Shown one piece after another: positions 1-58,932 of a stretch of DNA of 58,932 bases. The notes beneath the pieces are model-generated. The model saw nothing but the letters and a program-made list of their open reading frames with translations, ran no database searches and was not told the origin of the DNA. Position 1 is the first letter of the stretch; each line of letters starts with the position of its first letter. Made by a program: the position numbers and the translations under genes. The stretch is from an uncultured Dorea sp. (lineage in GTDB: Bacteria; Bacillota; Clostridia; Lachnospirales; Lachnospiraceae): the NCBI GenBank assembly GCA_934295165.1, contig CAKRAT010000003.1:1-58932 (forward strand), written 5' to 3'.

Positions 1-41
1 GTATCGTGTGCCAACTTCATTATAGGATAAATCTATATGAA

Positions 42-290
42 TGGCTCACCTTCCGTGAAGGTGGCTCTATTCATCCGTAATGGTGGCTCTGAATCTCCGT
101 GCAGATGGTTCTATGCCACCGGAATATACATAAGCCGGATGATTTCTCGATATTTGGTCATAATCGTGACCTCCTTGTAATGAATTTACACCATAGGGTG
201 CATATCTTCATTATAAGGATTTTGGAACAAAATGATTTCCTTTTTAACGGAATCGCGATTTCCAATAAAGCGGAACTGCGATTTCCATAC
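42..290. repeat. IS21-like terminal repeat array (element end, no transposase in window)
   Basis: Four copies of a TGGCTC-type unit start near 42, 62, 84 and 106, spaced 20-22 bases apart. Two copies of GCGATTTCCA start at 255 and 278, 23 bases apart, among CCGGAAT-like spacers. Serial short repeats of this kind are typical of the ends of IS21-family elements, where the transposase binds several sites. No istA or istB reading frame lies inside the window, so this is either the edge of an element lying to the left or a relic. The family assignment rests on repeat layout and remembered resemblance only. Confidence 0.5.
173..218. other. hairpin inside the IS-like left end
   Basis: Arms of 12 bases (173-184 and 207-218) are complementary apart from one position, and a smaller CACC/GGTG hairpin lies within the loop. 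There is no strong T-run on either side, so it is not a convincing terminator. It sits between the two repeat groups of the IS21-like end. The rest of 290-544 shows no gene or motif that I recognise. Confidence 0.35.
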
Positions 291-544
291 ACCGGACAGG
301 TGATGGATTTCACCCCGGATTATTCAACTTCCTATCAAAAAAGTGGAGTAAAAATCTATCTGCTATCATTATGAGTTAGAAAGCGACGAATATCTAGTTA
401 CCCAAAAACTAAGCGCTTACGATTCATCCACAAAAATGGGTAAACTATCCCCTTAGCTATGGTAAAACCTATATGACGACAAAACTTTTCTGATTTCGCA
501 TATTTTCTAATTACAATAATAACTGTATCCAGACTTTTTTCTCT

Positions 545-1702
545 TTAAAAGGAATTCAATTTTTTCTGTAATTCTTTTAATTTTTCTTTTTTCTCTAATT
601 GTATTATTTGTTCATCCATTATCAGTTCCAGTGCATACTTCAAATACGGAAAAACTTCCATACATTCTTGATCACTGCTTTGATGAACCCCTTTACTGAG
701 CACTCCATAGATTTTCTTTCTTACTGGTTCTAACTCACTTGGAATAATCACCTTTCCAAAGTGCTCAATCATTCGAATTTTATTATTAAAATCACACTTT
801 TGATATTCTTCTTCATTCCATTTTTCCAGTTCAATACATTCCTTATGTAAACGCTCTACAAAAAATTCCAGTACTCTTCTAAGATAAATAAACGAACCAC
901 ATCCAACTCCTGAAGCTAATAATCCCAAAGCTAATGAATAATCGCGATAATGCTTTTTTAGAATGCGACGATATTTATCACTTTCTAAGTACTGCATATC
1001 AGCCATAGATGGATATTGTCCAATTTTTCTAATGACCACATATCCCTCAACCTTTTTCACTAACTCATAGTATTGTTGAACCTCATCGGGTATATCCGGT
1101 TCTTTCTCTGTCATCACATCCCAGCGACTCATTTCTTCTAAATATTCTTTCACCGCTGCCGGTACATCTTTTTTGATTCTTATTTTTTCAACGACAAATG
1201 AAACGCTAACTTTGTGTTCTGGATTCAAAACACATTGATATTCTCTATGAATATATTGTTCTGCAAGAATGTCAGTCATACACTTTTGCTGGCTTTTATC
1301 TCGTTCTTCTTTCAACTGTTCACACTCTTTTGCAAACACAGATGCATGACCGAATTCTTCTGATAAAACCATGGATGAATACTCTTCTTTATCATAATTA
1401 GTATGTTTTGCCATACGCAATCTTTTCACTACATCTTTAAAGGCCTGCTCCTGCTCACACGCAACACATGGCAACATAAAAGGGGTATTATTTTCCCTAA
1501 TTGCAAATAAAACATTTGCATCTTTTCCACTGATATATGTTTCAGAAATAAACCCTTCAGTAGTTTCAGTTCTTAAATATCTTACATCATATGCATCTAT
1601 TACAACATCTTCATAGAGACCTAATTCAGTAATCACAGTGCTCCTATTATATGATGAAAGATGTGGAAGACTAAGTGCTTTTTCTAATGTATATTCTTTC
1701 AA
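545..1702 (-). CDS. hypothetical protein, HEPN-like C-terminal half
   Basis: Not recognised. The protein has about 385 residues, is soluble, and has no membrane segments. The first half contains a charged stretch rich in Lys, Glu and Gln. The second half is helical and ends in a region with RRVLEFFVERL and KGVHQSSDQEC, which resembles the helical C-terminal domains seen in abortive-infection-type and DUF4145-like HEPN proteins. That resemblance is an inference. The open frame reaches further upstream, but a GGAGG box sits seven bases before a TTG at 1702, so the start is placed there. Two tiny ORFs precede it on the same strand. Confidence 0.55.
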   Translation of the reverse strand: MKEYTLEKALSLPHLSSYNRSTVITELGLYEDVVIDAYDVRYLRTETTEGFISETYISGKDANVLFAIRENNTPFMLPCVACEQEQAFKDVVKRLRMAKHTNYDKEEYSSMVLSEEFGHASVFAKECEQLKEERDKSQQKCMTDILAEQYIHREYQCVLNPEHKVSVSFVVEKIRIKKDVPAAVKEYLEEMSRWDVMTEKEPDIPDEVQQYYELVKKVEGYVVIRKIGQYPSMADMQYLESDKYRRILKKHYRDYSLALGLLASGVGCGSFIYLRRVLEFFVERLHKECIELEKWNEEEYQKCDFNNKIRMIEHFGKVIIPSELEPVRKKIYGVLSKGVHQSSDQECMEVFPYLKYALELIMDEQIIQLEKKEKLKELQKKLNSF

Positions 1703-1719
1703 TGGTATTCCTCCAATTT

Positions 1720-1842
1720 TCAATAATAAATAGTTTTGCTGTCAATGAGCATTAGCAGCTCTCCTTTATCTTTATACCACATACATTGTTCCGTTTGGAT
1801 CCTGTATTTTCTTTCCATATCCTTAATATTCTCCTCAGACAT
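1720..1842 (-). CDS. small ORF, 40 aa, hypothetical
   Basis: A 40-codon frame starts with MSEENIKDMER and ends in IDSKTIYY. It has a purine-rich GGGGATGGA box just upstream and ends 18 bases before the start of the 386-residue protein, so the two may be translated together. No family is recognised. It is charged and soluble. It could be a genuine small protein or a relic of a larger gene. Confidence 0.35.
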   Translation of the reverse strand: MSEENIKDMERKYRIQTEQCMWYKDKGELLMLIDSKTIYY

Positions 1843-1857
1843 TCCATCCCCTATCCA

Positions 1858-1995
1858 TCAGTTCTTTTCGATTAGGGAAATTATACGGAGCTGCTTTTCT
1901 CCTCCTGCAAATGGAATCGGATTTTTACAATAATATGCTATAAATTCAAGAAATGTATCGCACGCCCTATATATAGTATACATTTGCATATACAT
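1858..1995 (-). CDS. small ORF, 45 aa, hypothetical
   Basis: The frame opens with three in-frame ATG codons (1995, 1989, 1983) and contains FLEFIAYYCKNP and ends in SLIEKN. It lies 15 bases upstream of the next small ORF on the same strand. The upstream region has purine-rich stretches but no clear AGGAGG. It may be the C-terminal remnant of a lost gene. Function unknown. Confidence 0.3.
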   Translation of the reverse strand: MYMQMYTIYRACDTFLEFIAYYCKNPIPFAGGEKQLRIISLIEKN

Positions 1996-2138
1996 TATCT
2001 TACTTTTTCCATTTCCCTACAATATCTACTTCTATCAACACACAAATTTTATGCATTCTTTCTATATACTTACACTAGAAGCCGAAGTATAATGACTACG
2101 TAGGAAACATCAGAAAAATTATTGCGGAGGGGAATGCG

Positions 2139-2545
2139 ATGAGTCGGACTATTCAATTTTTTAATAATATACATATCTCAGGAGGCTTAATGCCTTCAAC
2201 AAAGAAGAATTATTATCTTCATTACTAGAATTTATTGAGAAATGTCCTTCTCAAAGTGCCTTAATCCTATTAGGGATTATTATCCTGTCTCTAATACTTG
2301 CAATCATATATGCCCTGATAAAACTTGTTTCCACAATTGTCTTGCCGATCATTCTTACACATTGTAAAATGCATATAATTTTATTTTGTAAGATATTTCG
2401 AATATCAACTGAGGATTGGAATAATCTTAACGTCCCCGGAGATCCTGCTTCGACTTCCGCTGATAAAGATAAACCACCACAGCCCAAGACAAAGACTTTA
2501 AAAAATAATATCATCAAATATGTAGAGAAAAGAGATCGTAAATAA
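2139..2545 (+). pseudogene. frameshifted small membrane protein
   Basis: An ATG at 2139 follows a GGAGGGG ribosome binding site, but that frame stops after about 30 codons. From about 2165 an adjacent frame without its own ATG encodes a hydrophobic helix (ALILLGIIILSLILAII), then a basic and Pro/Lys-rich tail ending in YVEKRDRK at 2545. The simplest reading is one membrane protein of roughly 130 residues broken by a single-base shift between about 2165 and 2215. A TTG at 2342 could start a shorter product but would cut off the membrane helix. Programmed frameshifting or a sequencing error cannot be excluded. Confidence 0.4.
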
Positions 2546-2579
2546 TCTCTTTCCCAACATATTTCTATAATGCCCCTCT

Positions 2580-3113
2580 TCATCTCCTCTCAACAATCCT
2601 CATCCCAACATTCCCAATCAAGCATCCTATCAGACACCCAATTCCATTATGGATCATATCATCCCACTCAAACAATCCAACACAGAATACCAGCTGGCAC
2701 ACCTCTATTACCGCCGATGCACAAAATCCGGCCAGAAATGCCCACCTCCATTTTATCCTGCGGTTGGCAATGAATGGAAGCAGCACTCCCATCGGCATCA
2801 GTAATACGCAATTCAACAAATTTTCCACCAATAAATACCGGTCCTGCCGGACTATCACTTCCCGCCAGGACCAGAACGGAATCAATTCATAGCTTCGGAC
2901 TGTTGCCGTCCTGGTAAATACCGTCGAACCAAATACAATTCCTAAAAATCCAACAAGGAGCATCACCGCTACAGCCTGTCTCTTAAGAATCCTCTGCCTG
3001 TAAGCCAGTCTGATTACCCCTGCCAGAATAATCAAGAACACTCCTCCAAAACACAGCATCTCTTCTATCGTCCATATTCGATTGTGCGTTATAATTATCT
3101 GATAAATATCCAA
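2580..3113 (-). CDS. VanZ family membrane protein
   Basis: A 177-residue protein with about four or five membrane helices. The VanZ-type core is visible: a NLLNCVLLMPMGVLLP helix followed by the AVIEVCQL...WDDMIHNGIG segment, which carries the conserved acidic and Asn residues of the family. Family members are linked to teicoplanin resistance and often sit in polysaccharide clusters, but the reaction is unknown. The start is a TTG preceded six bases earlier by AAGGAG. It follows capF by 12 bases and closes the capsule run, so it is probably co-transcribed with it. Confidence 0.85.
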   Translation of the reverse strand: MDIYQIIITHNRIWTIEEMLCFGGVFLIILAGVIRLAYRQRILKRQAVAVMLLVGFLGIVFGSTVFTRTATVRSYELIPFWSWREVIVRQDRYLLVENLLNCVLLMPMGVLLPFIANRRIKWRWAFLAGFCASAVIEVCQLVFCVGLFEWDDMIHNGIGCLIGCLIGNVGMRIVERR

Positions 3114-3125
3114 GTAATTCTCCTT

Positions 3126-4322
3126 CTACACAGGTTCAAAAAATGTATCCGGCTTTTCTGGATTAAATACCTCATTACAAGTCATGACCGTAACAAGATC
3201 CTCCGTATCACTTAGATTAATAATATTATGCGTCCAGCCTGGAATCATATGAATCGCTTCAATCTTCTCCCCAGATACTTCAAATTCAACCATTTCTCCC
3301 GTATTAATATTACGCTCCTGGATCAGTCCGTGACCTGCGACTACAATGAATAATTCCCACTTGGAATTATGCCAGTGCTGTCCCTTCGTAATACCAGGTT
3401 TGCTGATATTAATAGAAACCTGCCCACATTCTTCTGTATGTACCAGCTCTGTAAATGACCCTCTGTCATCTACATTCATCTTCAGCGCGTACTTAAATTT
3501 GTCCGTTGGAAGATATGTCAGATACAGACTGTACAGTTTCTTAGCAAAAGAACCTTCCGGCATCTTCGGCATTGTCAGTGTTACCGGCTGTTCTTTAAAC
3601 TGCTGTAATAAATCAACAATCTCTCCCAATGTCACTTTATGTGTAACCGGTACATAACAATAACGTCCAGCCTCATCTGCTACTGTCTCCACTCCGTCAA
3701 ATTCACAATGCTGTTCTTTTCCTTCCAGAAGATCAAACATTCCTTCTACAAGATCGTCAATATATAATAATTCCAGCTCCGTTGAAGGATCATTCACGGT
3801 AAATTCTTCATCGTTTGCCACTGCCCAACAGAATGTAGAGACAGCTGAATTATACTTCGGTCTCGAATGTCCCATCAGGTTTGGAAAACGGTATACCGCT
3901 ACCTTTGCTCCTGTTTCTTCCGCATAGTCAAAAAACAATTCTTCTCCAGCTTTTTTAGAACGGCCATATTCCGAATTACCGAAACGTCCTGCTAATGTTG
4001 CCTGGATTGATGAAGATAACATGATCGTTGCCTTATTGTCATATTTCTTCAAGTTATTTAAAAGATCAGAAGCAAAGCCAAAATTACCCTTCATAAAATC
4101 TTCCGGATTCTCCGGACGGTTCACTCCCGCAAGATTGAATACAAAATCAGACTCTTTACAATATGCATCCAGTTCTTCCGCTGTTGAATTCAGATCATAT
4201 TCAAAAATCTCATCAATCGTAATCCCCGGTCTTGTTCTGTTCTTATTATCTCTGATATTCTTCAAATTATTTACCAGGGCAGTTCCTACCATACCCTTTG
4301 CACCTGTTACTAAAATCTTCAT
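3126..4322 (-). CDS. capF: CapF-like UDP-sugar reductase/epimerase (UDP-L-FucNAc pathway)
   Basis: An N-terminal short-chain dehydrogenase domain (VTGAKGMVG nucleotide-binding loop; YGRSKKAGE carrying the catalytic Tyr and Lys) is fused to a C-terminal cupin domain (GQHWHNSKWE metal-binding His residues). This two-domain layout is diagnostic of CapF/WbjC. CapF acts on the CapE product to give UDP-2-acetamido-2,6-dideoxy-L-talose, which CapG then epimerises to UDP-L-FucNAc. The open frame extends 35 codons further upstream, but the Rossmann fold begins right at the ATG at 4322, so that start is used. It lies downstream of capG. Confidence 0.9.
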   Translation of the reverse strand: MKILVTGAKGMVGTALVNNLKNIRDNKNRTRPGITIDEIFEYDLNSTAEELDAYCKESDFVFNLAGVNRPENPEDFMKGNFGFASDLLNNLKKYDNKATIMLSSSIQATLAGRFGNSEYGRSKKAGEELFFDYAEETGAKVAVYRFPNLMGHSRPKYNSAVSTFCWAVANDEEFTVNDPSTELELLYIDDLVEGMFDLLEGKEQHCEFDGVETVADEAGRYCYVPVTHKVTLGEIVDLLQQFKEQPVTLTMPKMPEGSFAKKLYSLYLTYLPTDKFKYALKMNVDDRGSFTELVHTEECGQVSINISKPGITKGQHWHNSKWELFIVVAGHGLIQERNINTGEMVEFEVSGEKIEAIHMIPGWTHNIINLSDTEDLVTVMTCNEVFNPEKPDTFFEPV

Positions 4323-4453
4323 ACTATTCCTACTTTCTCCAAAAATTACTCTTTGTTTCCAATATACAGAAAATCTTCCACCGACATCTTCTTCCGAGCA
4401 CATAACAATTTGCAAAAAACGCAGCACTTTTTCCGTACTGCGTTATGCGATAC

Positions 4454-5632
4454 TTAATTATCTTTTCTCCAGACCATCTTATTCACTACACCCGTATAGC
4501 TCTGGATGATCTTAACAACCTTCGTGCTCACATTCTCTTCCACATAATCCGGTACCGGAATGCCATACTCTCCGGCTTTATTCAGCTCTACTGCAGTATC
4601 CACAGACTGAAGAAGTCCCTTCTCATCAATTCCAGATAAGATGAAGCAAGCCTTCTCCATTGCCTCCGGACGCTCCGTAGAAGTACGGATACATACTGCC
4701 GGGAACGGATGTCCAACTGATGTGAAGAAGCTGCTTTCTTCCGGTAATGTTCCAGAATCAGATACTACCGCAAATGCATTCATCTGCAGACAGTTATAAT
4801 CATGGAATCCTAACGGCTCATGCTGAATAACTCTCGGATCTAATTTAAATCCTGTTGCTTCAATTCTCTTCTTGCTTCGTGGATGGCAGGAATAAAGAAT
4901 CGGCATATCATACTTTTCAGCCATCTTATTGATTGCATTGAATAAAGATAAGAAATTCTTCTCTGTATCAATATTCTCTTCACGATGCGCAGACAGAAGG
5001 ATATATCTTCCTTTCTCAAGTCCCAGTCTCTGGTGAATGTCAGAAGCTTCAATCTCTGCCAGATTATTGTGAAGTACTTCCGCCATAGGCGATCCTGTTA
5101 CATAAGTTCTCTCTTTCGGCAGTCCACAATCTGCCAGATAACGGCGTGCATGCTCTGAATAAGCCATATTCACATCCGAAATAATATCAACGATCCGTCT
5201 GTTCGTCTCTTCCGGCAGACACTCATCTTTACAACGGTTTCCCGCTTCCATATGGAAAATCGGGATATGCAATCTCTTCGCACCGATCACAGATAAGCAG
5301 CTGTTCGTATCACCAAGTACCAGTATTGCATCCGGCTTAATCTCCGCCATTAATTTATAACTCTGTGCGATAATATTACCACAGGTCTCTCCAAGATCCG
5401 CACCAACTGCATTCAGATACACTTCCGGATCATCCAGTTTCAGATCTTTGAAAAATACTCCATTCAAGTTATAATCATAATTCTGTCCTGTATGGGCAAG
5501 AACTACATCAAAATACTGACGTGTCTTGTTAATCACCGCTGCCAGACGGATGATCTCCGGTCTGGTACCCACGATGATCAAAAGCTTTAATTTACCATTT
5601 TCTTTCCATTTTACATTATCATATGTTCCCAT
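4454..5632 (-). CDS. capG: CapG-like UDP-N-acetyl sugar 2-epimerase (UDP-L-FucNAc synthesis)
   Basis: A 392-residue non-hydrolysing 2-epimerase of the WecB fold. Visible motifs are GTRPEIIRL, the HTGQNYD loop, LGDTNS, HMEAGNRC, SAHREENID and the C-terminal SDSGTLPEES substrate loop. With CapE and CapF in the same run, CapG is the fitting assignment: 2-epimerisation to UDP-L-FucNAc. A clear AGGAGAG box precedes the ATG. The gene follows the DUF433/DUF5615 module, with about 100 bases of spacer between DUF5615 and capG. Confidence 0.9.
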   Translation of the reverse strand: MGTYDNVKWKENGKLKLLIIVGTRPEIIRLAAVINKTRQYFDVVLAHTGQNYDYNLNGVFFKDLKLDDPEVYLNAVGADLGETCGNIIAQSYKLMAEIKPDAILVLGDTNSCLSVIGAKRLHIPIFHMEAGNRCKDECLPEETNRRIVDIISDVNMAYSEHARRYLADCGLPKERTYVTGSPMAEVLHNNLAEIEASDIHQRLGLEKGRYILLSAHREENIDTEKNFLSLFNAINKMAEKYDMPILYSCHPRSKKRIEATGFKLDPRVIQHEPLGFHDYNCLQMNAFAVVSDSGTLPEESSFFTSVGHPFPAVCIRTSTERPEAMEKACFILSGIDEKGLLQSVDTAVELNKAGEYGIPVPDYVEENVSTKVVKIIQSYTGVVNKMVWRKDN

Positions 5633-5730
5633 TTCTTTCTCTCCTAAGTTTCTTTCCTATATATGGCGATTAAATTAAGATCCCAAAACAAGCACTTCTT
5701 CTTTCAGGATCTTAGCTTTCCAACATTACT

Positions 5731-6120
5731 TTAATTCTTCGGATATTGCTGTATTATCTTATATTCACCATGTTTTTTCTTCATCGCATAATATGTATTT
5801 TTCACATTATTACTATTCTCTTTTAAAAACTCTCCGATTTGATCCATTATTTCCTCATATGTCTTCAACGTTACATAAACACCTCTCAGCCATATAAAAC
5901 CATAATGTTCTACATTGTCTTTCACTGGCGGAATAAAAATAATAAAATCCTTTCCGTTCAAAGTAATCAAAACTCTCTGTTCTTTTATTGCCAATTCAAA
6001 AACTTCTTTATCGCTTTTACCAGCACCATATCGATTAATTACATGAAGCACATCATGTCCATACTTTTCCAATACCGCACATGACTTAGGAGTAATATTT
6101 TCATCCAACAGTACTTTCAT
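5731..6120 (-). CDS. DUF5615 PIN-like protein, putative toxin
   Basis: A 129-residue protein beginning MKVLLDENITPK, the acidic start of DUF5615 (Mut7-C/PIN-like) proteins, with LAIKEQRVLITLNGKDF further on. In most relatives the latter motif has Asp where this one has Asn (TLNGKDF), so one of the presumed metal-binding acids may be replaced. DUF5615 proteins commonly follow DUF433 proteins and are predicted RNase toxins. The start overlaps the DUF433 stop by one base (TAATG), so the two are translationally coupled. Toxicity is inferred, not shown. Confidence 0.8.
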   Translation of the reverse strand: MKVLLDENITPKSCAVLEKYGHDVLHVINRYGAGKSDKEVFELAIKEQRVLITLNGKDFIIFIPPVKDNVEHYGFIWLRGVYVTLKTYEEIMDQIGEFLKENSNNVKNTYYAMKKKHGEYKIIQQYPKN

Positions 6121-6539
6121 TATATTCCTTCCTGATACGGTGTGTCCAAAATATCAATTATGTATTCCATTGCGTTTACCACGTCTTCTTCCGTTATATG
6201 ATATTCTGTACATATCTCACCAATAGTCATCTCGTCTTTAAAACATGCAACAATCAAGCTTACCGGTATCCTTGTTCCTTTTATTACCGGCATGCCCGAC
6301 AATTTTTCTTTATCAATCTGGACAGATTCAAAATCTAAAGCTATCTTTTTTAAATATTCTTCAATTTCCTGATATTTAGAATTATTCATCTTCGCATATA
6401 TAATATTATCTTTCATATTACCATTATATGCTTGTTCTTTTGTTTTTATCGCTGTATATTTAAATAAATTTTCTTTTTGTGATTCTGTGTATTCTCTGTG
6501 ACGCCATCCTGATTTCTTTTTCGTAAGTAATCCTGCCAT
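6120..6539 (-). CDS. DUF433 protein, putative antitoxin/DNA-binding partner
   Basis: A 139-residue protein whose C-terminal part has the DUF433 signature: SGMPVIKGTRIPVSLI followed by a short helix-turn-helix-like segment (MTIGEICTEYHITEEDVV). DUF433 proteins usually sit directly upstream of DUF5615 and are taken to be the antitoxin and operon regulator. The N-terminal 60 residues are basic and longer than in most family members. A strong AAGGAGAGG box precedes the ATG. It overlaps the DUF5615 start by one base. Confidence 0.8.
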   Translation of the reverse strand: MAGLLTKKKSGWRHREYTESQKENLFKYTAIKTKEQAYNGNMKDNIIYAKMNNSKYQEIEEYLKKIALDFESVQIDKEKLSGMPVIKGTRIPVSLIVACFKDEMTIGEICTEYHITEEDVVNAMEYIIDILDTPYQEGI

Positions 6540-6553
6540 ACTTCCCTCTCCTT

Positions 6554-7066
6554 TTACAGGGAATCTAACTTCTCCTTTAATTCAATAAGTTCTTCAATTA
6601 ATTCCGTCAAATCTCGTCTGGAAAGTTCAAATACTGTAGATTTATCTATTTCACTATCTTCCGTTGTTATTTTTATAATCGCTGACGAAACCTCTATTTC
6701 TTCCGGACTGAATTCTTTACGGTAACTGATGATCTGCGTTTCCAACCCTCTGAAACTATCTAATTTAGAATTTTTCTTTACTAATAAATGATTTCTTAAA
6801 TCTGGTTCATTTTCATATATGTATTCTGCAACCTTTTTATCTTCTTCCGGTAAATCTGTAATTGCTTTACCTTCTACCAAATCTACAACTCTTCTTACGA
6901 TTCTAAATGTGTAGTCTATAAATTCATCTTTTCCTATTTCAGAAATCAAATCAGCTTTATTTTCATCTACCGCAACTGTAAATCCTGTTTTGTTCCATTT
7001 AATCTTCAATATTTTTTGTTGATAAGCACTTAATAATATATCTGCATAACTTACATTTCCCATCAT
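6554..7066 (-). CDS. hypothetical 170-aa protein, first gene of the DUF433/DUF5615 module
   Basis: Not recognised. A soluble, acidic protein with a mixed alpha/beta pattern; the last 30 residues form a likely amphipathic Glu/Lys helix (LTELIEELIELKEKL). It is 14 bases upstream of the DUF433 gene and downstream of a separate promoter at 7104-7132, so it probably travels with that pair as a third component. The start is ATGATG after an AGAGGTG box. Confidence 0.6.
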   Translation of the reverse strand: MMGNVSYADILLSAYQQKILKIKWNKTGFTVAVDENKADLISEIGKDEFIDYTFRIVRRVVDLVEGKAITDLPEEDKKVAEYIYENEPDLRNHLLVKKNSKLDSFRGLETQIISYRKEFSPEEIEVSSAIIKITTEDSEIDKSTVFELSRRDLTELIEELIELKEKLDSL

Positions 7067-7103
7067 TAAACACCTCTTTTCTTGTTTTTAATATCTTTTC
7101 TTC

Positions 7104-7132
7104 AGTATAACATCCGAATATTATCCAGTAAA
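7104..7132 (-). promoter_or_regulatory. predicted sigma-A promoter of the inserted module
   Basis: On the minus strand there is a TTTACT -35-like box (7127-7132) and a TATACT -10 box (7104-7109), separated by 17 bases. It lies downstream of capE and upstream of the 170-aa ORF. A private promoter inside the capsule run fits an autonomous toxin-antitoxin-like module. Confidence 0.55.
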
Positions 7133-7150
7133 GCCTTTTAGCTGTATACA

Positions 7151-8191
7151 TTAATTCTCCATCTTCGCCAACTCTTCCTGAATATACGCAAGCGACGCAA
7201 TCTTCGCCTTCGTCTCTTCCAGATTCAGCTGCTTTGTATTATTCGAATTAAACTCTGTCAGCGTATTTCTCTTCTCATCGCCGTCTTTGAAATACTTGTC
7301 ATAATTCAGTCCACGATTATCTGCCGGTACACGGTAGAAATCTCCCATGTCAATCGCTTTAGCACACTCTTCATTCGTCAGAAGTGTCTCATACATCTTC
7401 TCTCCATGGCGGATACCAATCACCTTAATATCTTCCTTCTTACCGCCAAACAGTTCGCATACAGCTTCTGCCTGTGTCTGAATCGTACAAGCCGGAGCCT
7501 TCTGAATCAGAAGATCTCCATTCTCTCCATGCTCAAATGCAAACAGTACAAGATCTACCGCCTCTTCCAGACTCATGATGAAACGTGTCATCGTAGGCTC
7601 TGTCAGTGTGATCGGATTCCCATTCTTAATCTGATCGATCCAAAGCGGGATTACTGATCCACGGCTGCACATTACATTACCATAACGTGTACAACAGATC
7701 TTTGTCTTTCCTGATACTCTGGACTTGGCAACTGCAACTTTCTCTTCAATTGCTTTTGTAATACCCATGGCATTGATCGGATATGCTGCCTTATCAGTAG
7801 ACAGGCAGATCACAGATTCTACGCCCGCTTCCACTGCTGCTGTCAGTACATTCTCCGTACCGATTACATTCGTACGTACTGCCTCCATCGGGAAGAACTC
7901 ACAGGACGGAACCTGCTTCAATGCTGCCGCATGGAAAATGTAATCCACTCCATACATTGCGCCTCTTACTGACTGCAGATCCCTTACATCTCCTATGTAA
8001 AACTTAATCTTGTCCGCAACTTCCGGCATCCTTGCCTGAAAGTCATGTCGCATATCATCCTGCTTCTTCTCATCACGAGAGAAAATGCGAATTTCTCCAA
8101 TGTCTGTCTTCAGGAAACGGTTCAATACTGCGTTTCCGAATGATCCTGTTCCTCCTGTGATTAATAGTGTTTTTCCTGTAAATGCTCCCAT
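7151..8191 (-). CDS. capE: CapE-like UDP-GlcNAc 4,6-dehydratase/5-epimerase
   Basis: An extended short-chain dehydrogenase of about 346 residues with a GGTGSFGN loop near the N terminus, CLSTDKAAYPINAMGITK (the modified active site of the inverting dehydratases, with Met in place of the usual Tyr) and the C-terminal GIRHGEKMYETL motif. CapE/FnlA proteins convert UDP-GlcNAc to the 4-keto L-arabino sugar that CapF uses. The start is placed at the ATG at 8191, which has a GGAG box just upstream; the longer frame adds only eight lysine-rich residues. capG and capF follow after the interrupting module. Confidence 0.9.
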   Translation of the reverse strand: MGAFTGKTLLITGGTGSFGNAVLNRFLKTDIGEIRIFSRDEKKQDDMRHDFQARMPEVADKIKFYIGDVRDLQSVRGAMYGVDYIFHAAALKQVPSCEFFPMEAVRTNVIGTENVLTAAVEAGVESVICLSTDKAAYPINAMGITKAIEEKVAVAKSRVSGKTKICCTRYGNVMCSRGSVIPLWIDQIKNGNPITLTEPTMTRFIMSLEEAVDLVLFAFEHGENGDLLIQKAPACTIQTQAEAVCELFGGKKEDIKVIGIRHGEKMYETLLTNEECAKAIDMGDFYRVPADNRGLNYDKYFKDGDEKRNTLTEFNSNNTKQLNLEETKAKIASLAYIQEELAKMEN

Positions 8192-8236
8192 TTTTTTCTC
8201 CTTTTTGTATATCAATGTTCCTTCTTTATCGTCTTT

Positions 8237-8725
8237 TCAGTCTATTAGATTTAAAAAAACTCCTTCTTTTATAAATGATGTATCCTCTTTTATCTTAAAC
8301 TCTTGCACTATCATACAAACATCACATGCAAATATTTTTCTTAAAATATTTAATGACATAAATAAGGATACTTCTTTAGAACTTAATTCCCTATTCCACA
8401 AATTATCAGTTGTAATTCTAATTTGTTGCGATTTCGTTAAGAAAGCATTACATGCTGTGTTCATTTCTTGTAAATAGTATATTAATTTTCCATCTTCTGT
8501 TGCTTTCATTATTTCCGACGTCAAATAATGTTTAATTTCTATTATTGACTCCATCGCATAAATAGGATTCTCTAAATGAAATGGCTCAAACAAAACTCTT
8601 CTTTGTTTTAAAAATTTAACAACTCTTTGGGCAATATCTTTATCACTTTCTGGGATTGTCCAAGATATCCCACCAATTGGTGTGCTAACACTTGTTATAA
8701 ATCTAAAAAAATTTTCAAATTTCAT
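8237..8725 (-). CDS. DUF6650-like hypothetical protein
   Basis: A 162-residue soluble protein. The opening (KFENFFRFITSVSTPIGG, then ISWTIPESDKDIAQRVV) and the RRVLFEPFHLENP segment resemble what I remember of DUF6650, a family with no known function. It is followed by capE after 45 bases and preceded by three other unknown or broken frames, forming a small island between the flippase and the FucNAc genes. Nothing in it suggests a role in sugar synthesis. Confidence 0.6.
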   Translation of the reverse strand: MKFENFFRFITSVSTPIGGISWTIPESDKDIAQRVVKFLKQRRVLFEPFHLENPIYAMESIIEIKHYLTSEIMKATEDGKLIYYLQEMNTACNAFLTKSQQIRITTDNLWNRELSSKEVSLFMSLNILRKIFACDVCMIVQEFKIKEDTSFIKEGVFLNLID

Positions 8726-8815
8726 AAACTATCCCCTTTATCTTAAATTAAATATCAAAGATTTCTTACATAATTTAGATTTACTCATCAATCTAAATTC
8801 TACAAATATTATCAG

Positions 8816-9075
8816 TTATTTTTCTTTTAATTTTGTATCTTTTTCCACCATTTTTATCTCTGAGATTTTCAAATTTCCTTTATATGCCTGTTTCATTTTC
8901 TTCATCAAATTATAGCACACAGGTGTAGCCTTTAAATCTGGCGTAGATGAAGTAACAACAGCTCTGGCATATATATGTTTGAATCCCGAAAACACTTCTT
9001 TAAATTGTACTAAAGTTCCTTTTATTTGTTCTATTCTTCTCCTTTGTATTTCACATTTCCGAGTTGAAAATTCTC
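8816..9075 (-). pseudogene. orphan reading frame without a start, probable gene remnant
   Basis: Directly after the stop of the 122-aa membrane protein, one frame stays open for about 85 codons (containing KCEIQRRRIEQIKGTLV and KHIYARAVVTSSTPDL) and ends at 8816. It has no ATG or well-placed GTG/TTG near its beginning. The composition looks coding (basic, soluble). It is either a decayed gene or the frameshifted tail of the preceding gene. No family recognised. Confidence 0.35.
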
Positions 9076-9444
9076 CTATGGATTATTTTCACCCTTTCCA
9101 AAAATATATCCCAAAGCTAACGTTATTACCGGAATAATTCTCTCCCATATTTCTATATTTATATTTGACTTTGGACAGAATGAATGAAACAAGTCTATCC
9201 CACAGTATCCTATCAAAACAATAGAAATTATAAAAGCAATATGTATAGAAGCATTTTTGGTATTAGTCCCTAAAAATCTTCCTATTGTTCCCCCTTCTTT
9301 TTCCTTAGTATTTGTATCATTATACCCTGCTAAAATTATATTTTTTTGTTCATCACTTAACTTATTAAAACTTTTTTCCGATATTCCATTAATATTATTT
9401 GTATTCAATACATTATCATTTATCTTATCCATCAGTATAGTCAC
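9076..9444 (-). CDS. small membrane protein, hypothetical
   Basis: A 122-residue protein with a soluble Asn-rich N-terminal half and two hydrophobic segments: IHIAFIISIVLIGYCGI and IPVITLALGYIFGKG. The second type of segment, ending in GYIFGK, is common in small membrane partners of unknown systems. The start may be ATG at 9444 or the Met four codons later. It is directly adjacent to the DUF6864-like gene upstream, so the two are probably co-translated. Function unknown. Confidence 0.55.
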   Translation of the reverse strand: MTILMDKINDNVLNTNNINGISEKSFNKLSDEQKNIILAGYNDTNTKEKEGGTIGRFLGTNTKNASIHIAFIISIVLIGYCGIDLFHSFCPKSNINIEIWERIIPVITLALGYIFGKGENNP

Positions 9445-9792
9445 CTATTCTTTCTCTAAGATAGAATACTCAATTCGTCTAGGACCACTTCCTCCCATTA
9501 CATAGCACCAAAAATGTAAAAACCATTCTTTTCCGCCCACTGTAGCTATTGATATTGGCAAATTTGTTCCTGTCCCTAATGGATCAAAATTTATGCATTC
9601 AAAAATTATATTATTTCCATCAACTTCTTTTTTCAAGCCCTGTTCCTTATCTTTAATAAATTTAAAAATAACAGAAAAACTAAATCTATTATCAGTTTCA
9701 ATATCTAACTTCATTTCTGAATTATCATCATACAATATAATATCTCCATGTGACACTATATTATATCCGTTAGTTGATATCTTTATATTCAT
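9445..9792 (-). CDS. DUF6864-like hypothetical protein
   Basis: A 115-residue soluble beta-rich protein with INFDPLGTGTNLPI followed by an EWFLHFWCYV strand near the C terminus. This pattern resembles DUF6864, a family without a known function; the match is from memory. It abuts the small membrane protein downstream with no gap and lies 29 bases after the flippase, so it could be read from the capsule promoter. Confidence 0.55.
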   Translation of the reverse strand: MNIKISTNGYNIVSHGDIILYDDNSEMKLDIETDNRFSFSVIFKFIKDKEQGLKKEVDGNNIIFECINFDPLGTGTNLPISIATVGGKEWFLHFWCYVMGGSGPRRIEYSILEKE

Positions 9793-9821
9793 ATAATTTC
9801 ATCCCCCAAAAGTTAAATTTA

Positions 9822-11210
9822 TTACTTTTTTATTAAATGTAAAATTTCTCTAAATACATTTCTACATCCCACACAAACAACGCCTATAGATATAATAGAA
9901 ACTATATAATACATATTATAATTCATGCAGATCAAAATTGTTTCCATCCCCAAAACACTATATATAAGAATATCTCTCTTTACTTTCATATTAAATTTAA
10001 ATATTCTACGAGAATCAATAACTCTAACTACCCATACTAACAAATAACTAATCATTGTTGCAATAGCTGCTCCCATAGCCGCAAATTTAGGAATTAACAA
10101 TACATTTAGCACAATATTACCAATAGCTCCTATCAATGTAGAATACAGTAACATTTTTGTTTTTTTTGCAGATGTATATATACTTCCATAAAACGCTGCT
10201 AATGAATTGAATACAGAGGCTAATATTAAAATAGGTACATATAGCCATGCCTTATAAAAATCATTAGAATACAAATACTTAGCTAATATTTGAGTTACTC
10301 CTATTAGAATACTTGCACCTACAAATAAAATACTTTCATACTTATCATATATACTTGCATAAAATTTCTTTGATTCAGCGCTTCCAAAATCGTCCACTGC
10401 AGAAATTTGCCAAGCACTTATAAATATATTAATACAAATCGTCAAAATAGATGGTATTTTATAAGCCACAGAATAAATTCCATTTATCGATACCCCGCAA
10501 AAAAAAGTCAAAATATATTTATCTGAAGAATTACTTATCCACCAACTTATTGAATTAGGTATCATTGGAATCGAATATTTACATATTCTTTCGCAAATTT
10601 CCTTTTCAATATTTCTTATATCAATTACATATTTATAAACTCCTGCCCTAAAAAAAGCATATATTGCCGCTACCGTATGCCCAATCACAAATGCCAATAA
10701 ATACCCTGTAACTCCTAATTTTAATGTAACCCAAAAAAATATATTTGTAATTATATACACAAACGTATTTATTACACCTGCCATCGAATATACACTTACT
10801 TTTTCTATTCCTTTAACAAATTGCAATATCAAATTGTAAAAAGCTAAAGAAATAAAATATAATACAAACAACCATAAAAAAGGAGTTAATTTCTCAGACA
10901 AACGCATTCCTTGCGCCATCAAAAGTAATATACCGCAACCAATCAAAGTAATATACAAACCACTTGAAAACACTTGTTTATTATCACTAAATTCATCCAA
11001 TGCAAATCGCATAACACCTTCATAAACCATTAAGGTAAAAATAGGTAATATCAAATTTACAGTGGTCGTAAGCATATCTGCCGATCCATATTCTGCAGTT
11101 GATAAGACAGCTGTATAAAATGGCACTAGCAAAAAACTTAAAATTTTACTTGCAAAATTTCCCAATGTTAATAATGCTATATTTTTTCCTAATTTTTTAT
11201 ATCTACCCAC
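9822..11210 (-). CDS. wzx: Wzx-type oligosaccharide flippase
   Basis: A polytopic membrane protein of about 462 residues with 12-14 hydrophobic helices and the N-terminal pattern LTLGNFASKILSFLLVPFYT typical of the polysaccharide transporter (MATE-like/MOP) family. It would flip the undecaprenyl-linked repeat unit across the membrane. The frame opens at 11234, but a GTG at 11210 has a GGAG box five bases upstream and brings the protein to the usual family start, so both are possible. It sits after the pyruvyltransferase fusion. Confidence 0.85.
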   Translation of the reverse strand: MGRYKKLGKNIALLTLGNFASKILSFLLVPFYTAVLSTAEYGSADMLTTTVNLILPIFTLMVYEGVMRFALDEFSDNKQVFSSGLYITLIGCGILLLMAQGMRLSEKLTPFLWLFVLYFISLAFYNLILQFVKGIEKVSVYSMAGVINTFVYIITNIFFWVTLKLGVTGYLLAFVIGHTVAAIYAFFRAGVYKYVIDIRNIEKEICERICKYSIPMIPNSISWWISNSSDKYILTFFCGVSINGIYSVAYKIPSILTICINIFISAWQISAVDDFGSAESKKFYASIYDKYESILFVGASILIGVTQILAKYLYSNDFYKAWLYVPILILASVFNSLAAFYGSIYTSAKKTKMLLYSTLIGAIGNIVLNVLLIPKFAAMGAAIATMISYLLVWVVRVIDSRRIFKFNMKVKRDILIYSVLGMETILICMNYNMYYIVSIISIGVVCVGCRNVFREILHLIKK

Positions 11211-11243
11211 ACTAATGCTCCATTCATATATCATTACACTTCA

Positions 11244-13487
11244 CTACTTCAAATGAATTTTTCTTAATACTCCAACTATATTTGCCTTCATTTTATTTTT
11301 CTTTTTTAGCATATTTTGTTTTTTCTTACATTCATTTGCTACACATAAAAATCCTTCTTTTTTATATAAATTCCACATTTGAAATCTATTTTTAGGTTTA
11401 TCAGTTGGATGTTCTAAATTAGGTTGCATAAATGAATGAATATCCACACTTTGAACAACCAACATTTTTTCTATTTGTCTAAATATTTCCATTCCCCTTT
11501 CTGTATTACTCAATACTAAAGAAATACCTTTCTCTATATCCCATTGAGGATACATTTTTTTTATTCCCCAAGCATCAGCTAATGTAAAATCCGCCTCACG
11601 TTCTACAGATGTATATGGACAATTATAACAACTCGGCCTTAAAAATGCGTGTTCATAAAAAATAGATGTATAATCATCAGAAATTATTCTTTCATTTTTT
11701 CCTTTATAGCTTTCTATATGGCTACTCCAACCAAATGACTTATCTCGAAAATTTACTTTTTCTATTTTTCCTTCTATTTTTTTCTGCATTTCCTTGATAT
11801 TATCACGCCAAACCATTGGACTCATTACTCCATGGCACACTATATCAACTGTTATCAAATTATTTATTTTATTTCCAATTTTCTCTGCACGCAGATACGA
11901 CTTTAACCCTCCAATTTGGCATGCGGTACCAGAATATAAAACTTCTTTTTCATTTTTCAGGTCTTCCAAAACCTCTTCAAAAGTATTTAATGTATCGCTT
12001 TGCACATACTTTGACCCACAAAAGTTTCCTCTCTCATTTGAATCTATTGCTCTGCTATGAACAACTTTAAAATCATCTGTATAGCCTGCGCCATAGACAG
12101 AGCCGCCTTGTAATAAAACATAATCTGACAATGCTACAAAAATCCCTCCTGAACGGCTCTTCATTCTTACTTTTTCATCTTTATGGTAGCCAACATATGT
12201 ATTTTGGGGTATTGTTGGAGATGCCTGCAGTCTTTTTTGTGAAAAAGCACATACTTGCATGCATTTTTTACACTTTATACATTTATTTTCATCAATTTTA
12301 GGATATAAAAAGCCTTCCTCATCTTCCAACATTTTAACTGCTTGAATAGGACATATTTTTTCACATGCTCGACATCCACAACATTTATTTTTAGTTTGTG
12401 GTAAAATCACTATATCGTTTTTCAGCCGCAAAAGATAATTACCAGATTTCCTTTTTGTTTCTTCCATCAAATATTTAACAAGATTATAATCTATTTCAGA
12501 ATCTCTTATTCTCACAGCTTCAATAATCCTATTTGTCAACTTATAAGTATTCAAAAAATCTATCAGTCTTGAATTTGGTGCTCCTTCTTTCTTTTGATAT
12601 TGCAGGCAAAAACTTTTTTCAAATATAACAGAAAACATTAAACCGTGAAACGAATTTGTTATAACATATCTTGCATTAGAAAAGAGTCCAACAAATTCAT
12701 CTGGCCCCAAAAAACCTCTATATATATATTTCTTTTTTCTTTTTATTGCATCCGCAATGTATACAATTTTTGCGTTTAGCTCTTTTGATTTTTTTTCTGC
12801 ATAATCTTCAAGTTCCTCTGATTTTTCTAATGTATATAAAAGAATATAATTTTGTTCTTTTGGTTTTTTAGCAATATTTTCCCACTTTGCTTTTGAAATT
12901 AAACACGTAGGATCTAATGAAACTTCACATTCTTGATGCAACAAATCTTTTATAATCTTTTTACCACTTTCTTCTCTTACAGATATTTTTTTAAATTTGC
13001 TTAGTAATTCATAATATTCCCTTTCTTGTTCTTGTGGAATTTTATCAAATCCAAAGCTAGCCGCATACGAATATTTTTTTTCATCCTCTGCAAAATCCAA
13101 AAAAAACGTTTTGTCGAATCCACTCCACTTCAAATTCCAGACCTGATCACTTCCGGCAATAAAAATATCATACTCTTTGTTTATTTTTTTCAATTCTTCC
13201 TTAGTAGTTACCTTCTTTGAAAGTTTTATGTATTTTTTCAAAAAACCGTCAAATTTTTTTCTTTTTAGCGTATTAAAAGGGGCATAAATCAACTCTTTTA
13301 AATACATCTTGGGATTTTTTAGCGGATTCTCTTTTATTTGTTTATAAAATATTTCTATATACTCACTTCTATAATCTATTATTTCACTATCAATTCCAAT
13401 TGTATTTAAATATTCTTGTAAAGCATACGCTTGTAAAACGGCTCCGTAATTTAATGCTCTATGAAACGTAATTATCCCTATTTTCAT
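11244..13487 (-). CDS. polysaccharide pyruvyltransferase fused to ferredoxin and FrhB-like domains
   Basis: A 747-residue three-part protein. Residues about 1-330 match the polysaccharide pyruvyltransferase family (MKIGIITFHRALNYGAVLQ start, SDQVWN, ITNSFHGLMFS). Residues about 370-425 hold two 4Fe-4S motifs (CCGCRACEKICP and CIKCKKCMQVC). The remainder matches the coenzyme F420 hydrogenase/dehydrogenase beta-subunit family (SRSGGIF, SGTACQIGGLKS, VCHGVMSP, ADAWG). The first part suggests transfer of a ketal pyruvate to a sugar. The redox part has no obvious substrate and the organism is not expected to use F420, so its role is open. The start overlaps the preceding glycosyltransferase by 29 bases. 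Confidence 0.85.
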   Translation of the reverse strand: MKIGIITFHRALNYGAVLQAYALQEYLNTIGIDSEIIDYRSEYIEIFYKQIKENPLKNPKMYLKELIYAPFNTLKRKKFDGFLKKYIKLSKKVTTKEELKKINKEYDIFIAGSDQVWNLKWSGFDKTFFLDFAEDEKKYSYAASFGFDKIPQEQEREYYELLSKFKKISVREESGKKIIKDLLHQECEVSLDPTCLISKAKWENIAKKPKEQNYILLYTLEKSEELEDYAEKKSKELNAKIVYIADAIKRKKKYIYRGFLGPDEFVGLFSNARYVITNSFHGLMFSVIFEKSFCLQYQKKEGAPNSRLIDFLNTYKLTNRIIEAVRIRDSEIDYNLVKYLMEETKRKSGNYLLRLKNDIVILPQTKNKCCGCRACEKICPIQAVKMLEDEEGFLYPKIDENKCIKCKKCMQVCAFSQKRLQASPTIPQNTYVGYHKDEKVRMKSRSGGIFVALSDYVLLQGGSVYGAGYTDDFKVVHSRAIDSNERGNFCGSKYVQSDTLNTFEEVLEDLKNEKEVLYSGTACQIGGLKSYLRAEKIGNKINNLITVDIVCHGVMSPMVWRDNIKEMQKKIEGKIEKVNFRDKSFGWSSHIESYKGKNERIISDDYTSIFYEHAFLRPSCYNCPYTSVEREADFTLADAWGIKKMYPQWDIEKGISLVLSNTERGMEIFRQIEKMLVVQSVDIHSFMQPNLEHPTDKPKNRFQMWNLYKKEGFLCVANECKKKQNMLKKKNKMKANIVGVLRKIHLK

Positions 13488-14610
13488 TGCTCTTCTCCAC
13501 TAATTTTTCGTATGTTTTTTGTAATTTTTCAGCGTTTGTGTGATTATCATATCCCGCAAAGCAAATACTTTCTTCCGTATCCATATGATTTTTCACTCCA
13601 TTTTCAATAATTCGATTTGCCCATTCTTGTGCACTCTCGTTCAAAGATATAAAATGCACAAGTTCTGTTATCTTCACTGCTTCCGGCACAACATCTTTCG
13701 ATGTATATGTACTTACACCTGCAGCCTGCGCCTCAATCAAAACAATACCCAGTCCTTCAAACAACGATGGAAGCAGAAAGAAATCAGCTCCCTGTAGTAA
13801 TTCATTCACATCATTCCTGTTACCTAACATAGTGACATATTTTTCAATCTTCAATTGAACTATTTTTTTCTCTATATCTTGTTTTAGGACACCGTCTCCG
13901 ACTATAATCATCTGTAAATCTATCCATTTTTTTGATAATTCCTTTGCAATATCTAACAAAAACAGTGGATTTTTTTGCGGATCCAAACGACCTACAAACA
14001 AAACCACTTTCTTTCCTTCTAGATGATTTTCTCTTCTTACTTTATTTCTTATTTCTTCTGAATATCTAAATTTTTTCACATCAATAGCATTATTAATTAT
14101 TGTTGCTTCTCTAGAAAACATCCAATCAGCTGCTAAAGTCGAACAAGCAAAATAATGAGTTGCATATTTACGTATCTGTTTACTATTCTTTCTGATTATT
14201 ATTTTTTGAAAACACGTCGGAACTGAGCCGTAGCCCGAATTATGTGCATGTGCAATTCGAACCGGAATTTGATATTTTTTTGCATATTTAAGAATATCTA
14301 TATTAATCAACGACTGGTAGTTACAATGTACAACTTGGAAGTTCTTAGCATTTTCCGCAAAAAAAGAATCTATGTTCTTATAATACTCTCTTAATCCATG
14401 ATGTCGCGCCATGTTTAAATAATATATCTTCCCCCCCATATTAATGATTTCTTCTTGACACGCTATTTCTTCTTGATAAACATTAAGAAAATCAAATTGA
14501 ACCTTATTTCTATCAAGACATCTATATTGATTCATAATAAAAGATTCCGTACCTCCGTAATATGGAGACATCCCTACTTGTAATACTCGAATTTTCTTTT
14601 CTTTTATCAT
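13459..14610 (-). CDS. glycosyltransferase family 4
   Basis: A 383-residue GT-B enzyme. It has the N-terminal acceptor domain with GGTESFIMN, a middle VVLFVGRLDPQKNP strand-turn that begins the donor domain, and the PSLFEGLGIVLIEAQAAGV motif (E-x7-E type) that binds the nucleotide sugar. It is probably a retaining transferase building the capsule repeat unit. Donor and acceptor cannot be read from the sequence. It is 10 bases after the preceding transferase and overlaps the fusion gene downstream. Confidence 0.85.
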   Translation of the reverse strand: MIKEKKIRVLQVGMSPYYGGTESFIMNQYRCLDRNKVQFDFLNVYQEEIACQEEIINMGGKIYYLNMARHHGLREYYKNIDSFFAENAKNFQVVHCNYQSLINIDILKYAKKYQIPVRIAHAHNSGYGSVPTCFQKIIIRKNSKQIRKYATHYFACSTLAADWMFSREATIINNAIDVKKFRYSEEIRNKVRRENHLEGKKVVLFVGRLDPQKNPLFLLDIAKELSKKWIDLQMIIVGDGVLKQDIEKKIVQLKIEKYVTMLGNRNDVNELLQGADFFLLPSLFEGLGIVLIEAQAAGVSTYTSKDVVPEAVKITELVHFISLNESAQEWANRIIENGVKNHMDTEESICFAGYDNHTNAEKLQKTYEKLVEKSNENRDNYVS

Positions 14611-14620
14611 TATCCTCTCC

Positions 14621-15841
14621 TCAAATCATTGATTTATATATATTAATATATCCTTCAATCATGTGTCGTCTATCATAATAATTTCTAGCAATATGTTCTA
14701 TACGTGAACTTTTCCCCTCTTGCAGCATTTCTTTCACAGCATTTTGTAATTCTGTTAAATCTGCATAGTTTACAAATATGCTGTATTCTTTTAATGCTAT
14801 TTTTTCGGGTGCACCTGCTTTAAAACCAACAATTGGTGTTCCACACGACAAACTTTCTGCACAAATCATAGAAAAAGTTTCTCTTTTACTTGTTAACAAA
14901 GTTACATCTGCCATGCTATAATATTCTGACAATTTATATTGATCATGTATTTTGCCAACAAATATAACATTTTCCATATTAACTCTTTCTTCTGCATTTC
15001 CAACAATTACAAACTTAACAGGCTCATTCTTCATCTTTCTTGCAAGTTCTAGTACATAATAGCCTCCTTTATTATGCATTGGATCAACAACGAAACTTGG
15101 TGTAACATGAAGAATTATTTTTTCTCCTTGAGGGGCGATTTGCCTTGCTAATTCTTTACTTTTTCGTTTCTTAAAAATGTTTTCTGTATTTGTCCCATTT
15201 AATATAATTTCTCGTTTTCTTTTTCCTAAAATAATAGAAGATGCCGTTCTTTCATTTAACCATGGTGATACTGATACTATTCTCAAATTATCATCATCAA
15301 ATTTTGAAAATGCTTTCTGCATGTTCTTCCACATTTTTCTCGTATTATCAAAAAAAAGAGATTTGATATCTTCTTTTAATCTCGGACATTCACAACACCC
15401 TTCTCTATCTTGCCATTTATTACAGTCAAATGCATACCCACATCCACCAGTATAAAAGAATTCCGCATGTTGAGTTACTACAGTTTTTATTTGATTATCA
15501 GCTAACCACTCTAAAAGCTTATATACATTAACAAAATATCCATTAATACAATGTAAATGAACTATATCTGGATTTATTTTTTTTATTTTTTTTATAATAT
15601 TCCTTGTTGAAAAAAAACATCCACCGTACAATATACCACTTATTTTACTTATAAAATGATTCAATTTAGCGTACTTTTCCGAGCAAACTTTCTGAACATA
15701 TGGATCATTTTTTTCTCGTTCTCCCCGTCCATACAAAACATACGATTCTATGTTATTATTTTTTAATCCCGAGTGAATATCATATACTATTTTTCCCGTG
15801 CTTCCTTTTTGATACACACAGTTAATCTGTAGGATTCTCAT
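14621..15841 (-). CDS. glycosyltransferase family 4
   Basis: A 406-residue GT-B protein beginning MRILQINCVYQKGSTGKIV, a start common in capsule and colanic-acid-type transferases. It has a Cys-rich insertion (CGYAFDCNKW...CCECPRL) in the N-terminal domain and a donor-site region containing LLTSKRETFSMICAESLSCGTPIVG. The Cys cluster is also seen in related WcaC-like transferases. Probably adds one sugar of the capsule repeat. It is 18 bases downstream of the next transferase gene and 10 bases before the following one. Confidence 0.83.
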   Translation of the reverse strand: MRILQINCVYQKGSTGKIVYDIHSGLKNNNIESYVLYGRGEREKNDPYVQKVCSEKYAKLNHFISKISGILYGGCFFSTRNIIKKIKKINPDIVHLHCINGYFVNVYKLLEWLADNQIKTVVTQHAEFFYTGGCGYAFDCNKWQDREGCCECPRLKEDIKSLFFDNTRKMWKNMQKAFSKFDDDNLRIVSVSPWLNERTASSIILGKRKREIILNGTNTENIFKKRKSKELARQIAPQGEKIILHVTPSFVVDPMHNKGGYYVLELARKMKNEPVKFVIVGNAEERVNMENVIFVGKIHDQYKLSEYYSMADVTLLTSKRETFSMICAESLSCGTPIVGFKAGAPEKIALKEYSIFVNYADLTELQNAVKEMLQEGKSSRIEHIARNYYDRRHMIEGYINIYKSMI

Positions 15842-15859
15842 ACTAACTCCTCTTTAAAA

Positions 15860-17134
15860 TTACTTAAGTATTACTTGTTGAAATTGAATTCTATTTTTTT
15901 CAATATCATGATTTTTTTCTGCCAATTTTCTTCCTTCATGCGCTAGTTCACTACTCTTTCTTTCATTATCAATACATTCTCTTATTTTCCTTTCCAAATC
16001 CTTTTTATCAGTTATTAATACTGCGGCATTTGTTCCTTTTAAATATTGACTAACGGCCATATTTTTCGGTGCATATACAAAAAGACATGCTCCTACAGCT
16101 AACGAATCTGCAATTTTAGTAGAAAAAGCATATTTTAAATCTTCTTTATAGAAATCATCAAAACTCTCAACATGTAACAGATACTTACTTTCACTTAGTT
16201 TTTCTTTCAATTTATCATAAGGAAGAAAACCTTGCATTTTAATAAACTTACATCTTTTTAATTCATCCGCTACATATTGTTCTTTTGCTTTTCCGTACAC
16301 CTCAATTATCATATCAGGATTCACCTTATTTAACGCTTCAGCAAATTCAATAAGACTTTTATGTCTCATCAATCCCAAATTACCTGCATATATTATCGTA
16401 TTCTTTTTATCCTCTCTTAGCGGTTCTTGTGTGAACTGTGAAGCATTCATTATCATATAATTTTCTTTTTTATATAATTTTCTATAATCCTCACATAATA
16501 ATGCACAATTATATATCTCTGCCTTCGAATTTTTTATTAATGAATCATAATCTTTTCTAAATCTTTTATTTAAAATAGGATAAAATTTTTTTGTAAATTT
16601 GTCATCCTGTAGATAACTTACTTTTTTAAAATAGTATCCTTCAGTATTATATACCACTATAGATGCTTTATATTTCCGACCAATTTGTTCCGCCAATTTA
16701 AACAAAAAGCCCGCATCCCCAGCTTGTACAAGTATTACTTCTGGATTATATTCTTCTACCCATTCTTCTAACTTTTTTTTATTCCATAATCTTGATTTCC
16801 ATACAATATCTCTTAACAAAAAAAGTATAGAATTTTTATTGTTTTTATGTATAGACTCTGTTTTAGAAGTAACGTCCTGTTTTTCTCTTTCTTCAACTAC
16901 TTTTCCCGCCACTTTTCTTTTTACAATTGATTTCCCCACTTCAGAGTCTGTAAGACAGAAAAAATTTCCACATATATTAAAATCCGGCTGCTCTGCATGA
17001 ATATAGAATTGAGCAATTTTTTCACGCGGCCACCCTTTCAAATAATTTCCCAAGGTCCTTCCATTAGACCCCGTTTCAGATAAACAATTATGACTTATAA
17101 TCAGTAATCTTTTATATCGTAATTTATTATTCAT
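15860..17134 (-). CDS. putative glycosyltransferase (GT-B fold)
   Basis: About 424 residues. The first domain opens with RLLIISHNCLSETGSNGRTL; the second contains IIYAGNLGLMRHKSLIEF and a KYLLHVESFDDFY stretch replacing the usual E-x7-E motif, followed by STKIADSLAVGACLFVY. This divergent donor site is found in capsule transferases that are hard to place in a CAZy family. The frame has in-frame ATGs at 17149 and 17134; the latter has a GAGGA box at proper spacing and overlaps the Wzy stop only slightly. Confidence 0.7.
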   Translation of the reverse strand: MNNKLRYKRLLIISHNCLSETGSNGRTLGNYLKGWPREKIAQFYIHAEQPDFNICGNFFCLTDSEVGKSIVKRKVAGKVVEEREKQDVTSKTESIHKNNKNSILFLLRDIVWKSRLWNKKKLEEWVEEYNPEVILVQAGDAGFLFKLAEQIGRKYKASIVVYNTEGYYFKKVSYLQDDKFTKKFYPILNKRFRKDYDSLIKNSKAEIYNCALLCEDYRKLYKKENYMIMNASQFTQEPLREDKKNTIIYAGNLGLMRHKSLIEFAEALNKVNPDMIIEVYGKAKEQYVADELKRCKFIKMQGFLPYDKLKEKLSESKYLLHVESFDDFYKEDLKYAFSTKIADSLAVGACLFVYAPKNMAVSQYLKGTNAAVLITDKKDLERKIRECIDNERKSSELAHEGRKLAEKNHDIEKNRIQFQQVILK

Positions 17135-18332
17135 CTTCTTCATCCTCATTTTTCATCAACGCATTATAAAATAAAATTGGCATTGATATAACAAATATCG
17201 TAGCCATCATTGCCACAACCGGTGTGTCAAATAATACAACCGATTCAACACATGAATATACTACATATACAGCCGTAGAAAGTAAACATAATGCCCCCTC
17301 ACCTTTTTTTACTCTATACACTTGTATACCATAATATAACGATAGTAATAACATTTCCACCTGTAATAGAATTCTTATTACTCCCCCCTCCATTAGCAAT
17401 TTCAAATAGGTATTATGGTAATATCTATTTCCCATTACATTAATTGCTAATTGAGTTGCTCCAGTATTACCATATCCACACCAAAGATGCTTCCCCGTTG
17501 CATATGGCAATAACCTATTAATATAATCATTTCTTGAATCCATCGAGCTTGTATTTCCAAACAATGAATTAAATATATACATATGAAAAGTTTCATTTCT
17601 TTTTAATATAATCAAAAACACCCCTATACATATTATAATACCAAAAGCATTTCTCATTTTATGTTTATCATCAACAAGCATAGCTATAAATGTTAAAATC
17701 AATGATATAATAATCGCAGTTCTACACATTGCCATAAGTTCATTAATTACAAATATACCAAGGAATATCCCCCATCTATATTTTTTTGTATTAATCCATA
17801 AAATTGTAGCAGCTAAGACACCAAATAATAGAAAGACACCATATGTATTTTTATTATCAAAGAAAGAACAAATATCCTCCGCCCCATATATTGTCAAAGA
17901 TGTAATATGTCGTAAACTATTAAAATGAATTATCATGTTGTATATACATGAAACCAATATAAAATACACATAAATTTTATAGAATTTATATATATCAGTC
18001 TCACTTATATGAAGTGTATTTCTGGGTCTGGTATATAGTAAACATATCAGTAAACATACAATAACAAAATCTTGAACAACAGTTATAATTGCATCATTTC
18101 CCATTACAATAATCAGCAATTCACTAAACAACAATATCATCATATATATTAGAGCATTAAAATCTACATATTTTATATAGTTAGCTTGAACTATTTTTGT
18201 CATCAAAACAATAATTACACCCAACTTGACTATACTATCTATTCCTTGACTTTTAATATTTAAAATTTGAGTTGATAATGCAAATATAATAAACCATGCA
18301 TAATATATAGGTATTTTTTTATCTCGTTTCAT
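17127..18332 (-). CDS. wzy: Wzy-type polysaccharide polymerase
   Basis: A strongly hydrophobic protein of about 400 residues with around ten membrane helices and one longer extracellular loop containing SSMDSRNDYINRLLPYATG and GYGNTGATQ, as in O-antigen ligase/polymerase proteins. It would join repeat units outside the membrane. The longest frame begins with a TTG inside the preceding gene, but the ATG at 18332, just after the stop of the GT2 gene, is the better start. Sequence conservation in this class is low, so the call rests on topology and context. Confidence 0.75.
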   Translation of the reverse strand: MKRDKKIPIYYAWFIIFALSTQILNIKSQGIDSIVKLGVIIVLMTKIVQANYIKYVDFNALIYMMILLFSELLIIVMGNDAIITVVQDFVIVCLLICLLYTRPRNTLHISETDIYKFYKIYVYFILVSCIYNMIIHFNSLRHITSLTIYGAEDICSFFDNKNTYGVFLLFGVLAATILWINTKKYRWGIFLGIFVINELMAMCRTAIIISLILTFIAMLVDDKHKMRNAFGIIICIGVFLIILKRNETFHMYIFNSLFGNTSSMDSRNDYINRLLPYATGKHLWCGYGNTGATQLAINVMGNRYYHNTYLKLLMEGGVIRILLQVEMLLLSLYYGIQVYRVKKGEGALCLLSTAVYVVYSCVESVVLFDTPVVAMMATIFVISMPILFYNALMKNEDEEDE

Positions 18333-18334
18333 AT

Positions 18335-19129
18335 TTATCGATACTTTCTTATAATTTTTCTCCCATCCATGAATAAACAAAAAATTCTATATATGTTATA
18401 TTTTTCATCTAAATGAGCCATTTTCTTTGCGTAATATAAAAATAACAATATATACAACTTAGGGAATATAAGATAGTATGCACTTCCTCTATCCCTAAAA
18501 AATTTATCATTTGTCCCTTTATACCAACTAGACTGAGAATCTTCTACATTTCCTAAACAATAAGTATGTGAATATAATTTTAATCCTGCGTGCAAACAAT
18601 CTCTTATAAATATAGAATCTTCCCCACTGTTAAACGTTGCACCTCCGCCAAAAAGGAGAGAGAATTCTATACGTTCTCGCAATAAACTTTTACGTCTTGC
18701 TCCAATAAGTGTTGCTCCATAACGCATAGAATTAAACAAATGCAATTTCTTGCATTTCACGTTATCTCTATGTCCTCCAATATTTTTATTAGAATTAATT
18801 AATCTAATATTAAAGCATATTACATCTGCTTTTATATTCGTTTCAAATGCCTTTATAACTTCTTTTGCATACCCATCTTCATAAGTCAGATCATCATCTG
18901 CAAACAATATAAAATCTGCCGTAGCATTAAACAATGCTACATTACGGCTTATTCCAATCCCCCTGTCTGACATGGAAATCCATTTAATTTCATGATTTTT
19001 ATAATTAAAAGTAACTACTTCATCTTTATCGCATTGATTTATAATTATTGCATCCGACTGAATATTCATACGCTCTAATAACGAATAATCATTTTGATTC
19101 ATCGTAGATACTAATACTTGCAATTTCAT
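18335..19129 (-). CDS. glycosyltransferase family 2
   Basis: A 264-residue GT-A enzyme. It has a short N-terminal strand (QVLVSTMNQNDY), a DRGIGISRNVAL segment and a FADDDL metal-binding DxD motif at about residue 95, then a C-terminal SWYKGTNDKFFRDRG region. It is likely an inverting transferase acting on the lipid-linked repeat unit at the inner face of the membrane. The start overlaps the upstream stop in a TAATG arrangement, showing translational coupling. Confidence 0.85.
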   Translation of the reverse strand: MKLQVLVSTMNQNDYSLLERMNIQSDAIIINQCDKDEVVTFNYKNHEIKWISMSDRGIGISRNVALFNATADFILFADDDLTYEDGYAKEVIKAFETNIKADVICFNIRLINSNKNIGGHRDNVKCKKLHLFNSMRYGATLIGARRKSLLRERIEFSLLFGGGATFNSGEDSIFIRDCLHAGLKLYSHTYCLGNVEDSQSSWYKGTNDKFFRDRGSAYYLIFPKLYILLFLYYAKKMAHLDEKYNIYRIFCLFMDGRKIIRKYR

Positions 19130-20340
19130 TATTCCACCATATCCTTTATCAACTCAACCACTTTATAATATGTCATACAACGATCAAACTTTTCTCGAGC
19201 CAATATTTTCGCTTGTTTTCCCATTCTTTTCCTAACCTTTTCATTTAAATACATATTTTCTATTCCGCTAGCAATCGATTCAGCATCACCATTTTTACAA
19301 TTAATGCCACATTGATATTCATCTATAAGGCTTCTATATTCTTTTGAATTTTGAGTATTAATCACAGGGACACCCGCCATTGCATAATCAGAAACTTTAT
19401 TTATAATTGATGCCACCGATTCACCAACAATCGGATTAACTGCTATATCACATTTCATCAACGTACTCATCATATTTCCATATTCTAAAAATCCCATAAA
19501 ATCACACTTTACTTTTCTTTGCTTTGCATATTTTTCAAATTCTTCTTTCAAAACACCTTCTCCCATAATTTTAAAAACTACATTTTCAATTCCTTTTTGT
19601 TTTAATAAATAAATTGCATCAATAATCGAACGAATATCATAACTATGTCCTAAAGCCCCAACATAACCAATCCAAAACTCATTCTTTGGTTTGTTAATTT
19701 CTATTCCTTCTATTGCTCTATTAACGAGTTCACTGTCAGTTCCTATGTACAAAGATAATCCCTCTGTATCTTTTTTATTAATTGTCATAGCCCTTTTTAC
19801 ATATGTATCAGATACAGCCATTATCTTATCTGCTCTTCTATAGATCTGATTTGCTTGTTTCTTCATAGGCAAAAAAAGCAAATCAGATACCATTGGTATA
19901 TTAATTGCTATTTTAAAAGCTTCTGGCCACAAATCTTGTACATCTACAATTACTTTTATATTATTTTTTTTAGCATATCTAGTCACTGCACTTCCTACTG
20001 AAAGCGATGGTACCGAACAAATAATAATATCTGGCTTTTTCCTTTTTTCTAAATATTTAATGATATTTTTTGCAAAAGCATCATGACTGTAAATTCTTTT
20101 TAATGTGATGTTTTTCTTATACCCAGGTTCATTTAGCAAAACTATTTTATATGGAAATTTCATCAAATTAATTTGCGCTATATTCCTTTGTTCTTTTGTT
20201 TGATGTCTAAATGATGACGTAATAACCTCAACTTGAAATTCTTCTTGTCTCGCTAATACATCTGCCATCGTACGGTATCGACTACTTTTTTTTTCAAATT
20301 CGAAATGCCAATAATTACAAATTAATGCTATATCTATCAT
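19129..20340 (-). CDS. WbuB-like glycosyltransferase family 4, candidate FucNAc transferase
   Basis: A 403-residue GT-B enzyme of the WbuB type: ALICNYWHFEFEKKSSRYR start, VDVQDLWPEAF in the N-terminal domain, VGALGHSYDIRSIIDA at the beginning of the donor domain and NKVSDYAMAGVPVINT near the end. WbuB proteins in other clusters are proposed L-FucNAc transferases, and this locus encodes the UDP-L-FucNAc pathway, so that donor is a reasonable but unproven guess. It follows the dehydrogenase gene by six bases. Confidence 0.85.
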   Translation of the reverse strand: MIDIALICNYWHFEFEKKSSRYRTMADVLARQEEFQVEVITSSFRHQTKEQRNIAQINLMKFPYKIVLLNEPGYKKNITLKRIYSHDAFAKNIIKYLEKRKKPDIIICSVPSLSVGSAVTRYAKKNNIKVIVDVQDLWPEAFKIAINIPMVSDLLFLPMKKQANQIYRRADKIMAVSDTYVKRAMTINKKDTEGLSLYIGTDSELVNRAIEGIEINKPKNEFWIGYVGALGHSYDIRSIIDAIYLLKQKGIENVVFKIMGEGVLKEEFEKYAKQRKVKCDFMGFLEYGNMMSTLMKCDIAVNPIVGESVASIINKVSDYAMAGVPVINTQNSKEYRSLIDEYQCGINCKNGDAESIASGIENMYLNEKVRKRMGKQAKILAREKFDRCMTYYKVVELIKDMVE

Positions 20341-20346
20341 ATTTAT

Positions 20347-21237
20347 CTATCTTCTTTCCAAATTCTTTTCAATCACTTCATTTAATCTTTTTGCAGTTCC
20401 ATCTCCCACAAAACTATTATGCGGAGTCACAATCACATTTTCCATATTCCACAGTTCACTTTCCGTAGATAATGGTTCTTCTTCAAATACGTCTAATACA
20501 GCACCACATATTTCTGGCAATTTTTCTTTCAGTGCCTCCATGTCGACAACTGCTCCTCTCGCAATATTCACAAAAATCGCCGTTTTTTTTATATTTTTTA
20601 ACGCCGCACGATTTATAAGATATCTCGTCTCAGTAGTTAATGCTATAGTTATAATAATAATATCTGCGTTTTTAATTACTAATTTCAGATTATTCAATTT
20701 ATAAATTTTCTCATAAAATTTATTTTCATGCTCACTTCTGTTCACACCAATCACATGGCATCCGAATGCTTGAAATCTCTTTGCACATTCATCACCTACA
20801 TCACCACATCCTACAATACACACATTTTTTCCATACAGTTCCAAAATTCCTCGATGTCTTTCCCATTTATGCTTTTTCTGATTATTCATAAAATATCTAT
20901 CTTGTTTATAAAGCTGCAATACTCCAGCAACTGCAAATTCAGCCATAGGTATGCTATATACATTCTTCGCATTATAAATCTCAATATTATGTTCTTTTAC
21001 ATATTCCATTGGGACTCTATCATACCCTGTACTTGTCAATTGTATATATTTAAGATTCGTAAATCTTTCAATCGGATGTGACAAAAATATTCCATTTCCA
21101 ATAATTCCTTCTACCCATTCGTATTCACAAGGCAGTTTTTCCTTTTCCCATTGCATATATATAATTTTATGCTGCTTTTTTAATCGTTCTATATAATCCA
21201 ACGCTTGCTTCCAAGCCCCAGTAACTAACAAATTCAT
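20347..21237 (-). CDS. D-isomer-specific 2-hydroxyacid dehydrogenase
   Basis: A 296-residue NAD-binding enzyme. The Rossmann loop VCIVGCGDVGDECA lies at about residues 137-150, followed by the family's NIARGAVVD motif carrying the catalytic-site Arg, an acidic VLDVFEEEPL, and a TPHNS site containing the catalytic His. It would reduce a 2-oxoacid to a 2-hydroxyacid or run the reverse reaction. The start overlaps the aldolase stop by four bases (ATGA). A paired aldolase and dehydrogenase inside a capsule operon suggests synthesis of a hydroxy-acid substituent for the polysaccharide. Confidence 0.85.
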   Translation of the reverse strand: MNLLVTGAWKQALDYIERLKKQHKIIYMQWEKEKLPCEYEWVEGIIGNGIFLSHPIERFTNLKYIQLTSTGYDRVPMEYVKEHNIEIYNAKNVYSIPMAEFAVAGVLQLYKQDRYFMNNQKKHKWERHRGILELYGKNVCIVGCGDVGDECAKRFQAFGCHVIGVNRSEHENKFYEKIYKLNNLKLVIKNADIIIITIALTTETRYLINRAALKNIKKTAIFVNIARGAVVDMEALKEKLPEICGAVLDVFEEEPLSTESELWNMENVIVTPHNSFVGDGTAKRLNEVIEKNLERR

Positions 21238-22052
21238 GCTATTATTCCTTTAACTATTTCTACGACCGCCTGATGATTTAACTTAAAACCATCTATACAT
21301 TTCTTCTCATAATTACGTATTTCTTTCACACCATCTTCAAAACTTATTTTTATCTCATCTAAATTTGTAATAACATTTGTATTGCAAAAACTTCTTGAAA
21401 GAATTGCATATTCAGATCCTAACCGATAATGTTCCTTAATAATTTTTTCTGCTGGTAGCATTCCCTGTCCCACTCGTCCGAATCCCCCGAAACCGAATGG
21501 TATATGGTACAATTTTATTTTCTCACAGATATTATCTACCAATCCATCTGCAAGTATTTCAAACATAAATCGTTTACCAAGATCCAGCGAAAGATCATTT
21601 AATCCTATATGTATTTCATCTATGCCCTTTACTCTTAATATTTCTTCTAATCTTCTAACTGCTTCAGCACTTTCTAATAGTAACATTTTAGTCACTCGTC
21701 CATCTACATACTTCACAAAACTTTCCACCTCTTCAGGCGTCGTAAAATATGGCAACATCAAAATATCCGCCCCTGCTTCAATCGCAGCGTCTATTTCTTC
21801 TTTGCTATCCATATACCCCGGATAATCCTTATGAATAGGATTTATTCGAACCATGACTTTCGCTTTTCGGACACTTTTTTTAATATTTCTGATGTCCTGT
21901 ATCGTATGATGATTCTGTACAGTATCAAGTCCACCTTGCCGCTTATCTTTTCCGATAAACTCCATATCTACAAAAATCCTATCTACACCTGCATTTTCTG
22001 CAATTTTTGCAACTTTTGGATTATTTGTTATATACATTAATTTCAGTGCCAT
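21234..22052 (-). CDS. HpcH/HpaI family aldolase
   Basis: A 272-residue TIM-barrel protein of the HpcH/HpaI/citrate lyase family. VMVRINPIHKDYPGY carries the substrate-binding Arg, then DILMLPYFTTPEEVE, MLLLESAEAVR with the metal-site Glu, and IHIGLNDLSLDLG with the metal-site Asp. Members join or split pyruvate (or a related 2-oxoacid) and an aldehyde. It overlaps the dehydrogenase by four bases, so the two products are probably made in equal amounts and act in sequence. The substrate is unknown. Confidence 0.8.
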   Translation of the reverse strand: MALKLMYITNNPKVAKIAENAGVDRIFVDMEFIGKDKRQGGLDTVQNHHTIQDIRNIKKSVRKAKVMVRINPIHKDYPGYMDSKEEIDAAIEAGADILMLPYFTTPEEVESFVKYVDGRVTKMLLLESAEAVRRLEEILRVKGIDEIHIGLNDLSLDLGKRFMFEILADGLVDNICEKIKLYHIPFGFGGFGRVGQGMLPAEKIIKEHYRLGSEYAILSRSFCNTNVITNLDEIKISFEDGVKEIRNYEKKCIDGFKLNHQAVVEIVKGIIA

Positions 22053-22060
22053 AATCTCAC

Positions 22061-22714
22061 CTATTTCTTTTTCAATGTTTCGCCTTTATTTTCATTATCT
22101 TTATTCAATAACACTTTAAAAATAGTCATAAAGAAAATTTGTACATCTAATGAAAAACGGACATGTCTGACGTACCATACGTTTAATTCTATACGGTGAT
22201 GCCATTCCACATCTTTTCGTCCATTGATTTGTGCCCATCCAGAAAACCCCGGACGGACATCAAACATATGTAACTGTTCTTCTGTATACTCTTCAATAGA
22301 CCACGGATGATAGGTTAACGGCGGTCTTGGTCCAAGCAACGACATATCACCCCTAAGTACATTGATCAATTGCGGTAATTCATCCAACGAAGTTGCCCTG
22401 ATAATTCTGCCTACTCTCGTTACCCTTGCATCACCTTTTCCGCTATATACGCCCGATCCTTTTTTTTCGGCTCCCACACACATAGAGCGAAATTTTAACA
22501 TCGAAAAGACTTTCCCATCTTTTCCTATTCGTTCTTGTTTAAAAAGAATCGGTCCCGGACTATCCAATTTCACCGCAATTCCAATTAATACCATTGGAAT
22601 AAATGCAATAACGAAAACAGGAATTGCGATTACCAAATCAATGACCCTTTTTATATAATCTCTGTAAAAAGGACTGGCCTTCTTTTTATTCGGCATATCA
22701 TTTTTCATTTTCAT
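22061..22714 (-). CDS. PglC-like initiating phosphoglycosyl transferase
   Basis: A 217-residue short-form bacterial sugar transferase. One hydrophobic re-entrant helix near residues 22-47 is followed by GPILFKQERIGKDGKVF, the KFRSM motif, TSLDELPQLINVLRGDMSLLGPRP with the Asp-Glu catalytic dyad, and VRPGFSGWAQINGR. It lacks the extra N-terminal membrane domain of WcaJ, so it matches the monotopic PglC size. It would attach a phospho-sugar to undecaprenyl phosphate and start repeat-unit synthesis. Two in-frame ATGs at the beginning are equally possible. Confidence 0.9.
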   Translation of the reverse strand: MKMKNDMPNKKKASPFYRDYIKRVIDLVIAIPVFVIAFIPMVLIGIAVKLDSPGPILFKQERIGKDGKVFSMLKFRSMCVGAEKKGSGVYSGKGDARVTRVGRIIRATSLDELPQLINVLRGDMSLLGPRPPLTYHPWSIEEYTEEQLHMFDVRPGFSGWAQINGRKDVEWHHRIELNVWYVRHVRFSLDVQIFFMTIFKVLLNKDNENKGETLKKK

Positions 22715-22740
22715 TTCCTCTTTTTAACCATTTCATCTTC

Positions 22741-24636
22741 CTACAGATCAGCCTTCTTCGGATGATAAGTAGGCACAATCTCCGCCACAATCGACTTCAT
22801 GCTCTGCTCTTCCCTGTAAGCTGCCTCATCCAGCTGCTTCAGTTTCGCCTTGAACCACTCATCATTCATCTCGATCGGCTTTCCGATATGGATCAGTTTA
22901 TTCTCTGTATCCTGAAGTCCTTCTTCATTCATCAGAAGTTCTTCGAACAACTTTTCACCCGGTCTGAGTCCGGTATATTCTACCATGATATCCACATCCG
23001 GTGTGTATCCGGACAGACGGATCAGGTTTCTCGCCATATCATCAATTCTTACCGGCTCACCCATATCCAGTACGAAGATTTCTCCTCCCTTGGCATAGTG
23101 AGCTGCCTGAAGTACCAGTGATACTGCTTCCGGGATTGTCATAAAGTAACGGATGATGTTCTTATCTGTTACCGTAACTGGACCGCCCGCTGCGATCTGT
23201 TTCTTGAACAGAGGGATTACACTTCCGTTACTTCCCAGTACATTTCCAAAGCGGACTGCTACAAAGTCGGTATCTTTGCACTGGCGGTTCATCATCTGTA
23301 CGACCATCTCGCAGAGACGCTTGGATGCTCCCATGATATTTGTCGGGTTTACCGCTTTATCGGTAGAGATGAGAACGAATTTCTTCACGCCGGCTCTGGA
23401 TGCTGCCACTGCTGTCTTGTAGGTTCCCATTACGTTATTCTTGATCGCTTCACACGGGCTGTCTTCCATCAGCGGCACGTGTTTGTGCGCTGCGGCATGG
23501 AACACAACATCTGGCTTATAATTCTTCATGACCCAGCGGATACGGTTCGTATTACGTACAGAACCGATCAGGACTTCCAGATCCAAGTCATCGCCGTATT
23601 TTCTCTTTAATTCCTGCTGGATCTCGTATGCATTGTTCTCATACACATCAAAGATGATCAGCTTCTTCGGATCTGCTGCCGCGATCTGACGGCAGAGCTC
23701 GCTTCCGATGGATCCGCCACCACCTGTCACAAGCAGGGTCTTTCCACCGATGGATTCGAAGATCTCATCCATATTTACCTTTACCTGTGCGCGTCCCAGA
23801 AGGTCTGTAATCTCTACGTTACGGAGCTTGCTTACACTTACTTCACCGTTCATCAACTGGTACACACCCGGTACGGTCTGCATACGGCACCCGGTATCTT
23901 TGCAGATATTTAAGATATCTTTTCTGTTCTTTCCGGTAGTTGCCGGAATAGAATAGACAATTCTGGTAACATGATATTTCTTTACCATTTCGGGAATGCT
24001 GTAACGGTTTCCTACAATCGGGACACCCTCTAACATCCTTCCTTTTTTGTTCGGGTTATCATCAATGATGCACACAACCTGTGTATGCAGCTTCTCAGAG
24101 TTGATCATTTCTTTGATCAGTGCCTGTCCTGCCGCACCGGCTCCGATCACCATAACTCTGTCTACTTTTTCTTCCGATGCTGCCACCTCATTACTGTTCG
24201 CATAGAATCGAAGCAGACGGTAAGAGAACCGCACCGCTGTCGTCAGGCAGAAGCTGATGATGTATCCCATAAAATAATAAGATCTTGGCATGTGCATATC
24301 CATGAATAACATTCCGGCAATATATGCCACACCCAGAATCATATATGCAGTCAGGATCATACGTAGTTCTGCCACACTTGCAAGTCTCCAGATACTATGA
24401 TACAGTCTGCATACATAGAACACTACCAGTGTAATCATTACATAGTATGGCATTGTCCACAGATATCCATCAATATACATCGCCGGTATCATGCTGAACT
24501 TCAGATCAAATCGCAGCAACAACGCTGCCAGATAAGATACCAAGATAATCAATACATCCATAAATGCCAGAAGTACAGCTCTGTTAATCCAGATCTTACT
24601 ATATTTATTTTCTTCTGTTTTCTTCTGTTCTTTCAT
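22741..24636 (-). CDS. membrane-bound UDP-GlcNAc 4,6-dehydratase (WbpM/PglF type)
   Basis: A 631-residue protein. About four N-terminal membrane helices (residues 15-135) are followed by a first Rossmann-like domain (VIGAGAAGQAL) and a catalytic short-chain dehydrogenase domain with TGGGGSIGSELC and STDKAVNPTNIMGASKR, where Met replaces the usual Tyr as in WbpM and PglF. It would make UDP-4-keto-6-deoxy-GlcNAc. No matching aminotransferase or 4-reductase (PglE or WbpV type) is seen in the window, so the next step must be encoded elsewhere. A GGGAG box lies nine bases before the ATG. Confidence 0.9.
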   Translation of the reverse strand: MKEQKKTEENKYSKIWINRAVLLAFMDVLIILVSYLAALLLRFDLKFSMIPAMYIDGYLWTMPYYVMITLVVFYVCRLYHSIWRLASVAELRMILTAYMILGVAYIAGMLFMDMHMPRSYYFMGYIISFCLTTAVRFSYRLLRFYANSNEVAASEEKVDRVMVIGAGAAGQALIKEMINSEKLHTQVVCIIDDNPNKKGRMLEGVPIVGNRYSIPEMVKKYHVTRIVYSIPATTGKNRKDILNICKDTGCRMQTVPGVYQLMNGEVSVSKLRNVEITDLLGRAQVKVNMDEIFESIGGKTLLVTGGGGSIGSELCRQIAAADPKKLIIFDVYENNAYEIQQELKRKYGDDLDLEVLIGSVRNTNRIRWVMKNYKPDVVFHAAAHKHVPLMEDSPCEAIKNNVMGTYKTAVAASRAGVKKFVLISTDKAVNPTNIMGASKRLCEMVVQMMNRQCKDTDFVAVRFGNVLGSNGSVIPLFKKQIAAGGPVTVTDKNIIRYFMTIPEAVSLVLQAAHYAKGGEIFVLDMGEPVRIDDMARNLIRLSGYTPDVDIMVEYTGLRPGEKLFEELLMNEEGLQDTENKLIHIGKPIEMNDEWFKAKLKQLDEAAYREEQSMKSIVAEIVPTYHPKKADL

Positions 24637-24666
24637 TTTATATAACTCCCTGCTACTCTGCTTACT

Positions 24667-24948
24667 CTATTTTCCAACATGACGGTATCCGACTGCAAGT
24701 ATTCCGCAAAACATCGCAAATACCATTGCAATCATTGCCCGGGTTGGATTTACTGCCAATTCTACTTCCTGCTTGCTTACAACCGGATTGCTCGCCAGCA
24801 CCACTACACACATTCCGCACAGGATACATGCAGTTACAACAACAAAAAGGAATTGTTTCATTCTTCTTTTTTTCTTCTGTTCGCTCACTTTACTTCTCCA
24901 TCCTTCCACTAATATCTTTTTCTCGGTTTTTCCAGTGTTTTCAGACAC
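24667..24948 (-). CDS. small two-helix membrane protein, first gene of the capsule run
   Basis: A 93-residue protein with a basic N terminus (QKKKRRMKQ) and two membrane helices (FVVVTACILCGMCVVVL and ATMIAMVFAMFCG-like). Not recognised. The start is a GTG at 24948. An AAGGA box nine bases upstream lies in the 3' arm of the leader terminator hairpin, so folding of that hairpin could hide it. Its place directly behind the riboswitch leader and 30 bases before the dehydratase suggests a role in capsule assembly or its control. Confidence 0.6.
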   Translation of the reverse strand: MSENTGKTEKKILVEGWRSKVSEQKKKRRMKQFLFVVVTACILCGMCVVVLASNPVVSKQEVELAVNPTRAMIAMVFAMFCGILAVGYRHVGK

Positions 24949-24951
24949 TAG

Positions 24952-24988
24952 AAAAAATCCTTAGTTCCAATCTCTAAACCAAGGATTT
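24952..24988 (-). terminator. intrinsic terminator in the capsule leader
   Basis: On the minus strand, a 12-pair stem (24977-24988 with 24955-24966, one G-U pair) with a loop of about ten bases is followed by a run of T. It sits between the riboswitch and the first capsule gene, the usual position for an expression platform. The 3' arm contains the AAGGA that would serve the GTG start at 24948. Confidence 0.85.
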
Positions 24989-25054
24989 TACCCAATTATT
25001 ATTCTTGCACATATGTATCTTTAAATAAAGTCATAACTCTCTATACTCCATAAA

Positions 25055-25171
25055 TTGTGCAACTGGCTGCCATGCTACATAACCTTAATGGTGCTCTGGT
25101 TATCTCATTTCCTGCAGTTTAGGCCCTGTAGTTTTGCGCCGTCAGTTTTCACTGAGTTTGCCCTTAGCTAT
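25055..25171 (-). ncRNA. cyclic-di-GMP-I (GEMM) riboswitch
   Basis: Read on the minus strand, the conserved core is present in order: AGGGCAAAC, a CAGTGAAAACTG stem with a GAAA tetraloop, GGCGCAAAACTACAGGGCCT, a variable P3 arm, and a closing ATGGCAGCCAGTTGC. These match the GEMM class I consensus that binds c-di-GMP. The element begins close to the predicted transcription start, as is common in Clostridia. It is followed about 70 bases later by an intrinsic terminator. Whether ligand turns the operon on or off cannot be told from the sequence alone. Confidence 0.87.
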
Positions 25172-25176
25172 GGAAC

Positions 25177-25205
25177 ATTATACAGTATCTTACTATTTTC
25201 GACAA
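25177..25205 (-). promoter_or_regulatory. predicted promoter of the capsule operon
   Basis: A perfect TATAAT -10 box (25177-25182) with a TTGTCG -35 box (25200-25205) and a 17-base spacer on the minus strand. The riboswitch core begins roughly ten bases downstream of the -10, so the transcript would start right at the aptamer. Confidence 0.75.
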
Positions 25206-25223
25206 TAGGCAGTTTATAAATTT

Positions 25224-25382
25224 TTAATCTTCATTCTTGCTTTTGTTCTCATTAAGACTTTTCCCTCTCGTCCGTTTCATATAAATACCAACCGTATCTA
25301 CCGCCATTTTCATCACCAATCCCCCATAATACACCATCTTCAATACCAAAATTACATTCTCTATCATTGTCGTATTCATCAT
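25224..25382 (-). CDS. small protein, 52 aa, hypothetical
   Basis: The frame opens at 25448, but an AAAGGAG box seven bases before the ATG at 25382 makes a 52-residue product most likely. It has a hydrophobic centre (ENVILVLKMVYYGGLVM) and a basic tail rich in Asn, Lys and Ser. It could be a small membrane peptide. It ends just upstream of the capsule promoter, with no recognisable relation to it. Confidence 0.45.
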   Translation of the reverse strand: MMNTTMIENVILVLKMVYYGGLVMKMAVDTVGIYMKRTRGKSLNENKSKNED

Positions 25383-25485
25383 GAATGCTCCTTTCTTATT
25401 ATCCTTTTCAACCGGTCTATAAGAAAGGTACACCTGCCTGATCGACATATCTCTGTATTTGAATTTTGTTATGTTTTTTCTTTAA

Positions 25486-26169
25486 TCATCCCACATTTTC
25501 GGCAATTTGCAGCAAATGTGGCACGATAATTTCCCAGAACACATATACACCTAATTTAAAATCCAATATTATTTCTGGTTTGTATTCTTTATTTCTTCCA
25601 AGAAACTTAATATCTATTGCAGGAAACGTCTCTTGTACTTGCTGTATGTGTTCTTTTTCATCTGTCTCAGAAAAAGCCTCCATTTTCTCTTCTAATAATT
25701 GCACTTTTTCATCCGCCAAACTGAATAAACGCGATACTCTGTCAGCATCTTGAACAATTTCCCACAATTCACCCATCGATTCATTTAACTGTTCGTTTGC
25801 TTTTTCTTCCTCTTCTTTGCTCAAATTAGATTCCTTCAGTTTTTGCGTCGCCTCAACATATTTGTTAAAAGGAATCTTTTCATCCTTCCCCAAGTCCCAG
25901 ATATTAAGTTCACTAAACAAAATTCCGCAATTTATTGCAAAAAAGAACACAATCTCTTTAGTTTCCTGATCTCGCACCAGAAAAACTTTCGTATTTCTGT
26001 CACAGTCATCGTTCCATGCACGATTTATTAAATAATCAGAAATCCGTTCACCTTTTTCAGACTGAACGAAAGCTCTTATATCCGCTTTATTTCCTTCGAA
26101 TTTTCTTAATGGTTCAGTTTTTAATCTGTTAAACAAAAAATTCTTCTGTTCCTCAATCGATAACTTCAT
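25486..26169 (-). CDS. GNAT-like partner of a Panacea/SocA module, possibly C-terminally truncated
   Basis: A 227-residue soluble protein. The region around residues 60-90 (KVFLVRDQETKEIVFFFAI) resembles the start of a GNAT acetyltransferase fold, and it is interrupted by a long Glu/Lys helix. The protein stops at HLLQIAENVG, where related proteins, as I remember them, continue with a strand holding the C-terminal half of the fold, so it may be truncated. It follows the SocA-domain gene by 56 bases, as toxins do in that system. Toxin assignment is inference from context. Confidence 0.55.
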   Translation of the reverse strand: MKLSIEEQKNFLFNRLKTEPLRKFEGNKADIRAFVQSEKGERISDYLINRAWNDDCDRNTKVFLVRDQETKEIVFFFAINCGILFSELNIWDLGKDEKIPFNKYVEATQKLKESNLSKEEEEKANEQLNESMGELWEIVQDADRVSRLFSLADEKVQLLEEKMEAFSETDEKEHIQQVQETFPAIDIKFLGRNKEYKPEIILDFKLGVYVFWEIIVPHLLQIAENVG

Positions 26170-26225
26170 TACATCTCTCCATAATAAAATAATCCCACAG
26201 AAACAACTGCCTGCGGGATAAAATT

Positions 26226-26687
26226 CTACGTCAAAACAACACCTTTTCGTCTAAGAAATTCTCTTGTAGCATCAGTTTTCATTGCCGTTAAACTCATTTT
26301 CTCATTTCCAGCTTCACCTGCTGCCAATCCCTTTCGTGCCTGACACCATGAATGTTCTGCATGTGACAGTGTGCTCAACTGCCATGCATTATATTCATCA
26401 TATCTGTTGTAAACTGATTCTACTAATTTTTTCTCTGTTTCATTTAGCTCTTCATATTCTCCATCGAACATATGCCCTGTTAGATACTCATTTCTAACAT
26501 TCACAAGAACCGGTCCATATTTCCAGGCTTCAAACTCATCATCAAATAGAGGATTCCCAGAGATCATCAACGACTCCCTTTGTGATAAATACATCATCTT
26601 ATGCATTTTCATCTGATCCATTGAACACTTATGTTTATTAAGGTGCAATTGATTTAAATATTTTGCTACAGCCAGTGTCTGTGCCAT
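26226..26687 (-). CDS. Panacea/SocA (DUF4065) antitoxin-like protein
   Basis: A 153-residue protein with the DUF4065/Panacea signature: VAKYLNQLHL at the start, MKMHKMMYLSQRESL, then FEAWKYGPVLVNVRNEY, and HAEHSWCQARKG further on. Panacea-domain proteins are antitoxins that neutralise many unrelated toxin folds. Here the partner is the GNAT-like gene directly downstream. The promoter lies just upstream. Confidence 0.85.
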   Translation of the reverse strand: MAQTLAVAKYLNQLHLNKHKCSMDQMKMHKMMYLSQRESLMISGNPLFDDEFEAWKYGPVLVNVRNEYLTGHMFDGEYEELNETEKKLVESVYNRYDEYNAWQLSTLSHAEHSWCQARKGLAAGEAGNEKMSLTAMKTDATREFLRRKGVVLT

Positions 26688-26776
26688 ACTATCTCCTCCT
26701 CTCTTTACTATACCAATGTACTGCTTTCATTTATATTATTATCCATTTTTTTATTTTAATAATATAAATTTTCTTC

Positions 26777-26819
26777 AGATTGTATAATCTATTATTATTG
26801 TGTAGGATACATCTGTCAA
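26777..26819 (-). promoter_or_regulatory. predicted promoter with possible operator for the Panacea pair
   Basis: A perfect TTGACA -35 box (26814-26819 on the plus strand as TGTCAA), a 17-base spacer and an AATAAT -10 box (26791-26796) read on the minus strand. An inverted repeat AGATT-N4-AATCT (26777-26790) overlaps the start region and could be an autoregulatory operator. Confidence 0.6.
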
Positions 26820-26839
26820 ATAAACTTTTTTTCTTTTCC

Positions 26840-26962
26840 TCAGAAAGTCAGTTCCTTCTCCCACATTTCCGTGCTAAAATCAAATTCATACATTCTAGAC
26901 TTTGTATAATTCTTTTTTGACGTACTATAGTTAATTCCCTGCTTTAGTTTTTCTGTTTTCAT
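26840..26962 (-). CDS. small ORF, 40 aa, coupled to the broken ATPase
   Basis: The ATG overlaps the stop of the AAA ATPase frame in an ATGA arrangement. The 40-residue product (MKTEKLKQGINY... ending EKELTF) is basic with a mixed composition and no recognised family. It may be the second component of the former ATPase module, or the beginning of a gene whose remainder was lost. Confidence 0.35.
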   Translation of the reverse strand: MKTEKLKQGINYSTSKKNYTKSRMYEFDFSTEMWEKELTF

Positions 26963-28210
26963 TCATTCTCCATTATCGAATTCGATTCATCGTATAGTTG
27001 ATCAATATTTTCATTAAACCGGTCAAATTCATATCCGATTCGCGGATATGACATAAATTCTAATGCTGATACTTTTACTTTTCCTTCTTGGTTCTTAACA
27101 AACTCATATACCATAACATTCTTGGTATCATCAAGCATATCTTTATTCGTTAAACCCATTTTTTCATTCTTTTTATTTCTTTCTGCAATATTTTTCATTC
27201 TTGACAATAAAATTATATTATTTAATTTCCCTGCCATTGTGTCGCTGTGCGTCGATATAATCATTTTTTTCCCTAAATTACAAAAACGTATCAATGCCCT
27301 TGCAACGGTTCCCTGCAATAGTGGATGTACGCTGTTTTCTACTTCATCGTAATATACATAGCCTGTTTTCTAATTAGACATCAATATATTCGATAAAATT
27401 GATAATTCATGAATCATGGATGACGCATAATTCAGCGGGATTATATTTCCATTTTCTTTGAAAACAAACTGACCATTTTCATATTCCACTTTTCCGTTCA
27501 AAAGTTGTTCTTCTACAAATTGAATCAGATTGCTTTCCTCTAAGTCCAAATCGGCTTTTTTTGTGTATGTTTGTATAAAATTAAGATATTCCGAAACTGG
27601 AACCGGCAGTCCCACATTTGCACTTGTAGTTTCAGCAAACATATACCGATATAACATCTGCAATCCGGCTCTTGCCGCCGGAACAAACAATTGTTTTTCA
27701 TCATCGTCTATTCCAATCATATCGATTAATACTCTGTGCGCCAGAATATTCTCAATATCATCAGATACCTCTAATTCTTCAAAGATTGTTATACGATCAC
27801 TATTGGGGTCACCTTTTTCCAGGCTTACTTTATCCGAAATGGTAGCAATGTAAAAGAAATCTTCATAATCCTCAAACTTAATCTTAATATTTCCCAGTGG
27901 AATCGGACTTTTAAAGTTATTTATAATAAATTTATCTTTATTCTCTTTCAAGTATATATTTATTTTATTTTCAACATCCTTATACCATTCCTGACCAAAT
28001 CTGATATATTTTATGTCTTCTCTTTCTGTCCGTTTTACATTTGTACATTCTGCCTTCCACTTCTTTATTAAGTCTACAACTCCATAAAGCAATTCCATCA
28101 ATAATGTCTTTCCACTATTATTATCACCTACAAACAGTAGAAATTCATCCAGATATACAGAAGCACTGTCTATCTTGGCAAATTCCTTTACTTCAATCTT
28201 TGTCCTTCTT
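26959..28210 (-). pseudogene. AAA ATPase (AAA15/OLD-like) with an in-frame stop and no start
   Basis: One frame from about 28210 to 26959 encodes an ABC-type AAA ATPase: FVGDNNSGKT Walker A near the N terminus, a long middle region, then YVYYDEVENSVHP Walker B/signature and MIISTHSDTM. A TAG codon at 27370-27372 breaks it just before Walker B, and the segments on both sides are in the same frame. At the other end the frame has no start codon and abuts a terminator hairpin at 28235-28284, so the 5' end was lost as well. Intact relatives act in defence and stress systems. This copy should be dead. Confidence 0.8.
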
Positions 28211-28234
28211 TCTTATATTTTCTAATCAAATAAA

Positions 28235-28284
28235 AATGGTTTCGAGCTATCACTATATTAAAACAATGATAGCATGAAACCATT
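28235..28284 (-). terminator. strong hairpin terminator (minus strand)
   Basis: Arms AATGGTTTC (28235-28243) and GAAACCATT (28276-28284) pair exactly, with an inner GCTATCA/TGATAGC stem. On the minus strand the hairpin runs into a T-rich tail. It lies directly upstream of the ATPase pseudogene, which suggests that a deletion joined the end of one unit to the interior of the next gene. Confidence 0.7.
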
Positions 28285-28296
28285 CTCTTCTCAAGC

Positions 28297-28576
28297 GGAG
28301 AGTGCCGTTGATATTTTGTAATTATTCGTCGAATACTTTTGTTCCGTCTGAGTAGCAAACATTATTCTGCTGTCTTTTTCAATATCAAAAAAAAGATGCC
28401 AGCATACTCATAGCCATCGTTTTTCCAAATCTTCTTGGTCTGGTTATCAGCGTTACTTTTGTGGCTTCGTTCTTCAAAATATCCGTGATCAATCCTGATT
28501 TATCAATGTAGTAATAGCCTTTTTCCCGTATTTCTTCAAAATCCGATATTCCCACTGGTATCATCAGATTCTTCAC
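28297..28576 (-). pseudogene. remnant of a PF09820 AAA ATPase (N-terminal fragment)
   Basis: The frame from 28576 encodes about 63 residues with IPVGISDFEEIREKGYYYIDKSG and TLITRPRRFGKTMAMSMLASFF, the hallmark start of the AAA-ATPase-like PF09820 family. It then hits a stop after a run of T. Removing one T restores FFDIEKDSR, which is how relatives continue, but the similarity fades soon after. It is therefore a frameshifted and deleted remnant of the gene type found intact at 29556-31271. Confidence 0.8.
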
Positions 28577-28656
28577 ACCGACACCTCTCCTTTCTTTGCA
28601 AATACACGCTCCTGTGTTATTCTGTAAATACTTCTATCATCTGGCGGTTTTTCACC

Positions 28657-29532
28657 CTACTCTTCCATCTCTTCTTCATAATACTTGATCAGTGCCTGTG
28701 TTCCGAGATCTCCGTAACCTTCTGCCTCAAGCATCTCATAATTAGCCAGTACCTGGCTTAATACATCCAGACTTATGTTGCTCATATTTGCCTCGGTCAG
28801 GGCAAGCTTCATATCTTTGATGAAATGCTTCATGAAGAATCCCGGTGCATAATCTCCTGCCAGGATCTTTGGTCCGAATGTGTCCAGCTGTTTACTTCCT
28901 GCTGCCCCGGTCGATACGGAGTTAAGTACCGTCTGCAGATCCAGCCCTTTCGCCTTTGCATAGGTCAGAGCCTCGCATACACCGGATAACGTTCCGGCGA
29001 TCATGATCTGGTTCGCAAGCTTGGCATGCTGACCGCTTCCTGCTGCCCCCTGATAGTTAATATTCGTTCCCATTGCTTTGAATAACGGCATACATGCTTC
29101 GTAGTCTTCTCTGGAACCACCAACAAGGATGGATAAGGTTCCCGCCTTTGCCCCGGTATCTCCGCCTGTTACCGGTGCGTCCAGTACATGGAAGCCTCTC
29201 TTGGTTCCCTCTTCTGCGATTTTCTGATCCAGCATCGGGCTTGTGGTCGTCATGTCGATCAGGTATGCGCCTTCTTTTGCGCTGTCCAGGATATTTCCTT
29301 TGTCGAAGTATACTTCTTCTACGTCAACAGGGAATCCTACGATCGTGATGACTGCATCGCAGTCTTTTACGCAGTCTGCGATCGTCTCGTGGAAAATGGC
29401 TCCTTCTCCGATCACGTCTTCTACTTTGGATCTGGTTCTTGCATAAATGTGTAATTCGAATCCGACTTTCATGAGGTTGCGGACCATGGATTTGCCCATG
29501 ATGCCAACGCCGATGAATCCTATTTTGTTCAT
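28657..29532 (-). CDS. NAD(P)-dependent beta-hydroxyacid dehydrogenase (GarR/HIBADH family)
   Basis: A 291-residue enzyme with GFIGVGIMGKSM at the N terminus (NAD(P)-binding loop), the DAPVTGGDTGAKAGTLSILVGG substrate-site signature, and AKLANQIM with the catalytic Lys. Family members oxidise or reduce 3-hydroxyisobutyrate, tartronate semialdehyde or related acids; the exact substrate is not readable. The frame extends 15 codons further, but a CGGAGG box lies correctly before the ATG at 29532. Unrelated to its ATPase neighbours. Confidence 0.88.
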   Translation of the reverse strand: MNKIGFIGVGIMGKSMVRNLMKVGFELHIYARTRSKVEDVIGEGAIFHETIADCVKDCDAVITIVGFPVDVEEVYFDKGNILDSAKEGAYLIDMTTTSPMLDQKIAEEGTKRGFHVLDAPVTGGDTGAKAGTLSILVGGSREDYEACMPLFKAMGTNINYQGAAGSGQHAKLANQIMIAGTLSGVCEALTYAKAKGLDLQTVLNSVSTGAAGSKQLDTFGPKILAGDYAPGFFMKHFIKDMKLALTEANMSNISLDVLSQVLANYEMLEAEGYGDLGTQALIKYYEEEMEE

Positions 29533-29555
29533 ATGATTGTTCCTCCGTGTGTTTG

Positions 29556-31271
29556 TTAATGTTTCATTACCTTGCACCTTTTTTTATAAAATGCGATGCC
29601 ATACCGCAGCACTTCTTGAATCCCTTCATCCTTTAATTCTTCTTCATAATGACTGTTTTCGATCTGTGCAAGTGCTTTTTCACATGCCTTTTGCAGATTT
29701 CCATCTTCTGCATATTTAATCTCTATGATAATTCCCTTTTCCATATCTTCGGTTTCTATCATAATATCACTGTAGCCGTCTCCGCTTTCCCTGTTGGAAC
29801 GGATTCCCCAGTTTTCTTTCAGACCTAATATGCCAAGTAAAATACCATGATAAAAATTTTCTTTCATTTGTTTCCGAACGAATGTATCCCTGATACTGAT
29901 TGTTTTCTTCAGATATACATTCAGGCGTTCCTCAACAGCTTCTGCTTTTCCTTCTTCCAGTGCCCCGCAGAAATCCGAAAGACTTTTTCCATCTTTTTTA
30001 ATGCTTTCCTTAAACCATGACATAATCTGTATTGTAAAGATATCTCTGATCTCTCTGTTTGGAATTGCAAGACGGAATATTTTTCCATCTGTTGTCCCCT
30101 TCTGTGTAAGATATCCAGTTGTAAACAATACACTCCACATATTTTCGATTGAAGAGTACATTTCTCTGTATGTCAGTTCCTGATGAAGTTCTTTTTCAAT
30201 TTCTTCGCCGGCTACCAGTCGTTCTATTTCCCGCCGGACGGTTCCATTTTCCGCTTTTTTGATAAAGCGTCTTACAATTTCATTGCTGCTGGTATTCATC
30301 CAGTAGTTTTGTGGTATAGAGATCTGTCCATTCCGTAAAGATTCCAGATGATTCAGCACGTCCCACGGACAATATACTTCTGTGTTACCGAAGCGGTATC
30401 CATCATACCATTCCTTGATTTCCCAGTAGTTCTCCTGACAGTCATAATACGCTAACATTTCTCGTACTTCTATATCTGTGAATCCGAAGAATTCTTCAAA
30501 GTTTACATCCGTGCTCGAACATACTCTCAGATTATTCAGACCCGTAAAGATACTCTCTCTGGATATTCTCATGCATCCTGTAAGTACAGCGAACTCCAGA
30601 CTGTCATTTGATTTTAATGCCTGTCCGAAGAAACCTCTGATAAGTTCCGTCATCTCATCATAATATCCCTGTTCAAATGCCTTTGCCAGCGGGACATCAT
30701 ATTCATCAATGAGTATGATCGTTTTCTTACCAAAATGCTTTTGCAACAGTCCAGATAAAGTCTTCAGGCTGTTTACCAGAACCGCTTCTGTCATATCTTC
30801 TCTTAAAAGTCTCCGATACGCCTCTTTATCTATATCTGTTAGCTGCTCACTTTCCAGAAGATATTGATGTTTTCTCGCCACTTCATTGACACTGAACACG
30901 ATCAATTCTCTGGCTTTTGTGTATTCCAGCGCAGACACTTCTTTCATCGACAGAAATATGACCGGATATTTTCTCATGTATTTGTTACAGATTTCTTCTT
31001 CATCTGCAATCTTCAGTCCCTCAAATATTTCCTGTCTGCTTCCTGAATCTTTTTTTAAACATTCTTTCGGAACGTCTATGGAAAAGAAACTTTTCAGCAT
31101 ACTCATATTCAAAGATTTTCCAAAACGTCTCGGTCTGGTAAAAAGCGTCACTTCTGCCCCGCTCATAATCAGATCTTTGATCATTTCTGTTTTATCTACA
31201 TAGTAATAATCATTTTCCCGAATTTTTTCAAAATTATCAATTCCGATTGGAAGTTTCTTTTTCATGGACAC
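29556..31271 (-). CDS. PF09820/PF08011 AAA-ATPase with C-terminal PD-(D/E)XK nuclease domain
   Basis: A 571-residue protein. N-terminal IGIDNFEKIRENDYYYVDKT and FTRPRRFGKSLNMSML (the degenerate Walker A typical of the family), then IILIDEYDVPLAKA as Walker B, EWYDGYRFG, NYWMNTSSNE, and a C-terminal nuclease-like IIIEIKYAEDG segment ending in YGIAFYKKRC. These genes occur in many copies in gut Firmicutes and Bacteroidetes; their role is unknown, with mobile or defence functions proposed. This is the intact member of three copies in the window. Confidence 0.88.
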   Translation of the reverse strand: MSMKKKLPIGIDNFEKIRENDYYYVDKTEMIKDLIMSGAEVTLFTRPRRFGKSLNMSMLKSFFSIDVPKECLKKDSGSRQEIFEGLKIADEEEICNKYMRKYPVIFLSMKEVSALEYTKARELIVFSVNEVARKHQYLLESEQLTDIDKEAYRRLLREDMTEAVLVNSLKTLSGLLQKHFGKKTIILIDEYDVPLAKAFEQGYYDEMTELIRGFFGQALKSNDSLEFAVLTGCMRISRESIFTGLNNLRVCSSTDVNFEEFFGFTDIEVREMLAYYDCQENYWEIKEWYDGYRFGNTEVYCPWDVLNHLESLRNGQISIPQNYWMNTSSNEIVRRFIKKAENGTVRREIERLVAGEEIEKELHQELTYREMYSSIENMWSVLFTTGYLTQKGTTDGKIFRLAIPNREIRDIFTIQIMSWFKESIKKDGKSLSDFCGALEEGKAEAVEERLNVYLKKTISIRDTFVRKQMKENFYHGILLGILGLKENWGIRSNRESGDGYSDIMIETEDMEKGIIIEIKYAEDGNLQKACEKALAQIENSHYEEELKDEGIQEVLRYGIAFYKKRCKVMKH

Positions 31272-31334
31272 CTCCAGTTTTTATACTATCCAGCCGCTTT
31301 ATACGATCTGCTGCTTTTTGTGTTGCCTGACCGT

Positions 31335-32012
31335 CTACTCTTCTACCTTCTCCACAACTTCGCCCTGCTTCTTATAGATGCTGTTGCCCGGTACGAATCC
31401 TCTGACGCTTGACAGCGGATAGATATTGCTGTGGCTTCCGATCACGGTTCCCGGATTCAGGACGCTTCCGCATCCAACCTCCACTTCGTCCCCAAGCATA
31501 GCACCGAATTTCTTCAGTCCCGTCTCAATCTTTTCATCTCCGGCTTTTACTACGACCAGTTTCTTGTCGGATTTTACATTGGATGTAATAGATCCGGCTC
31601 CCATGTGGGATTTATAGCCGAGGATAGAATCTCCAACATAATTATAGTGTGGAACCTGTACTTTATTGAACAGGATAACATTCTTTAATTCTGTAGAGTT
31701 ACCTACCACTGCACCTTCACCTACGATTGCATTTCCGCGGATGAATGCACACTGACGTACTTCCGCGTTCTTTCCGATGATCGCAGGTCCATGAATGTAT
31801 GCTGTCTGGAAGACGGTTGCGGATTTGGCGATCCACACATCTTCACCTACCTGATCGTATTCATCTGCCGGAAGTGTCTTTCCAAGTTCTTTGATGAAGT
31901 CACTGATTTTTGGAAGGACTTCCCATGGGTAAGTGACACCTTCGAAGATATCCTTTGCGATGGTTTCGTCCATGTGTTTGTAGAGGTTTTTGATGGTTAA
32001 TTGTTCTAACAT
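31335..32012 (-). CDS. left-handed beta-helix acyltransferase/nucleotidyltransferase-like protein
   Basis: A 225-residue protein made mostly of hexapeptide repeats (AIIGKNAEVRQCAFIRGNAI, VEVGCGSVLNPGTVIGSHS) forming a left-handed beta helix, after a helical N-terminal 50 residues. Such proteins are often labelled UDP-N-acetylglucosamine pyrophosphorylase because they resemble the C-terminal domain of GlmU, but the nucleotidyltransferase half is absent. It is more likely an acetyltransferase or a regulatory sugar-binding protein. A strong AAGGAG box precedes the ATG. Confidence 0.75.
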   Translation of the reverse strand: MLEQLTIKNLYKHMDETIAKDIFEGVTYPWEVLPKISDFIKELGKTLPADEYDQVGEDVWIAKSATVFQTAYIHGPAIIGKNAEVRQCAFIRGNAIVGEGAVVGNSTELKNVILFNKVQVPHYNYVGDSILGYKSHMGAGSITSNVKSDKKLVVVKAGDEKIETGLKKFGAMLGDEVEVGCGSVLNPGTVIGSHSNIYPLSSVRGFVPGNSIYKKQGEVVEKVEE

Positions 32013-32104
32013 ATTGGTTCTCCTTTTCTATATTTCTGTTCTATTACTGCTTTTTTCTGGTAATTGCACTTATCCGATGCATTTTACAAGGTTTTATCCG
32101 GCTT

Positions 32105-34240
32105 CTATTTCTTGCTTCGAGTCGTTTTTCTCGCCGGCTTCTTATAAAACTGCGCCGCCTTATCATAACACGCCCGCATCTGATACTGATTATTCAGTCC
32201 CTTCACCGCCAGCGTCCTTCTTGATACGAAGTCATCTAACTTCTTCATATATTCATCGGAAGTGATATCTCCTTCCGCTACATAGGTCAGCCCTTTTTCC
32301 CAGCTTGCCGTAAGCTCCGGGTTCAGGAGCGGCCGGATGGAATGGTCTACGACATCGTAGATCATCTCGCCCAGCATGGTCGGTGTTACGATTTGTGTCT
32401 TCTTATTCAGTGCCAGATATTTATTATTAAATAATTTCTTCAGGATCTCTCCTCTGGTCGCACTGGTTCCGATCCCGCTTCCTTTGATCTGGGCACGAAG
32501 TTCCTCGTCTTCGATCAGCTGTCCCGCATTTTCCATTGCAAGGATCAGGGAACCGGAATTGTAACGCTTCGGCGGTGAGGTCTTGCCTTCTTTGATGTCC
32601 AAAGACTGCACCGGAAGTGTCATGCCTTTTTTCAAGCTCTGGATCTTGGCGAAAAAGGCTGCATCTGTATCTTTATCCTCAGTGTTATCCTGATTGCTGT
32701 CTCCACTGTTATCCTCTGCTGTATTTCCCACGGATGCACTTCCGCCGGCATTCGCTGCATTTCCGTCGCTTTTCTTTCCCGGCACACCGACTACTTTCAG
32801 ATATCCTTCTTCTGCCAGCACTTTAAAGCTCGAGAAAAATGACTCTTCTTTCATCTTCGTCACAATCGCCACTTTCTGATACACGGCCGGCGGATAAAAG
32901 ATGCTTAAGAAACGTCTCACAATCACATCATACACCCTCTGTGACAGATTCGGAAGTCCTTTTAATCCTCCTATCCCCTGTCCAGTCGGAATAATCGCAT
33001 AGTGATCTGTGATCTGTTTGTCATTGACGTATCTGGTCTTCTCCAGGCCTTTGTGGCTTCCGAATCCCACGATATCCTGAAGGTACGACTTTGCCGGTTC
33101 GTACTGCATCAGACCGTTCAGATTCTTGTGGATTTCTTTTGCAACTGCCGTTGACAGAACTCTGGCATCGGTTCTCGGATAGGTTACAAGTTTCTTTTCA
33201 TACAATTCCTGAATAATGCGGAGGGTCTCATCCGGACTGATCTTGAAGCGTTTGGAACATTCATTCTGGATCTCCGCCAGGTTGAATAACAGCGGCGGGT
33301 TCTTCTTTTCTTTTTTCTTTTCGATTGATACAATCTGGCAGGTCAGCGGATGATTTTCAGCTGATTGATCTGTGCCCGTCTGTCCTGTGCCTGCCGGATC
33401 ATTGCTCAGATACCGGATCAGTTCTTCTGCCTTTTCTTTTTCTTTAAATCCATTTTCCTTATAGAGATCAAAAGATTCGAACCACTTTGAACCTTTGACC
33501 GCTCTCCATTCTCCCTCGAACGTCGAACCTTTCTCTCCAATCGTACTTAACACTCTGTAGAACGGCGTCTCTACAAATTCCCGGATCTCCCGTTCTCTTC
33601 GCACGACCATGCCAAGGACGCAGGTCATCACACGTCCGACCGATACGACAGAATATTTCGTATTCAGATAATTGGATATACTGTTGCCGTATTTTAAAGT
33701 CAGAAGTCTGGAAAAATTAATTCCCATCAGATAGTCTTCTTTCGCTCTTAAGTATGCGGATGCTGCCAGATTGTCGTATTCTTTTAAATCTTTTGCTTCT
33801 TTTATTCCACGCAGGATCTCTTCTTCTGTCTGCGAATCGATCCACACACGTCTCCGGTTCTTTTCCTTCACACCTGCCTGCTGTTCTACCAGACGGTAAA
33901 TGTATTCTCCCTCGCGCCCCGAGTCGGTACAGACATAAATGGTATCTACATCTTCACGGTTTAAAAGTCCCGACACGATCCTAAACTGCTTCGCCACCGC
34001 AGGAATGACTTCGTATTTGAACTCCTGTGGGATAAAAGGCAGAGTCTCGAGACTCCACCTTTTTAATGCCGGATCATATTCTTCGGGATAACTCATCGTG
34101 ACCAGATGTCCGACACACCAGGTTACGATCGTCTCCTCCGATTCCAGATATCCGTCTTTTCGTTTTGTATTGATATGCAATGCCTTGGCAAACTCCTGCG
34201 CAACGCTGGGTTTCTCGGCAATGTATAGTGATTTTCCCAT
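32105..34240 (-). CDS. topB: DNA topoisomerase III
   Basis: A 711-residue type IA topoisomerase. It has an N-terminal TOPRIM domain (IAEKPSVAQEFAKAL, then CTDSGREGEYIYR with the metal-binding acids), the active-site Tyr in VTYPRTDARVLS, and the GTSATRGEIL and GEMIYDVV motifs of the cap region. An insertion of about 40 residues rich in Asn, Ser, Gly and Asp (near residue 500) looks like a disordered linker. It relaxes supercoils and resolves recombination or replication intermediates. No zinc finger domain is present at the C terminus. Confidence 0.93.
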   Translation of the reverse strand: MGKSLYIAEKPSVAQEFAKALHINTKRKDGYLESEETIVTWCVGHLVTMSYPEEYDPALKRWSLETLPFIPQEFKYEVIPAVAKQFRIVSGLLNREDVDTIYVCTDSGREGEYIYRLVEQQAGVKEKNRRRVWIDSQTEEEILRGIKEAKDLKEYDNLAASAYLRAKEDYLMGINFSRLLTLKYGNSISNYLNTKYSVVSVGRVMTCVLGMVVRREREIREFVETPFYRVLSTIGEKGSTFEGEWRAVKGSKWFESFDLYKENGFKEKEKAEELIRYLSNDPAGTGQTGTDQSAENHPLTCQIVSIEKKKEKKNPPLLFNLAEIQNECSKRFKISPDETLRIIQELYEKKLVTYPRTDARVLSTAVAKEIHKNLNGLMQYEPAKSYLQDIVGFGSHKGLEKTRYVNDKQITDHYAIIPTGQGIGGLKGLPNLSQRVYDVIVRRFLSIFYPPAVYQKVAIVTKMKEESFFSSFKVLAEEGYLKVVGVPGKKSDGNAANAGGSASVGNTAEDNSGDSNQDNTEDKDTDAAFFAKIQSLKKGMTLPVQSLDIKEGKTSPPKRYNSGSLILAMENAGQLIEDEELRAQIKGSGIGTSATRGEILKKLFNNKYLALNKKTQIVTPTMLGEMIYDVVDHSIRPLLNPELTASWEKGLTYVAEGDITSDEYMKKLDDFVSRRTLAVKGLNNQYQMRACYDKAAQFYKKPARKTTRSKK

Positions 34241-34266
34241 GAAATTATGTTACTCCTTTTGTATAT

Positions 34267-34300
34267 GCGAGCGGCAGCTCCTTACGAGTGCATGGCAATT
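34267..34300. repeat. REP-like dispersed repeat, partial copy
   Basis: The segment holds GCGGCAGCTCCTTACGAGTG followed by CATGGCAATT, matching the right two thirds of the units at 40291-40332 with a few changes. It lies between ppk1 and topB. The left half with the CTGCCACTGGCAG palindrome is missing here. Confidence 0.6.
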
Positions 34301-34329
34301 CATAATTTTTCTCGATGTCTCTGGTATAT

Positions 34330-36477
34330 TTACCTATGCAGCATGCGCAACATCTTCCTGACCAGATTCGTTGCGAGTCCGCCCGATCTCTTTTGAGCCT
34401 TTGCATCCTCTTTCTTCTGTGCTTCTTCCGCTGCTTTTATGGCCTCTTCCATAAAGACTGCCTGTGAATCAATCATTTTAGCAGAAGTTTCTTCTTTTAT
34501 CTTACGTTTTGTATAAGTGCCGTCCTTCTGCATCACCCTGGCTTTGACATTATCGCTTAACATGACTTTCAGATCATGATTGATCTGCCGTCTGATCTGT
34601 TCGTCTAATACCGGGCATGCAACTTCCACTCGTTTTTCTGTATTTCTTGTCATCATGTCAGCGGAGCCGATATAGATCTTCTGATCTTTTCCGGTTCCAA
34701 AGCTGAAGATACGTGGGTGCTCCAGATAGCGGCCAACCACGCTCATCACTCTGACATTTTCTGTATATTCTGGTACTCCCGGTAGTATACAGCAGATTCC
34801 GCGAACAATCAAGTCTACCCTGACTCCTGCACATGATGCCTCAGATACTTTCCGTATGAAATCTACATCCGTTACGGAATTCATTTTCATCACAATGCGC
34901 CCGTCTTTCCCCTTCCGAATCTCTTCGTCCATCATCTGCAGGATACTGCTTTTTAAGCTGACCGGTGATACGATCAGATATTGATAACTGCCCTGAAGAT
35001 TCCCGATGGACATATTTTTGAAAAATTCTGCCGCATCCTGTCCGATCCGCGGATCAGCGGTCATCAATGACAGATCGGTGTACATGGCAGCTGTCTTCTC
35101 ATTATAGTTGCCGGTTCCTACCTGGGTAATGTACTGGATCTCATTCCGGTTCCTGTATGTAATCAGGCAGATCTTGGAATGTACCTTATATCCGTCAAAT
35201 CCATAGATAACACGACAGCCCGCCTCTTCCAGTCGTTCCGACCAGTCGATGTTGTTCTGTTCATCGAATCTAGCACGCAATTCGATCAATACCGTGACTT
35301 CTTTGCCATTTTCCGCAGCCGCACACAGATATTCCACCAACCTCGCCTTCTTCGCCAGACGGTAGATTGTGATCTTGATCGTCATGACATTCGGGTCGGC
35401 AGATGCATCTTTGATCAGCTTCAGGAATGGATCCATGCTTTCGTATGGATAGAATAACAGGATATCCTGTTTCTTCACCTGCTTTAACATACTTCCTTCC
35501 TGTACGTGTGCAGATTTCTGCGGGGAAAATGGTTCATAGACCAGTGACCGTTTCATGGATTCCGGAAGATTTCCTGCGATGGAGAACATGTAATCCAGTT
35601 TCATCGGCATTTTTGTCCGGAATATCTGTGCCGGTGTGATCTTAAATTTTTCACAAAAATATTCCTGCATCTTAGGTGATAATTTCTCTGCTGTCTCTAA
35701 TCTTACGACTGCCATCCGGCGGCGTTTATGTAACGTGTTCTGCATGAGTTTACGGAAATCATCGGTCACTTCCAGCGCCTCGTCGTCCGGAGACACATCT
35801 GCATTTCTTGTCACGCAAATATAGTTCGGATCGGATACTTCGTACTGGTCAAATACCAGATGCAGGTATTCCATGATTACCTTTTCCATGCGGATATAGC
35901 GGATGTCATGTCCCGGAAGCATCAGGATGTCGGATACATACGTCGGCACCGGTACGATGCCGAGCATTTGTTCTTTTTTGTTCAGACTTGCTGTTACATA
36001 AATCTCTTTGTTCAGCAGATGTGGAAATGGATGACTGCTGTCAACAATCTGCGGCGACAGTACCGGAAGGATCTGCTCTTTGAAATATTTCTTCACATAC
36101 TTTTTCTCATCCGCTTCCAGTTCTTTAAAATCCAGTCCGCAGACTCCGTATGGAGACAATTCTTTCTTGATCTCTGTATAGGTCTTATCCCGTTCTTTGT
36201 ATAGCGGCGCAACCGCTTCATAGATCGCATCCAGCTGCTCCTGCGGTGTCATTCCAGAACGACTGTCCCTGTGTTTTTCATCTGTCTGCACCATATCATA
36301 GAGGCTTCCGACACGGATCATAAAGAATTCATCCAGATTACTCGTGAAAATGGCTACAAATTTCATACGTTCCAGTAATGGCACACTCTTATCTCTTGCT
36401 TCTTCCAATACCCGCTGGTCAAATCTCAGCCAGGAAAGTTCTCTGTTTTGTGTGTAGTTTAATAGTTCTCTGTCCAT
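34330..36477 (-). CDS. ppk1: polyphosphate kinase 1
   Basis: A 715-residue Ppk1. Motifs visible: NRELSWLRFDQRVLEEA at the N terminus, SNLDEFFMIRVG, the phosphate-tunnel region with FYPYESMDPFLKL and IKITIYRLAK, the catalytic-His segment GYKVHSKICLI, and GTGNYNEKTA. It makes polyphosphate from ATP. The last 70 residues form a charged Lys/Glu/Ala extension not found in the shortest relatives. A GGAGG box lies just upstream of the ATG. Confidence 0.95.
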   Translation of the reverse strand: MDRELLNYTQNRELSWLRFDQRVLEEARDKSVPLLERMKFVAIFTSNLDEFFMIRVGSLYDMVQTDEKHRDSRSGMTPQEQLDAIYEAVAPLYKERDKTYTEIKKELSPYGVCGLDFKELEADEKKYVKKYFKEQILPVLSPQIVDSSHPFPHLLNKEIYVTASLNKKEQMLGIVPVPTYVSDILMLPGHDIRYIRMEKVIMEYLHLVFDQYEVSDPNYICVTRNADVSPDDEALEVTDDFRKLMQNTLHKRRRMAVVRLETAEKLSPKMQEYFCEKFKITPAQIFRTKMPMKLDYMFSIAGNLPESMKRSLVYEPFSPQKSAHVQEGSMLKQVKKQDILLFYPYESMDPFLKLIKDASADPNVMTIKITIYRLAKKARLVEYLCAAAENGKEVTVLIELRARFDEQNNIDWSERLEEAGCRVIYGFDGYKVHSKICLITYRNRNEIQYITQVGTGNYNEKTAAMYTDLSLMTADPRIGQDAAEFFKNMSIGNLQGSYQYLIVSPVSLKSSILQMMDEEIRKGKDGRIVMKMNSVTDVDFIRKVSEASCAGVRVDLIVRGICCILPGVPEYTENVRVMSVVGRYLEHPRIFSFGTGKDQKIYIGSADMMTRNTEKRVEVACPVLDEQIRRQINHDLKVMLSDNVKARVMQKDGTYTKRKIKEETSAKMIDSQAVFMEEAIKAAEEAQKKEDAKAQKRSGGLATNLVRKMLRMLHR

Positions 36478-36810
36478 AGGGTCTGCCTCCGTTTCTGATG
36501 TTGGGGTTGTTTTTTATGTTATATTTTGAAATAGTATATTCCTCTTATTTTTTCGCACTATTTCGTGTTCTCGTAACTGATTTCTCCTTTGCTCTTTTTT
36601 ACAGGAGGATCTTTCCGTCTCTCACTCGAAATCTCTCCTGCTTATTATATCAATCTGGTATAAAAGCATAGATTTCCGAAATGCTGTAAGACTTAAGATA
36701 GTGATATCACCGTAGACTTTTTTGAAAATATGCTTTGGATTATTTTAACATGGAAGTATATATGAATGCAATTGTTATTTAACACATTACAGCATGCGAT
36801 AACGTAAGAA

Positions 36811-36921
36811 AGAAAAGCAAGAAAGTCCGGTTGCGTGCATATGAGATCATGGTTAGTATTTTTATACTTTAGAAATACTCCATAATCGAATCAGCACGCA
36901 ACCGGACTTTCTTACTTTTCT
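36811..36921. repeat. long inverted repeat with 28-base arms
   Basis: The arms at 36811-36838 and 36894-36921 are reverse complements over 28 bases with a single mismatch, enclosing 55 bases that themselves contain an AGTATTT/AAATACT hairpin. The arms are purine-rich outside and GC-rich inside. It lies in the intergenic region 36478-36966, which holds no gene I can see, downstream of asd on the minus strand. It could be a very long transcription-stopping stem or a miniature mobile element. Confidence 0.75.
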
Positions 36922-36966
36922 TCCGGCCGGATATCAGCCGCTTCATGGATTAAATAGCAATTACTT

Positions 36967-38052
36967 TTATTTCGCCTGGATATATCCCTTAGCAGTAAGT
37001 GCCTCAGCGCAAAGCACAGCTCCGCCTGCTGCACCGCGGACAGTATTGTGTGACAGTCCGATGAACTTGTAATCATACATACTGTCTTCTCTCAGACGTC
37101 CGATAGATACTCCCATACCATTCTCGTAGTTAACGTCTGCTTTTACCTGCGGTCTGTCGTCTTCTGACAGATACTGGATGAACTGCTTTGGAGCGCTTGG
37201 AAGTTCTGCTTCCTGTGGGAATCCCTTGAAGCTTTCCAGTTTCTCGATCAGCTGTTCTTTGGTTGGCTTCTTCTCGAAGTTGATGAATACAGCTGCTGTA
37301 TGTCCATTCAGTACAGGAACTCTTAAGCACTGGCATGTGATCTTTGGCTCTTCTGCAAGCTTGATTTCTCCGTTTTCCAGTGTTCCGAGTACACGCAGAG
37401 GTTCTTTTTCACTCTTTTCTTCTTCTCCACCAATGTATGGAATGATGTTCTCGATCATTTCCGGCCAGTCTTTGAATGTCTTACCTGCTCCGGAGATTGC
37501 CTGATATGTTGTAACAACAACTTCTTTTGGTCCGAATTCTTTCCATGCTGCAAGTGCAGGTGTGTAGCTCTGGATTGAGCAGTTTGGTTTTACTGCGATG
37601 AATCCGCGTGTTGTTCCGAGACGCTCTTTCTGAGTCTTGATCAGGTCGAAGTGCGCTGCGTTGATCTCAGGTACTACCATCGGTACATCTTTTGTCCAGC
37701 GGTGTGCGCTGTTGTTTGATACAACCGGTGTCTCTGTCTTTGCATATGCTTCTTCGATTGCTTTGATCTCGTCTTTTGTCATATCTACGGCACTGAATAC
37801 AAAATCTACGGTAGAAGCCACTTCTTCTACTTCATTTACATTCTTTACGATCAGTTTCTTAACGCCTTCCGGCATTGGTGTATCCATTTTCCAGCGTCCG
37901 CCTACTGCTTCTTCGTATGTCTTTCCTGCTGAACGTGGGCTTGCTGCTACTGTTACAACCTCGAACCAAGGGTGATTTTCAAGCAATGAGATAAAACGCT
38001 GTCCAACCATTCCTGTTGCTCCTAAAATACCTACTCTTAATTTCTTCTCCAT
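36967..38052 (-). CDS. asd: aspartate-semialdehyde dehydrogenase
   Basis: A 361-residue enzyme of the archaeal/fungal-like branch: VGILGATGMVGQRFISLL for NADP binding, KPNCSIQSYTPALAA with the catalytic Cys, RVPVLNGHTAAVFI and SHNTVRGAAGGAVL near the end. It reduces aspartyl phosphate to aspartate semialdehyde for lysine, threonine and methionine synthesis. The longer frame adds nine residues, but a GGGAGAG box fits the ATG at 38052. It follows argH with about 95 bases between. Confidence 0.93.
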   Translation of the reverse strand: MEKKLRVGILGATGMVGQRFISLLENHPWFEVVTVAASPRSAGKTYEEAVGGRWKMDTPMPEGVKKLIVKNVNEVEEVASTVDFVFSAVDMTKDEIKAIEEAYAKTETPVVSNNSAHRWTKDVPMVVPEINAAHFDLIKTQKERLGTTRGFIAVKPNCSIQSYTPALAAWKEFGPKEVVVTTYQAISGAGKTFKDWPEMIENIIPYIGGEEEKSEKEPLRVLGTLENGEIKLAEEPKITCQCLRVPVLNGHTAAVFINFEKKPTKEQLIEKLESFKGFPQEAELPSAPKQFIQYLSEDDRPQVKADVNYENGMGVSIGRLREDSMYDYKFIGLSHNTVRGAAGGAVLCAEALTAKGYIQAK

Positions 38053-38147
38053 CTTTTTTCTCTCCCTTTCTTTAGTCATTTCTTAATATAGTCTCTGTAT
38101 TATTTTCACCTGAATATCGTATTCAGATTTTATGGCAACTCTATCTC

Positions 38148-39527
38148 TTAATATTCCGCCATATATTTCTGATAAGCTGCAATTGACTTCGCCATCGCAT
38201 CTTTTCCAGGTGCTCCAATCGTGATACGCTTGTTCACGCAAGTCTCAAGATCAATTGCTTCATAAATGTCTTCTTCAAATACCGGTGAAATCTTCTTATA
38301 TTCTTCCAGTGGAAGTGCATCCAGTGGAATCTTCTTCTCGATACAGGTCAGCACCAGTTTTCCTACGATACCGTGTGCATCTCTGAATGGTACGCCGTGA
38401 TTTACCAGATAATCTGCAGCATCTGTTGCGTTGGTGAATCCGTGTTTTGCACTTTCTTCCATGCGGTCTTTGTTGAACTGCATGGTCTTTAACATGCCGG
38501 CAAATAATGTGATGCATCCTTTTGCGGTATCCATGGCATCGAATGCCCATTCTTTGTCTTCCTGCATATCTTTGTTGTATGCAAGCGGGATTCCTTTCAT
38601 CGTGGTAAGGAGTGCATTGAGCGCACCATATACACGTCCTGTCTTACCTCTTACGAGCTCTGCGATATCCGGATTCTTCTTCTGCGGCATGATACTGCTT
38701 CCGGTGCTGTATGCGTCATCGATCTCCACGAACTGGTATTCATTCGAATTCCAGATGATGACTTCCTCACAGAATCTGCTCAGATGCATCATGATGATGC
38801 TGAGTGCAGATAACAGTTCTAATAAGTAATCTCTGTCGGATACCCCGTCCATACTGTTCAGTGTCGGTCCGTCGAATCCAAGTAATTCGGCTGTGTAGTC
38901 ACGGTCCAGCGGATAGGTCGTCCCCGCAAGTGCTCCGGAACCGAGCGGACAGGTATTCATACGCTTTGCGATGTCTTTCAGTCTCTCGTGGTCTCTGCGG
39001 AACATTTCAAAATACGCTCCCATGTGGTGTGCCAGTGTGATCGGCTGCGCTTTCTGAAGGTGTGTGAATCCAGGCATGTATGTCTCGACATTTTCCTCCA
39101 TCACGTGAAGGATCACTTCCAGAAGTTCTTTTACCTGGGCGTCGATCTCGTGGATCTCGTCTCTGGTGAAAAGCTTCATATCTAATGCTACCTGGTCATT
39201 TCTGCTTCGTCCGGTGTGAAGTTTCTTTCCCGGATCGCCGATGCGGTCGATCAGTGTTGCTTCCACAAAGCTGTGGATGTCTTCATATTTATCTGATATC
39301 TCTAATTTCCCGGATTCTACATCTTCCAGGATGCCATTCAGTCCGTCTGTGATCTGTTCTTTTTCTTCTTCCGTTAAGATTCCCTGCTTTGCAAGCATTG
39401 CTACATGTGCAAGACTGCCTTTGATATCCTGCTTATAGAATCTTTTGTCAAATGTAATGGAAGCGTTGAAATTATATACTAACTGGTCTGTTTCCTTTGT
39501 GAAACGGCCTCCCCATAACTGTGCCAT
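38148..39527 (-). CDS. argH: argininosuccinate lyase
   Basis: A 459-residue enzyme of the fumarase/aspartase superfamily. It shows LWGGRFTKETD at the start, HTGRSRNDQVALD, PGFTHLQKAQPITLAHH and the mobile-loop signature GSSIMPQKKNPD with the catalytic Ser. It splits argininosuccinate into arginine and fumarate. No other arginine-synthesis gene lies near it in the window. The short intergenic region downstream contains a seven-pair hairpin near 38112-38128 without a clear T-run. Confidence 0.95.
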   Translation of the reverse strand: MAQLWGGRFTKETDQLVYNFNASITFDKRFYKQDIKGSLAHVAMLAKQGILTEEEKEQITDGLNGILEDVESGKLEISDKYEDIHSFVEATLIDRIGDPGKKLHTGRSRNDQVALDMKLFTRDEIHEIDAQVKELLEVILHVMEENVETYMPGFTHLQKAQPITLAHHMGAYFEMFRRDHERLKDIAKRMNTCPLGSGALAGTTYPLDRDYTAELLGFDGPTLNSMDGVSDRDYLLELLSALSIIMMHLSRFCEEVIIWNSNEYQFVEIDDAYSTGSSIMPQKKNPDIAELVRGKTGRVYGALNALLTTMKGIPLAYNKDMQEDKEWAFDAMDTAKGCITLFAGMLKTMQFNKDRMEESAKHGFTNATDAADYLVNHGVPFRDAHGIVGKLVLTCIEKKIPLDALPLEEYKKISPVFEEDIYEAIDLETCVNKRITIGAPGKDAMAKSIAAYQKYMAEY

Positions 39528-39618
39528 ATGGATTTCTTCCTTTCATTTTTAAGTTTACTGTTTTCGATTTTAACACATTTCCGCGCAAAAGCAAATATTA
39601 TTACAGGAATTTACATAT

Positions 39619-40266
39619 TTATTCACTATTTTCCGCCCGCATTTCCTGTTCGCGCTGGCTTTTCGAGAACTCACATCCGCAGTAATCCTGCCGGTATAAG
39701 CCATATTGCGCAGACAATTCCACGGATCTCTTATATCCATTTTTCTTTTTAAAATCTGATGTCAGATATGCCACGCCATACTCTTCTGCAAGTTTCAATC
39801 CAATCTCATTCAATTTAGCCGCATTCTTAAGCGGACTGATGCTGAGGGTCGTCGTGAAGTAATCATATCCGCTTTTTTTTGCAACTTCTGCTGCTTCCCG
39901 TAAGCGCAGTTCGTAGCATTTAAAACACCGCACGCCGCCTTCTTTCACCTCTTCCAGTCCTTTTGCCATCTCATAGAATTTCTCTTTATCATAATTCCCG
40001 GCAATGAACTGTACCGGATATGTCGTGCGCATTTCCCCGATCAGTGTCTGCTGTTCGATAATGCGCTTACTGTATTCGCTTTCCGGATAAATGTTCGGAT
40101 TATAATATAGTACCGTAATCTTGAAGTAATTGCTCAGATATTCCAGCACGTAACTGCTGCACGGGGCACAGCAGCTGTGAAGGAGAAGCGTCGGTACTTT
40201 CTCTTCTTTTTGCAGATTTGCAATTAGTTTGTCCAGTTCTTTCTGGTAATTTATCTTAGTTAACAT
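39619..40266 (-). CDS. queH: epoxyqueuosine reductase QueH
   Basis: A 215-residue protein of the DUF208/QueH family. Conserved Cys pairs are visible: HSCCAPCSSY near residue 32, VRCFKCYELR near residue 122, and DYCGCEFSK near the C terminus, which bind the iron-sulfur cluster and a nearby metal. It reduces epoxyqueuosine to queuosine in tRNA and replaces QueG in many Firmicutes. Its neighbours are not queuosine genes. Confidence 0.92.
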   Translation of the reverse strand: MLTKINYQKELDKLIANLQKEEKVPTLLLHSCCAPCSSYVLEYLSNYFKITVLYYNPNIYPESEYSKRIIEQQTLIGEMRTTYPVQFIAGNYDKEKFYEMAKGLEEVKEGGVRCFKCYELRLREAAEVAKKSGYDYFTTTLSISPLKNAAKLNEIGLKLAEEYGVAYLTSDFKKKNGYKRSVELSAQYGLYRQDYCGCEFSKSQREQEMRAENSE

Positions 40267-40290
40267 GTAACATTTCCTCTCTCTTGATAC

Positions 40291-40376
40291 AGAAAACCTG
40301 CCACTGGCAGCTTCTTACGAATGCCTGGCAATCTATAAAGCCTGTCACTGGCAGCCTTTTCAAATGCATGCCAATT
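40291..40376. repeat. two tandem copies of a REP-like dispersed repeat
   Basis: Units at 40291-40332 and 40337-40376 share CTGCCACTGGCAG or CTGTCACTGGCAG (a near-perfect palindrome) and end in a TGCCTGGCAAT- or ATGCCAATT-like tail. Partial copies occur at 34267-34300 and 50213-50246, always between genes. This is the pattern of a REP/MITE-like palindromic unit. Confidence 0.65.
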
Positions 40377-40396
40377 AATAAAAATGTCATGCAGCT

Positions 40397-41790
40397 TTAA
40401 ATATTCAACAATACCCTGCACTTTTTCCTATTGCATACGATTGCGTATTTCAATACTTTCTGAATATCATCTTCTTCAAATATTTCTTCATAATGCTTCT
40501 CGTCGATCTGCTTTAGCGCCTTTATTCCAGCTGCTTCCATCTCTTCTGTTTCCGAATACTTTACTTCGATAATAATTCCTGTGTCGCAATCGTCAATCCA
40601 GATCATGATATTACAAGATTGTAATAGTCTCCGTCCGGCTCCCCTCTTTGCGTCAGATATCCGGTCATGAAAAGCGTACTCCATATATTTTCTACCGAGC
40701 TGTACAAATCCTTGTACGTCATCTCCTGACTGATTTTCTTTTGTACCGAACCGCCATTCACTAATTGTCCTAATTCTGCCTTCGTCAATTCTTTTCCTGT
40801 ATATCTGCCTTCGACAAAATGTCTTATCACGTCATTACTGCTTGTATTGATCCAGTAATTCTGTGGACCCGCTTTGGGATCATCCAGATGGTCTTCACAG
40901 TAATTGATCACATCCCATGGACAATACACATCAACATTTCCAAAACGGTACCCGTCATACCATTCTTTTACCGTCTCGTGGTGATCTTCCAGCTGATAAT
41001 ACTCCAGCATTTCTTTTACTTCCTTATCCGTAAATCCAAAGCTTTCATCAAACGACACCTTTGTGATCGGATAGATTTTAAAATTATTAAGTCCTGTAAA
41101 TATACTTTCTTTTGCTACCCACAGACATCCCGTAAGCACTGCAAATTTAAGGCTGTCATTCGTTTTTAATGCATTTTCAAAAAGATTGCGTATCAGGATC
41201 ACCATCTCGTCATAATATCCCTGTTCGTTCGCCTTCGCAAGTGGTACATCATATTCATCAATCAGGACAATCACTTTTTCCTGATAATGTTTTTCCAGAA
41301 GTTCCGTCATCTCCCGGATGCTGTAAGCAATGACTTCTTCCGTCATCTCTGGCTGTAGCAATTCATGAAAAAGTATTTTTTCATTATGATCTAACCGCGT
41401 ACTTTCTTCCAGAAATCTGAGCCTTCTTGCTTCTTCACTGATTGCTTTTCCAAGCAGCCGGCATGCTCCCTGATAAGAGCCTGCGCTGATTCCTTTCAGA
41501 CTGATCGTTACAACCGGAAATTTTCCCATATATGTGTCACATAATTTTTTATTATCTGCGATATATAACCCGTCAAATAATGTTTTATCCATTCCTATCT
41601 CAAAGAAATGTCTGAGCATGCTCATGTTCAATGATTTGCCAAAACGTCTTGGCCGCGTAAATAAATTGGCCTCTCCCCATTTATCAAGTAACTGCTCTAT
41701 TAATTTTGTTTTATCTACATAGTAAAAATCATCTCTTCGGATTTTTTCAAAATTATCTATGCCTATCGGCAGTTTCTTCTTTTTTGCCAT
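40397..41790 (-). pseudogene. PF09820/PF08011 ATPase with an internal deletion
   Basis: From 41790 the frame encodes the PF09820 ATPase (IGIDNFEKIRRDDFYYVDKT, FTRPRRFGKSLNMSML, IVLIDEYDVPLAKA) up to TGYLTQRGEPDG, where it shifts and stops at 40603. A second frame then gives only the final nuclease part (IIIEVKYSETEE, YAIVCNRKKC) to 40397. Compared with the intact copy at 29556-31271, about 110 residues are missing between the two parts, and the junction is out of frame. This second full-size copy is thus dead. Confidence 0.85.
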
Positions 41791-41904
41791 AAATCATCCA
41801 TTCCTTTCTGGCATTCTCATATCTGCATTTTATCACACCCCCCACATTTATTCACCTATTTTCTATCCGCGGCATATCTTACTTATATATATTATCTTTA
41901 TCAT

Positions 41905-41918
41905 AATGATTAATCATT
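41905..41918. promoter_or_regulatory. perfect 14-base palindrome before the ABC operon, candidate operator
   Basis: AATGATTAATCATT is identical to its reverse complement and lies 22 bases upstream of the ATG at 41940, next to the GGGGAGG ribosome binding site. Its place fits a repressor site. No clear -35/-10 pair could be assigned with confidence. Confidence 0.4.
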
Positions 41919-41939
41919 TTCTCTTAGGGGAGGTTTTCT

Positions 41940-42746
41940 ATGGAACCGGTTCGGGAACAGATTTTGAATCTGCAGCACGTTTCTTATACTTATCATACTC
42001 TGGAGGGAGAAACCCTCACTTTGTCTGACATCTCATTTGCTCTGAACCAAGGAGAATTTGCCGCCATCGTGGGGCCTTCCGGATGTGGCAAATCGACACT
42101 GCTTTCTCTGATCTGCGGACTGCTGCCGTACAGTGAAGGGCAGATCAAGATCAATGGAAAACACTTGAAGGAAAGTACGACCAATGTGGGCTATATGCTG
42201 CAACACGATGAACTGTTCGAATGGCGCACGATCTATAACAATGTAATTCTCGGACTGGAGGTCCAGCACTCACTGACTGCGCGCACGAGGAAACGGGCGC
42301 ATGAACTTCTGGAGATTTATGGACTTGGCGATTTTGAAAATTCCAGACCTTCGGAACTGTCCGGCGGGATGCGTCAGCGGGCTGCCCTGATCCGTACGCT
42401 CGTCCTGGAGCCGGAATTATTGCTTCTGGATGAACCATTTTCCGCTCTGGATTATCAGACGAGACTTCAGGTTGGTGATGATATCGGGCAGATTATCCGG
42501 AACGAAGGAAAATCGGCGCTTCTGGTCACCCATGATCTGTCGGAAGCCATTTCGCTTGCCGACCGTGTCATTGTGCTTTCCAGCCGTCCGGCAACAATCC
42601 GGCAGACGATACCGCTTATATTCCATCTTGAACACGACACCCCGCTGAACCGGCGTAGTGCACCGGAATTCAAGAATTATTTTAATCTGATATGGAAGGA
42701 GTTGAATCAGGATGAAAAAGACAGCAAAGACCAGCTTCCGGTTTGA
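41940..42746 (+). CDS. ABC transporter ATP-binding protein (SsuB/TauB/NrtD type)
   Basis: A 268-residue ATPase: Walker A GPSGCGKST at about residue 42, LSGGMRQRAALIRTL signature, Walker B LLLLDEPFSALD and the H-loop LLVTHDLSEA. The subfamily serves importers of nitrate, sulfonate, taurine, thiamine-precursor or similar small molecules. A strong GGGGAGG box precedes the ATG. It overlaps the permease by 35 bases. No substrate-binding protein gene is adjacent, so the substrate is not readable. Confidence 0.9.
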   Translation: MEPVREQILNLQHVSYTYHTLEGETLTLSDISFALNQGEFAAIVGPSGCGKSTLLSLICGLLPYSEGQIKINGKHLKESTTNVGYMLQHDELFEWRTIYNNVILGLEVQHSLTARTRKRAHELLEIYGLGDFENSRPSELSGGMRQRAALIRTLVLEPELLLLDEPFSALDYQTRLQVGDDIGQIIRNEGKSALLVTHDLSEAISLADRVIVLSSRPATIRQTIPLIFHLEHDTPLNRRSAPEFKNYFNLIWKELNQDEKDSKDQLPV

Positions 42747-43536
42747 CTCTTCTAAGGCACAGCGGACCTTTTTGTCAAAATACCGGCTGCATAAAAGAAT
42801 CGTCACCACCGCCCGCATTCTTCTTCTGGTCATCTTCCTGTCCGTCTGGGAACTGACTGCCTCACACCAGATCATCGATTCTTTTATCTTCAGCAGTCCT
42901 TCTAAAATTGCCCAGTGTTTCCTCGACATGGTGGCAGACCGCAGCATCTTCCTGCATCTTGGCATCACCTTATATGAAACGATTGTAAGTTTTCTTCTGG
43001 TTATTGTCTTCAGTATCCTGACTGCGGTCCTTCTGTGGTTCAGCAAGAAACTTTCGGAAATTCTGGAGCCGTATCTGGTTGTCTTAAACAGCCTTCCAAA
43101 ATCAGCACTGGCCCCGCTTCTCATCGTGTGGCTCGGTGCCACACGTACCACGATCATCGTTGCCGGTATGTCAGTGGCAATCTTCGGAAGCATCCTGAAT
43201 CTGTATACCAGTTTTATGTCTACGGATCCGGGAAAGATGACGCTGATCTATACGCTTGGCGGAAAACGCAGGCAGGTACTGACCAAAGTCGTGCTTCCCA
43301 GTTCGATTCCAGCGATCATCAGTAATATGAAGGTAAATATCGGGTTGTGTCTGGTCGGGGTGATTATCGGGGAATTTCTGGCTGCGAAAGAAGGTCTGGG
43401 GTATTTGATTATTTACTCCAGTCAGGTTTTCAAAATGGATTGGCTTCTCATGAGCATCTGTCTCCTCTGCCTGTTTGCCATGTGTCTGTATGCCGCCATC
43501 AACCTTCTGGAATCCTGGTATCTGAAAAAAAGATAA
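42712..43536 (+). CDS. ABC transporter permease (SsuC type)
   Basis: A 274-residue membrane protein with about six helices and the EAA-loop region GGKRRQVLTKVVLPSSIPAII followed by GLCLVGVIIGEFLA. It pairs with the ATPase just upstream, which it overlaps. Its last 36 codons and the terminator behind it are duplicated at 44952-45095, on the far side of a HEPN/MNT/Uma2 insert. Confidence 0.9.
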   Translation: MKKTAKTSFRFDSSKAQRTFLSKYRLHKRIVTTARILLLVIFLSVWELTASHQIIDSFIFSSPSKIAQCFLDMVADRSIFLHLGITLYETIVSFLLVIVFSILTAVLLWFSKKLSEILEPYLVVLNSLPKSALAPLLIVWLGATRTTIIVAGMSVAIFGSILNLYTSFMSTDPGKMTLIYTLGGKRRQVLTKVVLPSSIPAIISNMKVNIGLCLVGVIIGEFLAAKEGLGYLIIYSSQVFKMDWLLMSICLLCLFAMCLYAAINLLESWYLKKR

Positions 43537-43561
43537 GAGATGGACATTTCTGTTCATCTCT
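43429..43561. repeat. direct repeat, left copy (permease 3' end plus terminator)
   Basis: About 133 bases match 44952-45084 with roughly six substitutions and no gaps, at an offset of 1523 bases. The copy contains the end of the permease gene, its stop codon and the terminator stem. The two copies flank the Uma2, HEPN and MNT genes. Confidence 0.9.
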
Positions 43562-43567
43562 ATTTTT
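43536..43567 (+). terminator. terminator of the ABC operon
   Basis: The stem AGAGATGGACA pairs with TGTTCATCTCT across a four-base loop, followed by ATTTTT. On the other strand it is followed by a T-run as well (from the lysine codons at the end of the permease gene), so it can stop transcripts from both sides. Confidence 0.85.
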
Positions 43568-43591
43568 AACAACCACACTTATAAATACATA

Positions 43592-44054
43592 CTACGCAAA
43601 TCTTGATAAATCTATTTCCAATTCACCATTATATATAGCAACCGGTATCCTCTGTGTAAAATCATATTCAAACATCTTATCATTTTCAAAATCAAATACT
43701 GTGACCTTCTGTAACGGCTTATCAATCACCCAATATTCACGTACGCCAGCAGTTCGATATTTAAATTTTTTTACAACATAGTCCATTCTCTCACTACTCG
43801 GAGATACAATTTCAATAATCCAGTCAGGTGCTCCATGACACCCTTTTTCATCAATTTTGGAAGGATTACAAATCACTGACAAATCCGGTTCAACATAGTT
43901 TCTGTCATCATCATTCAAAAACACAGCAAACGGTGCTATTGCCACCTGATAAGAACCTTTATTGCCTGATATGAAATCATGTATACTATAATGTAAATCT
44001 CCAAGCATAAATATCATCAATCGTATAACCATAATTTTCTTTTAGTAATGGCAT
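43592..44054 (-). pseudogene. Uma2 family protein with an internal deletion
   Basis: The frame 44032-43592 encodes the C-terminal two thirds of a Uma2 (PD-(D/E)XK) protein: PFAVFLNDDDRNYVEPDLSVIC, then GAPDWIIEIVSPSS, KYRTAGVREYWVID. An ATG at 44054 gives the usual Uma2 beginning (MPLLKENYGYTIDDIYA), but the frame then stops. About 35-40 residues that normally lie between the two parts are missing and the frames do not match. Uma2 genes are abundant in cyanobacteria and some Firmicutes, with unknown roles. This copy is probably inactive. Confidence 0.75.
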
Positions 44055-44076
44055 ATTCAAGACCTCTCTTTCTGCC

Positions 44077-44469
44077 TTATATTTTATTTATCCTGTTTTC
44101 AATCTGTTCAAGTGTATACTTCGCCGTATTATACTGATCTTCTGCTTGTGCTTTAGATGCAATATAAAAATCATCATAATCCGATTTTTCTCTCAGTTGC
44201 TTAAGAGTGCTCAGTTTCCGACCTAATTCTCTTGGGAAAATTCCCGTAGCAACATATTCTTTATTGAAATATGCCATCACATCCTTATGTCTCTTAAAAT
44301 CAACTGTGCCCAATGCTAACACAGCCTTTATACAGTAGAATGCAGCATAATAAGATCTGTTTATCGAATCTTTGTAAAACCCGTCACTCAAACATCTTTC
44401 TGCAACCCGCAAACTATCTTTCGCTTCTTGAATCCTATATTTGCTTAAATCACTCTGTCTCTCGTCCAC
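44077..44469 (-). CDS. HEPN domain protein of an MNT/HEPN toxin-antitoxin pair
   Basis: A 130-residue all-helical HEPN protein. The core NRSYYAAFYCIKAVLALG matches the family, but where most relatives have R-x6-H (such as RAYYAMFH) this one has Tyr in the His position, so the RNase motif seems incomplete. It starts with GTG right after the MNT stop codon. In known pairs the HEPN protein is the RNase toxin and the MNT partner inactivates it by adding AMP. Here toxicity may be lost or rely on other residues. Confidence 0.8.
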   Translation of the reverse strand: MDERQSDLSKYRIQEAKDSLRVAERCLSDGFYKDSINRSYYAAFYCIKAVLALGTVDFKRHKDVMAYFNKEYVATGIFPRELGRKLSTLKQLREKSDYDDFYIASKAQAEDQYNTAKYTLEQIENRINKI

Positions 44470-44811
44470 TTACAACACAACCCCTTCATCTCTCACATTG
44501 TTATAAAATGGTAATGCTCCTAACCAATACTCAAACTGATCCTTATTTTTAACAACCACACTTATATCAATTCCATAGTCCATTTGAAAATCAAATGCTA
44601 AATCAAATAAAATTGTCTCTGCTTTTTCTATTTCTTCATCTGTAAGAGTTGTCAGAATCATAATATCTACGTCTGAATATTCGTTATAATCCCCCCGGGC
44701 ATATGATCCGTACAAGATTACTTTATCTAATTTATTTCCGAGTATTTTCTTTACCTGTTGAGAAAACTTCAAAATAATATCATGTGTACTATCCGGCATA
44801 CTCTTCACCAT
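44470..44811 (-). CDS. MNT nucleotidyltransferase, putative antitoxin of the HEPN pair
   Basis: A 113-residue minimal nucleotidyltransferase with an intact GS-x10-DxD motif (GSYARGDYNEYSDVDIMIL) and a third acidic position in DFQMDYGIDISVVV. Such proteins adenylylate HEPN toxins. The HEPN gene follows with no gap. A 23-base stretch inside this gene (44544-44566) is repeated exactly at 43561-43583, right behind the left permease repeat. Confidence 0.85.
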   Translation of the reverse strand: MVKSMPDSTHDIILKFSQQVKKILGNKLDKVILYGSYARGDYNEYSDVDIMILTTLTDEEIEKAETILFDLAFDFQMDYGIDISVVVKNKDQFEYWLGALPFYNNVRDEGVVL

Positions 44812-44951
44812 CCTTTTTCAATATATTGTATTACTTATTATATACTTATTATAGCTATATTATATCAAAGCTATATAGTACTTGCACCACCTTTTTCCAA
44901 AATGATATGTCCTATATAAATACATATTGCATCAGGATGTCCCTTCACCTC

Positions 44952-45059
44952 TTCAAAATGGATTGGCTTCTCATGAGCATCTGTCTCCTCTGCCTGTTCG
45001 CCATATGTCTGTATGCCGCCATCAACCTTCTGGAATCCTGGTATCTGAAAAAACAATAA
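44952..45059 (+). pseudogene. duplicated C-terminal fragment of the ABC permease
   Basis: This in-frame segment encodes the last 35 residues of the permease at 42712-43536 (FKMDWLLMSICLLCLFAICLY and so on to the C terminus), with two or three changes. It has no start or upstream domain. It belongs to the right copy of the 133-base direct repeat (44952-45084). Between 44812 and 44951 I see no other feature. Confidence 0.9.
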
Positions 45060-45095
45060 GAGATGGACATTTTCGTTCATCTCTTATCTTTTTTC
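45059..45095 (+). terminator. duplicated terminator
   Basis: The right-hand copy of the ABC terminator: AGAGATGGAC and GTTCATCTCT arms with a short loop, followed by a T-rich tail. It now lies between convergent units, the permease fragment and the signal peptidase gene ending at 45129. Confidence 0.8.
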
Positions 45096-45128
45096 CATTT
45101 TTTTCATGCATGATTTTTTTAATAAAGT

Positions 45129-45779
45129 TTATTCTTCTCGTTCCTGATTCGCTTTCTGATCATCTTCCTGTCCCTGTTCCAGTTTTTTCTCTTTGATCTG
45201 CCGGATAGCTTCTTTTACAGCCGCCTCTTCCTCTTCTCTTGCAATTCTTTGTGCCATGCGTACGGTTCCAAGCAGGTTTGTGATCAGGATAACCGCCAGC
45301 GGAATCAGAATGATCGGGATGAATACCAGTGGGTTGGCAACAAGTCTTGACACTTTTCCGATGATTTTGGATGATACCACTACCTTTCCGATCAGATACT
45401 GCTCTTCCACTCCATAGGAATCTACAACATTGTTATGATCTCCCTTTGTGATAAATATCCGTTTTCCATCTTGTTCCTGGATTTCTACCACACGATGTGT
45501 ATTCACCGCTCCGTCAAGCAGCGGGTCCTGTGAATAAAAGGAAATGACGTCGTTTTCTTTTATTTCCTGCGGATCGGTTTTCTTTACAATAATCATGGTG
45601 TCTACATCATATGTCGGCTTCATGCTGCCGGTCGTAACACGTAGTGCCGTGTAGCCGAATACCGTAGGTGCATCCCCGGATTTAGTAAATATCACTGTAC
45701 ACAGGACAAAAACTGCAGCCGCTATAATCAGTACCGACAGAAGATTGATGATTCCATAAATAATTCTTTTTAGTTTCAT
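45129..45779 (-). CDS. SipW-type signal peptidase I, second copy, with a charged tail
   Basis: A 216-residue enzyme of the ER/archaeal-like (SipW) branch. The first membrane helix is at residues 9-30. The catalytic Ser52 is in TGSMKPTY, His95 in VNTHRVV (His rather than Lys as the base), and Asp114 in KGDHNN. A second helix spans about 150-170. The last 45 residues are cytosolic and almost purely Glu, Lys, Gln and Arg. It is the last gene of the secretion cluster and overlaps the coiled-coil gene by one base. It probably cleaves SipW-type exports. Confidence 0.88.
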   Translation of the reverse strand: MKLKRIIYGIINLLSVLIIAAAVFVLCTVIFTKSGDAPTVFGYTALRVTTGSMKPTYDVDTMIIVKKTDPQEIKENDVISFYSQDPLLDGAVNTHRVVEIQEQDGKRIFITKGDHNNVVDSYGVEEQYLIGKVVVSSKIIGKVSRLVANPLVFIPIILIPLAVILITNLLGTVRMAQRIAREEEEAAVKEAIRQIKEKKLEQGQEDDQKANQEREE

Positions 45780-47644
45780 TATTTATCTTCCCCGTCTTCT
45801 TTTGTATTCTTGCGTTCCTGACGTTCTTTTAATGCCTGGACAATATAACGGGACAGGCTGTTGGCTTCTGCTTTTGCCTCTGCCTTTTCTTTTGCTTTTT
45901 GGGCAGTCTCGACTTCTGTTTTTGCCGTTCTTCTGATTGCTTCGATCTGCTGTTCATTTTCTTTCTCGATTGCTGCGATCCTAACGGAGGCTTCATTCTG
46001 CACCGCTGCGATTCTGTCTGCCGCCTCTTTCTGTGCAATTGCCGCTTTTTCTGCAGATTCATGCTGCGCTGTCACGACTGCTTCTTTTGCTTTTGTCTGT
46101 GCTGCTGCAACTGCTTCTTCTGCCTCGTGCTGTGCTGCCGCAATCTTCTCTTCTGCTGCTGCCTGCACTGCCGCAATCTTCTCTTCCGCTGCCTGCTGCA
46201 CTGCCTTACTCTCTTCTTTTGCCTTCACCTGCGCTGCCGCGATCTCTTTCGCTGCTTTTGCTTCTGCCGCCGCTACAGTCTCCTGTATTTCACGCTCCAT
46301 CATGTCAACTGCAGCTCTGGCATCTGCTTCTGCTTTCTTCACAGCATCCTCCGCTTCTGTTCTTGCCTTCTTTTCTTCCTGCAGACGCTTCTCATAAGAC
46401 TCCCGTTCTTCTGTCATCTGGTTTTCCAGTGCTTCCCGTTCTTCTTCTAACTGCTTTCTGGTCTGCTCAAGGAATTCCATCTGCTGATTCAGTGCATCCA
46501 TCTGCCATTCCAGATCTGACACGGAGTTCTCCAGTTCTTCACATCTTGCCGTCTCTTCTCTTAACTTTTCTTCCGCATCCAGCTGTGCCTGTGTCACCTC
46601 TTCCACAAATACCTTGCGTACTTCCACATCCGGAATATTGCAGTCTTCTACGATTTCTTCTTTAATCTCTTTTACGAATTTCGGCTTGACCGGCTCCAGC
46701 TTCTTTGTTTCAATCTCACTCATTTTGCGGGGATCGGACACCAGCAGACTCTTGAATACCGTATAGTTCGTGATCATGTTGATATACATCTGTAACAGGT
46801 ATTCTTCGTCGAACTGTAAGGTGGAATCCTGTTCTTCGATCGTATAGCCGACTTCGTCATAGCCTTCGATAAACTGCCACAATTTATAACAGGTTCGGTA
46901 ATCCGGGTCTTTCATCATCAGGTTCGTTCTCTGGATCGGGCTTCGTACCTTCGCACAGCCGTTCATGATGTCACAGAATGAACTCGCACGCAATGTTCTG
47001 GACATTCTGCGCACACGGTCGATCCGTTTGAACAGATCCATGTTGTCGTTATCATTTTCCACCAGACTCTGACGGTTCTTGATCGTCATCTCGACCTTGT
47101 AAGAGATCTCTTCATACGCATCATCGACCTTACTTTCCATGCTCATTACATTGCAGGTCTCGTCGCCTGTCGACCAGAAGATTACATCCGTTCTCTTATC
47201 TACGAATGCGAACAGACGCTGGATCAGATGATAGACAAATCTGTTCTCATACAGATCATAACTTTCTTCTGTCGTTACATTCAGGATCTTGGTCGGCATG
47301 ATCTCTCCGGCATCATTCATCGTCACAAACTGTGTATTCTGACTCAGATGTCTTACACTGTCTGCCGTGATCTTCTTCGCCAGTGCGACCGGCACTACTT
47401 CCTCGGATGTCGTGATAAATCTTCTCGGCTTATCCACAATGTTGAAGATGGCTTCGATTCCCTCTTCCACTTCTGTAAGCCAGCGTTCATCGACTACTTT
47501 GTGCAATATCCGGTTTTTCTGCTCCAGGGTATTGTCCCCTGCCTGTATCATCTCGAACAGGTATTGGAAATACCTGTCTTCTTCCAGTGCATACCCTACG
47601 CCTTCTGTATATTTCGAATATAATTCATTAATTGTATCCGCCAT
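45779..47644 (-). CDS. DUF2357-like protein with a very long coiled coil
   Basis: About 621 residues. The N-terminal 340 residues are globular; ESYDLYENRFVYHLIQRLFAFV at about 130-150 recalls the YENRF helix of DUF2357, the partner of McrB-like ATPases in some nuclease systems. From about residue 350 to 600 it is an almost unbroken coiled coil of Glu, Ala, Lys and Gln with repeats such as AAEEKIAAVQ and AAEEKIAAAQ. No PD-(D/E)XK nuclease motif is visible at the C terminus, unlike in the nuclease partners. The ATG at 47644 is preferred over a GTG two codons earlier. The AAA+ gene is directly upstream. Confidence 0.7.
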   Translation of the reverse strand: MADTINELYSKYTEGVGYALEEDRYFQYLFEMIQAGDNTLEQKNRILHKVVDERWLTEVEEGIEAIFNIVDKPRRFITTSEEVVPVALAKKITADSVRHLSQNTQFVTMNDAGEIMPTKILNVTTEESYDLYENRFVYHLIQRLFAFVDKRTDVIFWSTGDETCNVMSMESKVDDAYEEISYKVEMTIKNRQSLVENDNDNMDLFKRIDRVRRMSRTLRASSFCDIMNGCAKVRSPIQRTNLMMKDPDYRTCYKLWQFIEGYDEVGYTIEEQDSTLQFDEEYLLQMYINMITNYTVFKSLLVSDPRKMSEIETKKLEPVKPKFVKEIKEEIVEDCNIPDVEVRKVFVEEVTQAQLDAEEKLREETARCEELENSVSDLEWQMDALNQQMEFLEQTRKQLEEEREALENQMTEERESYEKRLQEEKKARTEAEDAVKKAEADARAAVDMMEREIQETVAAAEAKAAKEIAAAQVKAKEESKAVQQAAEEKIAAVQAAAEEKIAAAQHEAEEAVAAAQTKAKEAVVTAQHESAEKAAIAQKEAADRIAAVQNEASVRIAAIEKENEQQIEAIRRTAKTEVETAQKAKEKAEAKAEANSLSRYIVQALKERQERKNTKEDGEDK

Positions 47645-47714
47645 CTTCACTCGTTTCCTTTTTCTAAATTTTATCTGTATATTGTCAGATTCTTCCGTTC
47701 CGCGATTGCAACGA

Positions 47715-47744
47715 ATGCCATACAGGGTTCTCCCCGCATGGCAT
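47715..47744. other. intergenic hairpin within the secretion cluster
   Basis: ATGCCAT (47715-47721) pairs with ATGGCAT (47738-47744), with an inner GGG/CCC. There is no T-run on the minus strand, so it is more likely an mRNA processing or stability element between the AAA+ and coiled-coil genes than a terminator. Confidence 0.45.
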
Positions 47745-47749
47745 ACATT

Positions 47750-49390
47750 TTAATACAGGTTCTGAATACGTCTCAGGTACGCTTTGCTGTCCTGCATTCC
47801 CTCTGTTCCAAATGTCTTCTCAATGTAATTGATCAGACCTGTGATCTCATCTCTTACAAAGCTGACATTCATACTTTCAAATTTCTTCAGCACCTTACGT
47901 GCGATAATATAATCCATTCCGCCAAGCTCCGTGCCGCCGCATGCGACATAGACCGGGATAAAATCATATAACTGTTTCATAATACGGTTACCAAATGAAA
48001 GCTTGAATCTTGTGATCAGATAATTATCAAGTTTCTGCATTTTCTCCATCAGCTCATCGCTGATCGGGTGTTCCACTTTGGCTTTCTGGAACAGATATTC
48101 CAGATGCTCTGCCGTAATATCACAATGCGGCTGCGGTTCACATTCGAATGCTTCCGCTCTTTCATTCAGCTCGATCGGCATCGCACGGTCATATACCTTA
48201 TCTGTGATCGTAAATGTGGAATCGTCATTATTGGCGGTTCCGATGAACCAGGTAGAATCTGCCACATGGATCTTACCGTCTTCCATCTTCACCGGATCAC
48301 CTTCCCATGCTGTCGGAACCAGATCAAGCACCCACTCGTCCTTGCTCGGCATTTCCAACACGGATAACATTTCCGCAAAATAATACTCGATACGGGCAAG
48401 GTTCATCTCGTCCAGTACGATCAGTGTCGGATCTTTTCTGTAATTGGCCTCATACAAAGCTCTTAAGAATTCTGTCTCGTTAAATTTCTTCGAGAATTCG
48501 TTAAAATATCCAAGTACTTCCGAACGGTCACGGTAAGACGGCTGTACGGATACAATTGTCGCCGGATTATCCATGTAACGGCTGAATGAGTACGGAAGAC
48601 TTGTCTTACCTGTACCGGAGATACCTTCCAGGATCAGAAGCTTACTTGCCGCCATACCGGCCACAAATCTGCGGACGATCTCAGGCGTGTAGTAAAGTCC
48701 CATCTGGCTTGCCGCAAACAGACGATACCCTTCCGTAAAGTCTTCCAGCGATATCTCATTGTCATACTGCGGATACTGAAAACTTCTGTACTTCGCATCC
48801 ACGAGTGAAAGCTTCGGGAAACGGTGAGCCGTATTAACTTCTTCTTTTCCTTCGATCACTGCGCGCACAAGCGGAGCCTTGTCCGGATCGGTATTGCCCG
48901 CTGCCATAGCTGCCACAGCCTGACCGGCCGGGATCTCATTCCCCGTAACATTCTCCAGGCTTGGGATCACATCATCCGTAAGCGCAGACGCACCCATGTA
49001 CGGAATACGTTCCACACCACCCATTGCATTGACTTTCAGTGCCAGAATATTGTTCTTTTCTTCCATCAGATCCAGTACCTGCTTGTTCAGTCTGCCAATC
49101 TCTCTGTATAACGTTGCATTATCCGCATTATCTGCCTTCAACTGATGATGCAGCATTGCACGCCGGATCAGCAATATAATGATCACTACCGGAATTGCAA
49201 GCAGCAAGAGCATCAAAATCACAGAAAGAATCTTGCCCGGAATACTAAGGGTCGGGAAATAGGTCTTGAATATCATAAAATATTCAATCCAGCCTGTTAT
49301 AAATAATTTTAAAAATGCCGCCAGCCACGTCACCAGGTTATAGACAACCTGTGACAGCAGCTCATAGGCAAACTTTAAAAATTCACTCAC
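47750..49390 (-). CDS. membrane-anchored McrB-like (AAA_5) AAA+ ATPase
   Basis: A 546-residue protein. Two hydrophobic stretches (about 11-40 and a clear membrane helix at 53-76) are followed by a short coiled coil (about 85-115), a Thr/Ala/Pro-rich linker, and a dynein-related AAA+ domain. Walker A is EGISGTGKTS (256-264), Walker B is LIVLDEMNLARIEYYFAEML (323-342), and sensor 1 is FIGTANNDDST (382-392). The LDEMN motif is typical of McrB and MoxR-like ATPases. The membrane anchor speaks against a role in DNA restriction. It ends 100 bases before the coiled-coil gene and starts six bases after the signal peptidase. Confidence 0.85.
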   Translation of the reverse strand: MSEFLKFAYELLSQVVYNLVTWLAAFLKLFITGWIEYFMIFKTYFPTLSIPGKILSVILMLLLLAIPVVIIILLIRRAMLHHQLKADNADNATLYREIGRLNKQVLDLMEEKNNILALKVNAMGGVERIPYMGASALTDDVIPSLENVTGNEIPAGQAVAAMAAGNTDPDKAPLVRAVIEGKEEVNTAHRFPKLSLVDAKYRSFQYPQYDNEISLEDFTEGYRLFAASQMGLYYTPEIVRRFVAGMAASKLLILEGISGTGKTSLPYSFSRYMDNPATIVSVQPSYRDRSEVLGYFNEFSKKFNETEFLRALYEANYRKDPTLIVLDEMNLARIEYYFAEMLSVLEMPSKDEWVLDLVPTAWEGDPVKMEDGKIHVADSTWFIGTANNDDSTFTITDKVYDRAMPIELNERAEAFECEPQPHCDITAEHLEYLFQKAKVEHPISDELMEKMQKLDNYLITRFKLSFGNRIMKQLYDFIPVYVACGGTELGGMDYIIARKVLKKFESMNVSFVRDEITGLINYIEKTFGTEGMQDSKAYLRRIQNLY

Positions 49391-49395
49391 AGTTC

Positions 49396-50178
49396 TTATC
49401 CCTCCCCGTTCTGATCTCCTGCCTTCTCTCCGTCCTTCTTTTCTTCGTCTTTCTTCGCTTTCTTAAGCTCTTCTTCTACCTGCGCACGAAGTGCCTCTGC
49501 CTCTTCTTTCAGACGTTTCGCCTCTTCAAGTGCCGCCTGTGCTTCGTCTTTTTCTTTTGCAGCTTTTTCTGCATCTTCCTTCTGCACTCTGGCATTGGCA
49601 ATCTCTTTTGCATTCTCTACCGCAATTGCCTTCTTCAGTCTGATACTGATCATGATCAGATTATATACCTGATAAATGAAGAACAGTAACATCGGAAGTA
49701 CGATCACGATCAGAAATCCCATACTGCTTGACAGGAAGTTCATAACCTTACCAAAGCCGGAAATGTGTCCGATATATTTACCTACGATATCTCCGTCAGA
49801 GATTACATGCTGGTCCGTAATTCCTTTATTGTTATCACCGATCGTGGTGTAACTTCTTACACCATTGACTTCTTCAATCTTCTGGATACGGTGAGTATTA
49901 AGTGCATACTGGTTATCGATGATCGTGTGGAATGTGATGATGTCGCCTTCTTTTAATTTGGACGTGTCACATTTCTTAATAAAGATCAGATCTCCCGACT
50001 TGAATGTCGGTTTCATGGAATTGGTCTCTACCGTCATCGGTGTATAACCAAGAATATCCGCCACATGCTGGTCATCTCTTGTTGCCATGGTTGTGAACGC
50101 ATAAAGCGCTGCCAGCAAAATAATTGCCCACAGAATCACGCTGATCACAATCGTGCCTGCCTTTTTTACTGTCTTCAT
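49396..50178 (-). CDS. SipW-type signal peptidase I, first copy, with a long coiled-coil tail
   Basis: A 260-residue enzyme. Membrane helix at about 8-31; catalytic Ser54 in ETNSMKPTF, His96 in LNTHRIQ, Asp115 in TIGDNNKG; second helix at about 153-175. The last 80 residues are a charged helix (KEDAEKAAKEKDEAQAALEE and similar) pointing into the cytosol, far longer than in ordinary SipW. The tail resembles the coiled coil of the DUF2357-like protein in composition and could bind it. It lies between the four exported proteins and the AAA+ gene. Confidence 0.9.
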   Translation of the reverse strand: MKTVKKAGTIVISVILWAIILLAALYAFTTMATRDDQHVADILGYTPMTVETNSMKPTFKSGDLIFIKKCDTSKLKEGDIITFHTIIDNQYALNTHRIQKIEEVNGVRSYTTIGDNNKGITDQHVISDGDIVGKYIGHISGFGKVMNFLSSSMGFLIVIVLPMLLFFIYQVYNLIMISIRLKKAIAVENAKEIANARVQKEDAEKAAKEKDEAQAALEEAKRLKEEAEALRAQVEEELKKAKKDEEKKDGEKAGDQNGEG

Positions 50179-50212
50179 AGTTCTTTCTCCCTTATATGTA
50201 AAGTCTTTCTAT

Positions 50213-50246
50213 ACAGAGAACCTGCCACTGGCAGCCCCTCCTGCAT
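50213..50246. repeat. REP-like dispersed repeat, partial copy inside the cluster
   Basis: Contains the CTGCCACTGGCAG palindrome of the units at 40291-40376, followed by a shortened tail. It sits in the 113-base gap between the last exported protein and the signal peptidase gene. Its hairpin may mark an mRNA end or a processing site. Confidence 0.6.
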
Positions 50247-50291
50247 ATTTATATAATAAAGTCTCAAACCGCAGTCATGTTCCTGCTGACA

Positions 50292-51110
50292 TTACTTTGA
50301 AACTTTTTTCCCTGATTTTGAAGAAGTCTTTTTCTCTGTTGCTTCTCCTGTGAAACGCATCCGGATTGCGTAATCCGCAGCTTTGATACTGTCTGTACAT
50401 GCCGGATCTGTCCCTTCCATCCAGATATGGACCAGTACTGGCTTGTCTACTTCTTTTTTCAAAGAGAACATTGTGTTATTCTTATTCAGCTGCATACTCC
50501 CAGCCGGTGGAAGTCCGAATGTAATAGCATTGTCCGCAACCGAACGGGTATCTCCCATTCCCTGGTCATAGATCCAGGTCTGTCCATCCGCAGTAAATGC
50601 GATCCGCATCGACTCCGGAAGGGAAGCATTCCCGGAACTGATCCGTGTTCCGTCTGCGGAATCTGCACTTGAATCTGCGCTGTTCAGATGCACGATCATA
50701 TCTTTCTCCGCCATAAAATGCAGCGTAAATGTCAGATATGCTCCTTTGGTATCCGGCACAACCGTTCCATTCTCATAGGTAAATGTACTATAATCTATCG
50801 TCGTTACCGGTTCGAGCGGTGTTGTCTGCATAGAGAAACCTTTGTCCCGCTGCATCCTTGCCGCAATGGATTCAAAGGAAATCTTCTTCACATAATCTTT
50901 GAATTTCTCATGTGCATCCAGATCCATCCGCATATCCACATCCGCCGCAATATCCAGACTCATCGTTCGGACCTTTGTCCTGTCCGCAATGGAGAACCAC
51001 GCCACCGTAGCCGCTGTAATCGCTGCCAGTGCAAGTAATACCAGCAGGACCGACGTATAGAGCCGGCTGCGGATGATACGGTTTTCTTCGTTATCTGCCC
51101 TCTTCTTCAT
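50292..51110 (-). CDS. SipW-dependent secreted protein, paralogue 4
   Basis: A 272-residue protein. A basic N terminus is followed by a hydrophobic helix (TSVLLVLLALAAITAATVAWFS, residues 19-40) ending in AWFS, the SipW-type cleavage region. The mature part is beta-rich and has PLEPVTTIDYSTFTY, corresponding to the PVST segment of its paralogues, and IWMEGTDPACTDS, corresponding to their EGCD-x2-C motif but with the first Cys replaced by Thr. It ends in a Lys/Ser-rich tail. The start overlaps the previous stop by one base. Confidence 0.75.
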   Translation of the reverse strand: MKKRADNEENRIIRSRLYTSVLLVLLALAAITAATVAWFSIADRTKVRTMSLDIAADVDMRMDLDAHEKFKDYVKKISFESIAARMQRDKGFSMQTTPLEPVTTIDYSTFTYENGTVVPDTKGAYLTFTLHFMAEKDMIVHLNSADSSADSADGTRISSGNASLPESMRIAFTADGQTWIYDQGMGDTRSVADNAITFGLPPAGSMQLNKNNTMFSLKKEVDKPVLVHIWMEGTDPACTDSIKAADYAIRMRFTGEATEKKTSSKSGKKVSK

Positions 51111-51973
51111 CAGTTGCCCTCCTTCTGGTCAAGTACGCCATAGAATGCAAGATGAATACCGGCCTCATTCAGCTGTACACTGTCTGAGCAGTCCGGATCA
51201 CAGCCTTCCAGATAGAAATACACATCAACCGCATAGATCTTACCCAGTTCCATGCTGACAAGCGTTTTCCCCGGAAGTGTCATCTGATCATTCGTAAAGC
51301 TGATCATATAATCGCTGACCGGCACCGATGGATCAGAAGCTGCGTATACACTATTACCATTATACCCCAGAACCTGATTCTTGCCCAGTGTTTTTCCATT
51401 TACTTCTGTGTTATATACCTGTGCATTTTCCGGATTTTCCGTCTCACTCAGTCTTAAAATCACCGGCGACAACGTGTCATCTCCGAATACCAGTCCGAGT
51501 CTTGACGCATTTAACAGGTATCCGTCTGCCGACTGTCCCAGAAGTCCGTCACTCTGGTCAAGATAAAGGTTCATCCTGCTGCCCGCCGGCCATCCTTCTC
51601 CCTGCGCTCTTAAATACACTCTTCCATGATAATAATTGGCTTCATTCTGTACCACGCTGAATGCCGTTGCCTTCCCCGCACCGGTAAACGGTGCATACAC
51701 GAACGTTCTAAGATCCGCCGTTGACACTGGCAAAAGAGTCCCTGCATCCGTCTGATTCACCTGTGTGATCGGTGCAGTCTCCACACTCTGAAAGCCGCTC
51801 CCGCCAGTGCTGCTGATCTGCAGCTCCAGCGTCTCGTCTCCGGTCCTTGCCGTTGCCGTATTCGTCTGTACCGCCCGGTTAGAACTGAACCAGGCAAGGG
51901 TTGCCGCCGCAAGTGCCATAATCGCAAATAACGTTGTCACACCCAGAAACCACGTACGGAAACTCCGTTTCAT
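51110..51973 (-). CDS. SipW-dependent secreted protein, paralogue 3
   Basis: A 287-residue protein with a short basic start and a hydrophobic helix ending at TLAWFS (residues 25-30). The mature part contains TLLPVSTADLRTFVYAPF, a YYHGRVYLRAQ strand and, near the end, YFYLEGCDPDCSDS followed by HLAFYG. These features repeat in the same order in its neighbours. It resembles TasA/camelysin-type matrix proteins in its leader only; the rest is not recognised. AAGGTGAG precedes the ATG. Confidence 0.78.
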   Translation of the reverse strand: MKRSFRTWFLGVTTLFAIMALAAATLAWFSSNRAVQTNTATARTGDETLELQISSTGGSGFQSVETAPITQVNQTDAGTLLPVSTADLRTFVYAPFTGAGKATAFSVVQNEANYYHGRVYLRAQGEGWPAGSRMNLYLDQSDGLLGQSADGYLLNASRLGLVFGDDTLSPVILRLSETENPENAQVYNTEVNGKTLGKNQVLGYNGNSVYAASDPSVPVSDYMISFTNDQMTLPGKTLVSMELGKIYAVDVYFYLEGCDPDCSDSVQLNEAGIHLAFYGVLDQKEGN

Positions 51974-52094
51974 TACGTCTCACCTTCTTCTCTCTTTTCC
52001 TCTCTGTCTACTATCTGCCATCTTTCGCCAGTCAGTGTCTGCTTTTTCGTTATCGGTGTCAATATTTTCACAGCTGGCCGCATGACATAATCTG

Positions 52095-53006
52095 TTACTG
52101 ACTGTCCACTCCCGCAAATGCAAGCTGGATGTCTGAACTTCTGCTCTGCACCGCATTGATGCACTGATCATCGCAGCCCTCCAGATAGAGCCAGTATTCT
52201 ATCGTTGCGACCTCATTTACCTCAAGCTTAATCAGCCTGGTCGTTCCCGGATTAAAGTCATTATCATCATTTCCGGCATTTGCCATATAGTCCGAAAGTC
52301 CGGCAGACGGATCATTTACATACTGTGCCTGTCCATTTCCATTTACCGAAGACACAACTGTCGAAGTTCCCGGAACCGTCTGCTTTGACTCCGCACTTCC
52401 GGTCGATCCAAGCTCGTCCAGGCGGAAAATATACGTTCTCGTTCCTTCTCTTGCCGTGATCTTCATACCGAACCGCATCGCCGCAAGTGCCTGCGGATCT
52501 GTTCCAAGCTTCAGCTGGTCTTTGTTAAAATACACATCACAGGAGGCATTCAGACACTGTAGATAGACCATTCCATGCAGCGTCTCTGTATCCACTTTGC
52601 TGTCCGCATTACTGTACAACACCGCCATGCCGTCCTTATTCTGCGCTGTCACTTTATAAAAATGTGTCAGATTTGCCGTTGATACCGGCTTCAATGAATC
52701 CGGATTGCCTGTATATACCAGTTCACAGGTCTTGTCAAACGGTCCGCCTGCATTCTCCGAGATCAGAAGCGAGGTGCTTCCCTCACTGACGGTTCCTGCC
52801 ATCGGCGTTACATATGTAGATGCCCTTCCCGACAGAGAGAACCATGCATACGTTGTCCCGGCTGCTACTACGATCAGAAGTAATAGGCTTGCGATTGCAG
52901 TGCGGTAAGAATGCTGCAGCTGTCTGATATCCTGTTTTTCATTCTGTTTTCCGTCCTGTTTTCCGTCTTGTTCTTTTCTGTTCTGCTCTTTATTCACTTC
53001 TCCCAT
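52095..53006 (-). CDS. SipW-dependent secreted protein, paralogue 2
   Basis: About 303 residues. A long charged Lys/Gln/Asp cytosolic start (residues 1-35) precedes a hydrophobic helix ending at TTYAWFSL (about 52-59). The mature part has SLKPVSTANLTHFYKV, a MVYLQCLNASCDVYFN strand, and the ending YWLYLEGCDDQCINAV ... IQLAFAGV. GTG and ATG codons are adjacent at the start; ATG is preferred. It is separated from paralogue 3 by about 120 bases in which nothing was recognised. Confidence 0.78.
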   Translation of the reverse strand: MGEVNKEQNRKEQDGKQDGKQNEKQDIRQLQHSYRTAIASLLLLIVVAAGTTYAWFSLSGRASTYVTPMAGTVSEGSTSLLISENAGGPFDKTCELVYTGNPDSLKPVSTANLTHFYKVTAQNKDGMAVLYSNADSKVDTETLHGMVYLQCLNASCDVYFNKDQLKLGTDPQALAAMRFGMKITAREGTRTYIFRLDELGSTGSAESKQTVPGTSTVVSSVNGNGQAQYVNDPSAGLSDYMANAGNDDNDFNPGTTRLIKLEVNEVATIEYWLYLEGCDDQCINAVQSRSSDIQLAFAGVDSQ

Positions 53007-53033
53007 CACACAGCCGCCCCCCTTTCATTACTC

Positions 53034-53978
53034 TTATCTCACAATGCCCGCAAATGATATTGCAAGATTCTTCAGCGTCTGATCCGCCAGATTACCGGTA
53101 CAGTCCTCGTCACAGCCTTCCAGCCAGATATAGACTTCTACTTCCACCGATTCTCCCGGCTTTCCATCCGAGGTTCCGGACACTGTACATATTCTCAGAG
53201 ACTCCGGCTTTAATGTAACTTCTCCGGTTCCTCTGTTATAATTGCAGTATGCATCTGACGTATAGGGGGTAAATGCAACCGTTGTCCCATCTGTTCTGGT
53301 ACAATCCAGTACATTTCCCTCCTGTCCGTCATCTGTATTATACTGCGCCTGCGGATTCTTCTTATCACTGATTGCGAAAATGTACTCTCCCGCCATCTGT
53401 CGATTTCTTCCTGCCTGATGTACCACCAGTCCTACCCGGATTGCTGATGAAATTGGATTATTCTCATCACTGTCTATGAATCCGATATCGGACAGATAGA
53501 TGTCCGTCGGATTTCCATTCATTCTCAGAAACAGATTAGTGTGGAAGTAATCGCTGACCCGGCCGCCGGTAAATACCTTCGCAACAAGCGGTGCCTGATT
53601 TTCTCTTCCATCTTTAAATTCCGTCACTTTCTGGAAACCGCCACTGATCCGATTCGTCGATACCGGCGTCAGACGGCCTGCAAAACTGTCCAGTACAGCT
53701 GCCGAACTGTAGTCTCCATCATACGCATTACTGATCTGTAAGTTGACACCCGTTCCCGCCGCCATACGGACATTGGTCGTGTGGCGGTTAGTGTTATAGA
53801 TATACCATGCATAGGTCGCAGCCAGTGCAGCGAACAACATGATCAGGATTGCTATCATGGAAGAAGTGAGCCTGTTGCGCAGGTTCTTGGTTGTAGTATC
53901 TACGTTCTGACCGGTTGGTGCCGCTGTGTTCTGGTTGTTTGCTGTATTCGTGTTCGTTATTTCTATATGTTGTGACAT
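53034..53978 (-). CDS. SipW-dependent secreted protein, paralogue 1 (first gene of the cluster)
   Basis: A 314-residue protein. The Asn/Thr-rich cytosolic start (about 1-35) is unusual for a leader; a hydrophobic helix follows, ending in ATYAWYIYN (about 54-62). The mature part has GRLTPVSTNRISGGFQ, a NLFLRMNGNPTDIYLS strand and the ending YIWLEGCDEDCTGN ... LAISFAGIV. It shares these marks with the next three genes. A purine-rich GAAGGTGAG lies about 15 bases from the ATG, which is rather far. A predicted promoter lies upstream. Confidence 0.78.
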   Translation of the reverse strand: MSQHIEITNTNTANNQNTAAPTGQNVDTTTKNLRNRLTSSMIAILIMLFAALAATYAWYIYNTNRHTTNVRMAAGTGVNLQISNAYDGDYSSAAVLDSFAGRLTPVSTNRISGGFQKVTEFKDGRENQAPLVAKVFTGGRVSDYFHTNLFLRMNGNPTDIYLSDIGFIDSDENNPISSAIRVGLVVHQAGRNRQMAGEYIFAISDKKNPQAQYNTDDGQEGNVLDCTRTDGTTVAFTPYTSDAYCNYNRGTGEVTLKPESLRICTVSGTSDGKPGESVEVEVYIWLEGCDEDCTGNLADQTLKNLAISFAGIVR

Positions 53979-54081
53979 GTATGGTGCCCGGGGCTCACCT
54001 TCTTTCTGTATCTTACGTCTTGATAATTGTAAATCTATTTCACTTTATAAAATCCATAAAATGGCACAAAAATGCAATGTT

Positions 54082-54110
54082 ATATTAGCATATGCTTAGC
54101 ATGTTTTCAA
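54082..54110 (-). promoter_or_regulatory. predicted promoter of the secretion cluster with a palindrome in the spacer
   Basis: On the minus strand, TTGAAA (54105-54110) and TAATAT (54082-54087) are separated by 17 bases. The spacer contains AGCATATGCT, a perfect 10-base palindrome, next to a further TAGCAT half site, so a regulator could sit directly on the promoter. The rest of 53979-54270 has a 34-codon frame and short hairpins but nothing I can name; no c-di-GMP riboswitch was found here. Confidence 0.5.
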
Positions 54111-54270
54111 TGTTCTTGTGGGAAAAAGCTTTTCAAAATCCTTGCCAGTGTATAAGTAACATAATCTGATAAAGATGAACTAACCGGCAGCTGTACTTGT
54201 CCGTATATGCCGCCTTTGTGCGGGCTATTTTCATTTAAAAGTCCGGCGAAAGGCGAACTTTCCTATAAGG

Positions 54271-54315
54271 TAAAAAAAATGAGAAAGTGAATTTTTTCAC
54301 CTTCCCATTTTTTAT
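54271..54315 (-). terminator. terminator behind the GLUG-repeat protein
   Basis: On the minus strand a 14-pair stem (54296-54309 with 54278-54291, two G-U pairs) and a four-base loop are followed by eight T. It ends the transcript of the large secreted protein and so separates it from the downstream secretion cluster, which then needs its own promoter. Confidence 0.85.
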
Positions 54316-54361
54316 TCCGCGAAGTCAAAAAAGCTAGAAAACTCCGTTCCTAACCAGCTCA

Positions 54362-57300
54362 CTAATTGGCTTGATCAAAGTCTCTCGTGGAAATTATTCC
54401 ATTATAAAATTTTGCATTAGTGTAAATCAGGTAATCTGATACATCCTCTACTAAAGCTGCCCCAGACTTGTTCGCAAGATGCGCTGTCAGTATCACCTTA
54501 TAATTGGCATATTGAGCCTGAGCACCTAACTTTTCAAGTTCTTTATCTGACTTAACAAAATAAGAGAAATCAATCTCAAGCGGTTCCGTGGCAAGATTTT
54601 GTACCTGTGCGGATGTCAATGGTATCTCAAACTCATACTTTTGGTCAGAATTTTTTGAACTTCCTTTATTTAGACTTTCTGATGTAATTGATGTAATGTA
54701 ATCTGACATCTTCACATCCGTATATTTACCACTGTTGTCTTTCTTCTGCAATTCCAGGCTTCCTATCAGATAATAAGGATACGATTCATCCCCTTCCTCC
54801 GTCGTGTTCAGTCCTGCTATATCCGTCGCATTATAAATACCCTGTGTCGTAATGGTGACTCCACCATTATCAGCAACCTCTTTTCCATTAATACCCAGCT
54901 GGCTTACATTTCCATCGTTTGATACGGCATCATATGCATAATAATGAATCCGCACTGAATTTATCGTTTCGCGATAGAACTTTTGATGGTTTTCATTTGA
55001 ACCATTCATTAAACTTCCATCAAGACTGTTTTCACTATAGGCAATTGCCGCATTCACCGAAAATGTAATTCCAGATGTTGAATCATTTCCCTTTCTCATA
55101 GGGAACTGGGCATCCATCTCTCCTGCATAGTTTAATCTCAGCTGTGCTTCTATATTTACATTTGAGAAATCAACACCTTTTTTATTTTTCACAGTAATAT
55201 ACAGTACTCCATTGGAAACCTCATATGTATAATCCTGCTCCACAAGTGTACTCTCACCAAGTTTTACCGAAGATACCCTTATATCCTGCGTCAGGATCTG
55301 ATCTGTTCCTGTATCATCCTTGCTTGTATTATGCAATCGGACCGCAAACCGGAAATAAACCGGATCATTCTTGGCATAGCTTTCGAACTGATTCTTATAT
55401 TCGTTCGGAACCTCAATCTTTGCTTTCAGAAGCAGATCAATCGCATCATTTGTTCCGCTTTTGACAATAGTCGTTTTATCCTTTCCTTCCGGTGTGATGG
55501 ACACATCACTTACCTTATAGAAATCTCCAAGTGTATACATGTTCTGAGTTTCTCCCCCACGCTTTCTTGAAGGCAATGCAGATGGATCTGAACTTGTCAT
55601 TTTGTCAAGCCCCAGTGTTGCATTCTGTGTGATGACTCCGGAACCTTCCTGACAATTTACTGTAAGGTAATAAACTTCACTTACCTTTACTTCATCTGTT
55701 CCGGTTTTTCCGTCAATAACCAGTGTGTAGTACGTTGTATCTGCCGGATCATCAGAACTCTTTGGACCATAATAGTCATACTCTTTACCATTCCAGATTC
55801 TAATTGTCGCATTTTCTCTGGATGAAACTTTTTTCAGTGTACCGTTTGAAGCTTTATCATCTACTTTCAGCGGAAGCAGATCCGAAAGATAGACCGATGC
55901 ATACTTATTTTTCGAGGAATCCTCAAGATTATTAAACTTCAGAACTGCATCCTGTTTGTTCTCTGTACTTTCCAGTGCAGTTCCATTTCCGGTAAAGAAA
56001 GTGCTTCCTGCTTCCCGCCGGTTCATATCTATCAGAGTATATCTGGTTGATGCATTTCCAAGTGATCCTTTTGCATCTCCAAGCTTCACCTGCTTATCGT
56101 AACTCCATAGGAAATTCGTGCCTGCAGCAATATTCGCATTCCATTCATCTGCTGTCCAGATATAAGAATATGTCAACTGTGCCGTAAAATCTCCCTTATA
56201 ATTTGCCAAAATCGCAGCATTTGTGGTGTAAGCGGAATCATATGCACTGCTGCCGTTAAGCATCTTAATGGAAAACTCTGTCTGGAGAATTTTCTTTACC
56301 ACAACCGGAATATACAGATGATAGCCTTCTTGTGTATTACTTTTATTACTCGGATTTGCATAGTACACATCCAATACCGTGAACTGATCATTCTGGTTGT
56401 CGTGAGCTCCTGCCCTGACAGAAACAGAACCATCCGCCTTGTTAACAAGCAGTGAAGAAGAGTCCGTTTTAATAAACTTATTGCCCTTCCACTTATAAGT
56501 GGATGCCGTCATAGAGGTATACTGTGCTTTATCTGCAGTTGCAGAGCTAATTCCTGTCTGGTCACAGTTTGTCAAGACAGAAATATACTCGTGGATCATC
56601 TGGGTAATTTCTGAACTTTTAGATGTATCGATCACCAGAACTCCAAAATCATCCACTCCTGTATATGCTTCCTCTTTGCTCTCACTTGCTGTAAAGTATG
56701 TGGATATCTGACTCTTGTAATCGCCATTTTGAGGATCAAACTTTTCAGCCACATTGGCAAGTGTGTTATTCTTATTATATTTCACACGGTTATACCGCTT
56801 CTGATATGATGTCTGAGCGGCACTGTCCGTTAAATCTGAAACAATGCTGCTTTTTGCAGAATCAGATACTCCATCACTGGTCAGTGGGGTTCCTTTTCCT
56901 GCCTCAGCTGAAGAATACACTGTAAGGTTGGATACAGGATTGGTGACAACAGATGGTATTGTATCCGTCTGAAAGCTGCTGTTAAGATAATCCGCAAAAA
57001 TTACATAATTATCTTTATTTGTATTTCCGTTGTATTGAATAATGTTGTTTTGAATCGATTTTGTCACAAACGTTGCATCACTATTTCCATTTAGCTCATA
57101 TGGATAATTTCCATCTTTGACAGACAAACCAACAATTTGAATCGGGCTTAAATTGGTCGAATCTGTCTTTGCCCCCACGATTAATCCTAGATAACCATTA
57201 CGATATTGTTTACTATCCGTCATAGAGACAGAAGCGTATGGTGTATTTTGTTTCTTTGCTTCATCATAAAGGCCAATTACAGTTTTAAGATCAGCTATTT

Positions 57301-58932
57301 CCTTACCCTTACTTGTAAATTTTCCAGAATATATCTTATTACCCGTGGATTTGTTATTATATTCATACATATAGTTTAAACTTGTTTTTTCCTCACAATA
57401 AACACCTAACGTCAGATTTTCTGCCGAAATATTATAACCTAATATTTTCTCATTGGATTGTAAGTTACTAAGCCCCCCCTTATTTGCTCCAAGGAGCATC
57501 CCTGCTGCTCCAGCTACGCTATCGTTCGTTTTTTGTGGACTCTTTTCACTATTTGGATCATTATATTTGCTAGGAAGATACCTCCCCTCAAACTGTGTTA
57601 CCGCAACGTTACAGTCCTTATTTATAAAATTTTTAACTGTCAACTGCTTATTATTATATGCCTGTCCAAGTACCAGACCTGTTACTCCGTCCGATATAAC
57701 ATTGACATTTGTCATTGTCAAATTTTCTAATGTTATATTATATACACTACTTCCAATCACTCCTCCGATTCTAGGTGAACCAGAATAGGATGCAGCACCC
57801 TGTGAATAAATATCCATATTTGAAATGGTTGTATCCGTTAAGCTAGAGTGCTGATTCTGGTTATTTCCAATAATGCCACCTCCGCAGCCGGCATTTAACA
57901 CAGCACAACGATTAACAGAGATCGTATTCGCAATTGTTTTACTTGACGAAAATCCGGCTACCAAACCACAGGTAGGCGTCAGATAATAATCTGGCAGCTT
58001 TTGATAGGGGCTGATATATGGCATATTCAAATCAACTTCAACAACCGTATCCTCTATATTAACATTTTTGACGTTCAAGCTTTTGCTTGTATTTGTATAT
58101 GAGCCAACAACCCCTCCCAGTCCATAGTTACAGTTAAAAGCAAATCGCGGGCCATAAATACGAAGGCTCTGAACGGTAACATTATTCACAGTCATATCGC
58201 CACCATAATAATATCCAACAATTCCACCGCCACCACTGTAACCTTTTTCTTTCGCATCCAGTGTTAGCTTGTTTGTGTCATACATTTCCCGACAGGCATC
58301 TTTAACCCAGCCAATTTCTGAATCTTTTAATATACTATTTTCGGCGGAATTATTGATTATCAATGTTTTATCCGCTGCATTATAATATGTTCCTACAAAT
58401 CCACCTGCTGAATATCCGCCTTCTACCGTAACGTTTGTATACGAAGAATCTGTGAATGTATAATTACCAACTGTAGTACTAATTGTATTTAATTTTTCCG
58501 TAGTCGTTCTACTGGATTGTCCTACCACACCAAAGAATCCACCACTGTATTTGGCACCGGTTACCGTCAGGTCTTTACTCTTAACATTCACCAATGTGAC
58601 AGCACTTTTACTACAATCCTTTGCAGTCAGTCCCGCAAATCCACCTGCGGATGCCTCACCAATATAGTCGCTTTTTCCAGCCCGGTCTTCCTTATATAAA
58701 ATGCAGGCTTTTCCTGAAATTGTCAGGTACTGTACTGTTGTAGCACCTGCAATATTAATAACAGGGAATAATCCAATTCCCTGTGTCCACCAGCCTGTTT
58801 TTTCCTCGGAAGTATATTCCTTTACTTTCCGCGCAAGTGTAATGGTTCGGTTTTCTGTTCCCTTGTCTCCAACTGTCGTTGTTATTTTCAGTGTCCTGTT
58901 CTTGATGTCATGATTTGCATCTCCGTTATCCT
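54362..58932 (-). CDS. giant secreted GLUG-repeat protein, partial (start beyond window)
   Basis: At least 1523 residues; the frame stays open to the edge of the window, so the N terminus and any leader are missing. The visible N-terminal part has GLUG-like repeats (GGFAGLTAK, SGGFFGVVG, SAGGFVGTYY, GGGIVGYYY, LGGVVGSY, IGGVIGSS), about 25-60 residues apart, as in beta-helix surface proteins and adhesins. The second part, from about residue 700, is Ser/Thr/Asp-rich with beta-sandwich-like patterns. No LPxTG or membrane anchor is present at the C terminus, which ends in STRDFDQAN. Its link to the SipW cluster downstream is inferred from proximity. Confidence 0.8.
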   Translation of the reverse strand, partial: DNGDANHDIKNRTLKITTTVGDKGTENRTITLARKVKEYTSEEKTGWWTQGIGLFPVINIAGATTVQYLTISGKACILYKEDRAGKSDYIGEASAGGFAGLTAKDCSKSAVTLVNVKSKDLTVTGAKYSGGFFGVVGQSSRTTTEKLNTISTTVGNYTFTDSSYTNVTVEGGYSAGGFVGTYYNAADKTLIINNSAENSILKDSEIGWVKDACREMYDTNKLTLDAKEKGYSGGGGIVGYYYGGDMTVNNVTVQSLRIYGPRFAFNCNYGLGGVVGSYTNTSKSLNVKNVNIEDTVVEVDLNMPYISPYQKLPDYYLTPTCGLVAGFSSSKTIANTISVNRCAVLNAGCGGGIIGNNQNQHSSLTDTTISNMDIYSQGAASYSGSPRIGGVIGSSVYNITLENLTMTNVNVISDGVTGLVLGQAYNNKQLTVKNFINKDCNVAVTQFEGRYLPSKYNDPNSEKSPQKTNDSVAGAAGMLLGANKGGLSNLQSNEKILGYNISAENLTLGVYCEEKTSLNYMYEYNNKSTGNKIYSGKFTSKGKEIADLKTVIGLYDEAKKQNTPYASVSMTDSKQYRNGYLGLIVGAKTDSTNLSPIQIVGLSVKDGNYPYELNGNSDATFVTKSIQNNIIQYNGNTNKDNYVIFADYLNSSFQTDTIPSVVTNPVSNLTVYSSAEAGKGTPLTSDGVSDSAKSSIVSDLTDSAAQTSYQKRYNRVKYNKNNTLANVAEKFDPQNGDYKSQISTYFTASESKEEAYTGVDDFGVLVIDTSKSSEITQMIHEYISVLTNCDQTGISSATADKAQYTSMTASTYKWKGNKFIKTDSSSLLVNKADGSVSVRAGAHDNQNDQFTVLDVYYANPSNKSNTQEGYHLYIPVVVKKILQTEFSIKMLNGSSAYDSAYTTNAAILANYKGDFTAQLTYSYIWTADEWNANIAAGTNFLWSYDKQVKLGDAKGSLGNASTRYTLIDMNRREAGSTFFTGNGTALESTENKQDAVLKFNNLEDSSKNKYASVYLSDLLPLKVDDKASNGTLKKVSSRENATIRIWNGKEYDYYGPKSSDDPADTTYYTLVIDGKTGTDEVKVSEVYYLTVNCQEGSGVITQNATLGLDKMTSSDPSALPSRKRGGETQNMYTLGDFYKVSDVSITPEGKDKTTIVKSGTNDAIDLLLKAKIEVPNEYKNQFESYAKNDPVYFRFAVRLHNTSKDDTGTDQILTQDIRVSSVKLGESTLVEQDYTYEVSNGVLYITVKNKKGVDFSNVNIEAQLRLNYAGEMDAQFPMRKGNDSTSGITFSVNAAIAYSENSLDGSLMNGSNENHQKFYRETINSVRIHYYAYDAVSNDGNVSQLGINGKEVADNGGVTITTQGIYNATDIAGLNTTEEGDESYPYYLIGSLELQKKDNSGKYTDVKMSDYITSITSESLNKGSSKNSDQKYEFEIPLTSAQVQNLATEPLEIDFSYFVKSDKELEKLGAQAQYANYKVILTAHLANKSGAALVEDVSDYLIYTNAKFYNGIISTRDFDQAN

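Follow-up and report, generated by a model that had tools for sequence, protein, structure and literature searches.

A gene cluster joining SipW-like signal peptidases, candidate fibre subunits and an McrB-like NTPase in an uncultured Dorea sp.

In the window analysed here, i.e. the whole stretch of 58,932 nucleotides, we found eight genes on one strand comprising four exports, two SipW-like peptidases, an anchored AAA+ NTPase and a coiled-coil protein; as had been claimed in the preliminary description, all eight open frames are present, at 45129-53978 on the minus strand. We think it probable that this operon builds and gates surface fibres, with the McrBC-type NTPase organising or timing SipW processing and with coupling to c-di-GMP in the wider system. 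In the mechanism we propose, e1-e4 would be TasA/pilin-like subunits that carry a SipW-type signal spanning the membrane when they are made, and the two dedicated SipW-like peptidases would release them; the McrB-like NTPase, anchored N-terminally beneath the membrane, would be expected to form a ring; the McrC-like DUF2357 protein, having lost its nuclease, would stimulate this NTPase, with its coiled coil holding the peptidases; and NTP hydrolysis would organise or time how subunits are processed and delivered. Coupling of the machine to c-di-GMP would, in the wider system, be the task of a TasA-like export that remains anchored in the membrane and has a PilZ protein or a degenerate EAL protein as its partner. 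More tentatively, we entertain the possibility that a McrBC restriction motor has become the engine, on the cytoplasmic side, of a pilus-like system that depends on SipW and is controlled by c-di-GMP. As an NTPase of McrB/McrC type, nuclease-less and anchored in the membrane, it would gate or drive the processing of TasA-like subunits and their assembly by donor strands, with the anchored subunit and the PilZ or degenerate EAL protein as the switch. If true, this pilus-like system would differ from type IV, sortase and chaperone-usher pili, and gut clostridia would own a fibre machine that runs on a former DNA-restriction motor and is connected to a PilZ protein.

Gene order and linkage

The features of the cluster, from e1 to sipA and then the upstream neighbour, are as follows:

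53034..53978, minus strand: e1, exported paralogue 1, with ATYAWY near the N-terminus and EGCDEDC near the C-terminus (open frame and BLASTP)
52095..53009, minus strand: e2, exported paralogue 2 (open frame and BLASTP)
51110..51973, minus strand: e3, exported paralogue 3, beta-rich in the model (structure model and structural neighbours)
50292..51110, minus strand: e4, exported paralogue 4 (open frame and BLASTP)
49396..50178, minus strand: sipB, a SipW-like signal peptidase whose C-terminal tail is long and charged (TIGR02228 at 97.1 bits; Ser/His kept)
47750..49390, minus strand: McrB-like AAA+ NTPase with a membrane-anchored N-terminus and a short coil (sequence, alignment and profile search)
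49145..49324, minus strand: hydrophobic (transmembrane) segments of the AAA protein, residues 23-82 (sequence)
48215..48241, minus strand: NxD signature of the AAA protein, GTANNDDST (alignment)
45779..47650, minus strand: DUF2357 (McrC N-domain) protein with a C-terminal coiled coil (Pfam and model; nuclease not found by sequence)
46661..47650, minus strand: McrC-like N-domain region of the DUF2357 protein, residues 1-330 (structure model)
45782..46660, minus strand: coiled-coil region of the DUF2357 protein, residues 331-623 (judged by eye, without a coil predictor)
45129..45779, minus strand: sipA, second SipW-like signal peptidase (TIGR02228)
54362..58930, minus strand: giant open frame for a surface protein of at least 1522 aa, cut by the window edge; the upstream neighbour of e1

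From e1 to sipA, the last gene, the intergenic gaps are 24, 121, -1, 113, 5, 99 and -1 bases. The giant open frame, separated from e1 by 383 bases on the upstream side, could be a member of the cluster; its product shares 24% identity over 1375 aligned columns with a protein of 3399 aa encoded upstream of e1 in one related locus (L169), and a Pfam scan of it returned no family above its cut-off.

Conservation was judged on the best 80 of 123 loci encoding a relative, with genes assigned by core-domain profiles; contig ends cut many of these loci, and such cuts were counted as edges rather than misses. Over these 80 loci, which come from Lachnospiraceae, Ruminococcus and kin, the order SipW-AAA-DUF2357-SipW is near-invariant: the upstream SipW gene is present in 74 of the 75 loci with room for it, DUF2357 in 76/76, and the sipA counterpart and DUF2357 form one protein in 5 of the 80. 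The proposal that an McrBC-like NTPase is tied to SipW-like peptidases and exports is supported, and a chance neighbourhood was rejected given its repetition across 80 loci with few exceptions. In a class sample of 291 genomes, an AAA match of at least 500 bits occurs in 12, and in all 12 of them SipW adjoins the AAA-DUF2357 pair; three of these overlap the 80 loci (G001 is the genome of L001, G135 with L100 that of L029, and G268 with L101 that of L068). In the 3 genomes with AAA matches of 366-469 bits, SipW does not adjoin. At 500 bits or more, the ATPase and coiled-coil genes are not mostly apart from SipW, and the earlier suggestion of a single system is supported. A SipW neighbour was absent from 13/13 remote McrB-like loci, some of them on short contigs (L118, 3.5 kb; L121, 4.0 kb; L128 is without an AAA at the threshold used), and the loci of the phylum sample (n=29) have flanks of about 1 kb per side, so that a missing SipW there is weak evidence.

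The exports and their peptidases

BLASTP showed e1-e4 to be mutually paralogous, the closest pair being e2/e3 (E 2e-22) and the weakest e2/e4 (E 0.001). Near the N-terminus, the orthologues carry the motif T.AW[FYLI] in 31/35 cases for e1, 36/37 for e2, 36/38 for e3 and only 22/41 for e4; we take this motif to resemble the TasA signal. Among the exports, none matched the NCBIfam model of the SipW signal, and no Pfam family scored above its cut-off with any of e1-e4. Alignment A1 comprised 68 rows (2 window exports with 35/36 and 31/36 listed orthologues), and a profile search of the PDB with the export alignment gave chance-level matches alone. The structure model of e3, compared with fibre subunits, ranked the TasA fibre (8aur) and FimA pilins of type 1 pili first, at middling scores, with archaeal bundling pili (7ueg) also high in the ranking, partly supporting a TasA/pilin-like fold for the exports as judged from the model.

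Both peptidases, which share 28% identity, score over the cut-off of the signal peptidase I model TIGR02228 of NCBIfam. Against NF046067, the SipW model of Bacillus, they reached 81 and 87 bits, far under its cut-off of 190, so SipW-like is the safe name. A conserved Ser/His pair is the mark of the ER-type signal peptidase, and the motifs SMxP and HR are kept across the 131-row peptidase alignment. SipW/TasA/TapA of Bacillus brings together a SipW-type peptidase and the secreted subunits of a fibre. The present cluster resembles this operon and sipW-bsaABCRSD of C. perfringens, as the latter is described in PMC7395162, in joining a SipW-type peptidase to exports, with the e3 model nearest TasA; those operons have one peptidase and no known NTPase or McrC-like protein, whereas here there are two long-tailed peptidases, four subunits and an NTPase pair.

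The McrB-like NTPase and its DUF2357 partner

The NTPase has three hydrophobic segments inside residues 23-82, followed by a coil-like stretch as judged by eye, and 77 of 81 AAA sequences have at least two such segments within their first 120 residues. GTANxDDST is present in 81/81 aligned AAA sequences; this is the NxD (not NxxD) signature that marks one branch of McrB. E. coli McrB was the top PDB match of the 57-row AAA profile (E 0.002); it was not recovered in a PDB search with the single sequence. Besides A1, the analysis used alignments A2, with 67 rows (66/69 plus the window sequence), and A3, with 57 rows (56/75 plus the window sequence). At E 0.001 there are at least 8000 relatives, and among the 120 matches listed all are at least 88% identical.

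The preliminary description knew of no account of this combination; this has to be corrected, since Bell et al. (eLife 2024, PMC11090510) had already named it CoCoPALM, in one paragraph linking NxD McrB GTPases that have a membrane/coil N-terminus to McrC homologues bearing coiled coils and to signal peptidases, and guessing at pilus assembly as the role. Our cluster shares with CoCoPALM, as outlined there, the NxD McrB-like NTPase with its membrane and coil N-terminus, the coiled-coil McrC homologue and the signal peptidase genes; compared by description rather than accessions, it differs in its exported subunits and in the DUF2357-SipW fusion, which go unmentioned in that passage. Nor does the main text of PMC11090510 use the words di-GMP, PilZ, EAL domain, pilin or TasA. 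A literature search for CoCoPALM gave only the eLife paper and its preprint, other matches being unrelated by title, and a search for papers joining SipW with DUF2357 gave none, within a scope of mainly non-subscription papers, and more recent work on CoCoPALM may have appeared elsewhere. To that extent, the TasA/pilin-like exports, the DUF2357-SipW fusion and the c-di-GMP link were not found in print. If our reading is right, they would provide this named but uncharacterised class with likely substrates, a physical connection through the fusion and an input signal open to testing.

Bell et al. also compared the N-terminus of the CoCoPALM NTPase with FtsB (PMC11090510, in the passage concerned), and coil-like stretches were seen by eye on the AAA protein, its DUF2357 partner and the tails of the peptidases. 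These features would fit a static, FtsB-like scaffold of membrane and coiled-coil parts by which the peptidases are positioned, e.g. at the division site or pole, with hydrolysis controlling only scaffold assembly and no force exerted on fibres. We consider this unlikely: over the 57 aligned AAA rows there is no variation at the Walker A, Walker B and NxD residues, suggesting from the alignment real catalysis, and no Pfam DivIC/FtsB match was obtained on the AAA protein, a result which does not exclude FtsB likeness. For the preferred reading of a catalytic NTPase that organises processing, ring formation, the choice of nucleotide and the fibres themselves are surmised; the step powered by hydrolysis, and a motor role in moving, assembling or gating these fibres, are similarly conjectural.

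The partner protein (623 aa from a GTG start, or 621 aa from an ATG two codons later) carries PF09823 (DUF2357) at E 2.7e-10 and 40.3 bits, against a cut-off of 23.3, and the model of its residues 1-334 resembles the McrC N-domain (VIA). It had been described as showing no nuclease motif, and our searches agree: 1) a Pfam scan of the entire protein at E up to 1 found DUF2357 as the single family; 2) a PDB search with the single sequence gave four chance-level matches, none a nuclease. A profile of the DUF2357 alignment had no match in the PDB, and PADLOC gave ZorA at E 0.19. A nuclease in this protein was rejected on the Pfam and single-sequence PDB results, with the model covering residues 1-334 only and residues 331-623 appearing as coil by eye, and its absence is thus partly established at the sequence level. 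As in McrBC and CoCoNuT type IV restriction, an McrB-family NTPase adjoins a DUF2357 partner; unlike them, this cluster has a membrane anchor, a link to secretion genes, no recognised specificity domain and no nuclease found by sequence. McrC homologues of the CoCoNuT branch can also be nuclease-less, according to the part of Bell et al. that treats them (PMC11090510).

Neighbouring genes and a proposed c-di-GMP link

Ancestry in McrBC raises the idea of an anti-phage system which bears membrane and surface parts incidentally, and the AAA protein does match the PADLOC candidate model PDC-M26A (E 1.8e-36), with CoCoNuT defence systems placed in the same NxD branch in the relevant part of Bell et al. 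(PMC11090510). We regard this as very improbable. The DUF2357 protein is without a nuclease by sequence, and a scan of 111 of the 113 listed neighbour proteins, from 12 loci, found 11 PADLOC families at E 1e-10 or better, one protein each and none recurring, the commonest Pfam family being EAL (8/111). In addition, there is a single AAA match per genome in the 24 distinct genomes searched, though in the class sample two genomes, G151 and G217, each carry a pair of strong ones, and no searched phage or plasmid record covers 80% of the protein. A defence island as the main reading was rejected on the lack of a recurrent PADLOC neighbour and of such a record.

The membrane-anchored AAA+ protein beside slow, membrane-held precursors would also fit the logic of a quality-control unfoldase, with the ring extracting uncleaved or jammed exports from the membrane or Sec channel. 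To our knowledge, McrB-type rings do not act as protein unfoldases, and among ten neighbour proteins scanned there was no ATP-dependent protease or chaperone, the sole protease being a prepilin peptidase from a cluster present in 6 loci. In our judgement this explanation is quite improbable.

The gating of fibre assembly that we favour would receive its input from a module seen in relatives. In 43 of 45 related loci, a PilZ or degenerate EAL gene lies directly upstream of the anchored export, the other 2 being contig edges; by sequence, this pairing is a regular feature of the relatives, and no such module lies within this window. The (D/N)xSxxG and upstream Arg motifs are found in 17/17 PilZ proteins of one cluster in related loci, and the PilZ of the system is the only one of its genome in 17 of the 19 PilZ-bearing genomes examined. 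It lies near the locus in 13 of these 19, which is not an unbiased rate given kinship and genome choice, the 20 genomes of this test having been chosen after PilZ-near loci were seen and some being close relatives. Where PilZ lies elsewhere in the genome, the anchor follows it in those 6 genomes too, a fact unknown when the genomes were chosen. The genome of the window may carry the PilZ-anchor module, and any direction of control by c-di-GMP is conjectural; in a literature search pairing c-di-GMP with SipW, PilZ or TasA, none of the matches listed dealt with this system, judging from titles and abstracts.

Gene content and order of the operon

The genes from e1 to sipA all lie on the minus strand with intergenic gaps of -1 to 121 bases, in keeping with the tight one-strand operon of the preliminary description, and e1 is 383 bases from a giant open frame. 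In 5' to 3' order, the features are:

54362-58930, minus strand, giant open frame, 1522 aa or longer, running off the window
53034-53978, minus strand, e1, exported paralogue
52095-53009, minus strand, e2, exported paralogue
51110-51973, minus strand, e3, exported paralogue
50292-51110, minus strand, e4, exported paralogue
49396-50178, minus strand, sipB, SipW-like signal peptidase
47750-49390, minus strand, AAA, McrB-like AAA+ NTPase
45779-47650, minus strand, DUF2357 protein, coiled-coil partner of AAA
45129-45779, minus strand, sipA, SipW-like signal peptidase

As had been proposed, the four exports are mutually homologous, each with one hydrophobic N-terminal segment that terminates in [AT]-T-x-A-W-[FY], and all harbor EG[CT]DxxC close to the C-terminus. 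Both sipA and sipB passed TIGR02228, and the DUF2357 protein passed PF09823. Although AAA scored under the Pfam AAA cut-offs, its earlier assignment as McrB-like held, with E. coli McrB as the best PDB match of a 57-row AAA profile (E 0.002). In L169, a related locus, a 3399-aa relative of the giant surface protein (232-10431) precedes e1, with two near-identical small genes in between, and has a start resembling that of an ordinary signal peptide; the matching region in L168 comprises two overlapping long frames.

To assess gene order, we used the best 80 of 123 loci, from genome contigs of Blautia, other Lachnospiraceae, Ruminococcus (including R. albus 8), Oscillospiraceae and unplaced Clostridia, with genes classed by core-domain profiles and only loci with room counted. 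AAA has a SipW gene as its immediate upstream neighbour in 74 of 75 such loci, the single exception having a run of N at that place, and a DUF2357 gene follows AAA in 76/76, which bears out the notion of a single system. The second SipW, among 57 loci with room, is directly after DUF2357 in 49, fused to it in 5 and within 5 kb in 3. The order e1-e2-e3-e4 is kept in 37 of the 42 loci having such genes at >90 bits, with only the later genes of that order present in the remaining 5. A second locus type (L049 to L080; Ruminococcus and kin), with AAA ~45% identical, lacks clear orthologues of e1-e4 next to the core, where most of these loci have one anchored export; some have other exports with a STYAWF-type signal nearby. 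As judged by these sequence comparisons, the operon is a real, conserved, single system.

In 15 loci (e.g. L060:5735-6187), the second SipW is followed, ~4.6 kb beyond the AAA start, by a gene whose 150-aa product has a single apparent membrane helix and no confident Pfam match. Six loci, several closely related, carry a gene for a type IV prepilin peptidase (A24) upstream of the operon, ~5 kb before AAA (e.g. L014:599-1441, A24_N_bact, E 2.1e-26); it is at most a candidate member of the system.

Coupling of the parts and their occurrence apart

The strongest evidence that the DUF2357 protein and SipW would act together is their fusion in one open frame of 943-1020 aa (L052, L060, L069, L071 and L078), comprising an N-terminal DUF2357 core (424-474 bits) and a C-terminal SipW core (172-196 bits), with a long coiled-coil-like stretch between them in the two fused sequences inspected. 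Because of this fusion order, DUF2357 is placed on the same side as the SipW N-terminus, which we infer to be cytoplasmic. SipW C-terminal tails were at least 20 aa in 124 of 129 proteins with a complete end (median 60 over all).

In a class sample of 291 genomes, the AAA profile matched in 26 (E 1e-10 or better) and neighbourhoods were then inspected. The expected co-occurrence was upheld, as SipW adjoins the AAA-DUF2357 pair in 12/12 genomes with an AAA match of at least 500 bits, 3 of which (G001, G135, G268) the set of 80 loci already includes. SipW follows the DUF2357 gene in L107, L109 and L110, where a different gene is directly upstream of AAA. No SipW was found in three genomes with AAA at 366-469 bits (L113, L114 and L115, the last with a partial AAA only, at a contig end), nor did 13 remote loci (AAA <130 bits, one without AAA detectable at threshold), some on short contigs, have SipW, exports or this DUF2357 core at >25 bits. 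The DUF2357 core profile matched 15/291 genomes at E 1e-5 or better; 14 of them belong to the 15 with a strong AAA match, and G153 has a remote AAA only. In a phylum sample of 398 genomes, the strong AAA match was confined to the centre genome, with remote matches in 49 others (best 1.9e-36); 29 of these remote loci showed the N-x-D signature in 24 (simple pattern), a DUF2357-like neighbour in 12 and SipW in none, within flanks covering only ~1 kb. AAA matched once per genome in 24 distinct genomes, whereas G151 and G217 gave two strong matches and G204 two weaker ones, all three from the class sample.

L113 has a related AAA-DUF2357-AAA arrangement that lacks SipW and lies close to the gene of a transglutaminase-domain protein of 1383 aa; here the NTPase pair may have a further role at the membrane. 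Remote NTPase relatives were also seen on plasmids (261 records, 159 of them Klebsiella; identity <60% throughout) and on phages (2 records, e.g. MT835511 at 31%).

The PilZ/EAL-anchor module and a proposed mechanism

A subset of exports, as seen in the sequences inspected, has a transmembrane helix and lacks the T-x-A-W signal; the profile of this "anchor" sets 54 proteins (229 bits or higher) clearly apart from the next one, at 88. It is present in 45 of the best 80 of 123 loci. Immediately upstream, 43/45 have a gene whose product is either PilZ, in the Lachnospiraceae type, or an EAL-domain protein, in the Ruminococcus type; in the other 2 the contig ends at that point. Nine class-sample loci have an anchor, two of these being L029 and L068 counted again as L100 and L101. 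Seven of the nine carry PilZ, EAL or HD upstream of it; L109 and L110 carry none of the three. EAL was the commonest Pfam (8 proteins) among 111 neighbour proteins from 12 loci, and HD-domain proteins, counted by protein cluster, are found near the operon in 4/80 loci.

(D/N)xSxxG is kept in 17/17 PilZ proteins of the cluster. DDFGxG is absent from 22 of 24 EAL proteins, and the 2 retaining it are longer and not anchor-adjacent; the anchor's EAL partners are therefore probably not active phosphodiesterases. Among 20 genomes picked after the neighbours had been seen, PilZ occurred in 19, in exactly one copy in 17 of these; it was within 8 kb of AAA and anchor-paired in 13/19, and in the other 6 lay 11-28 kb from AAA or on another contig, with the anchor directly after it in 6/6. 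These pairings suggest a link between the wider system and c-di-GMP. In the window, the PilZ, EAL, HD and anchor profiles matched nothing.

McrBC has an NTPase ring activated by the McrC stalk, as stated in PMC11090510. We surmise that the McrB-like protein is most likely a membrane-tethered ring, activated likewise by a DUF2357 stalk, with coiled coils most likely holding the two SipW-like peptidases. NTP hydrolysis would then most likely gate or time subunit processing and delivery into putative TasA-like fibres, with c-di-GMP serving as an input to the machine.

Published systems and an apparently inserted block

The preliminary description knew of no account of this combination, a statement that fails: Bell et al. 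(PMC11090510) had already named the category CoCoPALM (NxD McrB-like NTPase with a membrane and coil N-terminus, signal peptidases and coiled-coil McrC homologue) and conjectured a role in pilus assembly, leaving it to a later paper. The operon shows three of the five features listed; the other two are strict FtsB homology, which the AAA N-terminus may or may not share, and tree placement. The main text of PMC11090510 contains none of the terms di-GMP, PilZ, EAL domain, pilin or TasA, and no further description emerged from the literature searched, with most subscription papers outside its reach; as far as searched, the category is named yet uncharacterised. Among the characterised clostridial systems found, the C. 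perfringens sipW-bsaABCRSD operon is functionally the closest; according to the accessible portion of PMC7395162, it is without such an NTPase, unlike the window operon. What the present analysis adds is the TasA/pilin-like exports, the fusion of DUF2357 to SipW, and the anchor module with its PilZ or EAL partner.

Between an ABC transporter and the operon end, a minus-strand block of Uma2, HEPN and nucleotidyltransferase genes looks like an insertion, because it is flanked by copies of a 133-base direct repeat (43429-43561 and 44952-45084, 95% identical), which duplicates the 3' end of an ABC permease gene. At this position, immediately behind the second SipW, the closest loci (L001 and L002) carry the PilZ and anchor genes. 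Outside the operon, 40603-41790 holds a predicted AAA-ATPase_like gene (PF09820, E 5.7e-48).
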